Below, one piece after another: positions 1 through 64,000 of a stretch of DNA of 64,000 nucleotides. The translations under genes were made by a program, and so were the position numbers. Numbering within the stretch: position 1 is the stretch's first letter; each line of letters starts with the position of its first letter. Source of the stretch: Cordylochernes scorpioides (taxonomy: Eukaryota > Arthropoda > Arachnida > Pseudoscorpiones > Chernetidae); the NCBI GenBank assembly GCA_030710605.1, contig CP092874.1, positions 37,398,696-37,462,695 of the forward strand, written 5' to 3'. A model generated the notes under the pieces. The model saw nothing but the letters and a program-made list of their open reading frames with translations, searched no databases and was not told the origin of the DNA.

Positions 1-1
1 G

Positions 2-343
2 TTCTATGGTATTGAGAGGGAGGGTGACGAAAACCAGGCAGATTGTAACTTAAAGATTCAAAACGTAATTAGAGATAAAATGGAAATCGGAGATGATTTA
101 AAAATAACAAAATCTCACCGACTTTCACGCGGATCCAATGCACCAGTTCTTGTTGTGGTGCCTGATTATGCTGATAGAGCAAAAATATTTAAAAATGCCT
201 ACAAACTCAGAGATACTAAAATTTCTATAAGTAAAGATTATAGTAAAAATGTTAGAGAGCAGCGGCGCATCCTAATTGAAAAAAGGAAAGAATTGGGTGA
301 AAGGGGAATAAAATCGAAGTTGAGAGATAACAGCTTTTTGTAA
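2..343 (+). pseudogene. LINE ORF1-like protein, 3' part
   Basis: The frame is open from the window edge through an internal ATG at 80 to the stop at 343, so the true start is outside the window. The visible ~113 residues carry the charged pattern of L1-type ORF1 nucleic-acid-binding proteins: a short SHRLSRG motif, then a hydrophobic VLVVVPDY strand, then DRAKIFKNAYKLR, and a basic REQRR helix near the end. ORF1 proteins of this kind coat the LINE RNA. Assignment is by pattern only. The frame breaks beyond 343, although ORF1-like sequence seems to continue with stops to about 560. Confidence 0.55.
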
Positions 344-755
344 ATGATAAAGTCTGTAAAGTGATGAATGGCCAAGTTGTTGATAGCACAGGAGCTGCTA
401 TATAGCAACCACCTCGTAGAAACAATTGTGTAAATAGAAGAAATACGACATCAAAATCACAAATTAATTCTCCACCCAACAATCAAATAACGGAAAGTTA
501 CTTCGACACAAATACATGTAAATTCGATTTTCAAGACGCTGACAATGCAATTTTTTCTGAAAATTCGCGAGACATCGCGGAAACTTAGTTATCTATTTTC
601 TTATCAACAAACACAAGAGCCCTCCAACATGTTATCTGTTTGATATTTGTATACCTTCCTCCAAACCAAATACAGCTGCATAACTTAGATAAACTGTCTC
701 CATATATTCAAAAGCAAATAGCATATGAAATTTTTTTAGAGAAAACCACACCAAG

Positions 756-992
756 ATGCTCTGTGGTGAGGACCCGATTTGTACCTTCTGTAATTCAAAA
801 CTAAAAAATGAAATCACTCACTATATTTTTGATTGCTATGCTCTGAAAGAAGAAAGAAGAACCCTTATGCTCAAAACTGGGCAACTCTGTGCTTCACTTC
901 CATCAATAATTGACAATATGACCCAGAATAAGTATATTGCTACGGCGTTTTATGGTTTCCACAAGTCCATATCTCAGAAGAAGGCCAAGTGA
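756..992 (+). pseudogene. LINE ORF2 C-terminal zinc-finger fragment
   Basis: 78 residues. Near residue 9 is a CX2C pair (CTFC) followed by HYIFDC, the CX2C...HX4C finger that ends many LINE ORF2 proteins. The related LINE on the minus strand at 13816-15985 has CRIC...HYIIEC in the same place, supporting one family. No RT or endonuclease is left. The 5' side (600-755) is degenerate sequence of the same element. Confidence 0.65.
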
Positions 993-1205
993 CACTCACT
1001 CCTCACTTTCTTACTGCTACTCTTTTTGTGTTGTTTTTCTTGCTTCCCTCTTTATCTTTCTTGTTTTTATTTTTGTTTTTTTTCCTTTTCTTCTGTATAT
1101 ATCGATATTTCCTTTGTCTCACTGCTTTGTTCTTATGCATACCTCTGGGGAATCCTGTATAGGGTCAGTGACCCTGAATAAAGGCTTTTTGTTGTTGTTG
1201 TTATA

Positions 1206-1640
1206 ATGTATGTCGGGATTCTGACAATAACTGTGAAAGATATTACAGTGACTTTTATTGAAGATACACGAGATAAGCAAGTGGGAATAAAATTGCCTCT
1301 GTTTCCTTCCTTCCTTTACGGCCTTCCTCTACTGAGGGTGACGGCCACGTGGTCTCTCCATATCTCCCTTCTACATCCTCTTCATCTCCTCGTGTCGTTA
1401 GATCGTCTGTGTATCCCTGTTATCTCCTTCCCCTCGATCTCTTCCCCCGGAGCTTTTCCTCCAACACTGTCAGCAATGTCTCTCCTGCTGATCCACGCAT
1501 CACATGTCCGGCAAACGTCAGTTTTTGTTGTTTTATGAACTTTATCAGCTCTGGCGTTCTGTACCCATTCGATAGAGGACTTAATTATTTGTTATCATAT
1601 CTGTTACCTAGAAACCTCACCTAACTGTAAATAATTTCCA
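1206..1640 (-). mobile_element. Decayed LINE C-terminal region fused to MITE-like end
   Basis: On the minus strand about 1325-1530 reads as a short fragment with HVMRGSAGETLL and a following basic, Arg/Gly-rich stretch. This is the 'GHVMR ... GRRxRGR ... W' region found at the C-terminus of many invertebrate LINE ORFs. Related copies are at 8979-9340, 24807-25168 and 60445-60660. The first ~100 bp resemble the inner part of the CACTCATGG MITE family. Stops and frameshifts make it non-functional. Confidence 0.5.
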
Positions 1641-1827
1641 AATCTCAAGATTTTTAAATCCTGTCAGCCTATCTGAATCTTTCTTTCCATCCCCCCTCAG
1701 ATCCACATTTCACAAATGTTTCCGATATTCTGCCCTCTGTGTATGTCCATTGGCCCCTACAACACCACATTTCAATTCCTAATCTTCACCGGCCTCTTTC
1801 TAACAAGTATTCAACTCAAATATTAGA

Positions 1828-2828
1828 AGCACACGCAGAATTTTTTAAGACTACCGGTCTTATACAGATTCACCTCAGGAAGGAAGCATAGATGGAGCTC
1901 CTATACTCCAGGCAGCACAGAACCCAGGCTCCAAGTCCGACGCATGTCCAGTGATTACACCGTACATACGTCAAGGTTAGCGTATCACTGACGAGTGTGG
2001 AATCAGCCGCGTTCTAGTCTTCACTTTCCTCATCTAAATAAACCACGACATTCGGCTATTCTATCAAATATTGAAGAACACACACAACTTTATTAAGACT
2101 ACCGGTCTTATACAGATTCACCTCAGGAAGGAAGCATAGATGGAGCTCCTATAATCCAGGCAGCACAGAACCTAGGCTCCAAGTCCGACGCATGTCCAGT
2201 GGCCACACCGTACATACGTCAAGGTTAGCGTATCCCTGAAAAGACGAGTGTGGAATCAGCCGCGTTCTAGTCTTCACTTTCCTCGTCCAGATAAACCACG
2301 ACATTCGACTATTCTATCAAATATCGGAGAACACACACAACTTTATTAAGACTACCGGTCTTATACAGATTCACCTCAGGAAGGAAGCATAGATGGAGCT
2401 CCTATACTCCAGGCAGCACAGAACCCAGGCTCCAAGTCCGACGCATGTCCAGTGATTACACCGTACATACGTCAAGGTTAGCGTATCACTGACGAGTGTG
2501 GAATCAGCCGCGTTCTAGTCTTCACTTTCCTCATCTAAATAAACCACGACATTCGGCTATTCTATCAAATATTGAAGAACACACACAACTTTATTAAGAC
2601 TACCGGTCTTATACAGATTCACCTCAGGAAGGAAGCATAGATAGAACTTCTATACTCCAGGCAGCACTGAACCCAACAATAGCCTCCAGGTCCGACACAT
2701 GTCCAATGGTCACACCGTGCATATGTCAGCGTACCATTAAAGAGACGAGTGGAGAATCAGTCGCGTTCTAGACTTCGCTTTCCTCATCCAAATAAACCAC
2801 GACATTCGGCGATTCCATCAAATATTGG
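1828..2828. repeat. ~250-bp tandem repeat, 4 units
   Basis: The landmark ACCGGT recurs at 1853, 2101, 2354 and 2602 (spacings 248, 253, 248) inside near-identical units. The last unit is the most diverged. The equivalent array in region A' (60942-61443) has only two units. Single diverged relatives lie on the opposite strand at about 20336-20440 and 36631-36740, so the unit is a dispersed SINE-like element that was amplified in tandem here. Confidence 0.85.
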
Positions 2829-3420
2829 GAAAGCAAACCTCTCCGTTTGAGTCAGAATTGTAGCAGCTTCTCTCTGACCCCGAGGGGTGGAGTGGGGAGT
2901 TAGTCCAGACAATAGGGGGGTCGGGGACCGTCAACAGACGTGTGACTCACCACGTCCCCTTGTGATGAGGGGGTGGGGGACTATTTATACCAAGGGAAAG
3001 GATAATAATAAAATGTTAAATATGCAAAACGGCATTATAGAGATCTGAAACCTAAACACAAGACAAATCAGGTTAGGTTAAAAACTAAAACATTTGATGC
3101 TGGTGTAAAAAATAGGAGGGAATTAATAAAAAAACAATTTATTGAAAAGGTGGTGGATCTATTTCGAAGCATGACAGGACATTTCACTTGCAATTATTCT
3201 CTTACAAATTGAAAAAATTGTAGCACGATTCTATAGTAAAGGTAAGATTCTATATTAAAACAAAAATAACTTATTTTATTAACGATTAAAAGACATTTTC
3301 TTTCCTATTAATTATTTTATTATATATAAAAACGTATTAAAATAGCGGAATAATTGATATTAATAATAATAAAAATTACATTTAAAAAAATTTAAATTAT
3401 TTGTAAAAAAAAAAAAAAAA
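2829..3420. other. No gene recognised; GC-rich then AT-rich spacer
   Basis: 2870-2990 is a G-rich patch with a TATTTATA sequence at its end. 3000-3420 is AT-rich with an A-run directly before the tRNA gene. No coding frame is supported. The segment is repeated almost exactly at 61444-62171, where it carries a 119-bp palindromic insertion. Confidence 0.6.
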
Positions 3421-3493
3421 CGAGCCTGCCAGGATTCGAACCTGGAATCTTCTGATCCGTAGTCAGACGCGTTATCCGTTGCGCCACAGGCCC
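3421..3493 (-). tRNA. tRNA-Arg (anticodon ACG)
   Basis: The 73-nt minus-strand sequence folds into a full cloverleaf. The acceptor GGGCCTG pairs with CAGGCTC, followed by discriminator G. The anticodon stem TCTGA/TCAGA encloses loop CTACGGA, giving anticodon ACG. The T-arm is CCAGG-TTCGAAT-CCTGG. A box (TGGCGCAACGG) and B box (GGTTCGAATCC) are intact. The A-run on the plus strand at 3405-3420 is a pol III terminator (T-run) on the tRNA strand. It is identical to the copy at 62172-62244. Probably functional. Confidence 0.95.
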
Positions 3494-3624
3494 ACGACTA
3501 ATGCTCCTTTATAAATAAATATTAAATACGAATTCGAAAATTAATGCCTTGTATCAATATTGAAGTGAAAACCTCAGGCCTCCTGAGAACCGACTGATTG
3601 AAGAATTAAGAAACAAAAAAAGAA

Positions 3625-3975
3625 ATAATCCTCACCCAATCAGATAAGGAGGACAAGCAGGGATTCTGGACAAGACTGATTACCATAGTAAAATGCTAAA
3701 CATCATTGAAGATCCAGCAACCTTCAAACTCATTTCCAAAGAAGAAAAACCCCGAGAATACTTTTTATTCAAAAAAGAACTCAAGAAGATTCATAAGGAA
3801 CATAATTTCGAGCAAAGAATTGAAAGACTTTTTGTCTAATATGCAAATCGATGCCTTCATATATGGCCTCCGTAAAATTCATAAATCAAGTGTCCCCTTA
3901 AGACCCATAGTGGCCTTCTACCATTCCCCAATAACGCCTCTCTCCAATTTCATCTCAACCTTTCTCAGCCCATAA
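3625..3975 (+). pseudogene. Penelope-like element reverse transcriptase fragment
   Basis: The frame at 3706-3975 contains FIYGLRKIHKSS followed by PLRPIV and a SPITPLSNF segment. This is the conserved YGLPKIHK...PLRPIV signature of Penelope-like (PLE) reverse transcriptases, which prime on DNA and usually carry a GIY-YIG endonuclease. Upstream, in another frame (about 3640-3750), is the preceding PLE block ending near EDPATFKLISK, so at least one frameshift is present. The Pro of GLPKIHK is Arg here but Pro in the copy at 62457-62726. No GIY-YIG domain is visible. Confidence 0.75.
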
Positions 3976-4071
3976 TCAAGCAGTAGAATTCTCGGTTTTC
4001 AATCTACAACACCACCACCTTCATAGAAGAAATACTCAAGAGTGTTTATATAAACTAAGAGGTGGGTCAAC

Positions 4072-4258
4072 TCTTGCCCAAAATGTAGCTTGGCACCTGC
4101 AGCTCAAGAACACATTGCATTAGACTTGCATTGTACTAAACAGGACCTTTGGGAGAGGCCGCTGTTTATCATCAAACAGCTCGAGGAGCATGGACTCGTG
4201 GAATTCGTGTAATCTTAGCACAAAGGGTTAAAAAACAACGACAACAAAAGATAGGCCA
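4072..4258 (+). mobile_element. 5'-truncated LINE 3' end with (AAC)n-type tail
   Basis: A short frame (4072-4212) reads SCPKC...EHIALDL...QDLWERP...HGLVEFV then stop. This is the last zinc-finger and C-terminus block of a LINE ORF; the final Cys of the finger is lost. It is followed by a short 3' UTR and an AACAACGACAAC tail. The same stop and UTR context (GTGTAATCTT..CACAA.GGG) ends the nested element at 14597-15007, indicating a shared LINE or LINE-dependent SINE family. Repeated at 62823-63001. Confidence 0.65.
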
Positions 4259-4880
4259 AGCCATCAGTAACTTTTAGTTGCAAGATCAGGAGATTCCTTT
4301 CTCTTAATTTTACAACCTGATCCCAGTACAGAATCACTTTGGTGTACTCTTCTTTTTTTTTTTTTCATATTTTATAATTAGGTTTATCCATTTGTATTAT
4401 CATCATTGAATGTAAATATTTAAAAAATATATAATTTCCTTAGCAGACTCCATGACGAACCCCTGTATATAAGACTGGATGTCTTAATAAATACTTATGT
4501 GCATGCGTGTGATCCTGACAACTAATAATGGGATAGTTTCCAGCTATATCCTCCAATATGGGTGGTCAGAAAACCGTTTTAACCGAGAAGAGGGTCTTTA
4601 TGAGGGTGAATTAGCGTCCTCTCTGCACTCTTATCCCTAGCAAGATGTTGGCACGGCAAGTGAGCGGTTTTGAACAGCAATTTATTTCTCCCGTGTGCGC
4701 CATTGTCGGTAGGTTAGAAGTGATGTACTTCTTATTTACATATAACCTGATGATAACCTTTGACAGGTTGGGAAATAAGATAAACTACAAGAAACAGGAA
4801 TATTGTGAACGAGTTTTTTGAAATTAATCAAGAGTGATTCTTATTTTAAGAATTATAACTAATAAACACGAGAGAATATC
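4259..4880. other. Intergenic repeat-like DNA, no gene recognised
   Basis: It contains a TATATAAGAC...GTCTTAATAAA segment around 4478-4492 that resembles the end of the ~250-bp SINE-like unit. Otherwise nothing identifiable. It is duplicated at 63002-63633. Confidence 0.5.
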
Positions 4881-5042
4881 CACTCATGGACAAAACTTAA
4901 GGAAGTTGTACCTTTTAGCATATATATCGGGACAATAACTCTGAAAGATATTACAGTAACTTTTATTGAAGACACACGAGATAAAATAAAAACGACCAAT
5001 GATATGAAAGACTTTCCACTTTCTTAAGTTTGTCCAAAAGTG
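4881..5042. mobile_element. Tc1/mariner-like MITE
   Basis: A ~162-bp element whose ends are inverted relatives: left CACTCATGGACAAAACTTAA, right (complement) CACTTTTGGACAAACTTAAG. TA follows the right end, as expected for TA target duplication; the left flank is less clean. It has no coding capacity. Other copies or fragments start at 13359, 13418, 29274, 29333, 60288 and 63634. Confidence 0.65.
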
Positions 5043-6241
5043 TATGTCATTCAAATAAAACTCAGTTTCTACGGTTAATACTACGATGAAAAGTAGTGAG
5101 AGGGCTTAGCTCATCATAAATTAACAGTTCTGCGGTTTCGTCAATTTAACCCACCAGACCGCTTGTTTGCGCCTAGTTATGTAAATAACTTGCTAGGCTG
5201 CATTGATTTATAATCATGCAGATTTTTCTTTCTTTCTTTTAATTATGTAAATATATATGTATATAAAATGAGTGAAAGATGCAATAAAGTTAGTGTGTCA
5301 GCTAAACGCCGTGAGGCTGTGTGGTGATTCTCTTGTTGTTACATCGCAATTGGATAAGGAGAATTTCTCAGTAGTCAATCCGCAGGTCGAGGTGAAAACA
5401 TACAGTCCAAATTAAGCTCTGCCGAAAGATAGTCAACATCTAAAACAAAGGTTAAGGAGCTACACGGATTTCCAAACTATTACTGTGAGGATCCAAGCTC
5501 CAACACCGCTTTTAGAGATCTAATACTGTTTCGGACGATTCTGCTTGTATATGAGACATTGGAGAATTGAATCTTAGTTATGGTAGTAAGGCAAACTATG
5601 GACATAAGCTTTTTATTTTATAGAAGAGCCATTCGTGCTTAATGGTTTTGGCGCGTTGTTGCCTTATAATATGATTATTACTTTACATAGGTTTGTACGG
5701 TAGTGTTTGGTTATCTTTCTCCCATTCGCTCTCTGTTATGTAAATATCCCGTGTAGTTGGCGACATCTCTCCTTGTCCAGGAATATGTATTATATGTAAA
5801 TAAGTCGATAGTTGTTTTGATCAAATTAAACTCCCTTGTCACTCTCTAACGTTTATATTCCCTCATTGTTCTACGTTACCCTATGCAACTTCCTAATATG
5901 CAAATATAGTATCTTCTTATATAGATAATCCTTTGTTTCTTGTAGAGCCTTAGTTAATCTTGAGACTGTCGTAGTGCTCAACGTTAGATGGAGATTGAAG
6001 AAATACTTTACTTTTCGCCTATTATTCCTCTATAGATGGCCACAAACAGTGGAACATCTGTTCACGTTTTCTGTTACACAGGCTACAAACACATCTGGGG
6101 GTAAAATACTTCAGCCCTCCTACTGACTCACTTCCGGCCGGATACTAATTGGTCAACTGGTTCACCGCAGCAATCTGCCCTCTCCATGTCTAGAAATATC
6201 TTCTACACTGCTGTGCGGACCGGGTAGTTGGCGATTTGCGC
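5043..6241. other. Spacer with no recognised gene; contains A/B boundary
   Basis: 5240-5266 is a short AT microsatellite. The duplicated block B starts at 5265, and its second copy starts at the first base after the gap (21121). The rest holds several TATGTAAATA-type AT-rich sequences and two AATAAA/ATTAAA-like signals that could be decayed LTR material, but no paired LTR or coding frame was seen. Confidence 0.45.
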
Positions 6242-6313
6242 TCCAGGAACCCGGGTTACTTCTACTGTCCTCTAGGGGAACCCGGGTTATCTCTACTGTC
6301 TTACAGGAACCCA
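6242..6313 (-). repeat. Three inverted 29-bp minisatellite units
   Basis: CAGGAACCCGGGTTA.CT.CTACTGTCCT-type units are the reverse complement of the main 29-bp array that begins 870 bp further right. About 2.5 units remain, with degenerate spacing. Confidence 0.75.
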
Positions 6314-7180
6314 GCTTCCCACTTGAAAACTAACTTTAGTGGCTGCCGCACAAGATCATCCCAGGTTCACAAAGGAGGAGAATATGTACAGATTCGTCTT
6401 ATTTTGTGTTTCACATATTTATCAGGTTAAAACCTCGTGGTACAGGATTCTTTGTTCCAGATGTTCTCAATTTGGATGCTCTAACTCGTTTATTTCTTTC
6501 ATTGGCTTATTCCCTTCCTTATATAGCAGTGATGTGGCGTCGTCACCTATCACAAATTCGGTTGGTGAACTCTCTAATAAGAAAACAAAATCTGGAATAG
6601 TTTTCTGGAAAACTGGCATCATTCCAAATTATACGGCTATTGTTGGATCGCTAAGAGATATCTCTATAGATATTTACAATCCTATCAAAGTCAACGTTCA
6701 AAATCTTACCAGATCTATTGACTCAACGTCTTCTCTCTGTGATATCTCTTCTCTCGAAACTGTTTACTAAATTCAAACAAGTTAAGAAATAATAGTAACC
6801 ATTATCCCAGATTGATGTGATGTATTGTAAACGTAAACGGTCAATATTGTTTTTTTTATTCATCTTCGAAACTATTATTATCTTTGTCACTGAGATGGTA
6901 CGAAGTTGTTTTATGACCATGAATCCGTTGTTGGAATTCACGAGTTGAATGTGTGGTCCAAAACGCTATGAGATGTCTTCCAGCGACAATCCTCTATGAG
7001 ACCCGGCCGCAGCTAAACCAGGAGCATGGGCCAAACAAGATCAAACAATTTTTTCGAATAACTCCCCCATCTACGACTTCCCGAGACTTCCTTCCACACC
7101 AATGCGCCTCTACACTCATGACGAGAAAATAGCTGACATTTAAAACCATCCTCACGTTGTGTTGGGGACAATCACCCAGT
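6314..7180. other. Unrecognised region between inverted minisatellite pieces
   Basis: Two overlapping plus frames (6339-6770 and 6406-6600) are open but match no family I recognise, and neither has convincing coding features. It is identical in copy 2 (22171-23037), so the copy says nothing about selection. Confidence 0.4.
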
Positions 7181-8942
7181 AGATAGAGGTAACCTGGGTT
7201 CCTGGAGGACAGTGGAGGTAACTTGGGTTCCTAGAGGACAGTGGAGGTAACTTGGGTTCCTAGAGGACAGTGGAGGTAACCTTGGGTTCCTGGAGGACAG
7301 TGGAGGTAACCTGGGTTCCTGGAGGACAGTGGAGGTAACCTGGGTTCCTGGAGGACAGTGGAGGTAACTTGGGTTCCTGGAGGACAGTGGAGGTAACCTG
7401 GGTTCCTGGAGGACAGTGGAGGTAACTTGGGTTCCTGGAGGACAGTGGAGGTAACTTGGGTTCCTGGAGGACAGTGGAGGTAACCTGGGTTCCTGGAGGA
7501 CAGTGGAGGTAACTTGGGTTCCTGAGGACAGTGGAGGTAACTTGGGTTCCTGGAGGACAGTGGAGGTAACTTGGGTTCCTGGAGGACAGTGGAGGTAACT
7601 TGGGTTCCTGGAGGACAGTGGAGGTAACTTGGGTTCCTGGAGGACAGTGGAGGTAACCTGGGTTCCTGGAGGACAGTGGAGGTAACTTGGGTTCCTGGAG
7701 GACAGTGGAGGTAACTTGGGTTCCTGGAGGACAGTGGAGGTAACCTGGGTTCCTGGAGGACAGTGGAGGTAACCTGGGTTCCTGGAGGACAGTGGAGGTA
7801 ACCTGGGTTCCTGGAGGACAGTGGAGGTAACTTGGGTTCCTGGAGGACAGTGGAGGTAACCTGGGTTCCTGGAGGACAGTGGAGGTAACTTGGGTTCCTG
7901 GAGGACAGTGGAGGTAACTTGGGTTCCTGGAGGACAGTGGAGGTAACCTGGGTTCCTGGAGGACAGTGGAGGTAACCTGGGTTCCTGGAGGACAGTGGAG
8001 GTAACCCGGGTTCCTGGAGGACAGTGGAGGTAACCCGGGTTCCTGGAGGACAGTGGAGGTAACCTGGGTTCCTGGAGGACAGTGGAGGTAACTTGGGTTC
8101 CTGGAGGACAGTGGAGGTAACCTGGGTTCCTGGAGGACAGTGGAGGTAACTTGGGTTCCTGGAGGACAGTGGAGGTAACCTGGGTTCCTGGAGGACAGTG
8201 GAGGTAACCTGGGTTCCCCTAGAGGACAATAGAGGTAACCCAGGTTCCTGGAGGACAGTAGGGGTAACACGGGTTCCTGGAGGACAGTGGAGGTAACCTG
8301 GGTTCCTGGAGGACAGTGGAGGTAACCTGGGTTCCTGGAGGACAGTGGAGGTAACCTGGGTTCCTGGAGGACAGTAGGGGTAACCCGGGTTCCTGGAGGA
8401 CAGTGGAGGTAACCTGGGTTCCTGGAGGACAGTAGGGGTAACCCGGGTTCCTGGAGGACAGTGGAGGTAACCCGGGTTCCTGGAGGACAGTGGAGGTAAC
8501 CCGGGTTCCTGGAGGACAGTGGAGGTAACCTGGGTTCCTGGAGGACAGTAGGGGTAACCCGGGTTCCTGGAGGACAGTGGAGGTAACCCGGGTTCCTGGA
8601 GGACAGTGGAGGTAACCCGGGTTCCTGGAGGACAGTGGAGGTAACCCGGGTTCCTGGAGGACAGTGGAGGTAACCTGGGTTCCTGGAGGACAGTGGAGGT
8701 AACCCGGGTTCCTAGAGGACAGTAGAGGTAACCTGGGTTCCCCTAGAGGACAATAGAGTTAACCCAGGTTCCTGGAGGACAGTAGGGGTAACCCGGGTTC
8801 CTAGAGGACAGTAGGGGTAACCTGGATTCCCCTAGAGGACAATAGAGGTAACCCAGGTTCCTGGAGGACAGTAGGGGTAACCCGGGTTCCTAGAGGACAG
8901 TAGGGGTAACCTGGGTTCCCCTAGAGGACAATAGAGGTAACC
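7181..8942. repeat. 29-bp minisatellite, ~61 units
   Basis: Head-to-tail unit GGTAACCTGGGTTCCTGGAG + GACAGTGGA, 29 bp. Variants are CTTGGG/CTGGG/CCGGG and GTGGAGG/GTAGGGG. The right third (from about 8220) has higher-order blocks carrying CCCCTAGAGGACAATAG variants. Because 29 is not a multiple of 3, the array is open in several frames (29-residue peptide period). Those long frames are artefacts. Contiguous units without spacers exclude CRISPR. Confidence 0.97.
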
Positions 8943-8978
8943 TTAAATATGTCATTGATGACTTCCCCCCCTCTTCCT

Positions 8979-9340
8979 TCAGCGCTTCCCTCTACTGAGG
9001 GCTGACCACATGGTCTCTCCATATCTCCTACCATCATCTCCTCGTCGTCCAGTCCATTGTTTCAGGTCATCCATATACTCTCGCCGTCTTTGTACGCGCG
9101 GTCTCTTCCCTTTATCTTTCCCTCCAGAACAGTCAGCAGTGTCTCCCCCGCTGATCCACACATCACATGTCCATATAACCTCAGTTTTGTTGCTTTATGA
9201 TCATCATAAACTGGCGTTCTGTTGCCATTCGATCAAGGACGTGATTGTTTGTCATCTTATCTGCCCATGGAATCTAAAGTATTCTTCTATAAAGGTACAT
9301 CTCGAAGGCCTGTAACCATGGTCTAGTAGATCGCGGTGAT
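8979..9340 (-). pseudogene. LINE C-terminal remnant
   Basis: On the minus strand the sequence reads, through frameshifts, MYLYRRILRIPWADK..., then GHVMCGSAGETLL..., then RRREYMDDLKQWTGRRG. This is the characteristic 'YRRMLRIPWTD ... GHVMR ... WMDDLKxWTG' tail of an invertebrate LINE ORF. It lies directly beside the minisatellite. Copy 2 is at 24807-25168, and related tails are at 1325-1530 and 60445-60660. Confidence 0.7.
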
Positions 9341-9770
9341 TTATTGCGCCCAGAGGATTCATGTTGAAATTCTCGGTAAATGTTTCTCGGGTAATATAAC
9401 CTTTAAATAGAGAGAATGGCTAAATTTCTAAAATAGTGTTATTTTTAAAGGGCTTAATAGGAAATGCTATTTTAACTCCTTTTTTAAAGTGAATTTTTTT
9501 TTCTACAATTTTTTTTTTTACAATAAAGATTTTGGGTTGAGCGAGTTGCTTCCCCGACGATCGGATAAATCTTGGCCAGGGTGGAGCAGCGGACATGGTG
9601 GAGCATCTTGACTCGGGGGAATGTTCTAGCCGTGAGATGGCGGGGACAATAGAGAGAATATGGTTTTACGGGCTACTAACCAAAGTGTATGATTTTTTTA
9701 GCACAAAAATTGGATGTAGCAAGCAGACAAACTGCAATCTGCAGTACCAAGGTGCTGCCCGCCACCAAGG
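9341..9770. other. AT-rich spacer, no gene recognised
   Basis: It contains T-runs at about 9487-9520. The plus frame 9595-9777 is short and matches no family I recognise. Confidence 0.4.
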
Positions 9771-9850
9771 AAATTAGCCAAGGCGGGATTCGATCTCAGG
9801 TCGTCATTGCCGAGAATTAGCTGTTTATACCATTCCTCCACCGAACTTCC
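9771..9850 (-). repeat. tRNA-derived SINE-like segment
   Basis: On the minus strand GGTGGAGGAATGGTATA... resembles a degenerate A box. ~45 nt on, GAGATCGAATCCCGCC resembles a B box (GGTTCGAATCC). No clean cloverleaf forms, so this is a SINE head rather than a tRNA gene. Repeated at 25599-25678. Confidence 0.4.
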
Positions 9851-9889
9851 CCCATACAGGGCCAGTAGGACGTTGTGGTGTTCCCTTGA

Positions 9890-10219
9890 TGACATCCGGG
9901 ATTTACTCTCGAATTATATTGACAAACATTTTCAGTTTTTGCTGATCAGTTTTTAGCGGGAAGAATGTTGTCTTCGTTTGTTAGTGAACCAATTCCTCAC
10001 GCCTTCTCATTGGACGAATGTGGCCATGTCTGTATATAAGAGGGGACTAAGGGAATGCGAGGGGGCCCAGAGCGTGGAGAATTGGTGTGGAGACGCTTAA
10101 AGTGTTTTTCTACGTGTTTTTTCCGTGACTGGGGATCTCTTCGCATCCTTGTGTAACCTCGGTCCGATCCCTACCAACGCTGCAAATAAAAGATAAGTAC
10201 TGTTTTATTTTATTTAACA
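9890..10219 (+). promoter_or_regulatory. LTR- or 5'UTR-like promoter module (TATA + polyA signal)
   Basis: It begins TGACATCC and ends ..ATTTAACA. It contains TATATAAGAG near 10031 and AATAAAAG near 10186, a spacing like an LTR's promoter and polyadenylation signal. A related sequence in reverse orientation (CATTGGACGAATGTGGCCAT) lies at 41478-41600, immediately upstream of the intact LINE frame. It could be a solo LTR or a LINE 5' UTR. Copy 2 is at 25718-26047. Confidence 0.4.
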
Positions 10220-10363
10220 AATCGTGAATTTTTTTTATTTATCTCCTTTTTTTTTTGTTGGTGTTGTACTCTTGAGTGTACGTTTTTTTTTTTTTTTGTT
10301 TTTTTTTGTGTATTAATGTATTATTGATTTTTGTGTGATAACCCGTAAAATTAACTTTTGTCA

Positions 10364-11228
10364 ATACTCCTGCACACGTCGTGTTGATGACATACGGGAT
10401 ATACTCCTGCACACGTCGTGTTGATGACATACGGGATATACTCCTGCACACGTCGTGTTGATGACATACGGGATATACTCCTGCACACGTCGTGTTGATG
10501 ACATACGGGATATACTCCTGCACACGTCGTGTTGATGACATACGGAATATACTCCTGCACACATCGTGTTGATGACATACGGGATATACTCCTGCGCACG
10601 TCGTGTTGATGACATACGGGATATACTCCTGCACACGTCGTGTTGATGACATACGGGATATACTCCTGCACACGTCGGGTTGATGATATACGGGATATAC
10701 TCCTGCACACGTCGGGTTGATGATATACGGGATATACTCCTGCACACGTCGTGTTGATGACATACGGAATATACTCCTGCACACATCGTGTTGATGACAT
10801 ACGGGATATACTCCTGCGCACGTCGTGTTGATGACATACGGGATATACTCCTGCACACGTCGTGTTGATGACATACGGGATATACTCCTGCACACATCGT
10901 GTTGATGACATACGGGATATACTCCTGCGCACGTCGTGTTGATGACATACGGGATATACTCCTGCACACGTCGGGTTGATGATATACGGGATATACTCCT
11001 GCACACGTCGGGTTGATGACATACGGGATATACTCCTGCGCACGTCGTGTTGATGACATACGGGATATACTCCTGCACACGTCGTGTTGATGACATACGG
11101 GATATACTCCTGCACACGTCGGGTTGATGACATACGGGATATACTCCTGCACACGTCGGGTTGATGATATACGGGATATACTCCTGCACACGTCGGGTTG
11201 ATGATATACGGGATATACTCCTGCACAC
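10364..11228. repeat. 37-bp minisatellite, ~23.4 units
   Basis: Unit ATACTCCTGCACACGTCGTG + TTGATGACATACGGGAT (37 bp), with GTCGGG, CGCACG and GATATAC variants arranged in higher-order blocks. The array is open in three minus frames with a 37-residue peptide period. This is a repeat artefact, not protein coding. Copy 2 has exactly two more units. Confidence 0.97.
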
Positions 11229-11638
11229 TGATGACAACTTCGAGACGATGATGGGAACCTAGCTTAACTCGCTGCCGCCCGGAGCTTACACCATCGTCGT
11301 TGCTGGACGACGAAAGACTTGTTCTCAGTAGGTGCGTCGTCTTCCAGTCCCCGGGGGTGAAGCCTTCCTCGGTCCCGGGGGGAGTTCTCCCGGCTGAGCT
11401 GGTAGACTGAGGTAAGGGATATCCCCCCCCCCCCGCCCGCCCCTCTGAACCAAAATAGACGCCGCACCTTACTCAGCCATGCCAACCTTAATACCGACTA
11501 ACTTTCCTCCTCCATTGTTGCCCTCTCGTTTCTATAGAACGCACCACTTGTTATTTTCACAGCCTATCCTAAAATTGCTTCAATGACCCCCGATTCTCAC
11601 TAAAGTCCAACTCCACCAGCGAGTGCAAGTAACCAAAC
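11229..11638. other. Spacer with poly-C tract
   Basis: The C-run at about 11422-11440 is 12 bases longer in copy 2 (around 27327-27350). No recognised gene. Confidence 0.5.
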
Positions 11639-11770
11639 GGGGCTCTGGCATATTTGTAAGTGTAAAAGTCGAACTGCTTTTCATATGTGTAGACATGTGG
11701 TGCACTTACAGTAAAAGAAGGTGTCAACTTTTACCCACCATGATTATCATGGCCTTTTCCACGTGTACAA
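11639..11770. repeat. Dispersed element related to the 78-bp satellite
   Basis: It starts GGGGCTCTGGCA and includes ACATGTGTAGACATGT-like and GTGCACTTACAG sequences, then CACCATGATTATCATGGCC. It shares its whole 3' half with the 78-bp satellite unit. GTAAGTG and GTGCACTTAC form an internal inverted repeat, as in a foldback MITE. Other copies are at 17105-17236, 27554-27685 and 33020-33151. Confidence 0.7.
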
Positions 11771-12237
11771 GGAATAATAATTATAAAACAACCTCTTTGC
11801 GGAGAGAGCATACAAAATAATACAACATAAAGTTGCGATGATATTCATGTACCAAAAGATGCACCTCTACTTTTAAATATCCAAAAAAAACAATGTATTT
11901 TGTTTATCACCCCAGTACAAAACGTAAAGGTGGTAATAAGGAATGAGCCACACAACACCAGTTTAGGATAATTCAGATAAAAAACCAATCTGTATATCGT
12001 TATATGTTTTATTGCGTATTTAAAGAGAGAGAGAGAGGAGCCTCATTGCTGCCCACACAATGTTTAAAATATATTTTAATTGAAATATAAACCCAACCAA
12101 CCTATTCCATCTCACTAGGCTCAATTGCCATCAACGATATAAGCTGAAAGATACAATCTGCGTATATAATGGTTCTGGTCAATATAGGAGAATCAAGAGT
12201 GTCCTGCAAATTCAGAAAAATTGTGACAGAAGTGGAC
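11771..12237. other. AT-rich spacer, no gene recognised
   Basis: It contains a short GA microsatellite (12025-12040). Nothing else identifiable. Confidence 0.5.
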
Positions 12238-12335
12238 TGCGGGGCCGCCAACATCATCCGGAGGTCGCGTGCTGACGTCACTCTGGCCGCACAAGCACCA
12301 CTCTATCGTGCCTATCTTCGGCGTATCCAGTTCTC
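12238..12335 (+). repeat. Short GC-rich dispersed element with TGACGTCA
   Basis: The segment GGGGCCGCCAAC ... GTGCTGACGTCAC ... GGCCGCACAAGCACC ... CTATCTTCG is present in inverted orientation at 13045-13150. Both copies contain the palindrome TGACGTCA (a CRE-type octamer). The identity of the parent element is unknown. Confidence 0.6.
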
Positions 12336-12589
12336 TGTGGGCGGGTCGAGGTATCTGTCCATAGAGATTTGACGTATGGACCAACCGGGGGATTTCCGAG
12401 TCCAAATTATCTGTCTGCTAGAACTGCTACTAAACGTTTACTTTGAGTAAAAACAAAAAATTCAAATGCTCTCCCTGTCAGACAGAGATGTGCAATATTT
12501 GGAAAATTTTAAAAGATACAGAAATACAGTAACTTTAAGGAAAAAAGGCTTTTTGATAGGATTTATTTATTCCATTATTCACACGACAA

Positions 12590-13351
12590 TCTACAATTAG
12601 TAAACAAGTTGCTTAAATTTGTCCGTATACATCTGTCACTTGAACAGAAACAGAGATACCGAGAAACATGTAAGACCAGGCTTGAAATGGCCGCAGATGA
12701 TAATGGAAGGCTCAAAGTGATAACGGGGGATGAGTTTATGGTTATGTCCCGGAAACAAGACATCAACCAAAAGAATGGTGCGGTTAAGAAGAACCAAAAC
12801 CAAATAAAGTTCGCTTCTCTAACTCGAAATTCAACGTTCTGTTTGCAACATTTTTTTTTTATCACAAAGGACTGGTCTACCATCTTTTTGTTCCTGTAGG
12901 ACAAATCATCAGGTCTTTATCGGTATTTTGTGGCGGCTAAGGGAAGTCATAAGGTGGAAACAATAAGAAAAATAAGTTTCTCAGGATTGGGTTCTCCACC
13001 AGGACAACGCAAGACCTCACATGACTGTTGCAGTTTGCAGCACAGACAGCTCGGCGTGTGCACCGGCTATGGCGAAGATAAGCATGATTAAAGGGTGCTT
13101 GTGCGGCCAAAGTGACGTCAGCACGCGTGGGCCGGCGTTGGCGGCCCCACAACAAAGTTCCTATACCCTCTCAGGCCTCATACTCACCAGATCTTGCCCC
13201 AAATGACTTTTTCCTATACAGTAAAACAAAAATGTCTCTTAAAGAGCAATGATTTGAGCCACGAGAAGTCAAAATAGAAAATTCGCTGAAGTTCCTCAGA
13301 GGCTTGTAAAAATATGTTTATAAAAAATCTGCAAAAAATTGGGAAGCAAGA
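12590..13351 (+). pseudogene. mariner transposase (DD34D type), broken
   Basis: A decayed Tc1/mariner transposase. HLSLEQKQRY leads into a helical block and VITGDE, with the first catalytic Asp codon at 12729. After frameshifts VLHQDNARPH follows (second Asp, 13003), then SPDLAPND (third Asp, 13205) and a C-terminal block ending near NWEARW. The second and third Asp are ~67 codons apart instead of ~35. The excess ~97 bp is the inverted GC-rich element at 13045-13150. In-frame stops follow the third Asp. The N-terminal DNA-binding half was not identified. Enzymatically dead. Copy 2 is at 28505-29266. Confidence 0.8.
13045..13150 (-). repeat. Short GC-rich element inserted in mariner
   Basis: Reverse complement of the 12238-12335 element, including TGACGTCA. 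It sits between the codons of the second and third catalytic Asp of the mariner relic. Confidence 0.65.
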
Positions 13352-13358
13352 TGATCTA

Positions 13359-13580
13359 CACTCATGGACAAAACTTAAGGAAGTTTTACCATGTATATCG
13401 GGATTCAGACAATATTACACTCATGGACAAAACTTAAGGAAGTTGTACCTTTTAGCATGTATATCGGGATTCAGACAATAACTTTGAAAGATATTACAAT
13501 GACCTTTATTGAAAACACACGAAATAACCAAGTGTGAATAAAATTGCCTCTATCTCCTTCAAAAAAAAAAAAAAAAAAAC
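13359..13580 (+). mobile_element. MITE end with a second copy inserted in it
   Basis: CACTCATGGACAAAACTTAA begins at 13359 (preceded by TA) and again at 13418 (preceded by TA). The first copy is interrupted after ~57 bp by the second. The insert runs on past the internal TATTACA.TGAC sequence to an A-run. No coding capacity. Copy 2 is at 29274-29495. Confidence 0.6.
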
Positions 13581-13815
13581 AGACACTGGCAACGTCAATT
13601 ATCCATGAATGTAGGTGCTTGACGCAAAAGCGGATTATTTTGAAGATTACTGAATAAAATTTTCTTCTGACTTTATTTTATTCAACAACAACAACGACAA
13701 AAAGGCTTTTATAAGGGCCCATTGCCCTGTATGGATTCGCCATACAACAACAAAATAATACAGTAATTTTTCTCCCTTTCCCCATGTGTACGTGGGCCTT
13801 TGTTTGAAAAGTGAT

Positions 13816-15985
13816 TTATTTACACATCTGTTCTAAAATTTCCTCACTACCTCTTTTGTGTATGAATCTATTAACAATTGATCTGTAGAAATTATAGAGT
13901 TCTATTGCTATATTTTTCTTTTCTGAAATAGTTCTCAGCGTCTTCAGTGGGTTGGTAAATCTCCAGAAGGTGTTTTTAACAGTTTTTTTTAAATCTTTCT
14001 TCACCTAAATATTTGCATTCTATGATATAGTGGAAGATTTCATCAGATATCATATTTCCACAAATCCTGCAGTGAATGTTTTCCTTTTTGATGATGAGAA
14101 TATGACTTTCTCTATCTAGGGTTGAAGTAATTCTAGTCCGTGCAATGAAGGCAATTATCTTCGATGACAGATTCCATGACAAGTATCGTTCTGGCATAAA
14201 GTAATTACAGATAAGTTTATAGTTTGAAATTTTTTTCGAATTGTCGAGTCTAGCGAAGTCTTGTTGAATAAGCTCTTCTATTTTTGTTTTCATAATCTTA
14301 GGAAGTTATTTTTTAATTGTATCATAGTTCGGTGGGAGGTTCAGCCATGACTGACCACAACAGTTGATTATATCATTAACTGTTTTGTATAATCCTATAG
14401 AGTTTTTTGACATTTGATGTACTTCTTTCAGTCTGTTCCAGCATAATTTTGGCAGTCTGCACTTGTCCATTTCCAGTATTCTCATGTAGTATTTCAATGT
14501 TACTTTTGTGGCGGTAGCAGTAAGTGAGATTCTTCCAGTCTTCAATCTAAATATGTGCCCCGGGATATATCTAGGTAAATCAAGAAATTTTTTTATGGAA
14601 TGGGGTGTAGGGGTGCAGCTTTCGTTGATCATGGCACAATGATCCAGGCACACTTTGGTGAAAGTCTGACTTTGCCTGTAGTTTGAGGCCGTTCCTATGG
14701 AAGCAGACGCCTTTGCTGCCGACTCTAACATGAGTACAGACGCAGCTCCTCCGTATCCCTTGCTGAGGTCCATCAACTGGGTCAGTTGAAGTCAGGATTT
14801 TTAAAGAGGTCTACTCCTCTTCTAACAATGCTGCTGTTGGTCCGCGACTGCTTATTTGTCAGAGTTATTCTGCTTGTTTCGCAGCTGGCCTTCATATCTG
14901 AAGGTCGTTCCCCTATCCGCCACCTGGGGACGCGCCCTGTAGCAGTCAGCTCTGCCAAGGTGCCAATCGTGTAATCTTTACACAAGGGGATAAGAAACAA
15001 CAACAACAAGTTTTTTATAAATGAGGTTTGAAGTTGCTCTATAGTTTCCCCATTATCGCAGGCCCACACTGGGGCCACGTAAAAAATAATTGATTTTATC
15101 GAAGATTCAAATAGTTTGAATGCAACTTCTATCGAATCGATTTTTTTCTCTTTTTAGAAAACCAATGGTTGAGTTTAGTGCGGTATATGTCTTTGCTTTG
15201 AAAACTAGTGCAGCTTGTCTGGTACTGTGTGTGTTTGTATAGGGGAATCCCAGATATGTTATTCTAGGGGTGACAGTCAACGGAGTGCCTCCCCAGAACC
15301 AGTTTTCATTTCTTGCTGGTCTTCCACCATTTCTGAACACCATTATTTTTGTCTTTTTTTCATTTAACACTAATTTATTTTCCTTCAGATAGGTTCTAAG
15401 TAAATTGATTTTGCTTTGCAAATTGATTTTTAATTCTCCTATTATTGCTATGTCATCTGCATACATGAGAAGATGGAGGAAGCCGAAGTCTGGAAGATAG
15501 AATCCTGTAAGTGAAGAATTATTATAATATTCAATTAGATCAGATATATAAGTTATAAATAGTAGAGGTGACAGTGGCTCTCTCTTTAAAACTCGGGAAT
15601 CAATTTTTACGTTGTTTGAGTATTTACCTTTCCATCTAACTGAGATGTTTGCTGCCTCATAATAACTTTTTATTATTGATATAAACCTTGGGCTGATCCC
15701 CATTTTTTGTAATTTATTCCAGAGTATTTCGTGAGGAACTGTGTCAAATGCCTTGGTCAAATCAACAAAGAAAATGTATAGTTTACCTCGTTTCTTTCTT
15801 AAAGATAGTTGGATAAGGGTATTCAGGGTAAAAATATGGTCTAGACATGAGCGGTGTTTTCGGAATCCTGCTTGATTTTCTCCTATATAATATCTTTTCT
15901 CAATCCAATTGTTGAGTCTGTTTCTTAGAATTGAGGTAAATAATTTGGACATATTGCTGCATAGTGCAATTCCTATTACTTCATT
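13816..15985 (-). pseudogene. LINE ORF2 (reverse transcriptase), interrupted
   Basis: From 15985 the frame shows RT fingers and palm: AGFRKHRS, FVDLTKAFD (catalytic Asp) and LLMYADDIA (YADD box). The block equivalent to QGCPLSPLLF reads REPLSPLLF, losing the usual Gly-Cys. A break near 15107 leads to a second frame (APVWACDNG...SFIKN), which is cut by the nested insertion and resumes as LDLPRYIPGHIFRLKTGR. The C-terminal finger is CRIC...HYIIEC. A frameshift in a T-run near 13985 separates the last ~60 residues. No RNase H is present. LINE RT performs target-primed reverse transcription; this copy cannot. Confidence 0.8.
14597..15007 (+). mobile_element. Retroelement 3' end nested antisense in LINE
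   Basis: Begins GGAATGGGGTG and ends in AACAACAACAAC. It is flanked by similar AA(A/G)TTTTTTAT sequences (14585-14596 and 15008-15018) that fit a target-site duplication. It splits the LINE frame between SFIKN and KKFLDLPRY. Its end (GTGTAATCTTTACACAAGGG then AAC repeats) matches the LINE 3' end at 4210-4258. It may be a SINE using that LINE's machinery. Confidence 0.75.
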
Positions 15986-15990
15986 TTATT

Positions 15991-16284
15991 CTTGAATTTC
16001 ATAAATTCCGGGTATATTTAATGAAAGTACTTTGTACCTATGTAGTGATACAGAAGTAAATTATAAAAGAGAAATAAAAGAGAAGAAGCTTTTCCATAGA
16101 GAATAATTCCCAGGTGATTCAAGCAGAGTTAGTCATTCCCAGCCAGACACCACTATTGATGGAATGCCAAATTCCTAAATCATTGAGTTACCAAGGGCAT
16201 CTGTTTAAGCAGTCAAGTTCATGTTAACTCCATTTTGGTGCCAAAACGGAGTTAAATTGGGACTGATAAGGCACAATTTAGATT
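15991..16284. other. Spacer, no gene recognised
   Basis: AT-rich. ACTCCATTTTGGTGCC and GGCACCAAAATGGAGT-like words (around 16229-16255) form a short hairpin. Confidence 0.4.
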
Positions 16285-16486
16285 ATAAACACAAAGTAAT
16301 AAGGCCAAATCCAAATGAATAAATAGTGTGTGACGCTTTGTTAACACTTGATAACAGTTACTTTTTAAAACATGCTTTGGTATAATTTCTCATTCAGCAC
16401 TTTTGTCTGAAGATGGTAACAATGGTATTACTGAAACGTCACACATTTTATTTATTTGGATTTGGTCTTATTACCTCTTGTATTTA
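16285..16486. repeat. Foldback element (TAAACACAAAGTAATAAG family)
   Basis: The left arm TAAACACAAAGTAATAAGGC..GTGTGTGACG and right arm CGTCACACA..GGTCTTATTACCTCTTGTATTTA are inverted repeats. The loop contains CTGAAGATGGTAACAATGG then CTGAAACGTC. Same family as 20904-21018, 32200-32401 and 37202-37390. Confidence 0.7.
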
Positions 16487-17104
16487 AATTGTGACTAAAA
16501 TTGATTCATTCCTGAGGTTTCTATTGAATGGGAACAATAATAAATGCATTTGTATTCCTTTTTTTTTTCTGAAAGATAGTTACATTGACATATGTTGATG
16601 TTAGGAAAATTGAAGAGAGGAAAGCTTCCATTGAGATGACTAGAAGGGGTTAAAGAAAGCAACCAGTAGGTTTCTAGATTAGCTGAGAGTGATGGTCACC
16701 GTCCGACCAAATTGAAGAATATTTCTCTTTAGAGTCACAAAAAGTTGAACTTTATGGATGTTAACAACAATTAGAAAAGTCATATTCTTGTTTATTGTTG
16801 TTGTAAGTGTCCTTCAAGTCAAGTTCGACTTTTGGTGACTAGATGGGAAAATATTTTCTAATTTGATCTTGTTCATTAGGAAAAATTACTTGATGCTGGA
16901 AATATGAACTGAATGGAGAGGGTTGCTGTTCAAAATTTTGCTCAATTATAATGTGGTGTGGCCTCAAAAGAAAGTTCAAACTTTACATGAAATTTGCCTT
17001 GAGCCTCATTCACCTTGTCCTTACTCCCCTAGACAAGTTGGGATTCCTCTACTGATATTTGGAAGGTTTAAAATTGATCAGTTTATATAGAGGAAGTATG
17101 TATA
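16487..17104. other. Spacer, no gene recognised
   Basis: No supported coding frame, RNA gene or paired terminal repeat was found in this stretch. Confidence 0.4.
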
Positions 17105-17236
17105 GGGGCTCTGGCACATTTGTAAGTGCAAAGTCGAACTGCTTTTCACATGTGTAGACATGTGGTGCACTTACAGTAAAAGCAGTTGCTTTCTTCTACC
17201 CACTATGATTTTCATGACCTGTACCACGTGTACTCA
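17105..17236. repeat. Satellite-progenitor element next to its array
   Basis: Dispersed element GGGGCTCTGGCACATTTGTA... containing ACATGTGTAGACATGTGGTG and CTTACAGTAAAAGC. It is followed within ~50 bp by the 78-bp array, whose unit is a diverged version of its 3' part. Confidence 0.7.
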
Positions 17237-17288
17237 GGATAAGCAAAAAAAAAAATGTATAGGGGACTACTTTATAAATAATAAAAGT

Positions 17289-18628
17289 TACAAGCTGTCA
17301 CAATCCTCTACCCACCATGTTATCATGGCCTGGGGTACTACATGTGTAGACATGTGGTGTACTTACAGTACAGGCTGTCACAACCTTCTACCCACCATGT
17401 TATCATGGCCTGGTACTACATGTGTAGACATGTGGTGTACTTACAGTACAGGCTGTCACAACCTTCTACCCACCATGGTTATCATGGCCTGGGTACTACA
17501 TGTGTAGACATGTGGTGTACTTACAGTACAAACTGTCACAACCCTCTACCCACCATGTTATCATGGCCTGGGTACTACATGTGTAGACATGTGGTGTACT
17601 TACAGTACAAGCTGTCACAACCCTCTACCCACCATGTTATCATGGCCTGGTACTACATGTGTAGACATGCGGTGTACTTACAGTACAAGCTGTCACAACC
17701 TTCTACCCACCATGGTTATCATGGCCTGGGGTACTACATGTGTAGACATGCGGTGTACTTACAGTACAAGCTGTCACAACCCTCTACCCACCATGGTTAT
17801 CATGGCCTGGGTACTACATGTGTAGACATGTGTGTACTTACAGTACAAGCTTTCACAACCCTCTACCCACCATGTTATCATGGCCTGGTACTACATGTGT
17901 AGACATGTGGTGTACTTACAGTACAAGCTGTCACAACCTTCTACCCACCATGTTATCATGGCCTGGTACTACATGTGTAGACATGTGATGTACTTACAGT
18001 ACAAGCTGTCACAACCCTCTACCCACCATGGTTATCATGGCCTGGTACTACATGTGTAGACATGTGGTGTACTTACAGTACAAGCTTCACAACCCTCTAC
18101 CCACATGTTATCATGGCCTGGTACTACATGTGTAGACATGCGGTGTACTTACAGTACAAGCTGTCACAACCCTTCTACCCACCATGGTTATCATGGCCTG
18201 GGTACTACATGTGTAGACATGTGGTGTACTTTACAGTACAAGCTTGTCACAACCCTCTACCCACCATGTTATCATGGCCTGGTACTACATGTGTAGACAT
18301 GTGGTGTACTTACAGTACAAGCTTCACAACCCTCTACCTCCATGTTATCATGGCCTGTTACTACATGTGTAGACATGTGGTGTACTTACAGTACAAGCTT
18401 TCACAACCCTCTACCCACCATGTTATCATGGCCTGGTACTACATGTGTAGACATGTGTGTACATACAGTACAAGTTGTCACAACCCTCTACCCACCATGT
18501 TATCATGGCCTGGTACTACAATGTGTAGACATGTGGTGTACTTACAGTACAAGTTGTCACAACCCTCTATCCACCATGATTATCATGGCCTGGTACTACA
18601 TGTGTAGACATGTGGTGTACTTACAGTA
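17289..18628. repeat. 78-bp satellite, ~17 units (copy 1)
   Basis: The unit starts TGTCACAACCCTCTACCCAC and runs through CATGTTATCATGGCC and TACATGTGTAGACATGTGG to CTTACAGTACAAGC. Its ACATGTGTAGACATGT core is nearly palindromic. 78 is divisible by 3, so single-frame 26-residue repeat peptides appear open; these are artefacts. Many units here have 1-2-base deletions (for example GTGTGTAC for GTGGTGTAC, and CTACCTCCATG) that are absent from the copy-2 array. Confidence 0.95.
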
Positions 18629-19720
18629 AAAGGCAGTCACAAACTATCCATCATGATTACCATTGTCATGTACAACATATGTATACATTTGTAAAAATAA
18701 AATAATAATAATAAAACAAGAGCCCTATAATGACATTATAAAATTTAAATATATTTTTATTGCATTAACACAATTACATGGCACATGATTTTGTTGACAT
18801 AAGATTCAAAAACCTTTAACATACTTAATTAGATTACTTATATATATACACACTATAGCTAATACAATAACAAAAAAAAATTGATCATTTAATTATTCCA
18901 TAATAGTTTTATATAAGTAGTTAATAAAATAATTTTTAAATGAGTACCTTTTTTATTTGAAATGTGCAAGCTTTAAAGTCAAAATTGTTTTTCTTCTACT
19001 ATTTCTGAGTTGATGTTTCTAGACACAGTAGGACTACCTCTCTGTAAAGGACAACAGCTAGTTTCATAGAGCCAAAGTGTCCTTTAGAGCAAGGTGTCCT
19101 CTTACAGGAGAGCTACTCTAGTAGAACCTCCATGAGGGTACATCTATAAAGGACAATTTTCATTTACAAAATTACCATTTTTAACCTTTTTTGCAACTCT
19201 CTGATAAGAGGACACCTCTCCCTAAAGGACACTTTGGTTCTGCAATTAGGTGTCCTTTTACAGGGAGGTTCACCTGTATATAGTAAAAATGGGTCATTTT
19301 GGAAATGAAAACTGTCCTTTGTAGAGGTTTCTAACATGAGTGTCCTTTCAAGGAGGTTGTTCTGTTATATAAACCTGTAGAAAAGAGAGTTTAACTTGAA
19401 AGCTTGCACTTCAAATTGAAAAAAAAAAAAAGCTTATTCTAAGAAATAAACTTTTAGAATTTCACAATTTTACTGTTAAATTATACAATTAATGGCAATT
19501 TGTAGATAAATATAATGTGAAATTAATTATAGTCAATTAGAATTTAAATAAGGCTTCTTAGGAAAGCAAAAATCTTCCTCAATTACCAGCTTTGTCGGCG
19601 TTCTTTCCAAGTGATTGTTTATATATTTTATTAACAAAGATATTTTAAAAAATGTTGGCTCTTTTTTCCTTTGTTTCAGTTTAAACTTCATTGAAATCAA
19701 TTAGGATGAAATTTTTTTAA
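18629..19720. other. AT-rich spacer with decayed pogo-like MITEs
   Basis: 19020-19370 contains repeated AGTAGAACCTCC / AAAGGACA / AGGTGTCC words in both orientations. These are pieces of the MITE family seen intact at 38007-38170. No gene. Compared with copy 2 (34939-36019) there are several homopolymer-length differences. Confidence 0.5.
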
Positions 19721-20231
19721 TCTATATATAAAAATGAATGTTTGTATGTTTGTCTGTCTGTATGTCCGTATACAAATTCACAATAGTTCACTAATTCAAA
19801 CCAAAACTTCCATACATAGGTAAAAGAATACGGGGAAGACGATAGGCTATTTTAAAAAATATATAAATCAATTATTAAAACTATATATTTTTAGTCAGAA
19901 AATGATGATGACGATATTGCTGTATCATGTTTGATTATCAGATACAAAATTATAATCGGGAAAAATTCCAAAAAGCAGAGACCACGGGTGAAACCAGTTC
20001 ATTATTTTGGTACACAGGAACAAAATTCTAACAGAAAAACATTCATTCGAGCAGAAAACAAAAGCCAGATCATCTTTCTATAAAAATATCGCTTCTCAGA
20101 CACAAAGTTTGGAGCGGGACATTTCACAAGAGTGACATCCACGGCGCCAATTTATAATTGTAACAAATAGTATTTGAATAGGGTACATTTAATAGGGTAA
20201 AACCCGGGCGTTGCCCGGGTCATTCGGCTAG
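19721..20231 (+). mobile_element. Non-autonomous Helitron
   Basis: It starts TCTATATATAAAAATGAATG directly after A. It ends with hairpin ACCCGGGC-GTT-GCCCGGGT (20202-20220), then 11 nt ending CTAG, directly followed by T. 5'-TC, a 3' hairpin ~10 nt before CTRR, and insertion between A and T with no duplication are the Helitron hallmarks. There is no Rep/helicase; the short internal frames are not recognisable. Copy 2 is 36020-36529. Confidence 0.85.
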
Positions 20232-20335
20232 TTTCTTATAAAAATATATAGTTATTCTTTGTTTCCAATTTTTTCTAAAAATAAAATAAGAGAAAAATAA
20301 TCTAAAAATTGAATAATAAATATCCTTGTACGATG

Positions 20336-20440
20336 TAGCCACTAGACATGTTGTTGTGCTGCCTGGAGTATAGGGGTTCCAGCTATGCTTTCTTTCTTCC
20401 TGTGGTGTATCTATATAAGACCGGTTGTCTTATATATATA
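20336..20440 (-). repeat. Single SINE-like unit (relative of ~250-bp repeat)
   Basis: On the minus strand it shares AGAC.ACCGGTCTTATA, GGAAG.AAGCATAG and CTCCAGGCAGCACA words with the tandem units at 1828-2828. Copy 2 is ~36631-36740. Confidence 0.65.
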
Positions 20441-20603
20441 AAGTATTAAATAATAATTAAAATAATTTATAAAAACTAAAATAAATTGAAGTCAATCCAT
20501 TATACTTCTTTAAAATTGTAACCATTAATAAATATAAATTTATTATAAAATAGAGAAAATCAACACAACGCTATTGTAAAATAAATCGCTAAGTTTCCAA
20601 TTA

Positions 20604-20819
20604 TCACAGTTTGAAGGTTCCACAGCGCGGTCCACGACAGATTTGGCGATGGCCAGGGAGGATGTTGCAGCTGGGGGACGGGGCGTTGCGCACGTGCAAC
20701 ACTCTGCCCTCCAGTCCGCAGTCAAACACAAAGTCATCCACCAGAGTCCCGTCTCTGCCTAGAGCTTGGCCCTCACTCCAGCCGGACCTCTGCACAGGAC
20801 ATCACTGTACTCAGCTATA
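20604..20819 (-). pseudogene. L2HGDH: L2HGDH 3'-terminal exon, frameshifted copy
   Basis: Same exon as 36902-37118 but with three single-base length changes: T for TG near 20619, an extra G near 20678 and a missing G near 20768. These break the frame, so only pieces such as [18 protein letters not shown] remain readable. All three lie in short G- or GT-rich runs and the exon is ~200 bp from the assembly gap. Sequencing or consensus error at a contig end is more likely than a true pseudogene. Confidence 0.8.
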
Positions 20820-20903
20820 CTGATAGGTACATTTGTATGAAGGTAAATTAATGGATATTCAAACATTATAAAAATGATAAGGCACAATTTGGATTATAGA
20901 TTA

Positions 20904-21018
20904 TAAACACAAGGTAATAAGACCAAATAAATAGTGTGTGACTTTAGGTAACAGAGTTGTTACCGAAACATCACACACTATTTATTTGGATTTGGAGTCT
21001 TATTACCTTGTGTTTAAA
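20904..21018. repeat. Foldback element at contig edge
   Basis: Arms TAAACACAAGGTAATAAG... and ...CTTATTACCTTGTGTTTA with a shortened centre; the loop present at 37290-37310 is missing. The sequence runs straight into the N gap, so the assembly stops in a palindrome. Confidence 0.75.
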
Positions 21019-21020
21019 AT

Positions 21021-21120
21021 NNNNNNNNNNNNNNNNNNNNNNNNNNNNNNNNNNNNNNNNNNNNNNNNNNNNNNNNNNNNNNNNNNNNNNNNNNNNNNNN
21101 NNNNNNNNNNNNNNNNNNNN
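21021..21120. other. Assembly gap (100 N)
   Basis: Exactly 100 Ns, the conventional length for a gap of unknown size. It separates the two copies of block B. Confidence 0.99.
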
Positions 21121-22098
21121 ATAAAATGAGTGAAAGATGCAATAAAGTTAGTGTGTCAGCTAAACGCCGTGAGGCTGTGTGGTGATTCTCTTGTTGTTAC
21201 ATCGCAATTGGATAAGGAGAATTTCTCAGTAGTCAATCCGCAGGTCGAGGTGAAAACATACAGTCCAAATTAAGCTCTGCCGAAAGATAGTCAACATCTA
21301 AAACAAAGGTTAAGGAGCTACACGGATTTCCAAACTATTACTGTGAGGATCCAAGCTCCAACACCGCTTTTAGAGATCTAATACTGTTTCGGACGATTCT
21401 GCTTGTATATGAGACATTGGAGAATTGAATCTTAGTTATGGTAGTAAGGCAAACTATGGACATAAGCTTTTTATTTTATAGAAGAGCCATTCGTGCTTAA
21501 TGGTTTTGGCGCGTTGTTGCCTTATAATATGATTATTACTTTACATAGGTTTGTACGGTAGTGTTTGGTTATCTTTCTCCCATTCGCTCTCTGTTATGTA
21601 AATATCCCGTGTAGTTGGCGACATCTCTCCTTGTCCAGGAATATGTATTATATGTAAATAAGTCGATAGTTGTTTTGATCAAATTAAACTCCCTTGTCAC
21701 TCTCTAACGTTTATATTCCCTCATTGTTCTACGTTACCCTATGCAACTTCCTAATATGCAAATATAGTATCTTCTTATATAGATAATCCTTTGTTTCTTG
21801 TAGAGCCTTAGTTAATCTTGAGACTGTCGTAGTGCTCAACGTTAGATGGAGATTGAAGAATACTTTACTTTTCGCCTATTATTCCTCTATAGATGGCCAC
21901 AAACAGTGGAACATCTGTTCACGTTTTCTGTTACACAGGCTACAAACACATCTGGGGGTAAAATACTTCAGCCCTCCTACTGACTCACTTCCGGCCGGAT
22001 ACTAATTGGTCAACTGGTTCACCGCAGCAATCTGCCCTCTCCATGTCTAGAAATATCTTCTACACTGCTGTGCGGACCGGGTAGTTGGCGATTTGCGC
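21121..22098. other. Copy of 5265-6241, no gene recognised
   Basis: Near-identical to copy 1 (one base shorter, near 21860). No supported feature. Confidence 0.5.
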
Positions 22099-22170
22099 TC
22101 CAGGAACCCGGGTTACTTCTACTGTCCTCTAGGGGAACCCGGGTTATCTCTACTGTCTTACAGGAACCCA
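22099..22170 (-). repeat. Inverted 29-bp minisatellite units (copy 2)
   Basis: Identical to 6242-6313. Confidence 0.75.
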
Positions 22171-23037
22171 GCTTCCCACTTGAAAACTAACTTTAGTGGC
22201 TGCCGCACAAGATCATCCCAGGTTCACAAAGGAGGAGAATATGTACAGATTCGTCTTATTTTGTGTTTCACATATTTATCAGGTTAAAACCTCGTGGTAC
22301 AGGATTCTTTGTTCCAGATGTTCTCAATTTGGATGCTCTAACTCGTTTATTTCTTTCATTGGCTTATTCCCTTCCTTATATAGCAGTGATGTGGCGTCGT
22401 CACCTATCACAAATTCGGTTGGTGAACTCTCTAATAAGAAAACAAAATCTGGAATAGTTTTCTGGAAAACTGGCATCATTCCAAATTATACGGCTATTGT
22501 TGGATCGCTAAGAGATATCTCTATAGATATTTACAATCCTATCAAAGTCAACGTTCAAAATCTTACCAGATCTATTGACTCAACGTCTTCTCTCTGTGAT
22601 ATCTCTTCTCTCGAAACTGTTTACTAAATTCAAACAAGTTAAGAAATAATAGTAACCATTATCCCAGATTGATGTGATGTATTGTAAACGTAAACGGTCA
22701 ATATTGTTTTTTTTATTCATCTTCGAAACTATTATTATCTTTGTCACTGAGATGGTACGAAGTTGTTTTATGACCATGAATCCGTTGTTGGAATTCACGA
22801 GTTGAATGTGTGGTCCAAAACGCTATGAGATGTCTTCCAGCGACAATCCTCTATGAGACCCGGCCGCAGCTAAACCAGGAGCATGGGCCAAACAAGATCA
22901 AACAATTTTTTCGAATAACTCCCCCATCTACGACTTCCCGAGACTTCCTTCCACACCAATGCGCCTCTACACTCATGACGAGAAAATAGCTGACATTTAA
23001 AACCATCCTCACGTTGTGTTGGGGACAATCACCCAGT
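22171..23037. other. Unrecognised region (copy of 6314-7180)
   Basis: Two overlapping open plus frames match nothing recognisable. Confidence 0.4.
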
Positions 23038-24770
23038 AGATAGAGGTAACCTGGGTTCCTGGAGGACAGTGGAGGTAACTTGGGTTCCTAGAGGACAGTG
23101 GAGGTAACTTGGGTTCCTAGAGGACAGTGGAGGTAACTTGGGTTCCTGGAGGACAGTGGAGGTAACCTGGGTTCCTGGAGGACAGTGGAGGTAACCTGGG
23201 TTCCTGGAGGACAGTGGAGGTAACTTGGGTTCCTGGAGGACAGTGGAGGTAACTTGGGTTCCTGGAGGACAGTGGAGGTAACCTGGGTTCCTGGAGGACA
23301 GTGGAGGTAACTTGGGTTCCTGGAGGACAGTGGAGGTAACTTGGGTTCCTGGAGGACAGTGGAGGTAACCTGGGTTCCTGGAGGACAGTGGAGGTAACTT
23401 GGGTTCCTAGAGGACAGTGGAGGTAACTTGGGTTCCTGGAGGACAGTGGAGGTAACCTGGGTTCCTGGAGGACAGTGGAGGTAACTTGGGTTCCTAGAGG
23501 ACAGTGGAGGTAACCTGGGTTCCTGGAGGACAGTGGAGGTAACTTGGGTTCCTAGAGGACAGTGGAGGTAATTTGGGTTCCTGGAGGACAGTGGAGGTAA
23601 CCTGGGTTCCTGGAGGACAGTGGAGGTAACCTGGGTTCCTGGAGGACAGTGGAGGTAACCTGGGTTCCTGGAGGACAGTGGAGGTAACTTGGGTTCCTGG
23701 AGGACAGTGGAGGTAACCTGGGTTCCTGGAGGACAGTGGAGGTAACTTGGGTTCCTGGAGGACAGTGGAGGTAACCTGGGTTCCTGGAGGACAGTGGAGG
23801 TAACCTGGGTTCCTGGAGGACAGTGGAGGTAACCTGGGTTCCTGGAGGACAGTGGAGGTAACCCGGGTTCCTGGAGGACAGTGGAGGTAACCTGGGTTCC
23901 TGGAGGACAGTGGAGGTAACTTGGGTTCCTGGAGGACAGTGGAGGTAACCTGGGTTCCTGGAGGACAGTGGAGGTAACTTGGGTTCCTGGAGGACAGTGG
24001 AGGTAACCTGGGTTCCTGGAGGACAGTGGAGGTAACCTGGGTTCCCCTAGAGGACAATAGAGGTAACCCAGGTTCCTGGAGGACAGTAGGGGTAACACGG
24101 GTTCCTGGAGGACAGTGGAGGTAACCTGGGTTCCTGGAGGACAGTGGAGGTAACCTGGGTTCCTGGAGGACAGTGGAGGTAACCTGGGTTCCTGGAGGAC
24201 AGTAGGGGTAACCCGGGTTCCTGGAGGACAGTGGAGGTAACCTGGGTTCCTGGAGGACAGTAGGGGTAACCCGGGTTCCTGGAGGACAGTGGAGGTAACC
24301 CGGGTTCCTGGAGGACAGTGGAGGTAACCCGGGTTCCTGGAGGACAGTGGAGGTAACCTGGGTTCCTGGAGGACAGTAGGGGTAACCCGGGTTCCTGGAG
24401 GACAGTGGAGGTAACCCGGGTTCCTGGAGGACAGTGGAGGTAACCCGGGTTCCTGGAGGACAGTGGAGGTAACCCGGGTTCCTGGAGGACAGTGGAGGTA
24501 ACCTGGGTTCCTGGAGGACAGTGGAGGTAACCCGGGTTCCTAGAGGACAGTAGAGGTAACCTGGGTTCCCCTAGAGGACAATAGAGTTAACCCAGGTTCC
24601 TGGAGGACAGTAGGGGTAACCCGGGTTCCTAGAGGACAGTAGGGGTAACCTGGATTCCCCTAGAGGACAATAGAGGTAACCCAGGTTCCTGGAGGACAGT
24701 AGGGGTAACCCGGGTTCCTAGAGGACAGTAGGGGTAACCTGGGTTCCCCTAGAGGACAATAGAGGTAACC
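23038..24770. repeat. 29-bp minisatellite, ~60 units (copy 2)
   Basis: One unit (29 bp) shorter than copy 1, with a different order of CTTGGG/CCTGGG and TGGAGG/TAGAGG variants in its left half. The right half matches copy 1 unit for unit. Confidence 0.97.
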
Positions 24771-24806
24771 TTAAATATGTCATTGATGACTTCCCCCCCT
24801 CTTCCT

Positions 24807-25168
24807 TCAGCGCTTCCCTCTACTGAGGGCTGACCACATGGTCTCTCCATATCTCCTACCATCATCTCCTCGTCGTCCAGTCCATTGTTTCAGGTCATCC
24901 ATATACTCTCGCCGTCTTTGTACGCGCGGTCTCTTCCCTTTATCTTTCCCTCCAGAACAGTCAGCAGTGTCTCCCCCGCTGATCCACACATCACATGTCC
25001 ATATAACCTCAGTTTTGTTGCTTTATGATCATCATAAACTGGCGTTCTGTTGCCATTCGATCAAGGACGTGATTGTTTGTCATCTTATCTGCCCATGGAA
25101 TCTAAAGTATTCTTCTATAAAGGTACATCTCGAAGGCCTGTAACCATGGTCTAGTAGATCGCGGTGAT
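24807..25168 (-). pseudogene. LINE C-terminal remnant (copy 2)
   Basis: Same as 8979-9340. Confidence 0.7.
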
Positions 25169-25598
25169 TTATTGCGCCCAGAGGATTCATGTTGAAATTC
25201 TCGGTAAATGTTTCTCGGGTAATATAACCTTTAAATAGAGAGAATGGCTAAATTTCTAAAATAGTGTTATTTTTAAAGGGCTTAATAGGAAATGCTATTT
25301 TAACTCCTTTTTTAAAGTGAATTTTTTTTTCTACAATTTTTTTTTTTACAATAAAGATTTTGGGTTGAGCGAGTTGCTTCCCCGACGATCGGATAAATCT
25401 TGGCCAGGGTGGAGCAGCGGACATGGTGGAGCATCTTGACTCGGGGGAATGTTCTAGCCGTGAGATGGCGGGGACAATAGAGAGAATATGGTTTTACGGG
25501 CTACTAACCAAAGTGTATGATTTTTTTAGCACAAAAATTGGATGTAGCAAGCAGACAAACTGCAATCTGCAGTACCAAGGTGCTGCCCGCCACCAAGG
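25169..25598. other. AT-rich spacer (copy 2)
   Basis: Copy of 9341-9770. No gene recognised. Confidence 0.4.
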
Positions 25599-25678
25599 AA
25601 ATTAGCCAAGGCGGGATTCGATCTCAGGTCGTCATTGCCGAGAATTAGCTGTTTATACCATTCCTCCACCGAACTTCC
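25599..25678 (-). repeat. tRNA-derived SINE-like segment (copy 2)
   Basis: Same as 9771-9850. Confidence 0.4.
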
Positions 25679-25717
25679 CCCATACAGGGCCAGTAGGACG
25701 TTGTGGTGTTCCCTTGA

Positions 25718-26047
25718 TGACATCCGGGATTTACTCTCGAATTATATTGACAAACATTTTCAGTTTTTGCTGATCAGTTTTTAGCGGGAAGAATGTTGTC
25801 TTCGTTTGTTAGTGAACCAATTCCTCACGCCTTCTCATTGGACGAATGTGGCCATGTCTGTATATAAGAGGGGACTAAGGGAATGCGAGGGGGCCCAGAG
25901 CGTGGAGAATTGGTGTGGAGACGCTTAAAGTGTTTTTCTACGTGTTTTTTCCGTGACTGGGGATCTCTTCGCATCCTTGTGTAACCTCGGTCCGATCCCT
26001 ACCAACGCTGCAAATAAAAGATAAGTACTGTTTTATTTTATTTAACA
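25718..26047 (+). promoter_or_regulatory. LTR- or 5'UTR-like promoter module (copy 2)
   Basis: Same as 9890-10219, with TATATAAGAG and AATAAAAG. Confidence 0.4.
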
Positions 26048-26192
26048 AATCGTGAATTTTTTTTATTTATCTCCTTTTTTTTTTGTTGGTGTTGTACTCT
26101 TGAGTGTACGTTTTTTTTTTTTTTTTGTTTTTTTTTGTGTATTAATGTATTATTGATTTTTGTGTGATAACCCGTAAAATTAACTTTTGTCA

Positions 26193-27131
26193 ATACTCCT
26201 GCACACGTCGTGTTGATGACATACGGGATATACTCCTGCACACGTCGTGTTGATGACATACGGGATATACTCCTGCACACGTCGTGTTGATGACATACGG
26301 GATATACTCCTGCACACGTCGTGTTGATGACATACGGGATATACTCCTGCACACGTCGTGTTGATGACATACGGGATATACTCCTGCACACGTCGTGTTG
26401 ATGACATACGGGATATACTCCTGCACACGTCGTGTTGATGACATACGGGATATACTCCTGCACACGTCGGGTTGATGATATACGGAATATACTCCTGCAC
26501 ACGTCGTGTTGATGACATACGGGATATACTCCTGCGCACGTCGTGTTGATGACATACGGGATATACTCCTGCACACGTCGTGTTGATGACATACGGGATA
26601 TACTCCTGCACACGTCGGGTTGATGATATACGGGATATACTCCTGCACACGTCGGGTTGATGACATACGGGATATACTCCTGCGCACGTCGTGTTGATGA
26701 CATACGGGATATACTCCTGCACACGTCGTGTTGATGACATACGGGATATACTCCTGCGCACGTCGTGTTGATGACATACGGGATATACTCCTGCACACGT
26801 CGTGTTGATGACATACAGGATATACTCCTGCACACGTCGTGTTGATGACATACGGGATATACTCCTGCACACGTCGGGTTGATGATATACGGGATATACT
26901 CCTGCACACGTCGGGTTGATGACATACGGGATATACTCCTGCGCACGTCGTGTTGATGACATACGGGATATACTCCTGCACACGTCGTGTTGATGACATA
27001 CAGGATATACTCCTGCACACGTCGGGTTGATGACATACGGGATATACTCCTGCACACGTCGGGTTGATGATATACGGGATATACTCCTGCACACGTCGGG
27101 TTGATGATATACGGGATATACTCCTGCACAC
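26193..27131. repeat. 37-bp minisatellite, ~25.4 units (copy 2)
   Basis: 74 bp (two units) longer than copy 1, with a differently ordered set of GTCGTG/GTCGGG/CGCACG variants. Confidence 0.97.
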
Positions 27132-27553
27132 TGATGACAACTTCGAGACGATGATGGGAACCTAGCTTAACTCGCTGCCGCCCGGAGCTTACACCATCGT
27201 CGTTGCTGGACGACGAAAGACTTGTTCTCAGTAGGTGCGTCGTCTTCCAGTCCCCGGGGGTGAAGCCTTCCTCGGTCCCGGGGGAGTTCTCCCGGCTGAG
27301 CTGGTAGACTGAGGTAAGTGGATATCCCCCCCCCCCCCCCCCCCCCCCCGCCCGCCCCTCTGAACCAAAATAGACGCCGCACCTTACTCAGCCATGCCAA
27401 CCTTAATACCGACTAACTTTCCTCCTCCATTGTTGCCCTCTCGTTTCTATAGAACGCACCACTTGTTATTTTCACAGCCTATCCTAAAATTGCTTCAATG
27501 ACCCCCGATTCTCACTAAAGTCCAACTCCACCAGCGAGTGCAAGTAACCAAAC
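27132..27553. other. Spacer with expanded poly-C tract (copy 2)
   Basis: Copy of 11229-11638. The C-run near 27327-27350 is 12 bases longer. Confidence 0.5.
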
Positions 27554-27685
27554 GGGGCTCTGGCATATTTGTAAGTGTAAAAGTCGAACTGCTTTTCATA
27601 TGTGTAGACATGTGGTGCACTTACAGTAAAAGAAGGTGTCAACTTTTACCCACCATGATTATCATGGCCTTTTCCACGTGTACAA
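27554..27685. repeat. Dispersed satellite-related element (copy 2)
   Basis: Same as 11639-11770. Confidence 0.7.
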
Positions 27686-28152
27686 GGAATAATAATTATA
27701 AAACAACCTCTTTGCGGAGAGAGCATACAAAATAATACAACATAAAGTTGCGATGATATTCATGTACCAAAAGATGCACCTCTACTTTTAAATATCCAAA
27801 AAAAACAATGTATTTTGTTTATCACCCCAGTACAAAACGTAAAGGTGGTAATAAGGAATGAGCCACACAACACCAGTTTAGGATAATTCAGATAAAAAAC
27901 CAATCTGTATATCGTTATATGTTTTATTGCGTATTTAAAGAGAGAGAGAGAGGAGCCTCATTGCTGCCCACACAATGTTTAAAATATATTTTAATTGAAA
28001 TATAAACCCAACCAACCTATTCCATCTCACTAGGCTCAATTGCCATCAACGATATAAGCTGAAAGATACAATCTGCGTATATAATGGTTCTGGTCAATAT
28101 AGGAGAATCAAGAGTGTCCTGCAAATTCAGAAAAATTGTGACAGAAGTGGAC
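27686..28152. other. AT-rich spacer (copy 2)
   Basis: Copy of 11771-12237. No gene recognised. Confidence 0.5.
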
Positions 28153-28250
28153 TGCGGGGCCGCCAACATCATCCGGAGGTCGCGTGCTGACGTCACTCTG
28201 GCCGCACAAGCACCACTCTATCGTGCCTATCTTCGGCGTATCCAGTTCTC
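28153..28250 (+). repeat. Short GC-rich element with TGACGTCA (copy 2)
   Basis: Same as 12238-12335. Confidence 0.6.
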
Positions 28251-28504
28251 TGTGGGCGGGTCGAGGTATCTGTCCATAGAGATTTGACGTATGGACCAAC
28301 CGGGGGATTTCCGAGTCCAAATTATCTGTCTGCTAGAACTGCTACTAAACGTTTACTTTGAGTAAAAACAAAAAATTCAAATGCTCTCCCTGTCAGACAG
28401 AGATGTGCAATATTTGGAAAATTTTAAAAGATACAGAAATACAGTAACTTTAAGGAAAAAAGGCTTTTTGATAGGATTTATTTATTCCATTATTCACACG
28501 ACAA

Positions 28505-29266
28505 TCTACAATTAGTAAACAAGTTGCTTAAATTTGTCCGTATACATCTGTCACTTGAACAGAAACAGAGATACCGAGAAACATGTAAGACCAGGCTTGA
28601 AATGGCCGCAGATGATAATGGAAGGCTCAAAGTGATAACGGGGGATGAGTTTATGGTTATGTCCCGGAAACAAGACATCAACCAAAAGAATGGTGCGGTT
28701 AAGAAGAACCAAAACCAAATAAAGTTCGCTTCTCTAACTCGAAATTCAACGTTCTGTTTGCAACATTTTTTTTTTATCACAAAGGACTGGTCTACCATCT
28801 TTTTGTTCCTGTAGGACAAATCATCAGGTCTTTATCGGTATTTTGTGGCGGCTAAGGGAAGTCATAAGGTGGAAACAATAAGAAAAATAAGTTTCTCAGG
28901 ATTGGGTTCTCCACCAGGACAACGCAAGACCTCACATGACTGTTGCAGTTTGCAGCACAGACAGCTCGGCGTGTGCACCGGCTATGGCGAAGATAAGCAT
29001 GATTAAAGGGTGCTTGTGCGGCCAAAGTGACGTCAGCACGCGTGGGCCGGCGTTGGCGGCCCCACAACAAAGTTCCTATACCCTCTCAGGCCTCATACTC
29101 ACCAGATCTTGCCCCAAATGACTTTTTCCTATACAGTAAAACAAAAATGTCTCTTAAAGAGCAATGATTTGAGCCACGAGAAGTCAAAATAGAAAATTCG
29201 CTGAAGTTCCTCAGAGGCTTGTAAAAATATGTTTATAAAAAATCTGCAAAAAATTGGGAAGCAAGA
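28505..29266 (+). pseudogene. mariner transposase, broken (copy 2)
   Basis: Same stops, frameshifts and internal GC-rich insertion as 12590-13351. Confidence 0.8.
28960..29065 (-). repeat. Short GC-rich element in mariner (copy 2)
   Basis: Same as 13045-13150. Confidence 0.65.
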
Positions 29267-29273
29267 TGATCTA

Positions 29274-29495
29274 CACTCATGGACAAAACTTAAGGAAGTT
29301 TTACCATGTATATCGGGATTCAGACAATATTACACTCATGGACAAAACTTAAGGAAGTTGTACCTTTTAGCATGTATATCGGGATTCAGACAATAACTTT
29401 GAAAGATATTACAATGACCTTTATTGAAAACACACGAAATAACCAAGTGTGAATAAAATTGCCTCTATCTCCTTCAAAAAAAAAAAAAAAAAAAC
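29274..29495 (+). mobile_element. MITE end with self-insertion (copy 2)
   Basis: CACTCATGGACAAAACTTAA at 29274 and 29333. Same as 13359-13580. Confidence 0.6.
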
Positions 29496-29730
29496 AGACA
29501 CTGGCAACGTCAATTATCCATGAATGTAGGTGCTTGACGCAAAAGCGGATTATTTTGAAGATTACTGAATAAAATTTTCTTCTGACTTTATTTTATTCAA
29601 CAACAACAACGACAAAAAGGCTTTTATAAGGGCCCATTGCCCTGTATGGATTCGCCATACAACAACAAAATAATACAGTAATTTTTCTCCCTTTCCCCAT
29701 GTGTACGTGGGCCTTTGTTTGAAAAGTGAT

Positions 29731-31900
29731 TTATTTACACATCTGTTCTAAAATTTCCTCACTACCTCTTTTGTGTATGAATCTATTAACAATTGATCTG
29801 TAGAAATTATAGAGTTCTATTGCTATATTTTTCTTTTCTGAAATAGTTCTCAGCGTCTTCAGTGGGTTGGTAAATCTCCAGAAGGTGTTTTTAACAGTTT
29901 TTTTTAAATCTTTCTTCACCTAAATATTTGCATTCTATGATATAGTGGAAGATTTCATCAGATATCATATTTCCACAAATCCTGCAGTGAATGTTTTCCT
30001 TTTTGATGATGAGAATATGACTTTCTCTATCTAGGGTTGAAGTAATTCTAGTCCGTGCAATGAAGGCAATTATCTTCGATGACAGATTCCATGACAAGTA
30101 TCGTTCTGGCATAAAGTAATTACAGATAAGTTTATAGTTTGAAATTTTTTTCGAATTGTCGAGTCTAGCGAAGTCTTGTTGAATAAGCTCTTCTATTTTT
30201 GTTTTCATAATCTTAGGAAGTTATTTTTTAATTGTATCATAGTTCGGTGGGAGGTTCAGCCATGACTGACCACAACAGTTGATTATATCATTAACTGTTT
30301 TGTATAATCCTATAGAGTTTTTTGACATTTGATGTACTTCTTTCAGTCTGTTCCAGCATAATTTTGGCAGTCTGCACTTGTCCATTTCCAGTATTCTCAT
30401 GTAGTATTTCAATGTTACTTTTGTGGCGGTAGCAGTAAGTGAGATTCTTCCAGTCTTCAATCTAAATATGTGCCCCGGGATATATCTAGGTAAATCAAGA
30501 AATTTTTTTATGGAATGGGGTGTAGGGGTGCAGCTTTCGTTGATCATGGCACAATGATCCAGGCACACTTTGGTGAAAGTCTGACTTTGCCTGTAGTTTG
30601 AGGCCGTTCCTATGGAAGCAGACGCCTTTGCTGCCGACTCTAACATGAGTACAGACGCAGCTCCTCCGTATCCCTTGCTGAGGTCCATCAACTGGGTCAG
30701 TTGAAGTCAGGATTTTTAAAGAGGTCTACTCCTCTTCTAACAATGCTGCTGTTGGTCCGCGACTGCTTATTTGTCAGAGTTATTCTGCTTGTTTCGCAGC
30801 TGGCCTTCATATCTGAAGGTCGTTCCCCTATCCGCCACCTGGGGACGCGCCCTGTAGCAGTCAGCTCTGCCAAGGTGCCAATCGTGTAATCTTTACACAA
30901 GGGGATAAGAAACAACAACAACAAGTTTTTTATAAATGAGGTTTGAAGTTGCTCTATAGTTTCCCCATTATCGCAGGCCCACACTGGGGCCACGTAAAAA
31001 ATAATTGATTTTATCGAAGATTCAAATAGTTTGAATGCAACTTCTATCGAATCGATTTTTTTCTCTTTTTAGAAAACCAATGGTTGAGTTTAGTGCGGTA
31101 TATGTCTTTGCTTTGAAAACTAGTGCAGCTTGTCTGGTACTGTGTGTGTTTGTATAGGGGAATCCCAGATATGTTATTCTAGGGGTGACAGTCAACGGAG
31201 TGCCTCCCCAGAACCAGTTTTCATTTCTTGCTGGTCTTCCACCATTTCTGAACACCATTATTTTTGTCTTTTTTTCATTTAACACTAATTTATTTTCCTT
31301 CAGATAGGTTCTAAGTAAATTGATTTTGCTTTGCAAATTGATTTTTAATTCTCCTATTATTGCTATGTCATCTGCATACATGAGAAGATGGAGGAAGCCG
31401 AAGTCTGGAAGATAGAATCCTGTAAGTGAAGAATTATTATAATATTCAATTAGATCAGATATATAAGTTATAAATAGTAGAGGTGACAGTGGCTCTCTCT
31501 TTAAAACTCGGGAATCAATTTTTACGTTGTTTGAGTATTTACCTTTCCATCTAACTGAGATGTTTGCTGCCTCATAATAACTTTTTATTATTGATATAAA
31601 CCTTGGGCTGATCCCCATTTTTTGTAATTTATTCCAGAGTATTTCGTGAGGAACTGTGTCAAATGCCTTGGTCAAATCAACAAAGAAAATGTATAGTTTA
31701 CCTCGTTTCTTTCTTAAAGATAGTTGGATAAGGGTATTCAGGGTAAAAATATGGTCTAGACATGAGCGGTGTTTTCGGAATCCTGCTTGATTTTCTCCTA
31801 TATAATATCTTTTCTCAATCCAATTGTTGAGTCTGTTTCTTAGAATTGAGGTAAATAATTTGGACATATTGCTGCATAGTGCAATTCCTATTACTTCATT
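29731..31900 (-). pseudogene. LINE ORF2, interrupted (copy 2)
   Basis: RT motifs FVDLTKAFD and MYADD, C-terminal finger CRIC...HYIIEC. Same breaks as 13816-15985. Confidence 0.8.
30512..30922 (+). mobile_element. Nested retroelement 3' end (copy 2)
   Basis: Same as 14597-15007, with AAC-repeat tail and AATTTTTTTAT-type flanks. Confidence 0.75.
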
Positions 31901-32199
31901 TTATTCTTGAATTTCATAAATTCCGGGTATATTTAATGAAAGTACTTTGTACCTATGTAGTGATACAGAAGTAAATTATAAAAGAGAAATAAAAGAGAAG
32001 AAGCTTTTCCATAGAGAATAATTCCCAGGTGATTCAAGCAGAGTTAGTCATTCCCAGCCAGACACCACTATTGATGGAATGCCAAATTCCTAAATCATTG
32101 AGTTACCAAGGGCATCTGTTTAAGCAGTCAAGTTCATGTTAACTCCATTTTGGTGCCAAAACGGAGTTAAATTGGGACTGATAAGGCACAATTTAGATT

Positions 32200-32401
32200 A
32201 TAAACACAAAGTAATAAGGCCAAATCCAAATGAATAAATAGTGTGTGACGCTTTGTTAACACTTGATAACAGTTACTTTTTAAAACATGCTTTGGTATAA
32301 TTTCTCATTCAGCACTTTTGTCTGAAGATGGTAACAATGGTATTACTGAAACGTCACACATTTTATTTATTTGGATTTGGTCTTATTACCTCTTGTATTT
32401 A
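32200..32401. repeat. Foldback element (copy 2)
   Basis: Same as 16285-16486. Confidence 0.7.
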
Positions 32402-33019
32402 AATTGTGACTAAAATTGATTCATTCCTGAGGTTTCTATTGAATGGGAACAATAATAAATGCATTTGTATTCCTTTTTTTTTTCTGAAAGATAGTTACAT
32501 TGACATATGTTGATGTTAGGAAAATTGAAGAGAGGAAAGCTTCCATTGAGATGACTAGAAGGGGTTAAAGAAAGCAACCAGTAGGTTTCTAGATTAGCTG
32601 AGAGTGATGGTCACCGTCCGACCAAATTGAAGAATATTTCTCTTTAGAGTCACAAAAAGTTGAACTTTATGGATGTTAACAACAATTAGAAAAGTCATAT
32701 TCTTGTTTATTGTTGTTGTAAGTGTCCTTCAAGTCAAGTTCGACTTTTGGTGACTAGATGGGAAAATATTTTCTAATTTGATCTTGTTCATTAGGAAAAA
32801 TTACTTGATGCTGGAAATATGAACTGAATGGAGAGGGTTGCTGTTCAAAATTTTGCTCAATTATAATGTGGTGTGGCCTCAAAAGAAAGTTCAAACTTTA
32901 CATGAAATTTGCCTTGAGCCTCATTCACCTTGTCCTTACTCCCCTAGACAAGTTGGGATTCCTCTACTGATATTTGGAAGGTTTAAAATTGATCAGTTTA
33001 TATAGAGGAAGTATGTATA
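32402..33019. other. Spacer (copy 2)
   Basis: Copy of 16487-17104. No gene recognised. Confidence 0.4.
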
Positions 33020-33151
33020 GGGGCTCTGGCACATTTGTAAGTGCAAAGTCGAACTGCTTTTCACATGTGTAGACATGTGGTGCACTTACAGTAAAAGCAG
33101 TTGCTTTCTTCTACCCACTATGATTTTCATGACCTGTACCACGTGTACTCA
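33020..33151. repeat. Satellite-progenitor element (copy 2)
   Basis: Same as 17105-17236. Confidence 0.7.
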
Positions 33152-33202
33152 GGATAAGCAAAAAAAAAATGTATAGGGGACTACTTTATAAATAATAAAA
33201 GT

Positions 33203-34938
33203 TACAAGCTGTCACAATCCTCTACCCACCATGTTATCATGGCCTGGGGTACTACATGTGTAGACATGTGGTGTACTTACAGTACAGGCTGTCACAACCT
33301 TCTACCCACCATGTTATCATGGCCTGGTACTACATGTGTAGACATGTGGTGTACTTACAGTACAGGCTGTCACAACCTTCTACCCACCATGGTTATCATG
33401 GCCTGGGGTACTACATGTGTAGACATGTGGTGTACTTACAGTACAAACTGTCACAACCCTCTACCCACCATGTTATCATGGCCTGGTACTACATGTGTAG
33501 ACATGTGGTGTACTTACAGTACAAGCTGTCACAACCCTCTACCCACCATGTTATCATGGCCTGGTACTACATGTGTAGACATGCGGTGTACTTACAGTAC
33601 AAGCTGTCACAACCTTCTACCCACCATGGTTATCATGGCCTGGGGTACTACATGTGTAGACATGCGGTGTACTTACAGTACAAGCTGTCACAACCCTCTA
33701 CCCACCATGGTTATCATGGCCTGGTACTACATGTGTAGACATGTGGTGTACTTACAGTACAAGCTTTCACAACCCTCTACCCACCATGTTATCATGGCCT
33801 GGTACTACATGTGTAGACATGTGGTGTACTTACAGTACAAGCTGTCACAACCTTCTACCCACCATGTTATCATGGCCTGGTACTACATGTGTAGACATGT
33901 GATGTACTTACAGTACAAGCTGTCACAACCCTCTACCCACCATGGTTATCATGGCCTGGTACTACATGTGTAGACATGTGGTGTACTTACAGTACAAGCT
34001 TTCACAACCCTCTACCCACCATGTTATCATGGCCTGGTACTACATGTGTAGACATGCGGTGTACTTACAGTACAAGCTGTCACAACCTTCTACCCACCAT
34101 GGTTATCATGGCCTGGGGTACTACATGTGTAGACATGTGGTGTATTTACAGTACAAGCTGTCACAAACCTTCTACCCACCATGTTATCATGGCCTGGTAC
34201 TACATGTGTAGACATGTGGTGTACTTACAGTACAAGCTTTCACAACCCTCTACCCACCATGTTATCATGGCCTGGTACTACATGTGTAGACATGTGGTGT
34301 ACTTACAGTACAAGCTTTCACAACCCTCTACCCACCATGTTATCATGGCCTGGTACTACATGTGTAGACATGTGGTGTACTTACAGTACAAGCTTTCACA
34401 ACCCTCTACCCACCATGTTATCATGGCCTGGTACTACATGTGTAGACATGTGGTGTACTTACAGTACAAGTTGTCACAACCCTCTACCCACCATGTTATC
34501 ATGGCCTGGTACTACATGTGTAGACATGTGGTGTACTTACAGTACAAGTTGTCACAACCCTCTACCCACCATGTTATCATGGCCTGGTACTACATGTGTA
34601 GACATGTGGTGTACTTACAGTACAAGTTGTCACAACCCTCTATCCACCATGATTATCATGGCCTGGTACTACATGTGTAGACATGTGGTGTACTTACAGT
34701 ACAAGCTTTCACAACCCTCTACCCACCATGTTATCATGGCCTGGTACTACATGTGTAGACATGTGGTGTACTTACAGTACAAGTTGTCACAACCCTCTAC
34801 CCACCATGTTATCATGGCCTGGTACTACATGTGTAGACATGTGGTGTACTTACAGTACAAGTTGTCACAACCCTCTATCCACCATGATTATCATGGCCTG
34901 GTACTACATGTGTAGACATGTGGTGTACTTACAGTAAA
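33203..34938. repeat. 78-bp satellite, ~22 units (copy 2)
   Basis: About five units longer than copy 1 and much more regular: units are intact 78-mers, with variants only in GTTATCATGG/GGTTATCATGG, CTGTCAC/CTTTCAC and TGTGG/TGCGG. Open 26-residue repeat peptides are artefacts. Confidence 0.95.
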
Positions 34939-36019
34939 AGGCAGTCACAAACTATCCATCATGATTACCATGTCATGTACAACATATGTATACATTTGTA
35001 AAAATAAAATAATAATAATAAAACAAGAGCCCTATAATGACATTATAAAATTTAAATATATTTTTTATTGCATTAACACAATTACATGGCACATGATTTT
35101 GTTGACATAAGATTCAAAAACCTTTAACATACTTAATAGATTACTATATATAACACACTATAGCTAATACAATAACAAAAAAAATTGATCATTTAATTAT
35201 TCCATAATAGTTTTATATAAGTAGTTAATAAAATAATTTTTAAATGAGTACCTTTTTTTATTTGAAATGTGCAAGCTTTAAAGTCAAAATTGTTTTTCTT
35301 CTACTATTTCTGAGTTGATGTTTCTAGACACAGTAGGACTACCTCTCTGTAAAGGACAACAGCTAGTTTTCATAGAGCCAAAGTGTCCTTTAGAGCAAGG
35401 TGTCCTCTTACAGGAGAGCTACTCTAGTAGAACCTCCATGAGGGTACATCTATAAAGGACAATTTTCATTTACAAAATTACCATTTTTACCTTTTTGCAA
35501 CTCTCTGATAAGAGGACACCTCTCCCTAAAGGACACTTTGGTTCTGCAATTAGGTGTCCTTTACAGGGAGGTTCACCTGTATATAGTAAAAATGGTCATT
35601 TTGGAAATGAAAACTGTCCTTTGTAGAGGTTTCTAACATGAGTGTCCTTTCAAGGAGGTTGTTCTGTTATATAAACCTGTAGAAAAGAGAGTTTAACTTG
35701 AAAGCTTGCACTTCAAATTGAAAAAAAAAAAAGCTTATTCTAAGAAATAAACTTTTAGAATTTCACAATTTTACTTTAAATTATACAATTAATGGCAATT
35801 TGTAGATAAATATAATGTGAAATTAATTATAGTCAATTAGAATTTAAATAAGGCTTCTTAGGAAAGCAAAAATCTTCCTCAATTACCAGCTTTGTCGGCG
35901 TTCTTTCCAAGTGATTGTTTATATATTTTATTAACAAAGATATTTTAAAAATGTTGGCTCTTTTTTCCTTTGTTTCAGTTTAAACTTCATTGAAATCAAT
36001 TAGGATGAAATTTTTTTAA
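34939..36019. other. AT-rich spacer with decayed pogo-like MITEs (copy 2)
   Basis: Copy of 18629-19720. No gene recognised. Confidence 0.5.
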
Positions 36020-36529
36020 TCTATATATAAAAATGAATGTTTGTATGTTTGTCTGTCTGTATGTCCGGTATACAAATTCACAATAGTTCACTAATTCAAA
36101 CCAAAACTTCCATACATAGGTAAAAGAATACGGGGAAGACGATAGGCTATTTTAAAAAATATATAAATCAATTATTAAAACTATATATTTTTAGTCAGAA
36201 AATGATGATGACGATATTGCTGTATCATGTTTGATTATCAGATACAAAATTATATCGGGAAAAATTCCAAAAAGCAGAGACCACGGGTGAAACCAGTTCA
36301 TTATTTTGTACACAGGAACAAAATTCTAACAGAAAAACATTCATTCGAGCAGAAAACAAAAGCCAGATCATCTTTCTATAAAAATATCGCTTCTCAGACA
36401 CAAAGTTTGGAGCGGGACATTTCACAAGAGTGACATCCACGGCGCCAATTTATAATTGTAACAAATAGTATTTGAATAGGGTACATTTAATAGGGTAAAA
36501 CCCGGGCGTTGCCCGGGTCATTCGGCTAG
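36020..36529 (+). mobile_element. Non-autonomous Helitron (copy 2)
   Basis: A|TCTATATATA ... ACCCGGGCGTTGCCCGGGT ... CTAG|T. Same as 19721-20231. Confidence 0.85.
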
Positions 36530-36901
36530 TTTCTTATAAAAATATATAGTTATTCTTTGTTTCCAATTTTTCTAAAAATAAAATAAGAGAAAAATAATCT
36601 AAAAATTGAATAATAAATATCCTTGTACGATGTAGCCACTAGACATGTTGTTGTGCTGCCTGGAGTATAGGGGTTCCAGCTATGCTTTCTTTCTTCCTGT
36701 GGTGTATCTATATAAGACCGGTTGTCTTAATATATATAAAGTATTAAATAATAATTAAAATAATTTATAAAAAACTAAAATAAATTGAAGTCAATCCATT
36801 ATACATCTTTAAAATTGTAACCATTAATAAAAATAAATTTATTATAAAATAGAGAAAATCAACACAACGCTATTGTAAAATAAATCGCTAAGTTCCAATT
36901 A
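36530..36901. other. Downstream (3'UTR side) of L2HGDH, with SINE-like unit
   Basis: 36631-36740 is the minus-strand SINE-like unit (relative of 1828-2828). On the minus strand AATAAATTTA/AATAAA-type signals around 36835-36850, within ~70 bp of the stop codon, are candidate polyadenylation signals for L2HGDH. No other gene. Confidence 0.45.
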
Positions 36902-37118
36902 TCACAGTTTGAAGGTGTCCACAGCGCGGTCCACGACAGATTTGGCGATGGCCAGGGAGGATGTTGCAGCTGGGGACGGGGCGTTGCGCACGTGCAACAC
37001 TCTGCCCTCCAGTCCGCAGTCAAACACAAAGTCATCCACCAGAGTCCCGTCTCTGCCTAGAGCTTGGGCCCTCACTCCAGCCGGACCTCTGCACAGGACA
37101 TCACTGTACTCAGCTATA
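36902..37118 (-). CDS. L2HGDH: L-2-hydroxyglutarate dehydrogenase, 3'-terminal coding exon
   Basis: The host gene in the window. The enzyme is a mitochondrial FAD-dependent oxidoreductase that converts L-2-hydroxyglutarate to 2-oxoglutarate. The exon encodes 71 residues to a TGA at 36902-36904. Recognisable family features, in order, are [23 protein letters not shown] and [17 protein letters not shown], the conserved FAD-domain C-terminus, ending in FKL. On the minus strand it is preceded by an AG acceptor (TGTACCGTCAG, + 37119-37120), and the first base completes a split codon. GC and codon usage are unlike the AT-rich flanks. Upstream exons must lie right of 37120; none was recognised in this window, so the last intron is either ~27 kb or longer, or the gene is incomplete here. 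The 20604-20819 copy is frameshifted. Confidence 0.9.
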
Positions 37119-37201
37119 CTGACGGTACATTTGTATGAAGGTAAATTAATGGATATTCAAACATTATAAAAATGATAAGGCACAATTTGGATTATAGATT
37201 A

Positions 37202-37390
37202 TAAACACAAGGTAATAAGACCAAATAAATAGTGTGTGACTTTCAGTAACAGCATTGTTACCATCTTCAGACAAAAGTACTGAATGGAGTTGAATGAAGT
37301 TTCAATACTTTTGTCTGGAGATGGTAACAATGCTGTTACCGAAACGTCACACACTATTTATTTGGATTTGGTCTTATTACCTTGTGTTTA
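37202..37390. repeat. Foldback element, full length
   Basis: Arms TAAACACAAGGTAATAAGAC and complementary GTCTTATTACCTTGTGTTTA enclose mirrored segments GTTACCATCTTCAGACAAAAGTA / ACTTTTGTCTGGAGATGGTAAC and GTGTGTGAC / GTCACACAC. ~88-bp arms with a short loop, so it would fold into one long hairpin. Confidence 0.85.
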
Positions 37391-37424
37391 AAAATTATAA
37401 AAACTACATAAAATGCTTATATAA

Positions 37425-37950
37425 AAAGGTGTACCTGGATCTGTAAAGAAAAAAAAAAAACTTTTTTTTCTCAACATATTTCGAGATTGCTCCCTCTTTA
37501 TCAATTTATTGTAACGATTATATTATTATCAATATATCAATAAACTAGCCGAATGACCCGGGCAACGCCCGTGTTTTACCCGATTGAATGTTTTTATTCC
37601 AATACTATTTGTTACAATTATAAATTAGAGCCGTGGATGTCACTCTTGTGAAACGTCCCGCTCCAAACTTTACATGTACATTAGGTCAGCTGGTATTACC
37701 CCTCATTTTCACCGCTAGAGGCGCGAGCGAATTGACTTTTTGTAAATATACATAATTATAAAGATAGAAGCTTCTATAGAAGATAATGATCATAATGATG
37801 ATGCGCGCGCATCCGTGACATGAGGAATTGAGGAAAGACGGTCGTGACTATATATGTATGTTGATAGGGAGCAATCTCTCGAAATATTTTGAGAAAAAAA
37901 AAATTCCCTTCTTTACAGATCCAGGTACGTCCTTTTTATATAAACTTATT
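37425..37950. repeat. Inverted repeat enclosing a Helitron
   Basis: The left arm (about 37425-37495: TACCTGGATCTGTAAAGAA .. TTTCGAGATTGCTCCCT) is the reverse complement of the right arm (about 37867-37937: AGGGAGCAATCTCTCGAAAT .. CTTTACAGATCCAGGTA). The space between arms is largely filled by the Helitron at 37545-37864, implying insertion into the loop of a pre-existing foldback element. Confidence 0.8.
37545..37864 (-). mobile_element. Short Helitron, GCGCGC-containing subfamily
   Basis: On the minus strand: A|TCAACATACATATATAGTC ... CGGGCGTTGCCCGGG hairpin (imperfect) ... GGCTAG|T. It carries the GATGATGCGCGCGCATCCGT module found repeatedly at 55561-59786. Only ~320 bp and non-coding. Confidence 0.75.
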
Positions 37951-38006
37951 TGAAGGATCACCTTTTGACTCAAACATACATAGCATGCATTTTTATTTTT
38001 TATATA

Positions 38007-38170
38007 CAGTAGAACAACCTCCATGAGAAGACACCTCTCTACAAAGAACAGTTTTCATTTGCAAAATTACCATTTTAACAATTTGGCAACTCTCAGGTAA
38101 GAGGACACCCTCCCTAAAAGACACTTTGACTCTGAAATTAGATGTTATCCTTTACAGGGAGGTTCTACTG
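38007..38170. mobile_element. pogo/Tigger-like MITE
   Basis: TA|CAGTAGAACAACCTCC ... GGGAGGTTCTACTG|TA: imperfect terminal inverted repeats of the CAGTAGAACCTC type and a TA duplication. 164 bp, non-coding. A diverged relative spans about 38425-38620, and fragments are at 19020-19370 and 35330-35680. Confidence 0.7.
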
Positions 38171-38820
38171 TATTTTTTTAAATGAAAATAAACAATATAA
38201 CATTGCAGTAAGAGCAGTAGGGATTTGCTTAATAAAAATAAATAAATAAAAAAAGAAACATATGCAAAAATAAAATAGTTTAGAATTTTGAATAAAGATA
38301 GTGTATTTTTTTTTTTTAGGACAAAATCATAAAGCCTCCGAGGTTGCGTTTCTTTCTTTAGCACGTTTAATAATGCTCAAGCTTTCGGGTATGGTGGCCC
38401 TTCTACAGGAGCAACGCAAATGGTATAGTAGAACAACAACCTTCCCATGAGAGCAGGCACTCTCACTAGAGGGCACCTCAATACAAAGGACAGTTTCCAT
38501 CACCAAAATTGGCATTTTTACAATTCAGCAACTCTCCATTAAGAGGACACCTTTCCCTAAAGGACATTTTGGCTCTGTAAATAAGGGGAGTGTTATCCTT
38601 TACAAAGAGGTTAATGTAATAAGCAGTCCTGGGCCAACTTAAGTACAGGGCAAATATCAAAATTTTGTGCCACTCTTACAAGTGAACACTACCAGCCAAC
38701 AGCTACATCTGAATCCAGGTCAGGGTCGGCAGAAAAGGTTCTCCATGTCACCTTAACATCTCCTACAACAGTAGCTTAAAATACAATATAATACACTGCG
38801 GCCTGTAATTGTAAAACGAC
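38171..38820. other. AT-rich spacer with second MITE relic
   Basis: 38425-38620 repeats words of the pogo-like MITE (AAAGGACA, TAAGAGGACACCT, CCCTAAAGGACA). No gene recognised. Confidence 0.5.
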
Positions 38821-39178
38821 ACTTGAAGTTACACTGCATGAGTTTCTTTTAAACAAAAAATCAAAACTTTATTTCAAGGTGAAATATCAACTATTTCTAT
38901 CCTTTTTGGATGAGGTATGAAAGGGTGAATTATGAAGAGTAATGAAGTTATGTATCATTTACGAACGGAGTAGCCTAATGGACATGGCATCTGCCCGGTA
39001 AGCGGAACATTGTGGGTTCGATTCCCATCCCTGGACACTTTTATTTTTCCATTCGTCATTACTCTTCATAATTCACCCTTTCATACCTCATCCAAAAAGG
39101 ATAGAAAGTCGATATTTCACCTTGAAATAAAGTTTTGATTTTTCGTTTAAAAGGAACTCATGCGGTGTAACTTCAAGT
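38821..39178. repeat. Foldback element with a tRNA-like loop
   Basis: The left arm 38821-38945 (ACTTGAAGTTACACTGCATG ... TATGAAGAGTAATGA) is the reverse complement, with few mismatches, of the right arm 39056-39178. The ~110-nt loop consists mostly of the tRNA-Thr-like sequence at 38964-39036. Confidence 0.9.
38964..39036 (+). tRNA. tRNA-Thr(GGT)-like sequence in foldback loop
   Basis: Loop CCGGTAA within stem TCTGC/GCGGA gives anticodon GGT. The T-arm is GTGGG-TTCGATT-CCCAT with B box GGTTCGATTCC. The A box is TAGCCTAATGG. The 3' acceptor strand CCCTGGA has no partner because the 5' strand reads AACGGAG, so aminoacylation is unlikely. The copy at 56362 has an intact 5' strand. Best called a mobile tRNA-derived sequence. 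Confidence 0.6.
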
Positions 39179-39444
39179 AGCTCTTTTTACTCATCGTGGA
39201 GATTTAATCTATGAATTCAGTCCCCATGGCCTTGTATAATTATACAATATGACCCGGCGGTGACGTCGCGCGATTAATCGACCAATCAAGGAGCGCCGTC
39301 CAATTTCGACCATGCTCTCTAGTTCGTGGGTAACTAGAGATAGCCCTGTCGAAATCCGTCCGCTCAAAGATGGTAGACCAAAGTGTTGACCTCACACGCA
39401 CCAAGTGCATACACGCAGAAACCGGTAACAGCACAATCATGCAA
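39179..39444. other. Sequence downstream of LINE frame (probable 3' UTR)
   Basis: Moderately GC-rich with a TGACGTCGCGCGATTAATCG segment. The minus frame 39240-39440 is not recognisable. Position suggests LINE 3' UTR, but no clear tail is visible. Confidence 0.4.
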
Positions 39445-41481
39445 TTAAGGGGAACTAGAGTCAGAGACCTCCTCTGATTCCTCCTCGCGGATCCGCAGCT
39501 TCAATCTGTCACTAGCCAGGAGAAAATCAACACAGGCGTGCCAGGTTGATTTACTGTGGATGAAGTCGCGGAGTGATCTTGGCGTATGACCAAGTTCCTT
39601 TCCAGCGATAAATAGCAGGCGAGTTCTAAGGGAATCGAGACTGTCACACTCGAGCAAAATATGTTCAAGGGTTTCCTCCGCTCCAGAGTCGCAGTAGAGG
39701 CACGTGGGATCGTCAATAAATCCCATTTTGTGGGAAAAGCTGTCTGTCCAAGTGTGTCCGGAAAGCAATCCTACAACAGCGTGCACGCTAGGAACAATGA
39801 ATGCATACTTTTTGTCTAGGAGACTCATTGGAGTGAGGCCAAAGCGGGTGCAGATGGGGCGAGTGGTGGAGCTGAATCTGCTCTGCCAAGCCGCCCACGC
39901 CAGTTTGCGCGCTGTGGATTCTAGATACGAGAGCGGCGCGAGGCGATAACAGCTCGGGAGATCAGACCCAGCGCCAGCCTTCGCAAGCTCATCTGCAACG
40001 TCGTTGCGGACGGTTCCGCTGTGACCTTTGATCCATCGTATGGAACATCTATTCCCATTGCGGTTCAGTTGTGAAATCAACAGCAAAGCCCTGTTGATCA
40101 GGAAGTTTCCTGTCCTGCAGTTGAGGACTGAGTTCACAACCGAAAGATTGTCCAGGAGAACCTCAATAGTGGTATTGATGGGGAGCTCTGAAGCGTTCTC
40201 AAGTGCCTTGATCAAGCCAAATGCTTCAGCTTGAAAAACTGAACAGTGACGTGACAAAGGATAGCAGACACGCAGTTCATGAAAGTTGTCATTCATACAC
40301 ACTCTATATAAACCTGCGCCAACTCCATCATTGGTCTTGGAGCCGTCTGTGTAGTAGGTGACCTCGGGTGGTAGTTCAGGAATATTACTAGGAAGGAAAA
40401 AGAAAGGTGGATATGGCAGAGGTTGTGGAGATGGAGGAGGTTCAACCGGAAAATCAGCATCCACGTAACCATATTTTTTAAGATACAGTTGCGTTTTGAC
40501 ACCAATTTCCAGGTCAAGGGGTAGAACACGAGATAAGGAGATAAGATAGGAGTTGTTTGTTGTTTTAAAAGCACGGCAAGCTAAGACAAGGAAGAAACGT
40601 TGCGTGCTTAATAAGAGCTTTCTGGAGCGTTCAATAAGATTAGGAAACCATACTGGGGAGGCGTAAGCCAAGACGGGAATAACAACCTGCAGGTACAGCA
40701 TTCTCAAGGCTCGGAATCCAAAACCAAAGTTGAAGTTAGCGGCCGCTGACAGGCGCGGTAGCTTGCCGCGGACTTTGGAGCAGACTTCAGCAACGTGCTG
40801 GTGAAAAGTCAAACGGTTGTCGAACCTCACACCAAGCACCCTGATGGAGTCGCTCCATTGAACGACCTGGCCATTGCTGACCAGATCGCGTCGCAGCATC
40901 CTAATGCGCCCGCGGGGTTTTTGAACAAACATAGCCTGGCATTTATTCACACTGAGCTCAAGTTTATGTAATCCACACCAATTGGTGATCAGATCAATGG
41001 CGTGTTGTGCCTTAGACAGTTGACCATGCCTCAATCCCGAGATCACAACAACCAGGTCATCTGCGTAGGCCTGTGGATATACACAATTCTTGTACCCCAG
41101 TGTGAGCAATTCATCAAAGACGATGTTCCAAAGGAAGGGCCCGAGAACTGAGCCTTGTGGACAACCCTTGGAAACGCGTCTAGTGACAGTGCATCCATTT
41201 ACAGACAGTCTGACAGAGCGATGGGCCAAGAACGAGCGAATTAAATCGTGGACGTTCTTGGGACAGTCGCTTTTACGCAGGGCCCGCAATATACTGGAGT
41301 GTAGTACATTATCAAAGGCACCTTTGACATCAAAAAAGAGAAGAATAGCAGATTTAAATAAGTCTAGCGACCGGGAGAGGGTATTTTTTAATTTTAAGAG
41401 TGCGGCAATAGTTGATTTACAGGGTCTGAAACCAAACTGGTTTGGCTGGGCTTTACACATTCTCCATATATATACAAACAT
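39445..41481 (-). CDS. LINE RT-RNase H protein (R1/LOA/I-like), uninterrupted frame
   Basis: From the first ATG (41481) the frame runs 678 codons without a stop. Domains (numbered from the TTG-initiated frame at 41529): RT from residue ~28 (QFGFRPCKST) with FDVKGAFDN at 66-74, KGCPQGSVLGP at 121-131 and AYADD at 154-158. Then RNase H with acidic residues in TDGSK (394), QAEAFG (435), LLDN (460) and NDVADELAK (510-513). Then a CX2CX9HX4C finger (610-628). The RNase H and QGSVLGP...WN pattern point to the I superfamily. Endonuclease and ORF1 are missing (5' truncation). The first ~24 residues come from an unrelated promoter-like repeat (see 41482-41600), so the start is chimaeric. Catalytic residues look intact. 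Confidence 0.85.
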   Translation of the reverse strand: MFVYIWRMCKAQPNQFGFRPCKSTIAALLKLKNTLSRSLDLFKSAILLFFDVKGAFDNVLHSSILRALRKSDCPKNVHDLIRSFLAHRSVRLSVNGCTVTRRVSKGCPQGSVLGPFLWNIVFDELLTLGYKNCVYPQAYADDLVVVISGLRHGQLSKAQHAIDLITNWCGLHKLELSVNKCQAMFVQKPRGRIRMLRRDLVSNGQVVQWSDSIRVLGVRFDNRLTFHQHVAEVCSKVRGKLPRLSAAANFNFGFGFRALRMLYLQVVIPVLAYASPVWFPNLIERSRKLLLSTQRFFLVLACRAFKTTNNSYLISLSRVLPLDLEIGVKTQLYLKKYGYVDADFPVEPPPSPQPLPYPPFFFLPSNIPELPPEVTYYTDGSKTNDGVGAGLYRVCMNDNFHELRVCYPLSRHCSVFQAEAFGLIKALENASELPINTTIEVLLDNLSVVNSVLNCRTGNFLINRALLLISQLNRNGNRCSIRWIKGHSGTVRNDVADELAKAGAGSDLPSCYRLAPLSYLESTARKLAWAAWQSRFSSTTRPICTRFGLTPMSLLDKKYAFIVPSVHAVVGLLSGHTWTDSFSHKMGFIDDPTCLYCDSGAEETLEHILLECDSLDSLRTRLLFIAGKELGHTPRSLRDFIHSKSTWHACVDFLLASDRLKLRIREEESEEVSDSSSP

Positions 41482-41600
41482 GGCCACATTCGTCCAATGA
41501 GAAGGCGGGAGAGATTTGTTCACAAACAAACGAAAACAAAATTCTTTCCACTAAAACCTGAGATAAGATATGATAAGATTGCAAATATTTGTCAATATAA
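41482..41600 (-). promoter_or_regulatory. Promoter-like repeat fused upstream of LINE frame
   Basis: On the minus strand CTCATTGGACGAATGTGGCC precedes ATGTTTGTATATATATGG. The same block, CTCATTGGACGAATGTGGCC then TATATAAGAGG, is at 10004-10040 and 25832-25868. The TATA-like sequence and the first ATG overlap, so any transcript from it would start near or after the ATG. Function inferred, not shown. Confidence 0.4.
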
Positions 41601-41732
41601 TTTGACATATGTGTTACTTCTGTATTGCTCTTCTATGGCACTTCTACTAGTTATTATTGATGTACTTTCAGTATAAAGGAAATTGCACTCGGGGAAATTC
41701 TTGGGCGAAGCCGGGTCATATAATATAGTATA

Positions 41733-41740
41733 ATCTAGTA
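41733..41740. repeat. hAT target-site duplication, left
   Basis: ATCTAGTA. It matches exactly the 8 bp at 59863-59870. Confidence 0.95.
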
Positions 41741-42395
41741 CAGGGGTGGCGAACGTGCGGCCTTAAGGCCGCATGTGGCCTTTTCTTGCCCAAGTTGTGG
41801 CCTTTTCATAAATTCAAAATTATAATTTTTGTTTCGCTGTTTTCAATTACTTTCATTATTTTATTGAAAATATCTAATACGAATGTCATATAATATATAT
41901 GATATAGTAAATGTATTTAAATTTCTAAAAGTAATTCAAGTGTCGTGCTAAAAATGAAGTACATAACTATACCACTATTTCAGCAGCGCCGATTTGCGGT
42001 CAACACTAGTACTAAAACTAAATGTAACGTCCAAATAACGTCGAGGCAAAGTAATTGCCGGTGTGTAACTGTATCAACTTTACTGAATGGTTGTTTATTT
42101 TTTTAATAAGGTAAGTTATAAGATAATACATATTACAAACATCGAACAATGTTTTCTATTGTATTGTAGTAAAATACGGGTAAATTAAAAAATTTTAATA
42201 ATCACATTGCATAATTTAAAATTTTTTATCAGTTGAACAATTATTAATATATTTAATTTTCTGCAAAAGTAAACTTATGTAAAAAAATGTCGATTTTGAT
42301 TTCAGTCCATTTCTCCCGTATTTTCAAAACACAATTTTATGTGCGGCATGGTCTTTTTATGTATAAATTTTCATAAATATTTTAATTTTAGAATC

Positions 42396-42900
42396 ATGTC
42401 TAAAAAACAAAAAAGGACTCTAAAGGACGAGAATCGATTATTTAATGAAGAATGGGAATTGCAATACTTCTTAATTAGTTCCAAAGATAAAATGGTTTGT
42501 TTGTTATTTAGTACAGTTATAACTACAATTAAAAAGTAAAATGCTAATCAACATTACATGACTCATGCGAATCATAAATATGCAATTCTTGAAGGAGAAG
42601 CACGTAAAACTATATTACAACAACTTAAAAATGAAAAGCTTCACCGGCAACAAACTTTCAATAAGTTCTTTCAACAAAATAATAATGCCACGGAAGCAAC
42701 ATACAAAGTAGCGTACATTCTTGGAAAATGGGGAAAACCATTTAGCGACGTTGAAATGATAAAAGAATGTATTGTGGAAGTGGTCAAATGCTTACATCCA
42801 GAAAAAGTAGATAAATACAAACAATTACCTCTTTCAAGAGGAACCATCACCGAACGACAACACGAATTAGCTACAAATATAAAACAACAGTTCTGTATAT
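42396..42900 (+). pseudogene. hAT transposase, N-terminal part
   Basis: The ATG at 42396 begins MSKKQKRTLKDENRLFNEEW, like ZBED5/GTF2I-repeat-type hAT transposases. The BED zinc finger is damaged: the CX2C reads VCLLF, and a TAA near 42538 precedes HYMTHANH. The frame then continues with the conserved KPFSDVEMIKEC ... LHPEK ... LPLSRGTITER block to ATNIKQQ, where it meets a (TA)n run and the nested insertion. The C-terminal part resumes 7.2 kb away at 50163. Confidence 0.8.
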
Positions 42901-43278
42901 ATATATATATATATATATATTAATAGTAATTTTTTATATTTGGAAAATAGAGGAAAAGTAAACTATATATATGTATATATATATATAAAGAAACCATTTA
43001 TTAACTGGTTAACTATCTACTACACATGGAACAAACCAAAAGTGATTAAAAATTACTAATTAAGACAATTAAGATCATAACAATTTTATATATATAGTCA
43101 CAAGATTCCAACAATTAGAATAGGGTACAATTAACTCTCAAGAGTAAAGTAAAGAAAATGCGTGAATAACATTAAGATTACACTAAAGTTAACTATTGGT
43201 TTTAATTCTGACAAAACTACGACAGATAAAGAAACCATTTATTAACTGGTATCTAATACATATGGAACAAACCAACAA
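42901..43278. other. AT-rich inserted DNA with internal direct repeat
   Basis: AAAGAAACCATTTATTAACTGG occurs at 42987 and 43228, and CAACAATTAGAATAGGGTAC at ~43110 and ~43274, forming an imperfect direct repeat about 200 bp apart. (TA)n tracts at 42895-42990. The element is unidentified. It lies between the hAT N-terminus and the gypsy element. Confidence 0.5.
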
Positions 43279-43638
43279 TTAGAATAGGGTACATGGGATG
43301 ATATCTGGACCATATACAATGTTGAGGACATAACCATCACGTATATCTTGGCTGTATAGACTTTCTGAATCTATCAGACGTTTATGATAAGCTAGGTCAA
43401 AATTATTGTACTTCGTAAATGGATACATCTGTTTGATAAGGTTCTTCAGTTGTCCAGCTGTCGTAGATCTACGTAGTTTGAATGCACGATGTGGATCTGT
43501 TCGAATACCAGCTACAAATACAAGCATCTCATCAACTTCTTCAATTTCTATAGTTGAATGATTGCTCCCCATGATCGACATGAAATGCAGAGATACTGGT
43601 TTTAAATACTTTACAGTACTTTTTAGCTCTTTCAGCAA
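43279..43638 (-). CDS. Small ubiquitin-like (beta-grasp) reading frame
   Basis: The frame is open for 119 codons from a TTG. The first ATGs give MSIMGSNHS..., about 100 residues. Residues ~38-110 have the order of a ubiquitin-like fold: hydrophobic strand (EMLVFVAGI), strand FKLRRSTT, helix AGQLKNLIKQM, then FDLAYHKRLIDSESLYSQDI and YVLNIVYG. These align by eye to ubiquitin's helix, LIFAGKQLEDGRTLSDY and LHLVL segments. There is no C-terminal diglycine, so conjugation is unlikely. Upstream in-frame sequence is coding-like but stopped by TAA. It is either a captured host fragment or part of an unidentified element. Function unknown. Confidence 0.45.
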   Translation of the reverse strand: MLKELKSTVKYLKPVSLHFMSIMGSNHSTIEIEEVDEMLVFVAGIRTDPHRAFKLRRSTTAGQLKNLIKQMYPFTKYNNFDLAYHKRLIDSESLYSQDIRDGYVLNIVYGPDIIPCTLF

Positions 43639-43950
43639 TTCTTTTTATAACAAATTTGGTAACGGTATCTTCACAAAGTTATCTTCAAACTTTTCTTTTG
43701 CATTCAAAAATGAATCTTTTAAATCTTCTTAAGCTGTAGTTATCACTCAAATTGATTTGTAAATAAAAAAAAAATTTGACAAAAATTTATGGAAATTCTT
43801 CGCTTATAGAAAGAGAAAAAAATACTTCTATTGAAAAATAATCTTTCTCTGGCGTTGATAATCTCGTCTGAATATATATGTCATAAAAAAAAAAAAGACG
43901 TATTCTAGGTACGTTACCAATTCATTCAGGCAGTCGTGGATTGAAATGAA
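43639..43950. other. AT-rich flank of gypsy LTR
   Basis: It includes possibly coding minus-strand sequence just upstream of the ubiquitin-like frame (LKDSFLNAKEKFEDNF...). Otherwise unrecognised. Confidence 0.4.
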
Positions 43951-44157
43951 TGATAAACAAAAAAAAAAACTATTTGGTTGTATTCCTTTTGTAACGATTT
44001 CTTTACATTTTAAAAATTAACTCTGTGTTTAGTTCTTTGATTATTTAAATTATAATTTTAGTTATATTATGAAAACAATATTAATAAATATTATAGTTAT
44101 GATTATAAAATTTTAATTATATTAATGAATAATAAAAATCATATTTTTATTATGTCA
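43951..44157 (-). repeat. gypsy 3' LTR
   Basis: 207 bp. On the minus strand it begins TGACATAATAAAAATATG and ends GTTTATCA (TG...CA). Preceded on the minus strand by the purine tract GGAGGGAAGAAA (44158-44169). Matches the LTR at 49959-50161. Confidence 0.85.
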
Positions 44158-44169
44158 TTTCTTCCCTCC
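44158..44169 (-). other. gypsy polypurine tract
   Basis: On the minus strand GGAGGGAAGAAA immediately precedes the TGACA start of the 3' LTR. This is the expected plus-strand primer of an LTR element. Confidence 0.7.
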
Positions 44170-44947
44170 AAGGATAAAAATTAGGGAGTAATTTTCAAAG
44201 TAAAAAAAAAGTATCATTATTATTTACATAGTTTATCAATTAAGATGGAGGATACCAATTGAAGCTATATCAATGATGCTTTTTATTTCTTCTACATATT
44301 CCTATTGGTACCTTTTTTCTTGACAGTAGCTGAAAATTATCCAATCTTATTTGAATTTATAGGTGTCTCCTTCCTATAATTCATAAGGGGATTTACCTCA
44401 TGAATTGAGTAGGCCTTCTCAGGGCTCTCAAGATTCAAAAGGTACTTTGCCACATGCCAAAAAAATATATATATTTTTGAAAATCACAAATTTATTTCTC
44501 ATAATGACAAATTGCTATCCAACATCTTGTTTCACATTTATTTTATAAAAACATAAAATAATGGGTTATTTACTTCCACATAATAAAAATATTTACACAT
44601 GAAGTTTTATTATTTACATAAAAAAAAGAATGTTCGAATATGAAATGTTCCATATAAAATTTGTGAGGGAAAAATATATAGAATCAGATGAGTGAATTTC
44701 TCAACAAATAAAATCAAAATGTAAAATATTTACAACAATTGAAAAGAAAAGTGTCAAGTTATATCTAGTATATTATTGATAACTCAAAAAAATATATAGT
44801 CCTCTATAGTCCTTGAGTGTTTTTAAAAGCACAGTTTTATATTGTAATAGTATACCTTATTTGTGCACAAAAATTATATTCTCAAGGTTTAATTTTTAGG
44901 CTAGTTATTTTTGGTATTGTCTTATTTATGTTAAGATTTTCCTGCCA

Positions 44948-47900
44948 TTATTTTGTAAGAAGAGGGATTCTACTTTTCACTACTTTAGGTGCCACTTGTT
45001 GGTTTGGTTTTTTCTCTAAAGTGGGTATTTTACTTTTTGTCAGTTTTAATTCAAATCCTTCTTTTGGGTAGTATGGCCTCAATTTGGATGAATGAATTAC
45101 CATGGTAGTTTTTCCTAAATTAGATTGGGGTTTATCAATTTCATAATTGACTGGGGATATCTGTTTTAAAATTGTAAATGGTCCAGACATTGGAGGCATT
45201 AATTTTCGGTTATCTGGATGGTAAAAGGTTTGCAACCAAACTTTATCGCCTAATTTAAAAGTGGAAGGTTGATAATGTTGTTCATATCTAATTTTATTTA
45301 TCTGATGGAATTTTAATGTATTATTATAGGCATTTGTTCTGGCAGTGTCTATAGGGGGTAAAATTCTGATTCTTTTAAGGGGGGATCATAAGGGAGCTTA
45401 CCATACAAAAGGTAAGTAGGAGTATAGCCTGTTATGGAATGGGGAGTATTATTATATTCATTTAGTACTGAATCTAACAATTTCGTCCATGGTATTGATT
45501 TTCCTTTCAAGTTATTGAATTTACATCTTAACCTGGTTATTATGGTTTGGTTAAGTCGTTCATTTAACCCATTACACTGAGGTCTTGATGATGAAGTCAA
45601 TAATTGTTTAATGTTATTGTTAATCAAATATTTTCTAAATCTTGGTGAAGTAAATGATGGTGCCCTGTCACTTAAAAATTGTTTTGGTTTTTGTATTTGA
45701 AAAATTTTGTTTAGGCAATTTATATATGAGTCAGTAGTTTGACTTTTTGAGGGGAAAGCCCAAATGTATCTAGTAGCATGATCTACGATGATGTGAAGGA
45801 ATTTCTTTGTAGAATTATAGTAATTTAGTCCACCACTGTGTCTATAGACACGAAATCAAAAGGATCCTTAGCTGGGGGGAGACTTTCCAACAGACCAAAT
45901 TTCTTCTGGTGAGATATTTTATCGAGTTGACACACCTCACAGTGTTTTACATAATTAGAAATATCTTGAATTAGGTAGGGCCAATAATAGATAGGGTAAA
46001 TTAGATATAACATTTTAGATACTCTTATATGGCCATAATCTTGATGAGCTCTTATTAATACTTTTTCTCTTAATGATGGTGGAACAACACTTTTGATTAA
46101 TCCTTTTTTCCTTAATGTTAAATTTAGTATATTTCCTATCATTAATGTTATCATCAAATTGAGCTTGTTTTAGTTCTGGGTCAGAAACAAAATGAGCTAT
46201 GGGGTATCTGCTGAGGAAATCAGCTTCTTTATTTTCAGTTCCTCTTATGTGTTTTATCTCAAAATCAAACATTGAGAGCTTTAAGCTCCATCTAAATAAT
46301 CGTCCTTTTGGGTTCTTTATGTTCTTCAAGTACTTAAGACAAGCATGGTCTGTATGGATGGTGAAATGCACGCCATCTAAGTAGGGTAAAAAGAAATCCA
46401 CAGCATCAATAATAGCAAGGCATTCTTGCTCAGTTACACAATAGTTTGATTCATAAGTTGTCATTCTACTGCTTCTATACGCTATTGGCTTAGCCCATCG
46501 GGTTGTTCTTGTTTTAGGATAGATCCGATCTGTTTTGGCTAGCATCCGTGTAAAGGTGTATAGGATATTTAGGATTATAGATAGTCAATATAGGTTTTGA
46601 GGTTATTATATTTTTTAATTTAGAAAATGCGGTTTCGCATTCTTCGTCCCATTTCCATTTTACATCTTTTTTTCAACAAATTATTCAAAGGGAGTCTGAG
46701 TTTAGCATAATTAAGGATAAATTTCGAGTAAATGTTAATAGATCCTAAAACTCGTTGTAAATCCTTTTTATTCCTTGGAGAATTCAATTTTCTAATCGTT
46801 TCTATATTATTAGTGCTGGGTGAAAATTGATGGTTTGATATTTCATATCCTAGAAAATAAATCTGATAAGTAGCGAATTTACATTTACTTAGTTTTAGCT
46901 TAATATTTTCCTTTATGCAAATATCTAAAATTACTTTTAAATGGGTCAAATGTTCCTGAAAATTATTTGAAAATATAATGAAGTCATCAAAATAATTCAT
47001 GCAAAAATCAACATAATATTTATTTAAAATTTGCTTTAAAACTTTTTGGAATTGACTTGGACTATTTTTTAATCCAAAAGATAATTTATTAAATTCGTAA
47101 AGTCCGTGAGTGGTAGTAAAAGCTGTGTATTCTTTATCATCTGGGTGTATATCTAAATGGTGATAACCTGATAAAAGATCTAGTGTAGTGAAGATATTAG
47201 CTTCTGAAAGCTTATCTAATATAAAATCTATTCTTGGTATGGGCTCAGAATCTCTTTTTATTACCTATCATTTAATTTTCTGTAGTCTATTACTAGTCGA
47301 ATTTTACCTTCATTTCGCTTATTTACCAACATAGCAGGGGATGCATAGGAGGAATAAGATGGTCTAATGACATTATATTTTAAAAGTTCTTCAATCTGTC
47401 TTTTAATTTCAATGTTGTCCGAGAAGGAAGGTCTAAAAGGCTTTAATGAAATAGGTGTTTGTGAGGTAAGTTTAATTCTAATTGGATCTGCTTTTTAATA
47501 TGTCCTATATCCATTTTATGGGCAGCAAACGCTTCCTTATTTTCCTTAATTAATTTTATTAAATCAGATTTTTCATATGGTGAAAGTTTTTCATCAAATT
47601 CTACACTATTAAAATTTCTAAAATCATTTTCATTAGGAGGAATAATAGATTGAAATAAAGGAATTACATTATGATGTGTATAATTATTATTATTAGGGTT
47701 ATGGTAATTAACATTAAGAATTCTACCAAATTGAGTAATTGTAAAATTTTGAATATCAATGTCTAATTTAAATAAGCTTATATGGTGTAGAGAAAGCAAT
47801 ACATATTGCAAATCAATATCAGAGGAATAAAAATCAATATCTCTAGTAATAGATCCTATAGTTGTATTAATATTAATTTTTGAATTTATATTTAGCATAC

Positions 47901-48033
47901 CGGATGTCTGATTAATAAGAGGTAAATTATTAAAAGCAACATAGTTTGGTTGTATCTTATCTAACATGTGTTGAGGAATTATCGAGAATGTACAGCCAGT
48001 ATCTATGAGAGCTATAATACCGATATTATTCAT
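44948..48033 (-). pseudogene. gypsy pol: protease-RT-RNase H-integrase, broken
   Basis: In order on the minus strand: retropepsin ALIDTGCTFSII (from 48033); RT starting QIEELLKYNVIRPSYSS and KIRLVIDYR, a frameshift near 47270, then TTLDLLSGYHH and NYFDDFIIFS (FDD for YVDD); RNase H with YVTEQECLAII-type and IHTDHACLKYL motifs, HIRGTENKEADFLSR. Next the integrase HHCC region (HQDYGHIR..CEVCQLDK), first core Asp in FVSIDTV, a break, then SSRPQCNGLNERLNQT containing the core Glu. The C-terminus has SGPFTILKQ and HSSKLRPYY (GPY/F module). Several stops and frameshifts make it inactive. Confidence 0.85.
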
Positions 48034-48060
48034 ATTTAGATTTATATACAGACCTTGGCG

Positions 48061-48907
48061 TCAGGAGTGTTGAGGCGGAGCTGGTCGGCATTTGCTCGAA
48101 GGGGCTGCTGTCTGCGTCAAGGCATCCATGGATCGAGACGGCACGGACATGAAGCTTGCAGCTGGGGAGGCTTGTACGGCCTTCTCCCGAAACCAGCACC
48201 TATTCTCAGGATGAAAGCGTCCGGCATGTCCCCGGTTCAGGCAGATTCGGCAGGGACGTCTTTTAGTACCATAGTCAATAAGGCTTCTACCTGGATGTCT
48301 CCATTGCTTTTGTTGTACTTCCATTCTTGGGGCTGTTTCCCTTTTAAAAGATGACTTCTCCATTTCCTCATGTCGATCAATCATTTCTAATTTCGATTCT
48401 AACGCTATCCATTCTTCTGGAGTGTCCACTTTTGATGTAATAACCAGTTTTCTAAAATCAGTTGTTAACCCATTTGTCAGGCCTTCCATCAAATTTTCTT
48501 TTGTAATCTTTGCTTTAGAAGCTAGGGACGTTTTTTCCTTAAAATAATTTTCAATCCCCTTTTCTGGATCATATTTCAATTCAATAAAAGCCGTGAATGG
48601 ATTAACTTCTTGTTTATAGAAATGAGACAATAATATATTTTCTAGTTCAGGCCAATTTGTAATATCCAAGCAGTTCTCCACATAAAAATCAAAAGCCTCT
48701 TCTACTAAAAAAATCTCCAACATTTTTCAATTTCCAGGTATCATTTAATTCTTCTAAGAAAGCCTTCTGGTTGAAATATTTGAGCCACGATTTTAGGGCT
48801 AGACTTCCGTTAGGGTTAAATTTACATACGTTTAGTTTAGTGTTATCTGACATATTTCTTTCTATTTGTAATGTGTTACTTTTACTTCTGTCTTTTAACT
48901 TTGGCAT
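48061..48907 (-). pseudogene. gypsy gag
   Basis: ATG at 48907 (MPKLKDRSK...), frameshift near 48715, then a 220-residue frame with the retrotransposon-gag helical core (WPELENILLSHFYKQEVNPF...). The C-terminal nucleocapsid-like motif is CRICLNRGHAGRFHPENRC, a non-canonical zinc knuckle. The last ~180 bp (48061-48240) are clearly more GC-rich than the rest of the element. Gag would form the particle around the element's RNA. Confidence 0.75.
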
Positions 48908-49066
48908 TTATATTTAATATATAAAGAAATTTTTTAATTTTCAAGTTGTAATTTTGAATTTTATAAATTATATAATAATATATATATATATTTTATTTTC
49001 CAAAATTGTATTTATTTTTTTATTACTTTTTAAAACAAACAGTTTTTGCATACCTAAAATTTAACG

Positions 49067-49958
49067 ATTATTATTATTATTATTCTGTACATAACCCGGA
49101 CTCCTGGAGCGTATGAAAGTCGCCAACTGTCCGGGTTTGTCTTCTGACTTATTGTCTATTTGTTGCGGTTGACATCCAACTGATTAGATGTCGCCAGGCT
49201 GTTTTATTTTTGGGGAGGTTCTTCAATGCTTCTTGGTTGAATGGGCTGGTGTTAAGTAGAGTTGCAGTCTGAAATCTCTGAAGATGGTAGGATGGGCAAC
49301 TGAATAGGAGGTGGTCGACTGTTTGATTTTCTTGGTGACAGTGTTGGCATACGGGGTCGTTGTTTTTGGAGGTTCTGGCGATGTCGGCTTGAACGAAGCC
49401 ATGTCCTGTCAGAATTGTAGAGGTGATGTTGCAATATTTTAGTTTTGGGAGAATTGAGATTAGAAGACTAGGAGATGCAGCTACTCTTCTGAGGTTTCTT
49501 GTAGCATGGTCTGTGGTGTAGAGGTCGGTCCATAGTTGGAGGGCGAACTGTTTGCTTTGAGAGCGGACATATTTCCTAGGAAGGGTTGCGAAGTGTAAAG
49601 GCAATTTGGATTGAGCTGCGGCTTTGGCGACTTCATCAGCCTGTTCATTTCCAACGATGCCGCAATGACTCCGGACCCAGCAGAGTTGAACATTGTCCAG
49701 AGTATTGAGGTTTCTGATTATCTCTGCAGTAAGTGGGGTTCTAGGGATATCGGGGTGACAGATGGCATGTAGAGCTGCCTGGCAGTCGGAAGCAATGACA
49801 AAGTCTTGTCGCGGCATGATCCTAATAGATCTGGTGGCATAAAGAATGGCCAAAAGTTCCGCCTGGAAGGAGGTACAGCTGTTGTGGAGTTTAAGTTTCA
49901 GTGGTGGATAGGGAGGTGGGAGCACCGCTGCTGCGCCAACCCCATTGGTTGACCGATA
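49067..49958 (-). mobile_element. 5'-truncated LINE inserted beside gypsy 5' LTR
   Basis: Minus-strand LINE with an (AAT)n tail at 49067-49084. It begins abruptly at the LTR boundary (49958) in the RNase H domain. Confidence 0.75.
49149..49958 (-). pseudogene. LINE RNase H-zinc finger C-terminus
   Basis: Open frame from the truncation point. RNase H starts at STNGVGAAAV, followed by SFQAELLAIL (Glu), ASDCQAAL (Asp) and NEQADEVAKAA (Asp). The C-terminal finger is CQHCHQENQTVDHLLFSC. The RT half is absent. A different family from 39445-41481 (only motif-level similarity). Confidence 0.8.
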
Positions 49959-50161
49959 TAAACAAAAAAAACTATTTGGTTGTATTCCTTTTGTTAAGGA
50001 TTTCTTTACATTTGTAAAAATTAACTCTGTGTTTAGTTCTTTGATTATTTAAATTATAATTTTAGTTATATTATGAAAACAATATTAATAAATATTATAG
50101 TTATGATTATAAAATTTTAATTATATTAATGAATAATAAAAATAATATTTTTATTATGTCA
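49959..50161 (-). repeat. gypsy 5' LTR
   Basis: Matches 43951-44157 with few differences. Its inner end (GTTTATA) is abutted by the LINE insertion and lacks the final CA. Confidence 0.8.
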
Positions 50162-50162
50162 T

Positions 50163-51483
50163 ATATATATAAGATTATTAAAGAAGAAAATATATATTTC
50201 TCCATAGCATTGGATGAATCCACAGACAATACCAATTCAGCACAGGTTCTATTTTTATTTGAGCTATTACTGAGGATTTTCGATGTTTTGAAGAGTTGCT
50301 TGCATTAGGAACACTTTCAGGCAGGACACGAGGAATAGACATCTTTGAGAACTTCAAAATAAAAATTTGCGAAGCAGGGTTAAATATAAATAATTTAGTA
50401 AGTGTGTGTACCGATGGTGCACCAGCCATGGTAGGAAAGCGAGAAGGTTTCATTTCGTTATTAAAAAATAATATGCTAATTTAGAAAACTTGATTTCTTT
50501 TCATTGTATTTTTCACCAACAAAACCTATGTGCTAAGTCGGCTAGTTTGAACGATACTTTAGAAAAAATTATTGGTATTGTAAATTTTATTCGATCAAAT
50601 TCAATGCGTCATCGTCAATTTCGAGATATAATAATGTCCGATAATGACACCTTCAATGGAGACTTACCATATCATAGCAAAATACGTTGGTTATCAAGAG
50701 GACAAGTTTTGCTAAAAATATTCACCCTGCGTCAACAAATAATTAAATATTTTGAAGAACAAAAGAAATATTGCGATTTATCAGATAAAGAATTTTGTAG
50801 AAATGCTGCCTTTTTATGTGACATGACAATGAAGCAAAATGAATTGAATTTAAACTTGCAGGGAAAAACTAAATATATATACGAAATGTGGCAAAAAATT
50901 CAAGCTTTTCGAAAAAAACTTTTATTCTTTAAATCTTTACTAGGTGTCGATTAGAAATTTCTAAAGAACATTTCCCACAGTTATCGGAAATTATGATGGA
51001 GCAAAATTATTCCCCATAAAATTTGGATGAGTATATTTCTGTTCTGGATATATTAATTGAAGAATATAATAAAAGGTTCTTAGATTTAAAAAAAAAACAT
51101 GTTTTCACACTTATAAATTAACTTTCGACCCAGACCTTGTTGATATCGACGTAGAGCCCAAAGAATATCAAATGGAATTATTTGAGATAGGAGAAGATAA
51201 TATCTTTAAATCACAATTCGATTCAAAAAAAGATCCTATTGAAATATGGAAGACTGCAGTTATTTATCCTCGTCTAAGACAACACGCACGAATAATTCTT
51301 TCATGTTTTGGAAGTACATATTGCTGCGAGGCAACATTTTCATACATGACTCAAATTAAAAACCGCCTAAGAAGTCAAATAAGTGATGTTCATTCGAAAG
51401 ATCAACTTAAATTACGTACCACGTCAATTGAACCAAATATTTATTTTTTGTCATCCAATACACAACCACAGAAATCCCATTAA
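50163..51483 (+). pseudogene. hAT transposase, catalytic and dimerisation part
   Basis: Resumes with KIIKEENIYFSIALDESTD (conserved LDEST catalytic-region motif), frameshifts, then LVSVCTDGAPAMVGKREGF (second Asp region), FHCIFHQQNLCAK (conserved CxxH), WLSRGQVL and FFKSLLG. After a degenerate stretch (50955-51170) comes the hAT C-terminal dimerisation block YPRLRQHARIILSCFGSTYCCEATFSYMTQIKN to a stop at 51483. Similar to ZBED5/GTF2IRD2-type transposases. At least three frame breaks. Confidence 0.88.
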
Positions 51484-51531
51484 ATTTTCTGGATTGTAAA
51501 ATTGAATGTCAAATTTTTTGGAATTAATTAA

Positions 51532-51798
51532 TGTTGGTGTTTTTGGGGGTAAAAAAGAGAAAATGTTACTTAAATATATTTTTAATATTATCTTTATGCA
51601 TAGAAACTACAAAAGTAAAATTTAAGAATTAAGAAGAAATACAAAAAACAAGAAAGGATCAAGAAGGCACTAACTACGTTGCCAAATTGTTAATTTAACA
51701 TATGCTAGCTAATATTATCATCATCAATTTATATTTATTCATATATTTATATAATTTATTTACACAGAGAAAAATTATTTGAATTAATATTCCTAACA
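51532..51798 (-). repeat. copia 3' LTR
   Basis: 267 bp. TGTTGG...CCTAACA on the plus strand. Nearly identical to 55181-55447. The minus-strand purine tract AAAGGGGGGATT (51799-51810) precedes it. Confidence 0.95.
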
Positions 51799-51891
51799 AA
51801 TCCCCCCTTTAATTCAATCTCATTTTTTCTTCAGAAATATAAACAGTTTAAAAAATCAAACATAGATGGCGTTACCTCCCCTTGCTTTCAC

Positions 51892-53337
51892 TTATATACA
51901 AGCTTTTGTTTGGAATAAGATTGATCTCTGAATCTTGATCTCTTGATCTTGATCACTGAAATGATCCCTTAAAAATTTTTGAAGCCTGCGGTGCTTTAGC
52001 TGTGCTTGGTGCTGCCCTGGTTCCCTCATAAACGGCGCTCTCGCCATCTTCTCCCCCGGGGTGCCCACTTGCCCTTCCGGCGCCTCTCCAGCCCTCTCCT
52101 TGGCCCTCCACTGCGGCGGGCGCATGGTGACTCTCAAAGATGTATTGTGCCTTAAAATGCTTATCCGAAAGCATGTAGAAGGCGGATTAATTGTCAAGTT
52201 TTTGTTTGGCATAAGCCACATTTTACATAAAGTGAAAACATATATCAAAAAACATATTTTAAAAATATAACAAGTTAATTTATGTACACACATTTTTAAT
52301 AAAGCTATATATATCTTTCCATATTTCTTTTTATCAATTACCTTTGAATTATTAAAATTTTCCAAATCAGTATATACATCAAGGGGTGTATGAACAGTTT
52401 TACAATCTAACATATTATATTTTAATAAAAGTTTTTCAATATAATTTTGTTGTTTTAGAATTATTTTGTCATTATATTTTAATATTTCAATTCCTAAAAC
52501 ACTTAAAAGATTAGCATTTTTCTTTATTTTAAAACAAAGTGTTAACTTATTTAAAATATCATTTAAAATTTTAGAATCAGTATTACAAATAATGATATCA
52601 TCAACATAAAGTCCCAAAAGAAGAATTGAGTCATTATTTTGGTAAGAAAATAAGCATTTTTCTGAATTAAAAATTTTAAATCCTATCTGAAGAAGATATT
52701 TAGTAAAGGTTTCATAAAAGACTCTGCCTGCTTGTTTAAGTCCATAAATGGCCTGATCAAGTTTACAAACAAATTTCTTACCTTCTTCTTGATATTCAAA
52801 TCCTTTAGGCTGTGACATTTATATAGCCTCTTCCAACTTACCATACAAAAAGGCAGTTTCTATATCAAAATGATGAATATGCAAATTTTTCATTGCTGCA
52901 AAGACGATTAAAGTCCTTAGAGAATCTGATTTTATCACAGGTGAATAAGTTTCTGAATATTCTACTCCAAATTTTTGTGAACATCCTACTGCAACTAATC
53001 TAGCTTTATATATGGGATTTAAAGGATCATGGCTATTTTTAATGGAAAACACCCATTTTGATTTGATAGGCTTAATGGTTTTAGTCATAGGTAAAACATC
53101 CCACACCTTGTGATTTTTTAAAGAAACTATTTCCCCTTTCATGGCTTGAAGCCATTTTTCTTTATCTGGAGAGTTAATTGCCTCTTCATAATTAGTTGGT
53201 ATAATTGGTAATGAATCAACCTTCATTACACTATCTCCTGGATGGTAGGTAGGATCAGAAGTGGTGTCATCTTGTGATGTGTCTTCATCAGATAATGATG
53301 ATTCATAGTAAAATCCTTGTTCAGGAGTAGGTCTCAA
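51892..53337 (-). pseudogene. copia reverse transcriptase, 3' part of pol
   Basis: Frame 53337-52819 carries YEEAINSPDKEKWLQAM, NHKVWDVLP, KSKWVFSIK, YKARLVAVGCSQK and HHFDIETAFLYGKLEE (catalytic Asp). A stop, then 52818-51892 continues MSQPKGFEYQEEGKKFVCKLDQAIYGLKQ-type sequence with LLGLYVDDIII (YVDD). The frame then passes to a GC-rich stretch (~52000-52140) not resembling RNase H and ends at 51892. A copia pol normally finishes with RNase H, so the 3' end has been replaced. Confidence 0.85.
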
Positions 53338-53372
53338 GTTGTAGACATTTTTATCTTCATCTGGCTCATTAC

Positions 53373-55066
53373 TTATGGATTCTGGAACATTTCCTTGGTG
53401 AATAGGAATTGGTTCTTCTTCTTTTTGATTTTTGTACCTTTTATGTTTTCTATAAGTTCAATAAATTCCTTTAGTTTGGCAAAGGTTTCTAATTTGCTTT
53501 TAAGGAACTTTGGGAATATTTTCCTTGAAAAGTCATCAACTATGTTCAGCACATATATTGCTCTGCCAATGGATTCATGCTGAAATGGACCTATTAAATC
53601 CATATGAATGAGATCAAGGGGTTTGGTTGATTGCTTTGAATCAATCTCTTTAAATGGCAATCTAGTAAACTTTGATTGAATGCATGTGATACATGGTTCT
53701 AAGTTATTAATTGTTGAACAACAGAATCCATACACCATGGAGTCTTTTAGCATCATATTCATATAATTTTCATTTATATGTGCGAGGCGTTTGTGCCAAA
53801 TTTTCCAAATATTTTCTTGTGTTTTGAACACATTTTCTTCTAGTTTAATGTTTGCACATGCATCAATTGTATAAATGTTATCTTCCCTTTTTGCAGTTAT
53901 AATGCTGGATCCATTGTTATCTATTATCCTTGCACCATTCTCATCAAATATAATCTGTTTTTCATCTTCAGTTATTTTACTTACTGATATTAAATTATTG
54001 TTGAGTTCAGGTACATATAGAACTTCTTTTAGTGTTAAAAGATGATTATCATCCTGATAAATTTCAACAGTGTCAATACCTTTTGATTTGACGAATCTAT
54101 CATCAGGAAGAGTGATTTTTCTGCTATCATCTTGAAGATCATCCATTAGATTAATGTCTTTAGACATATGGCTTGTTGCTCCACTGTCTAGTATCCACTT
54201 GCATTTATTGCTGAACTCTGGAGAACTTAAGTTCATGGCATTTTCTTGATTATGATTTTCTCCTATCAAAGAAGCCCTAGAAGGATATTGTTTATTTTTT
54301 GAAAATGTTTGTTTGGGGATTGTTTGTATAGAATTCCCTTGATTGTTTTCTTTTCTTTTGTTAACTGGGTTGAACCAGCATACTGCTGCTTTATGTCCAA
54401 ACTTTTGACAAATGAAGCATTTGGGTTTTCTTTCTCTATTAGAATCACTTGATTTTTTCTTAAAGTTTTTGTTAAATTTATGGCCCATATTATATGCAGC
54501 ATTTTCATCCTTGTTGTTCTTGTTTCTTTCTTCATGGAGCTCAAAAATTCTTCTTATATCAGAAATAGCAGCATCTGGGTAATTGTCAAATTGCATTGAG
54601 ACAAGATTGTATTTTGGGGGTAGCCCTCTAATAAGGCTGTGATGAATTATTCATCTTCTATTGATCCACCCAAAATTCTTGCTTCTTGCAATAATTTCTC
54701 TGCTTTAAGCAAATATTGTTCCCAGGTTTCCTCTTTTTTCATTGTTAATCTAGATACATTGTTTTTAGCCTCTATGCATTTTCTCTTTATGTTACCCTCA
54801 TATCTAGAATGCAAAGCAGTCCAAATTTCTTTACTTGTTTTGCATGTTAAAATTAAGCATACTTGTGTGTCATCCATTGCTCAAGTTATTATCCCTCTAG
54901 CTTGGGCATCTCTTCTTTTCCAATCGACAGTTATTTTTTCATCTTTTGGAGGATCTTTTATAAAGCCATCTAGATCTTTGCCTTCCAAAATACAAATGAT
55001 GCGAAATTTCCAACTTGTGAAATTATTTCCATCGAATTTTTGGATATTCATCGATGGTTCAGCCAT
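53373..55066 (-). pseudogene. copia gag-protease-integrase (integrase core deleted)
   Basis: Begins MAEPSMNIQKFDGNNFTSW (55066), with an internal TGA near 54880, TAA near 54647 and a frameshift near 54610. The gag core has EIWTALHSRYEG; the zinc knuckle CFICQKFGHKAAVC is canonical CX2CX4HX4C. Protease is WILDSGATSHM. The integrase zinc region is WHKRLAH...CITCIQSK, the first core Asp is in LIHMDLIGPF and VDDFSR follows. After FIELIEN the sequence jumps to the integrase-RT linker, so the second half of the catalytic core, including the Glu, is missing. Confidence 0.85.
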
Positions 55067-55162
55067 TTTGAATTTTTACTTAATATGTTCTTTTCGAACC
55101 TTAAAGATATTTTCTATCTTTCTTTTTTCAAAATGGCGTTTGTTTACCTTTTTTTGCGTAAA

Positions 55163-55179
55163 CCACGATCTGCTACCAA
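55163..55179 (-). other. copia primer-binding site
   Basis: Minus strand TTGGTAGCAGATCGTGG directly after the 5' LTR end (CACCAACA). It is similar to the copia/Ty1 half-tRNA initiator-Met priming site. Confidence 0.65.
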
Positions 55180-55180
55180 T

Positions 55181-55447
55181 TGTTGGTGTTTTTGGGGGTA
55201 AAAAAGAGAAAATGTTACTTAAATATATTTTTAATATTATCTTTATGCATAGAAACTACAAAAGTAAAATTTAAGAATTAAAAAGAAATACAAAAAACAA
55301 GAAAGGATCAAGAAGGCACTAACTACGTTGCCAAATTGTTAATTTAACATATGCTAGCTAATATTATCATCATCAATTTATATTTATTCATATATTTATA
55401 TAATTTATTTACACAGAGAAAAATTATTTGAATTAATATTCCTAACA
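55181..55447 (-). repeat. copia 5' LTR
   Basis: 267 bp, equal in length to the 3' LTR with only isolated differences (for example AAGAAG versus AAAAAG near 55280), indicating a fairly recent insertion. Confidence 0.95.
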
Positions 55448-55560
55448 ATTAATTGTATGTCATTTTGAAAAAATAAACTATTTAATTGCAAAGAAAATTA
55501 TATATTTTAATTTTGTATATAAATCCCTTTAATTAAATCATACATATATTTATATATATA

Positions 55561-56173
55561 CTAGACGAATGACCCGGGCAACGCCCGTGTTTTACCCGAT
55601 TGAATGTTTTTATTCCAATACTATTTGTTACAATTATAAATTGGAGCCGTGGATGTCACTCTTGTGAAACGTCCCGCTCCAAACTTTACATGTACATTAG
55701 GTCAGCTGGTATTACCCCTCATTTTCACCGCTAGAGGCGCGAGCGAATTGACTTTTTGTAAATATACATAATTATAAAGATAGAAGCTTCTATAGAAGAT
55801 AATGATCATAATAATGATGCGCGCGCATCCGTGACAGCGATGAGGAATTGAGGAAAGACGGTCGTGACTATATATTAATAATAAAATAATAATAATAATA
55901 TAATAATAATTATTATTATTATCATTAGATAATGATAATGATCATAATGATGATGCGCGCGCATCCGTGACATGAGGAATTGAGGAATTGATTGTTGACG
56001 GTGGAAAGACGGTCGTGACTATATATGTTGATAATAAAATAATAATAATAATATAATAATAATAATTATTATTATTATCATTAGATAATGATCATAATGA
56101 TGATGCGCGCGCGTCCGTGACATGAGGAATTGATTGTTGACGATGGAAAGACGGTCGTGACTATATATGTTGA
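55561..56173 (-). mobile_element. Helitron array unit 1
   Basis: On the minus strand it starts TCAACATATATAGTCACGAC and ends in the CGGGCGTTGCCCGGG-type hairpin and GTCATTCGTCTAG. It contains two internal repeats of the module GATGATGCGCGCGCATCCGT ... GGTCGTGACTATATA separated by (TAA)n/(ATT)n. Non-coding. Confidence 0.75.
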
Positions 56174-56850
56174 CTAGACGAATGGCCCGGGCAACGCCCG
56201 GGTTTTACCCGAGTGCGTATATATTTTAAAAATGTTTTAATTAAAATACTATTCGTTACAATTATAAATTGGCGCCGTGGATGTCTCTCTTATGAAACGT
56301 CCCGCCCCAAACTGTGTGTCTCTTGAAAATATAAAAATAAAAATGTGAGCGGAAAAATATGTCCAGGGTAGCTTAGTGGTCATGGCATCTGCCCGGTAAG
56401 CGGAAGGTCGTGGGTTCGATTCCCATCCTTTGACACTTTTTTTATTTTATCCATTCTGACCAAAATCTATCCGTGAACTTCACACAGTGAACTTCACACA
56501 GACAGAATAAGGCAATTATATAAGTATATAATCCAAATTGTGCCTTATCACACACTATTTTTTTATTTGGCCTTATTACCTTGTGTTTATAATCTATGAC
56601 GTAATGCCGGCGGCGCGCCCCCGTTGGCTGCCGGCGAGCACGTGACCTCCCTGTGCGCGCGCATCCGTGACAGCGATGAGGAATTGAGGAAAGACGGTCG
56701 TGACTATATATATTAATAATAATAATATAATAATAATAATTATTATTATTATCATTAGATAATGATAATGATCATAATGATGATGCGCGCGCATCCGTGA
56801 CAGCGATGAAGAATTGATTGAGGAAAGACGGTCGTGACTATATATGTTGA
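56174..56850 (-). mobile_element. Helitron array unit 2, carrying tRNA-like and foldback pieces
   Basis: Begins immediately after unit 1 (CTAGACGAATG at 56174) and ends ..TATATGTTGA at 56850. It carries a tRNA-Thr-like sequence (56362-56434), half of the TAAACACAAGG foldback element (about 56545-56600), and a GC-rich CCGGCGGCGCGCC segment. Confidence 0.75.
56362..56434 (+). tRNA. tRNA-Thr(GGT)-like sequence inside Helitron
   Basis: Acceptor TCCAGGG against CCTTTGA (mismatched), D-arm GC..GGC, anticodon stem TCTGC/GCGGA with loop CCGGTAA (anticodon GGT), T-arm GTGGG-TTCGATT-CCCAT. A box TAGCTTAGTGG and B box GGTTCGATTCC are canonical, so pol III transcription is plausible. Related to 38964-39036, which has the intact 3' acceptor strand. 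Followed by a T-run. Confidence 0.6.
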
Positions 56851-57168
56851 CTAGACGAATGACCCGGGCAACGCCCGTGTTTTACCCGATTGAATGTTTT
56901 TATTCAAATACTATTTGTTACAATTATAAATTGGAGCCGTGGATGTCACTCTTGTGAAACGTCCCGCTCCAAACTTTACATGTACATTAGGTCAGCTGGT
57001 ATTACCCCTCATTTTCACCGCTAGAGGCGCGAGCGAATTGACTTTTTGTAAATATACATAATTATAAAGATAGAAGCTTCTATAGAAGATAATGATCATA
57101 ATGATGATGCGCGCGCATCCGTGACAGCGATGAGGAATTGAGGAAAGACGGTCGTGACTATATATTAA
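56851..57168 (-). mobile_element. Helitron array unit 3
   Basis: CTAGACGAATGACCCGGGCA... to ..GTCGTGACTATATATTAAT. Contains one GCGCGC module. The 5' terminal bases are altered at the junction with unit 4. Nearly identical inside to 37545-37864 and unit 1. Confidence 0.75.
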
Positions 57169-57678
57169 TGACGAATGACCCGGGCAACGCCCGGGTTTTA
57201 CCCAATTAAATGTTTTTATTCAAATACTATTTGTTACAATTCTAAATTGGCGCCGTGGATGTCACACTTGTGAAACGTCCCGCAAACTTTGTGTCTGAGA
57301 AGCGATATTTTTATAGAAAGATGATCTGGCTTTTGTTTTCTGCTCGAATGAATGTTTTTTTGTTAGAATTTTGTTCCTGCGTACAAAATAATGAACTGGT
57401 TTCACCCGTGGTCTCTGCTTTTTGGAATTTTTCCCGATATAATTTTGTATCTGATAATCAAACATGATACAGCAATATCGTCATCATCATTTTATGACTA
57501 AAAATATATAGTTTTAATAATTGATTTATATATATTTTTAAATAGCCTATCGTCTTCCCCGTATTTTTTTACCTATGTATGGAAATTTTGGTTTGAATTA
57601 GTGAACTACTGCGAATTTGTATACCGGACATACAAACAAACATACAAACAGACAAACATTCATTTTTATATATATAGA
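57169..57678 (-). mobile_element. Helitron array unit 4 (TCTATATATA subfamily)
   Basis: The same element as 19721-20231 in opposite orientation. Minus strand starts TCTATATATATAAAAATGAA at 57678 and ends in the ACCCGGGCGTTGCCCGGGT hairpin. The CTAG terminus is damaged at the junction. Its internal plus frame 57255-57467 is also open in the other copies but is not recognisable. Confidence 0.8.
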
Positions 57679-58825
57679 ATTTACTCTTCATTGTTGGCTT
57701 TTTATATTATATTTACTCTTCATTGTTGGCTTTTTATCCTACATTCACTCTGTTGGCTTTTTATATTACATTTACTCTTCATTGTTGGCTTTTTATCTTA
57801 CATTCACTCTTCATTGTTGGCTTTTTATATTATATTTACTCTTCATTGTTGGCCTTTTATCTTACATTATTCTTCAAGGTTGGCTTTTTATATTACATTC
57901 ACTCTTCATTGTTGGCTTTTTATCTTACATTCATTCTTCATTGTTGGCTTTTTATATTACATTTACTATTCATTGTTGGCTTTTTATCTTACATTCACTC
58001 TTCATTGTTGGCTTTATATCTTACATTCATTCTTCATTGTTGGCTTTTTATATTGCATTCACTCTTCATTGTTGGCTTTTAATCTTACATTCATTCTTCA
58101 TTGTTGGCTTTTTATATTACATTTACTCTTTATTGTTGGCTTTTTATCTTACATTCACTCTTCATTGTTGGCTTTTTATATTATATTTACTCTTCATTGT
58201 TGGCTTTTTATCTTACATTTATTCTTCATTGTTGGCTTTTTATATTGCATTCACTCTTCATTGTTGGCTTTTAATCTTACATTCATTCTTCATTGTTGGC
58301 TTTTTATATTACATTTACTCTTCATTGTTGGCTTTTTATATTACATTCACTCTTCATTGTTGGCTTTTTATATTATATTTACTCTTCATTGTTGGCTTTT
58401 TATCTTACATTTATTCTTCATTGTTGGCTTTTTATATTACATTTACTCTTCATTGTTGGCTTTTTATCTTAAATTCATTCTTCATTGTTGGCTTTTTATT
58501 TCATATTTACTCTTCATTGTTGGCTTTTTATCTAACATTCATTCTTCATTGTTGGCTTTTTATATTATATTTACTCTTCATTGTTGGCTTTTTATCTTAC
58601 ATTTATTCTTCATTGTTGGCTTTTTATATTATATTTACTCTTCATTGTTGGCTTTTTATCTTACATTTTATCTTCATTGTTGGCTTTTTATATTACATTT
58701 ACTCTTTATTGTTGGCTTTTTATCTTACATTCATTCTTCATTGTTGGCTTTTTATATCATATTTACTCTTCATTCTTGGCTTTTTATCTTACATTCATTC
58801 TTCATTGTTGGCTTTTTATATTATA
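57679..58825. repeat. 32-bp minisatellite, block 1
   Basis: Two alternating 32-bp units, ACTCTTCATTGTTGGCTTTT + TATATTATATTT and the ..TATCTTACATTC.. form. The block abuts the 5' terminus of Helitron unit 4. Open in all three plus frames (hydrophobic LAFYIIFTLHCW-type repeats), an artefact of stop-free units. Confidence 0.95.
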
Positions 58826-58906
58826 CTAATGATGATGCGCGCGCATCCGTGACATGAGGAATTGAGGAATTGACGGTGGAAAGACGGTCGTGACTATATA
58901 TGTTGA
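58826..58906 (-). repeat. Helitron 5'-end module between minisatellite blocks
   Basis: GATGATGCGCGCGCATCCGT ... GGTCGTGACTATATATGTTGA. The same module as in the Helitron units, ending at their TCAAC terminus. Confidence 0.7.
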
Positions 58907-59492
58907 TTATATTATATTTACTATTCATTGTTGGCTTTTTATCTTACATTCACTCTTCATTGTTGGCTTTATATCTTACATTCATTCTTCATTGTTGGCT
59001 TTTTATATTGCATTCACTCTTCATTGTTGGCTTTTAATCTTACATTCATTCTTCATTGTTGGCTTTTTATATTACATTTACTCTTCATTGTTGGCTTTTT
59101 ATCTTACATTCACTCTTCATTGTTGGCTTTTTATATTATATTTACTCTTCATTGTTGGCTTTTTATCTTACATTTATTCTTCATTGTTGGCTTTTTATAT
59201 TACATTTACTCTTCATTGTTGGCTTTTTATCTTAAATTCATTCTTCATTGTTGGCTTTTTATTTCATATTTACTCTTCATTGTTGGCTTTTTATCTTACA
59301 TTCATTCTTCATTGTTGGCTTTTTATATTATATTTACTCTTCATTGTTGGCTTTTTATCTTACATTTATTCTTCATTGTTGGCTTTTTATATTATATTTA
59401 CTCTTCATTGTTGGCTTTTTATCTTACATTTTATCTTCATTGTTGGCTTTTTATATTACATTTACTCTTTATTGTTGGCTTTTTATCTTACA
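58907..59492. repeat. 32-bp minisatellite, block 2
   Basis: Unit order, including the odd variants ACTATTC, GCTTTATATC and TTTCATATT, reproduces part of block 1 (from about 57955). Block 2 is therefore a copy of block 1 rather than an independent expansion. Confidence 0.9.
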
Positions 59493-59786
59493 TTATTATA
59501 TCTTATTATTATTAATATCATTAGATAATGATAATGATCATAATGATGATGCGCGCGCATCCGTGACATGACGGTGGAAAGACGGTCGTGACTATATATG
59601 TTGATAATAAAATAATAATATAATAAATGATAATAATAAAATAATAATATAATAATATTTATTATTATTATTATCATTAGATAATGATAATGATCATAAT
59701 GATGATGCGCGCGCATCCGTGACATGAGGAATTGATTGTTGACGGTTGAAAGACGGTCGTGACTATATATGTTGATAATATATATA
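59493..59786 (-). repeat. Two further Helitron 5'-end modules with (ATT)n
   Basis: Modules at about 59519-59602 and 59680-59776, each TCATTAGATAATGATAATGA ... GCGCGCGCATCCGTGACATG ... GACTATATATGTTGA, separated by AT-rich trinucleotide tracts. Confidence 0.7.
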
Positions 59787-59862
59787 TATATATGGATGCG
59801 GCCTTCTCAAAAATGGTAAAATGAAAATTGGCCTTCTAATATAAAAAGGTTCGCCACCCCTG

Positions 59863-59870
59863 ATCTAGTA
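59863..59870. repeat. hAT target-site duplication, right
   Basis: ATCTAGTA, identical to 41733-41740. Confidence 0.95.
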
Positions 59871-59888
59871 TATTATTTAAAAAAAAAA

Positions 59889-59961
59889 AGTTTCTGCCAG
59901 GGCTCGAACCTGGGACCTTCCGCGTGTTAGGCGGATGTGATAACCACTACACCACAGAAAC
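59889..59961 (-). tRNA. tRNA-Val (anticodon AAC)
   Basis: Minus-strand cloverleaf: acceptor GTTTCTG/CAGAAAC; A box TGGTGTAGTGG; anticodon stem TCCGC/GCGGA with loop CTAACAC (anticodon AAC); T-arm CCAGG-TTCGAGC-CCTGG with B box GGTTCGAGCCC. The A-run at 59879-59888 is its T-run terminator. The hAT element lies ~27 bp beyond its 3' end. Likely functional. A single copy in the window. Confidence 0.95.
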
Positions 59962-60287
59962 ATGTAAATTATTAACTTCACATTACTATCATATGAAATT
60001 ACATTCAAACACACGCTCACTCCAAACCATAATTAACACATAACAATCAATACTTTAATAAAAAGGCATCTCCTTATGCCATAAGCCTGTAAGTTGGTGA
60101 TGGCTTGTGCCATCTGTCGGAATAAATATAAAGTCTTTGTTGGTTTTTAATAATTCTAGAATTTGCCAAATATACCCATTCTCGATTAATAAAGAAAAGC
60201 TTTAAAAATACTTAATACAACACAATGTACACAATCAACCAATAAGTTCAAATTTATACAAAAGTCATCGCCTAATAATATAACTAC
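59962..60287. other. Spacer upstream of tRNA-Val, no gene recognised
   Basis: No features beyond short AT-rich tracts. Confidence 0.5.
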
Positions 60288-60760
60288 ACTCATGGACAAA
60301 ACTTAAGGAAGCTGTACCTTTTATAATGTATTTCGGGATTCAGACAATAACTCTGAAAGATATTACAGTGACTTTTATTGAAGATACACGAGATAAGCAA
60401 GTGGGAATAAATTTGCCTCTGTTTCCTTCCTTCCTTTACTGCCTTCCTCTACTGAGAGTGACGGCCACGTGGTCTCTCCATATCTCCTTCCTACATCCTC
60501 TTCATCTCCTCGTGTCGTTAGACCGTCTGTGTATCCCTGTTATCTCCTTCCCCTCGATATCTTCCCCCGGAGCTTTCCCTCTAACACTGTCAGCAATGTC
60601 TCTCCTGCTGATCCGCGCATCACATGTCCAGCACACATCATTTTGTTGTTGTTTTTATGAACTTTATCAGCTGGCGTTCTGTACCCATTCCATTGAGGAC
60701 TTAATTATTTGTTATCATATATCTGTTACCTAGAAACCTCACCTAACTGTAAATAATTTC
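60288..60760 (-). mobile_element. MITE end plus LINE C-terminal remnant (copy A')
   Basis: Starts with the MITE terminus CACTCATGGACAAAACTTAA preceded by TA (one base offset). 60445-60660 on the minus strand is the same decayed LINE tail (HVMRG.AGETLL-like) as 1325-1530. Shows where region A would continue if the LINE at 1-1205 were not joined to it. Confidence 0.55.
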
Positions 60761-60941
60761 CCAATCTTCTCAAGATTTTTTAATCCTGTCAGCCTATCTG
60801 AATATTTCTTTCCATCCCCCCTCAGATCCACATTTCACAAATGTTTCCGATAATCTGTCCATTGGCCCCTACAACACCACATTTCAATTCCTAATCTTCA
60901 CCGGCCTCTTTCTAACAAGTATTAAACTCAAATATTGGAAA

Positions 60942-61443
60942 GCACACACAAAACTTTATTAAGACTACCGGTCTTATACAGATTCACCTCAGGAAGGAAG
61001 CATAGATGGAGCTCCTGTACTCCAGGCAGCACAGAACCCAGGCTCCAAGTCCGACGCATGTCCAGTGGTCACACCGTACATACGTCAAGGTTAGCGTATC
61101 ACTGGAAAGACGAGTGTGGAATCAGCCGCATTCTAGTCTTCACTTTCCTCATCTAAATAAACCACGACATTCGGCTATTCTATCAAATATTGAAGAACAT
61201 GCACAACTTTATTAAGACCACCGGTCTTATACAGATTCACCTCAGGAAGGAAGCATAGATAGAACTTCTATACTCCAGGCAGCACTGAACCCAACAATAG
61301 CCTCCAGGTCCGACACATGTCCAATGGTCACACCGTGCATATGTCAGCGTACCATTAAAGAGACGAGTGGAGAATCAGTCGCGTTCTAGACTTCGCTTTC
61401 CTCATCCAAATAAACCACGACATTCGGCGATTCCATCAAATAT
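60942..61443. repeat. ~250-bp tandem repeat, 2 units (copy A')
   Basis: ACCGGT landmarks at 60967 and 61220 (253 bp). The last unit matches the last unit of 1828-2828, so two internal units are missing here or extra there. Confidence 0.85.
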
Positions 61444-61862
61444 TGGGAAAGCAAACCTCTCCGTTTGAGTCAGAATTGTAGCAGCTTCTCTCTGACCCCG
61501 AGGGGTGGAGTGGGGAGTTAGTCCAGACAATAGGGGGGTCGGGGGACCGTCAACAGACGTGTGACTCACCACGTCCCCTTGTGATGAGGGGGTGGGGGAC
61601 TATTTATACCAAGGGAAAGGATAATAATAAAATGTTAAATATGCAAAACGGCATTATAGAGATCTGAAACCTAAACACAAGACAAATCAGGTTAGGTTAA
61701 AAACTAAAACATTTGATGCTGGTGTAAAAAATAGGAGGGAATTAATAAAAAAAACAATTTATTGAAAAGGTGGTGGATCTATTTCGAAGCATGACAGGAC
61801 ATTTCACTTGCAATTATTCTCTTACAAATTGAAAAAATTGTAGCACGATTCTATAGTAAAGG

Positions 61863-62005
61863 TAAGATTCTATAAAAGTATAACAAATATAAAGTTTTGC
61901 GGAGGAGCCTCTTTTATTATAAAAGAGGCTCCTCCGCAAAACTTTATATTTGTTATACTTTTATACTAATTTATACGGAGTTTACCTGTAGAGTAAGATT
62001 CTATA
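61863..62005. repeat. 119-bp palindromic insertion with 12-bp direct repeats
   Basis: TAAGATTCTATA at 61863-61874 and 61994-62005 flanks 119 bp absent from region A, where one TAAGATTCTATA is present. Most of the insert is a perfect inverted repeat: arms 61873-61916 and 61920-61963 (44 nt each) with a 3-nt loop, including GGAGGAGCCTC/GAGGCTCCTCC. Non-coding. Confidence 0.9.
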
Positions 62006-62171
62006 TTAAAACAAAAATAACTTATTTTATTAACGATTAAAAGACATTTTCTTTCCTATTAATTATTTTATTATATATAAAAACGTATTAAAATAGCGGA
62101 ATAATTGATATTAATAATAATAAAAATTACATTTAAAAAAATTTAAATTATTTGTAAAAAAAAAAAAAAAA

Positions 62172-62244
62172 CGAGCCTGCCAGGATTCGAACCTGGAATC
62201 TTCTGATCCGTAGTCAGACGCGTTATCCGTTGCGCCACAGGCCC
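62172..62244 (-). tRNA. tRNA-Arg (anticodon ACG), copy A'
   Basis: Identical in sequence to 3421-3493, including the adjacent T-run terminator. Confidence 0.95.
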
Positions 62245-62375
62245 ACGACTAATGGTCCTTTATAAATAAATATTAAATACGAATTCGAAAATTAATGCCT
62301 TGTATCAATATTGAAGTGAAAACCTCAGGCCTCCTGAGAACCGACTGATTGAAGAATTAAGAAACAAAAAAAGAA

Positions 62376-62726
62376 ATAATCCTCACCCAATCAGATAAGG
62401 AGGACAAGCAGGGATTCTGGACAAGACTGATTACCATAGTAAAATGCTAAACATCATTGAAGATCCAGCAACCTTCAAACTCATTTCCAAAGAAGAAAAA
62501 CCCCGAGAATACTTTTTATTCAAAAAAGAACTCAAGAAGATTCATAAGGAACATAATTTCGAGCGAAGAATTGAAAGACTTTTTGTCTAATATGCAAATC
62601 GATGCCTTCATATATGGCCTCCCTAAAATTCATAAATCAAGTGTCCCCTTAAGACCCATAGTGGCCTTCTACCATTCCCCAATAACGCCTCTCTCCAATT
62701 TCATCTCAACCTTTCTCAGCCCATAA
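62376..62726 (+). pseudogene. Penelope-like RT fragment (copy A')
   Basis: Same as 3625-3975, but the key motif reads YGLPKIHK (Pro kept) and SSEELKDF for SSKELKDF. It therefore preserves the older sequence at both sites. Confidence 0.75.
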
Positions 62727-62822
62727 TCAAGCAGTAGAATTCTCGGTTTTCAATCTACAACACCACCACCTTCATAGAAGAAATACTCAAGAGTGTTTAT
62801 ATAAACTAAGAGGTGGGTCAAC

Positions 62823-63001
62823 TCTTGCCCAAAATGTAGCTTGGCACCTGCAGCTCAAGAACACATTGCATTAGACTTGCATTGTACTAAACAGGACCTT
62901 TGGGAGAGGCCGCTGTTTATCATCAAACAGCTCGAGGAGCATGAACTCGTGGAATTCGTGTAATCTTAGCACAAAGGGTTAAGAAACAACAACGACAACA
63001 A
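62823..63001 (+). mobile_element. LINE 3' end with AAC-type tail (copy A')
   Basis: Same as 4072-4258, with tail AAACAACAACGACAACAAG. Confidence 0.65.
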
Positions 63002-63633
63002 GAGATGGGCCAAGCCATCAGTAACTTTTAGTTGCAAGATCAGGAGATTCCTTTCTCTTAATTTTACAACCTGATCCCAGTACAGAATCACTTTGGTGTA
63101 CTCTTCTTTTTTTTTTTTCATATTTTATAATTAGGTTTATCCATTTGTATTATCATCATTGAATGTAAATATTTAAAAAATATATAATTTCCATAGCAGA
63201 CTCCATGACGAACCCCTGTATATAAGACTGGATGTCTTAATAAATACTTATGTGCATGCGTGTGATCCTGACAACTAATAATGGGATAGTTTCCAGCTAT
63301 ATCCTCCAATATGGGTGGTCAGAAAACCGTTTTAACCGAGAAGAGGGTCTTTATGAGGGTGAATTAGCGTCCTCTCTGCACTCTTATCCCTAGCAAGATG
63401 TTGGCACGGCAAGTGAGCGGTTTTGAACAGCAATTTATTTCTCCCGTGTGCGCCATTGTCGGTAGGTGAGAAGTGATGTACTTCTTATTTACATATAACC
63501 TGATGATAACCTTTGACAGGTTGGGAATTAAGATAAACTACAAGAAACAGGAATATTGTGAACGAGTTTTTTGAAATTAATCAAGAGTGATTCTTATTTT
63601 AAGAATTATAACTAATAAACACGAGAGAATATC
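63002..63633. other. Intergenic repeat-like DNA (copy A')
   Basis: Copy of 4259-4880. No gene recognised. Confidence 0.5.
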
Positions 63634-63795
63634 CACTCATGGACAAAACTTAAGGAAGTTGTACCTTTTAGCATATATATCGGGACAATAACTCTGAAAG
63701 ATATTACAGTAACCTTTATTGAAGACACACGAGATAAAATAAAAACGACCAATGATATGAAAGACTTTCCACTTTCTTAAGTTTGTCCAAAAGTG
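63634..63795. mobile_element. Tc1/mariner-like MITE (copy A')
   Basis: Same element as 4881-5042, CACTCATGG ... CCAAAAGTG|TA. Confidence 0.65.
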
Positions 63796-64000
63796 TATGT
63801 CATTCAAATAAAACTCAGTTTCTACGGTTAATACTACGATGAAAAGTAGTGAGAGGGCTTAGCTCATCATAAATTAACAGTTCTGCGGTTTCGTCAATTT
63901 AACCCACCAGACCGCTTGTTTGCGCCTAGTTATGTAAATAACTTGCTAGGCTGCATTGATTTATAATCATGCAGATTTTTCTTTCTTTCTTTTAATTATG
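63796..64000. other. End of region A', no gene recognised
   Basis: Copy of 5043-5247. The window stops ~18 bp short of where block B would begin. Confidence 0.6.

Follow-up and report, generated by a model that had tools for sequence, protein, structure and literature searches.

A nested hAT transposon within a duplicated array beside a tRNA-Val gene in Cordylochernes scorpioides

When two matching transposon ends lie 18 kb apart with pieces of several other elements between them, do they bound one insertion, and in what order did its contents arrive? The question is raised by a nest in a stretch of 64,000 nucleotides, the whole of which is referred to here as the window. In a single nest, the order of events can only be guessed from nesting and from the identity of long terminal repeats (LTRs). 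The present nest belongs to a duplicated unit of which contig C12 carries at least seven copies, next to a tRNA-Val gene, and since this array holds units with and without insertions, the order can be checked by means of empty sites and the divergence of siblings. The account that emerges, of a single hAT landing, nested insertions, duplication of the unit, a late Helitron and private changes, is highly probable as a whole.

A single hAT insertion

The hAT element extends from 41741 to 59862 and is flanked by an 8-bp target-site duplication, ATCTAGTA, at 41733-41740 and 59863-59870 (neither assigned to a strand). Its left terminal inverted repeat, CAGGGGTGGCGAAC, occupies 41741-41754 on the plus strand, and the right terminal repeat, at 59849-59862, is its reverse complement; the matching ends 18,122 bp apart that had been reported in the earlier note were thus confirmed. 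The repeats match at 14 of 14 bases, are short and begin with CAG, as is typical of the hAT superfamily, and neither recurs elsewhere in the 64-kb window. The 8-bp length of the duplication, present on both sides of the element and single in an empty site, is likewise a trait of this superfamily.

The core of the element, all on the plus strand, consists of four pieces with a combined length of ~2.7 kb. The transposase frame is divided, with its N-terminal half in piece 1 (41741-42897) and its C-terminal half, which includes the hAT dimerization region, in piece 2 (50170-51531); these pieces are followed by piece 3 (55453-55560) and piece 4 (59776-59862), which includes the right terminal repeat. 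The first insert, at 42898-50169, measures 7.27 kb, in agreement with the earlier description of transposase halves 7.2 kb apart. Pfam recognition of the transposase was confined to its C-terminal part (PF05699 on 51073-51483; E=5.9e-6, 26.4 bits, cut-off 21.4); the N-terminal part, 42540-42923, matched no Pfam family and the middle gave no useful match in the PDB. Comparison of the core with other hAT copies, which had been proposed as a check, bore out the structure piece by piece: in the full-length copies L021, L022 and L023, on other chromosomes, the pieces align end to end without interruption (pieces 1 and 2 being colinear with all three), which argues that the hAT structure is more than chance.

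The family was sampled through eight members (L021-L028) out of more than 1000 candidate copies, and both ends were present in seven of these eight; for L026, the right end was not found within the 6.5 kb examined. The 8-bp duplications are identical in five of the seven, while that of L025 differs by one base and that of L023 by two. TA occupies positions 4-5 of the left duplication in all nine elements (the window and L021-L028), and the right duplication of L025 is without it. According to the part of the literature consulted, the Buster family of hAT elements has the target consensus nnnTAnnn (PMC3517528), and that consensus, together with short terminal repeats and a core of less than 4 kb, is shared by the present element, which is probably of Buster type, the family being assigned solely from the target consensus.

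The distance between the ends and the divided transposase frame might suggest that the termini derive from two different hAT copies brought 18 kb apart by rearrangement. They are the only points in favor of this reading, which is exceedingly improbable. A related unit without hAT, L034, contains the left flank, one ATCTAGTA and the right flank, i.e., an empty site, and this excludes two different copies as the source of the termini; moreover, the flanks are identical at all five scored left ends on C12 and the core pieces match uninterrupted copies. Match coordinates indicate two further empty sites, at C12:37354713 and about C12:37329841. The hAT element inserted once, at ATCTAGTA.

Contents of the hAT element

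A layer that the earlier note had missed lies at 42898-43878 (no strand assigned), where a low-copy stretch with (TA)n on both sides interrupts the hAT element and is absent from L021-L023. A genome search with 42988-43880 gave matches at six places, every one of them in the C12 array. This 1-kb stretch contains an open frame of 121 amino acids on the minus strand (43279-43644), which is identical in 6/6 copies and has one relative, with 42% identity, on contig C7. The frame may perhaps be ubiquitin-like: at E values up to 10, Pfam yielded weak leads only, namely YukD (0.18) with the protein of the window, and DUF1648 (0.049) and Rad60-SLD (0.3) with the C7 relative. The predicted structure of a 97-residue frame within 43279-43644 had a mean pLDDT of 47.5, too low for fold comparison, a search of solved structures gave no match with an E value below 1.1, and no relatives were confirmed in viral contigs or in bacterial and archaeal genomes. 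The variable columns among the six copies all fall outside the small frame (about 0.01 to 0.04, uncorrected for having looked); they are few and clustered, and selection on the frame is not claimed.

It is conceivable, if rather unlikely, that the stretch 42898-43878 represents a gene, cellular or foreign in origin, that persists in this genome only within the hAT nest, having been captured in the transposon and multiplied as the array was duplicated, with its frame unbroken amid decay; the nest would then both shelter and amplify a small gene, perhaps a ubiquitin-like one. Also unlikely is the proposal that the hAT element landed with this stretch, and perhaps the gypsy-like element, already aboard, making the nest partly older than its landing beside the tRNA gene. 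No unit was seen to have hAT without such cargo, and the genome search gave no other copy of the 1-kb stretch that might mark its origin. However, the stretch was found in the C12 array only, and three full-length hAT copies elsewhere are without it, among the eight of more than 1000 candidates examined.

The gypsy-like element, on the minus strand, adjoins the 1-kb stretch. Its left (3') LTR, at 43879-44157, is without a middle piece found in other family members; its internal region (44158-48990) has broken frames, including a gag-like segment at 48061-48726 and a reverse transcriptase at 46620-47264; and its right (5') LTR, at 48991-50161, lacks its outer piece and is interrupted by a LINE. 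Pfam matched RVT_1 at 96 bits and Retrotrans_gag at 23.5 bits, the latter under its cut-off of 24.1. The LTR ends are TG...CA, and the target duplication lies within (TA)n, where it is unreadable; around a solo LTR pair elsewhere (L047, L050), TACA is seen by eye on both sides. The LINE is represented by its 3' part, with an RNase H and a zinc-binding region, at 49068-49956 on the minus strand (ends approximate). Because it sits between two pieces of gypsy LTR, the proposed order of gypsy before LINE holds.

The copia element (51532-55447, minus strand) has LTRs at 51532-51798 and 55181-55447 and a 5-bp ATTAA duplication at 51527-51531 and 55448-55452, which together with an RVT_2 type reverse transcriptase and a pre-integrase domain (Pfam PF07727, PF13976 and PF22936) identify it as copia; the copy is incomplete, and RNase H was not found in it. 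Its LTRs have 1 difference in 268, compared with 2.6-3.1% between the hAT core and other copies, so that the element is young relative to the hAT family, in line with the earlier note, which had called it recent. The placement of hAT first in the chronology is also supported. Comparable gypsy LTR segments differ at 2/188 positions in the window and at 0/189 in the sibling S3, and neither gypsy nor copia lies inside the other; LTR identity alone does not order the two here.

Probable duplication of the unit on contig C12

The host unit carries a tRNA-Val (AAC) gene on the minus strand at 59889-59961, 19 bp beyond the right ATCTAGTA (ARAGORN; Rfam, 63.8 bits), and the left flank has no Rfam match. 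The gene was absent from the Rfam listing of the whole window and was listed when a short stretch was scanned.

The copies and the array were counted in the assembly sequence alone. On C12, five left hAT ends occur in one orientation, with five complete right ends and one partial one, and a further copy of the nest is present on the opposite strand at C12:37256476. S0 was read over its left part only and S6 over its right part only. S1, S3, S4 and S5 are colinear with the window across gypsy and LINE, S3, S4 and S5 continue so through copia, and in S1 and S6 copia is present at the right end. Since the whole nest was duplicated, a fact that the earlier note had missed, insertions common to the siblings predate the duplications.

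In the gypsy interior, the window differs from S4 at 8/4766 positions, from S5 at 7/3682, from S3 at 26/4789 and from S1 at 26/4786, which agrees with the grouping of the window, S4 and S5 by their Helitron. The relationships do not form a clean tree. Within piece 1 of the hAT, S5 differs from S3 at 4/1156 positions and from the window at 9/1156, and the greater closeness of S5 to S3 argues that units have undergone conversion or recombination with one another. The left gypsy LTR, with 7/278 differences between S3 and the window, also counts against a simple account. The siblings probably arose by duplication rather than by conversion into existing units. Private insertions are present in S1, S4 and S5, and S4 and S5 have deletions elsewhere; insertions are thus both shared and unshared among siblings.

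The Helitron composite and the proposed history

A composite non-autonomous Helitron insertion occupies 55561-59775 on the minus strand, with its TC end at 59775 and its CTAG end at 55561. The 5' TC, the 3' CTAG with a preceding hairpin, and an A|T target without duplication are those of a Helitron; no Rep/helicase frame was found among the listed open frames of the block, which is therefore non-autonomous at best. Head-to-tail CTAG|TC junctions occur at 56173/56174 and 56850/56851, and a 32-bp minisatellite extends over 57679-59494 (plus strand), interrupted near 58828-58906. The minisatellite edge at 57678 recurs elsewhere in the genome, and most of the same composite is also found on contig C22, another chromosome. 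At L064, no recognizable CTAG end was found with two mismatches allowed, which counts against this account.

The block is present in the window, S4 and S5 and missing from S1, S3 and S6; of the six copies read over their right part, half thus have it. That it was ancestral and later deleted in the latter three is quite improbable; although minisatellites are unstable and S4 and S5 have deletions elsewhere, the A|T sites of S1, S3 and S6 are uninterrupted and free of remnants, like that of L021, the sequences of S1 and S3 diverge from the window group, and a single gain is more probable than exact loss in each of three copies. The absence from three siblings instead indicates one late insertion. 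Gypsy with its LINE, copia, Helitron and minisatellite are all present as the earlier note had listed them, but the Helitron array and minisatellite, apparently two layers, arrived in one step. Helitrons that combine tandem ends with tandem repeats in their interior are described in oyster (PMC8268682) and in a review (PMC12628747). The excerpts consulted describe repeated 5' ends and an internal microsatellite and short tandem array spreading as a unit, as here; unlike the elements in those excerpts, the present composite contains three CTAG|TC blocks arranged head to tail, as well as a 1.8-kb minisatellite of 32-bp units.

In the proposed history, a hAT, probably of Buster type, landed once at ATCTAGTA, 19 bp from tRNA-Val, in a repeated C12 unit. 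The 1-kb low-copy stretch may then have entered it at a TA site, followed by the gypsy-like element at the right edge of that stretch, an order that is probable in its details, and by the LINE in the right gypsy LTR, while copia would have landed behind the transposase frame as a separate event. Duplication would then have brought the entire unit to at least seven copies, after which the 4.2-kb Helitron composite, already with tandem ends and minisatellite, presumably entered between A and T in the ancestor of the window, S4 and S5, and each copy would later have acquired private insertions and deletions.

The process is ordinary and well documented, and the nest is a further example of known genome clutter. 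In a limited literature search, no paper was found to bring together nested elements, hAT, segmental duplication and tRNA, which is not to claim that none is in print. High-density regions of Drosophila melanogaster contain duplicated transposon nests whose copies have private insertions (Bergman et al., 2006, PMC1794594). As far as the consulted portion of that study describes them, these nests share with the present one the nesting of mixed families, tandem or segmental duplication, private insertions and the amplification of neighboring cellular genes (PMC1794594). They differ, within the same portion, from the C12 array, where the outermost hAT lies beside tRNA-Val, units with an empty site are kept in the array, and the nest encloses a low-copy stretch of obscure origin.

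The hAT element and its empty site

The hAT element (41741-59862) has its 8-bp duplication ATCTAGTA and its 14-bp terminal repeats exactly where the earlier note had placed them; neither terminal repeat recurs anywhere else in the window. The genome carrying the window comprises 2.62 Gb in 24 contigs, with the window on contig CP092874.1 (C12). The element's first 160 bases, used as a query, matched 1044 candidates; 40 were scored, and eight members of the family from outside the C12 array (L021-L028) were fetched. Three full-length copies, L021, L022, and L023, match the window in four pieces in the same order: 41741-42897, 50170-51532, 55448-55558, and a last piece ending at 59862 and beginning at 59782 or 59784 (59778 in L022). 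These copies contain insertions of their own, one of 160 bases in L021 and others in L022 and L023, and the window core differs from them by 68/2645, 79/2648, and 81/2645 substitutions. L024, L025, L027, and L028 are short copies that retain both ends around internal deletions; the right end of L026 was not found within the 6.5 kb fetched. By its target consensus, nnnTAnnn, given for Buster elements in PMC3517528, the family points to a putative Buster affiliation. Near-identical left ends are also clustered at C2:163917222-163993396, C21:58677792-58693756, and C7:35348330-35427685 among the 40 scored of 1044, so other arrays may carry the same family.

The possibility that the two termini come from different hAT copies, which the earlier note had named as fatal to its reading, fails in view of an empty site. 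A search with the hAT right end and its flank returned, besides occupied units, matches starting at the first base of ATCTAGTA. One of these loci, L034, reads as left flank, a single ATCTAGTA, and right flank with the tRNA-Val gene. Matches to the two flanks overlap by 8 bases at C12:37354713 and by ~8 to 11 bases at C12:37329838, both judged from coordinates with the sequence unread. The left flank differs in L035, and ~1.3 kb separates the two flanks in L036. The left flank of the hAT itself belongs to a repeat dispersed in the genome (40 scored of 635 candidates). Just left of the hAT, a long open frame of 701 aa (39445-41550) belongs to a LINE and includes reverse transcriptase and RNase H.

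Duplicated units on C12

The nest is duplicated. The left-end search (40 scored of 1044 candidates) located the window copy at C12:37440436 and four siblings, S1 (C12:37370212), S3 (C12:37490600), S4 (C12:37535443), and S5 (C12:37656583), all five in a single orientation. The right-end search recovered five right ends in full and a sixth in part, adding S6 at C12:37618079, and a search with the 1-kb layer discussed below located S0 on the other strand at C12:37256476. S1, S3, S4, and S5 were read over 23 kb each, S1 and S6 also at their right ends (L030, L032; S6 there only), and S0 over 42166-45303 only; the unread gap in S1 equals the corresponding window stretch in length. The gypsy-like element and LINE are present in S1, S3, S4, and S5, the left part of the former in S0, and copia in S1, S3, S4, S5, and S6. 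Every copy has the expected insertions at all places read, S0 and S6 being part-read and S1 having its gap.

Half of the window is a minisatellite-rich tandem duplication of ~16 kb (5263-20964 and 21121-37262), whose longest matching pieces are 97.5-99.1% identical. The window start (3242-5247) and end (61993-64000) match at 99.3%, each with a tRNA-Arg (3420-3494 and 62171-62245), as expected if the window spans one period of the larger array.

Layers within the nest

Uninterrupted hAT copies run straight through the point of the window's first insert, 42898-50169. Within it, 43879-50161 is the gypsy-like element with the LINE; the remaining 42898-43878 is something else, a layer missed in the earlier note. 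Queried with 42988-43880, the genome gave six matches, all in the nest array on C12, and no source copy. A 121-aa frame on its minus strand is identical in 6/6 copies: across the layer, nine columns vary by substitution and one by a gap, none of them inside the frame. Elsewhere in the genome it matches only an open frame of 102 aa on C7 (L063 1501-1806), 42% identical over residues 25-115. Pfam leads for both are weak, ubiquitin-like families among them, and the fold prediction is too poor for use. About 300 additional bases occur in S0 at the (TA)n on the left side of this layer (L041 2486-2814).

In other members (40 scored of 1257 candidates), the gypsy-like LTR runs from TGTCATAA to TTATGTCA and is ~370 bases long. 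In the window, a middle piece is missing from the left LTR and the outer piece from the right one. The LINE sits between two parts of the right LTR and is therefore younger than the gypsy-like element, as previously proposed. Comparable LTR parts of the gypsy-like element differ at 2/188 positions in both the window and S5 and at 0/189 in S3; the copia LTRs differ at 1/268 in three copies (window, S4, and S5) and at 2/267 in S3. These differences give no order for the two elements. Copia, in which no RNase H match was found, is an incomplete element.

The Helitron array and minisatellite, formerly counted as separate layers, are a single insertion: siblings without the block (S1, S3, S6) have an uninterrupted A|T at its site. 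On the minus strand, the block runs from a TC start at 59775 to a hairpin and CTAG end at 55561. Exact CTAG/TC junctions at 56173/56174 and 56850/56851 therefore define three head-to-tail blocks of 613, 677, and 2925 bases; the third includes the minisatellite, and a fourth 3' end, at ~57170, lacks CTAG. The edge at which a second Helitron-like end meets the minisatellite (57600-57700) is found widely in the genome (1164 candidates), with 34 of 40 scored matches identical over all 101 bases, 3 of the 34 in the C12 array. One of these matches, L064 on C22, shares much of the composite, including the minisatellite interruption, at 94.6% across 1266 aligned bases and 95.3% across 800; its TC end is preceded by A, and no CTAG end was found allowing two mismatches. 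The 5' unit is itself a tandem repeat dispersed in the genome (40 scored of 1242 candidates). The parts were therefore assembled elsewhere and arrived together. Helitrons with repeated ends and with tandem arrays inside them are already known (PMC8268682 and PMC12628747). A tRNA-Thr (56361-56436, 49.1 bits) lies within the middle block, perhaps captured.

Relationships among the copies

The copies form groups by shared events. The middle piece of the left gypsy LTR is missing in the window, S3, S4, and S5 and kept in S0 and S1; the window, S4, and S5 carry the Helitron block, which S1, S3, and S6 lack; and a 4-base loss beside copia is common to S3 and S6. Substitutions are consistent with these groups, both in the gypsy interior (window-S4, 8/4766; window-S5, 7/3682; S4-S5, 8/3659; window-S3, 26/4789; window-S1, 26/4786; S1-S3, 24/4784) and in copia (window-S4, 11/3912; window-S5, 7/3913; window-S3, 35/3914). 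However, in the first hAT piece S5 is closer to S3 (4/1156) than to the window (9/1156), against the grouping; conversion or recombination has therefore mixed units.

The mechanism is ordinary: cut-and-paste insertion of the hAT was followed by serial insertions into it, segmental duplication, and further insertions. Duplicated nests whose copies carry additional insertions are described by Bergman et al., 2006 (PMC1794594). Two features set this nest apart: how completely it could be tested, a single array offering both empty and occupied units for several layers, and the unexplained small gene inside it.

Extra insertions and losses in individual copies are later events. S1 has two further LTR-flanked insertions, of 7422 bases (LTRs ~1000, 99.5%) and 6129 bases (LTRs 362, 99.7%). 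S4 has an insertion of 4423 bases (LTRs 184, 100%) and an additional 114-base piece, and lacks 49881-50011; S5 lacks 45011-46117 and has a 1680-base insertion with Helitron-like ends inside the minisatellite.
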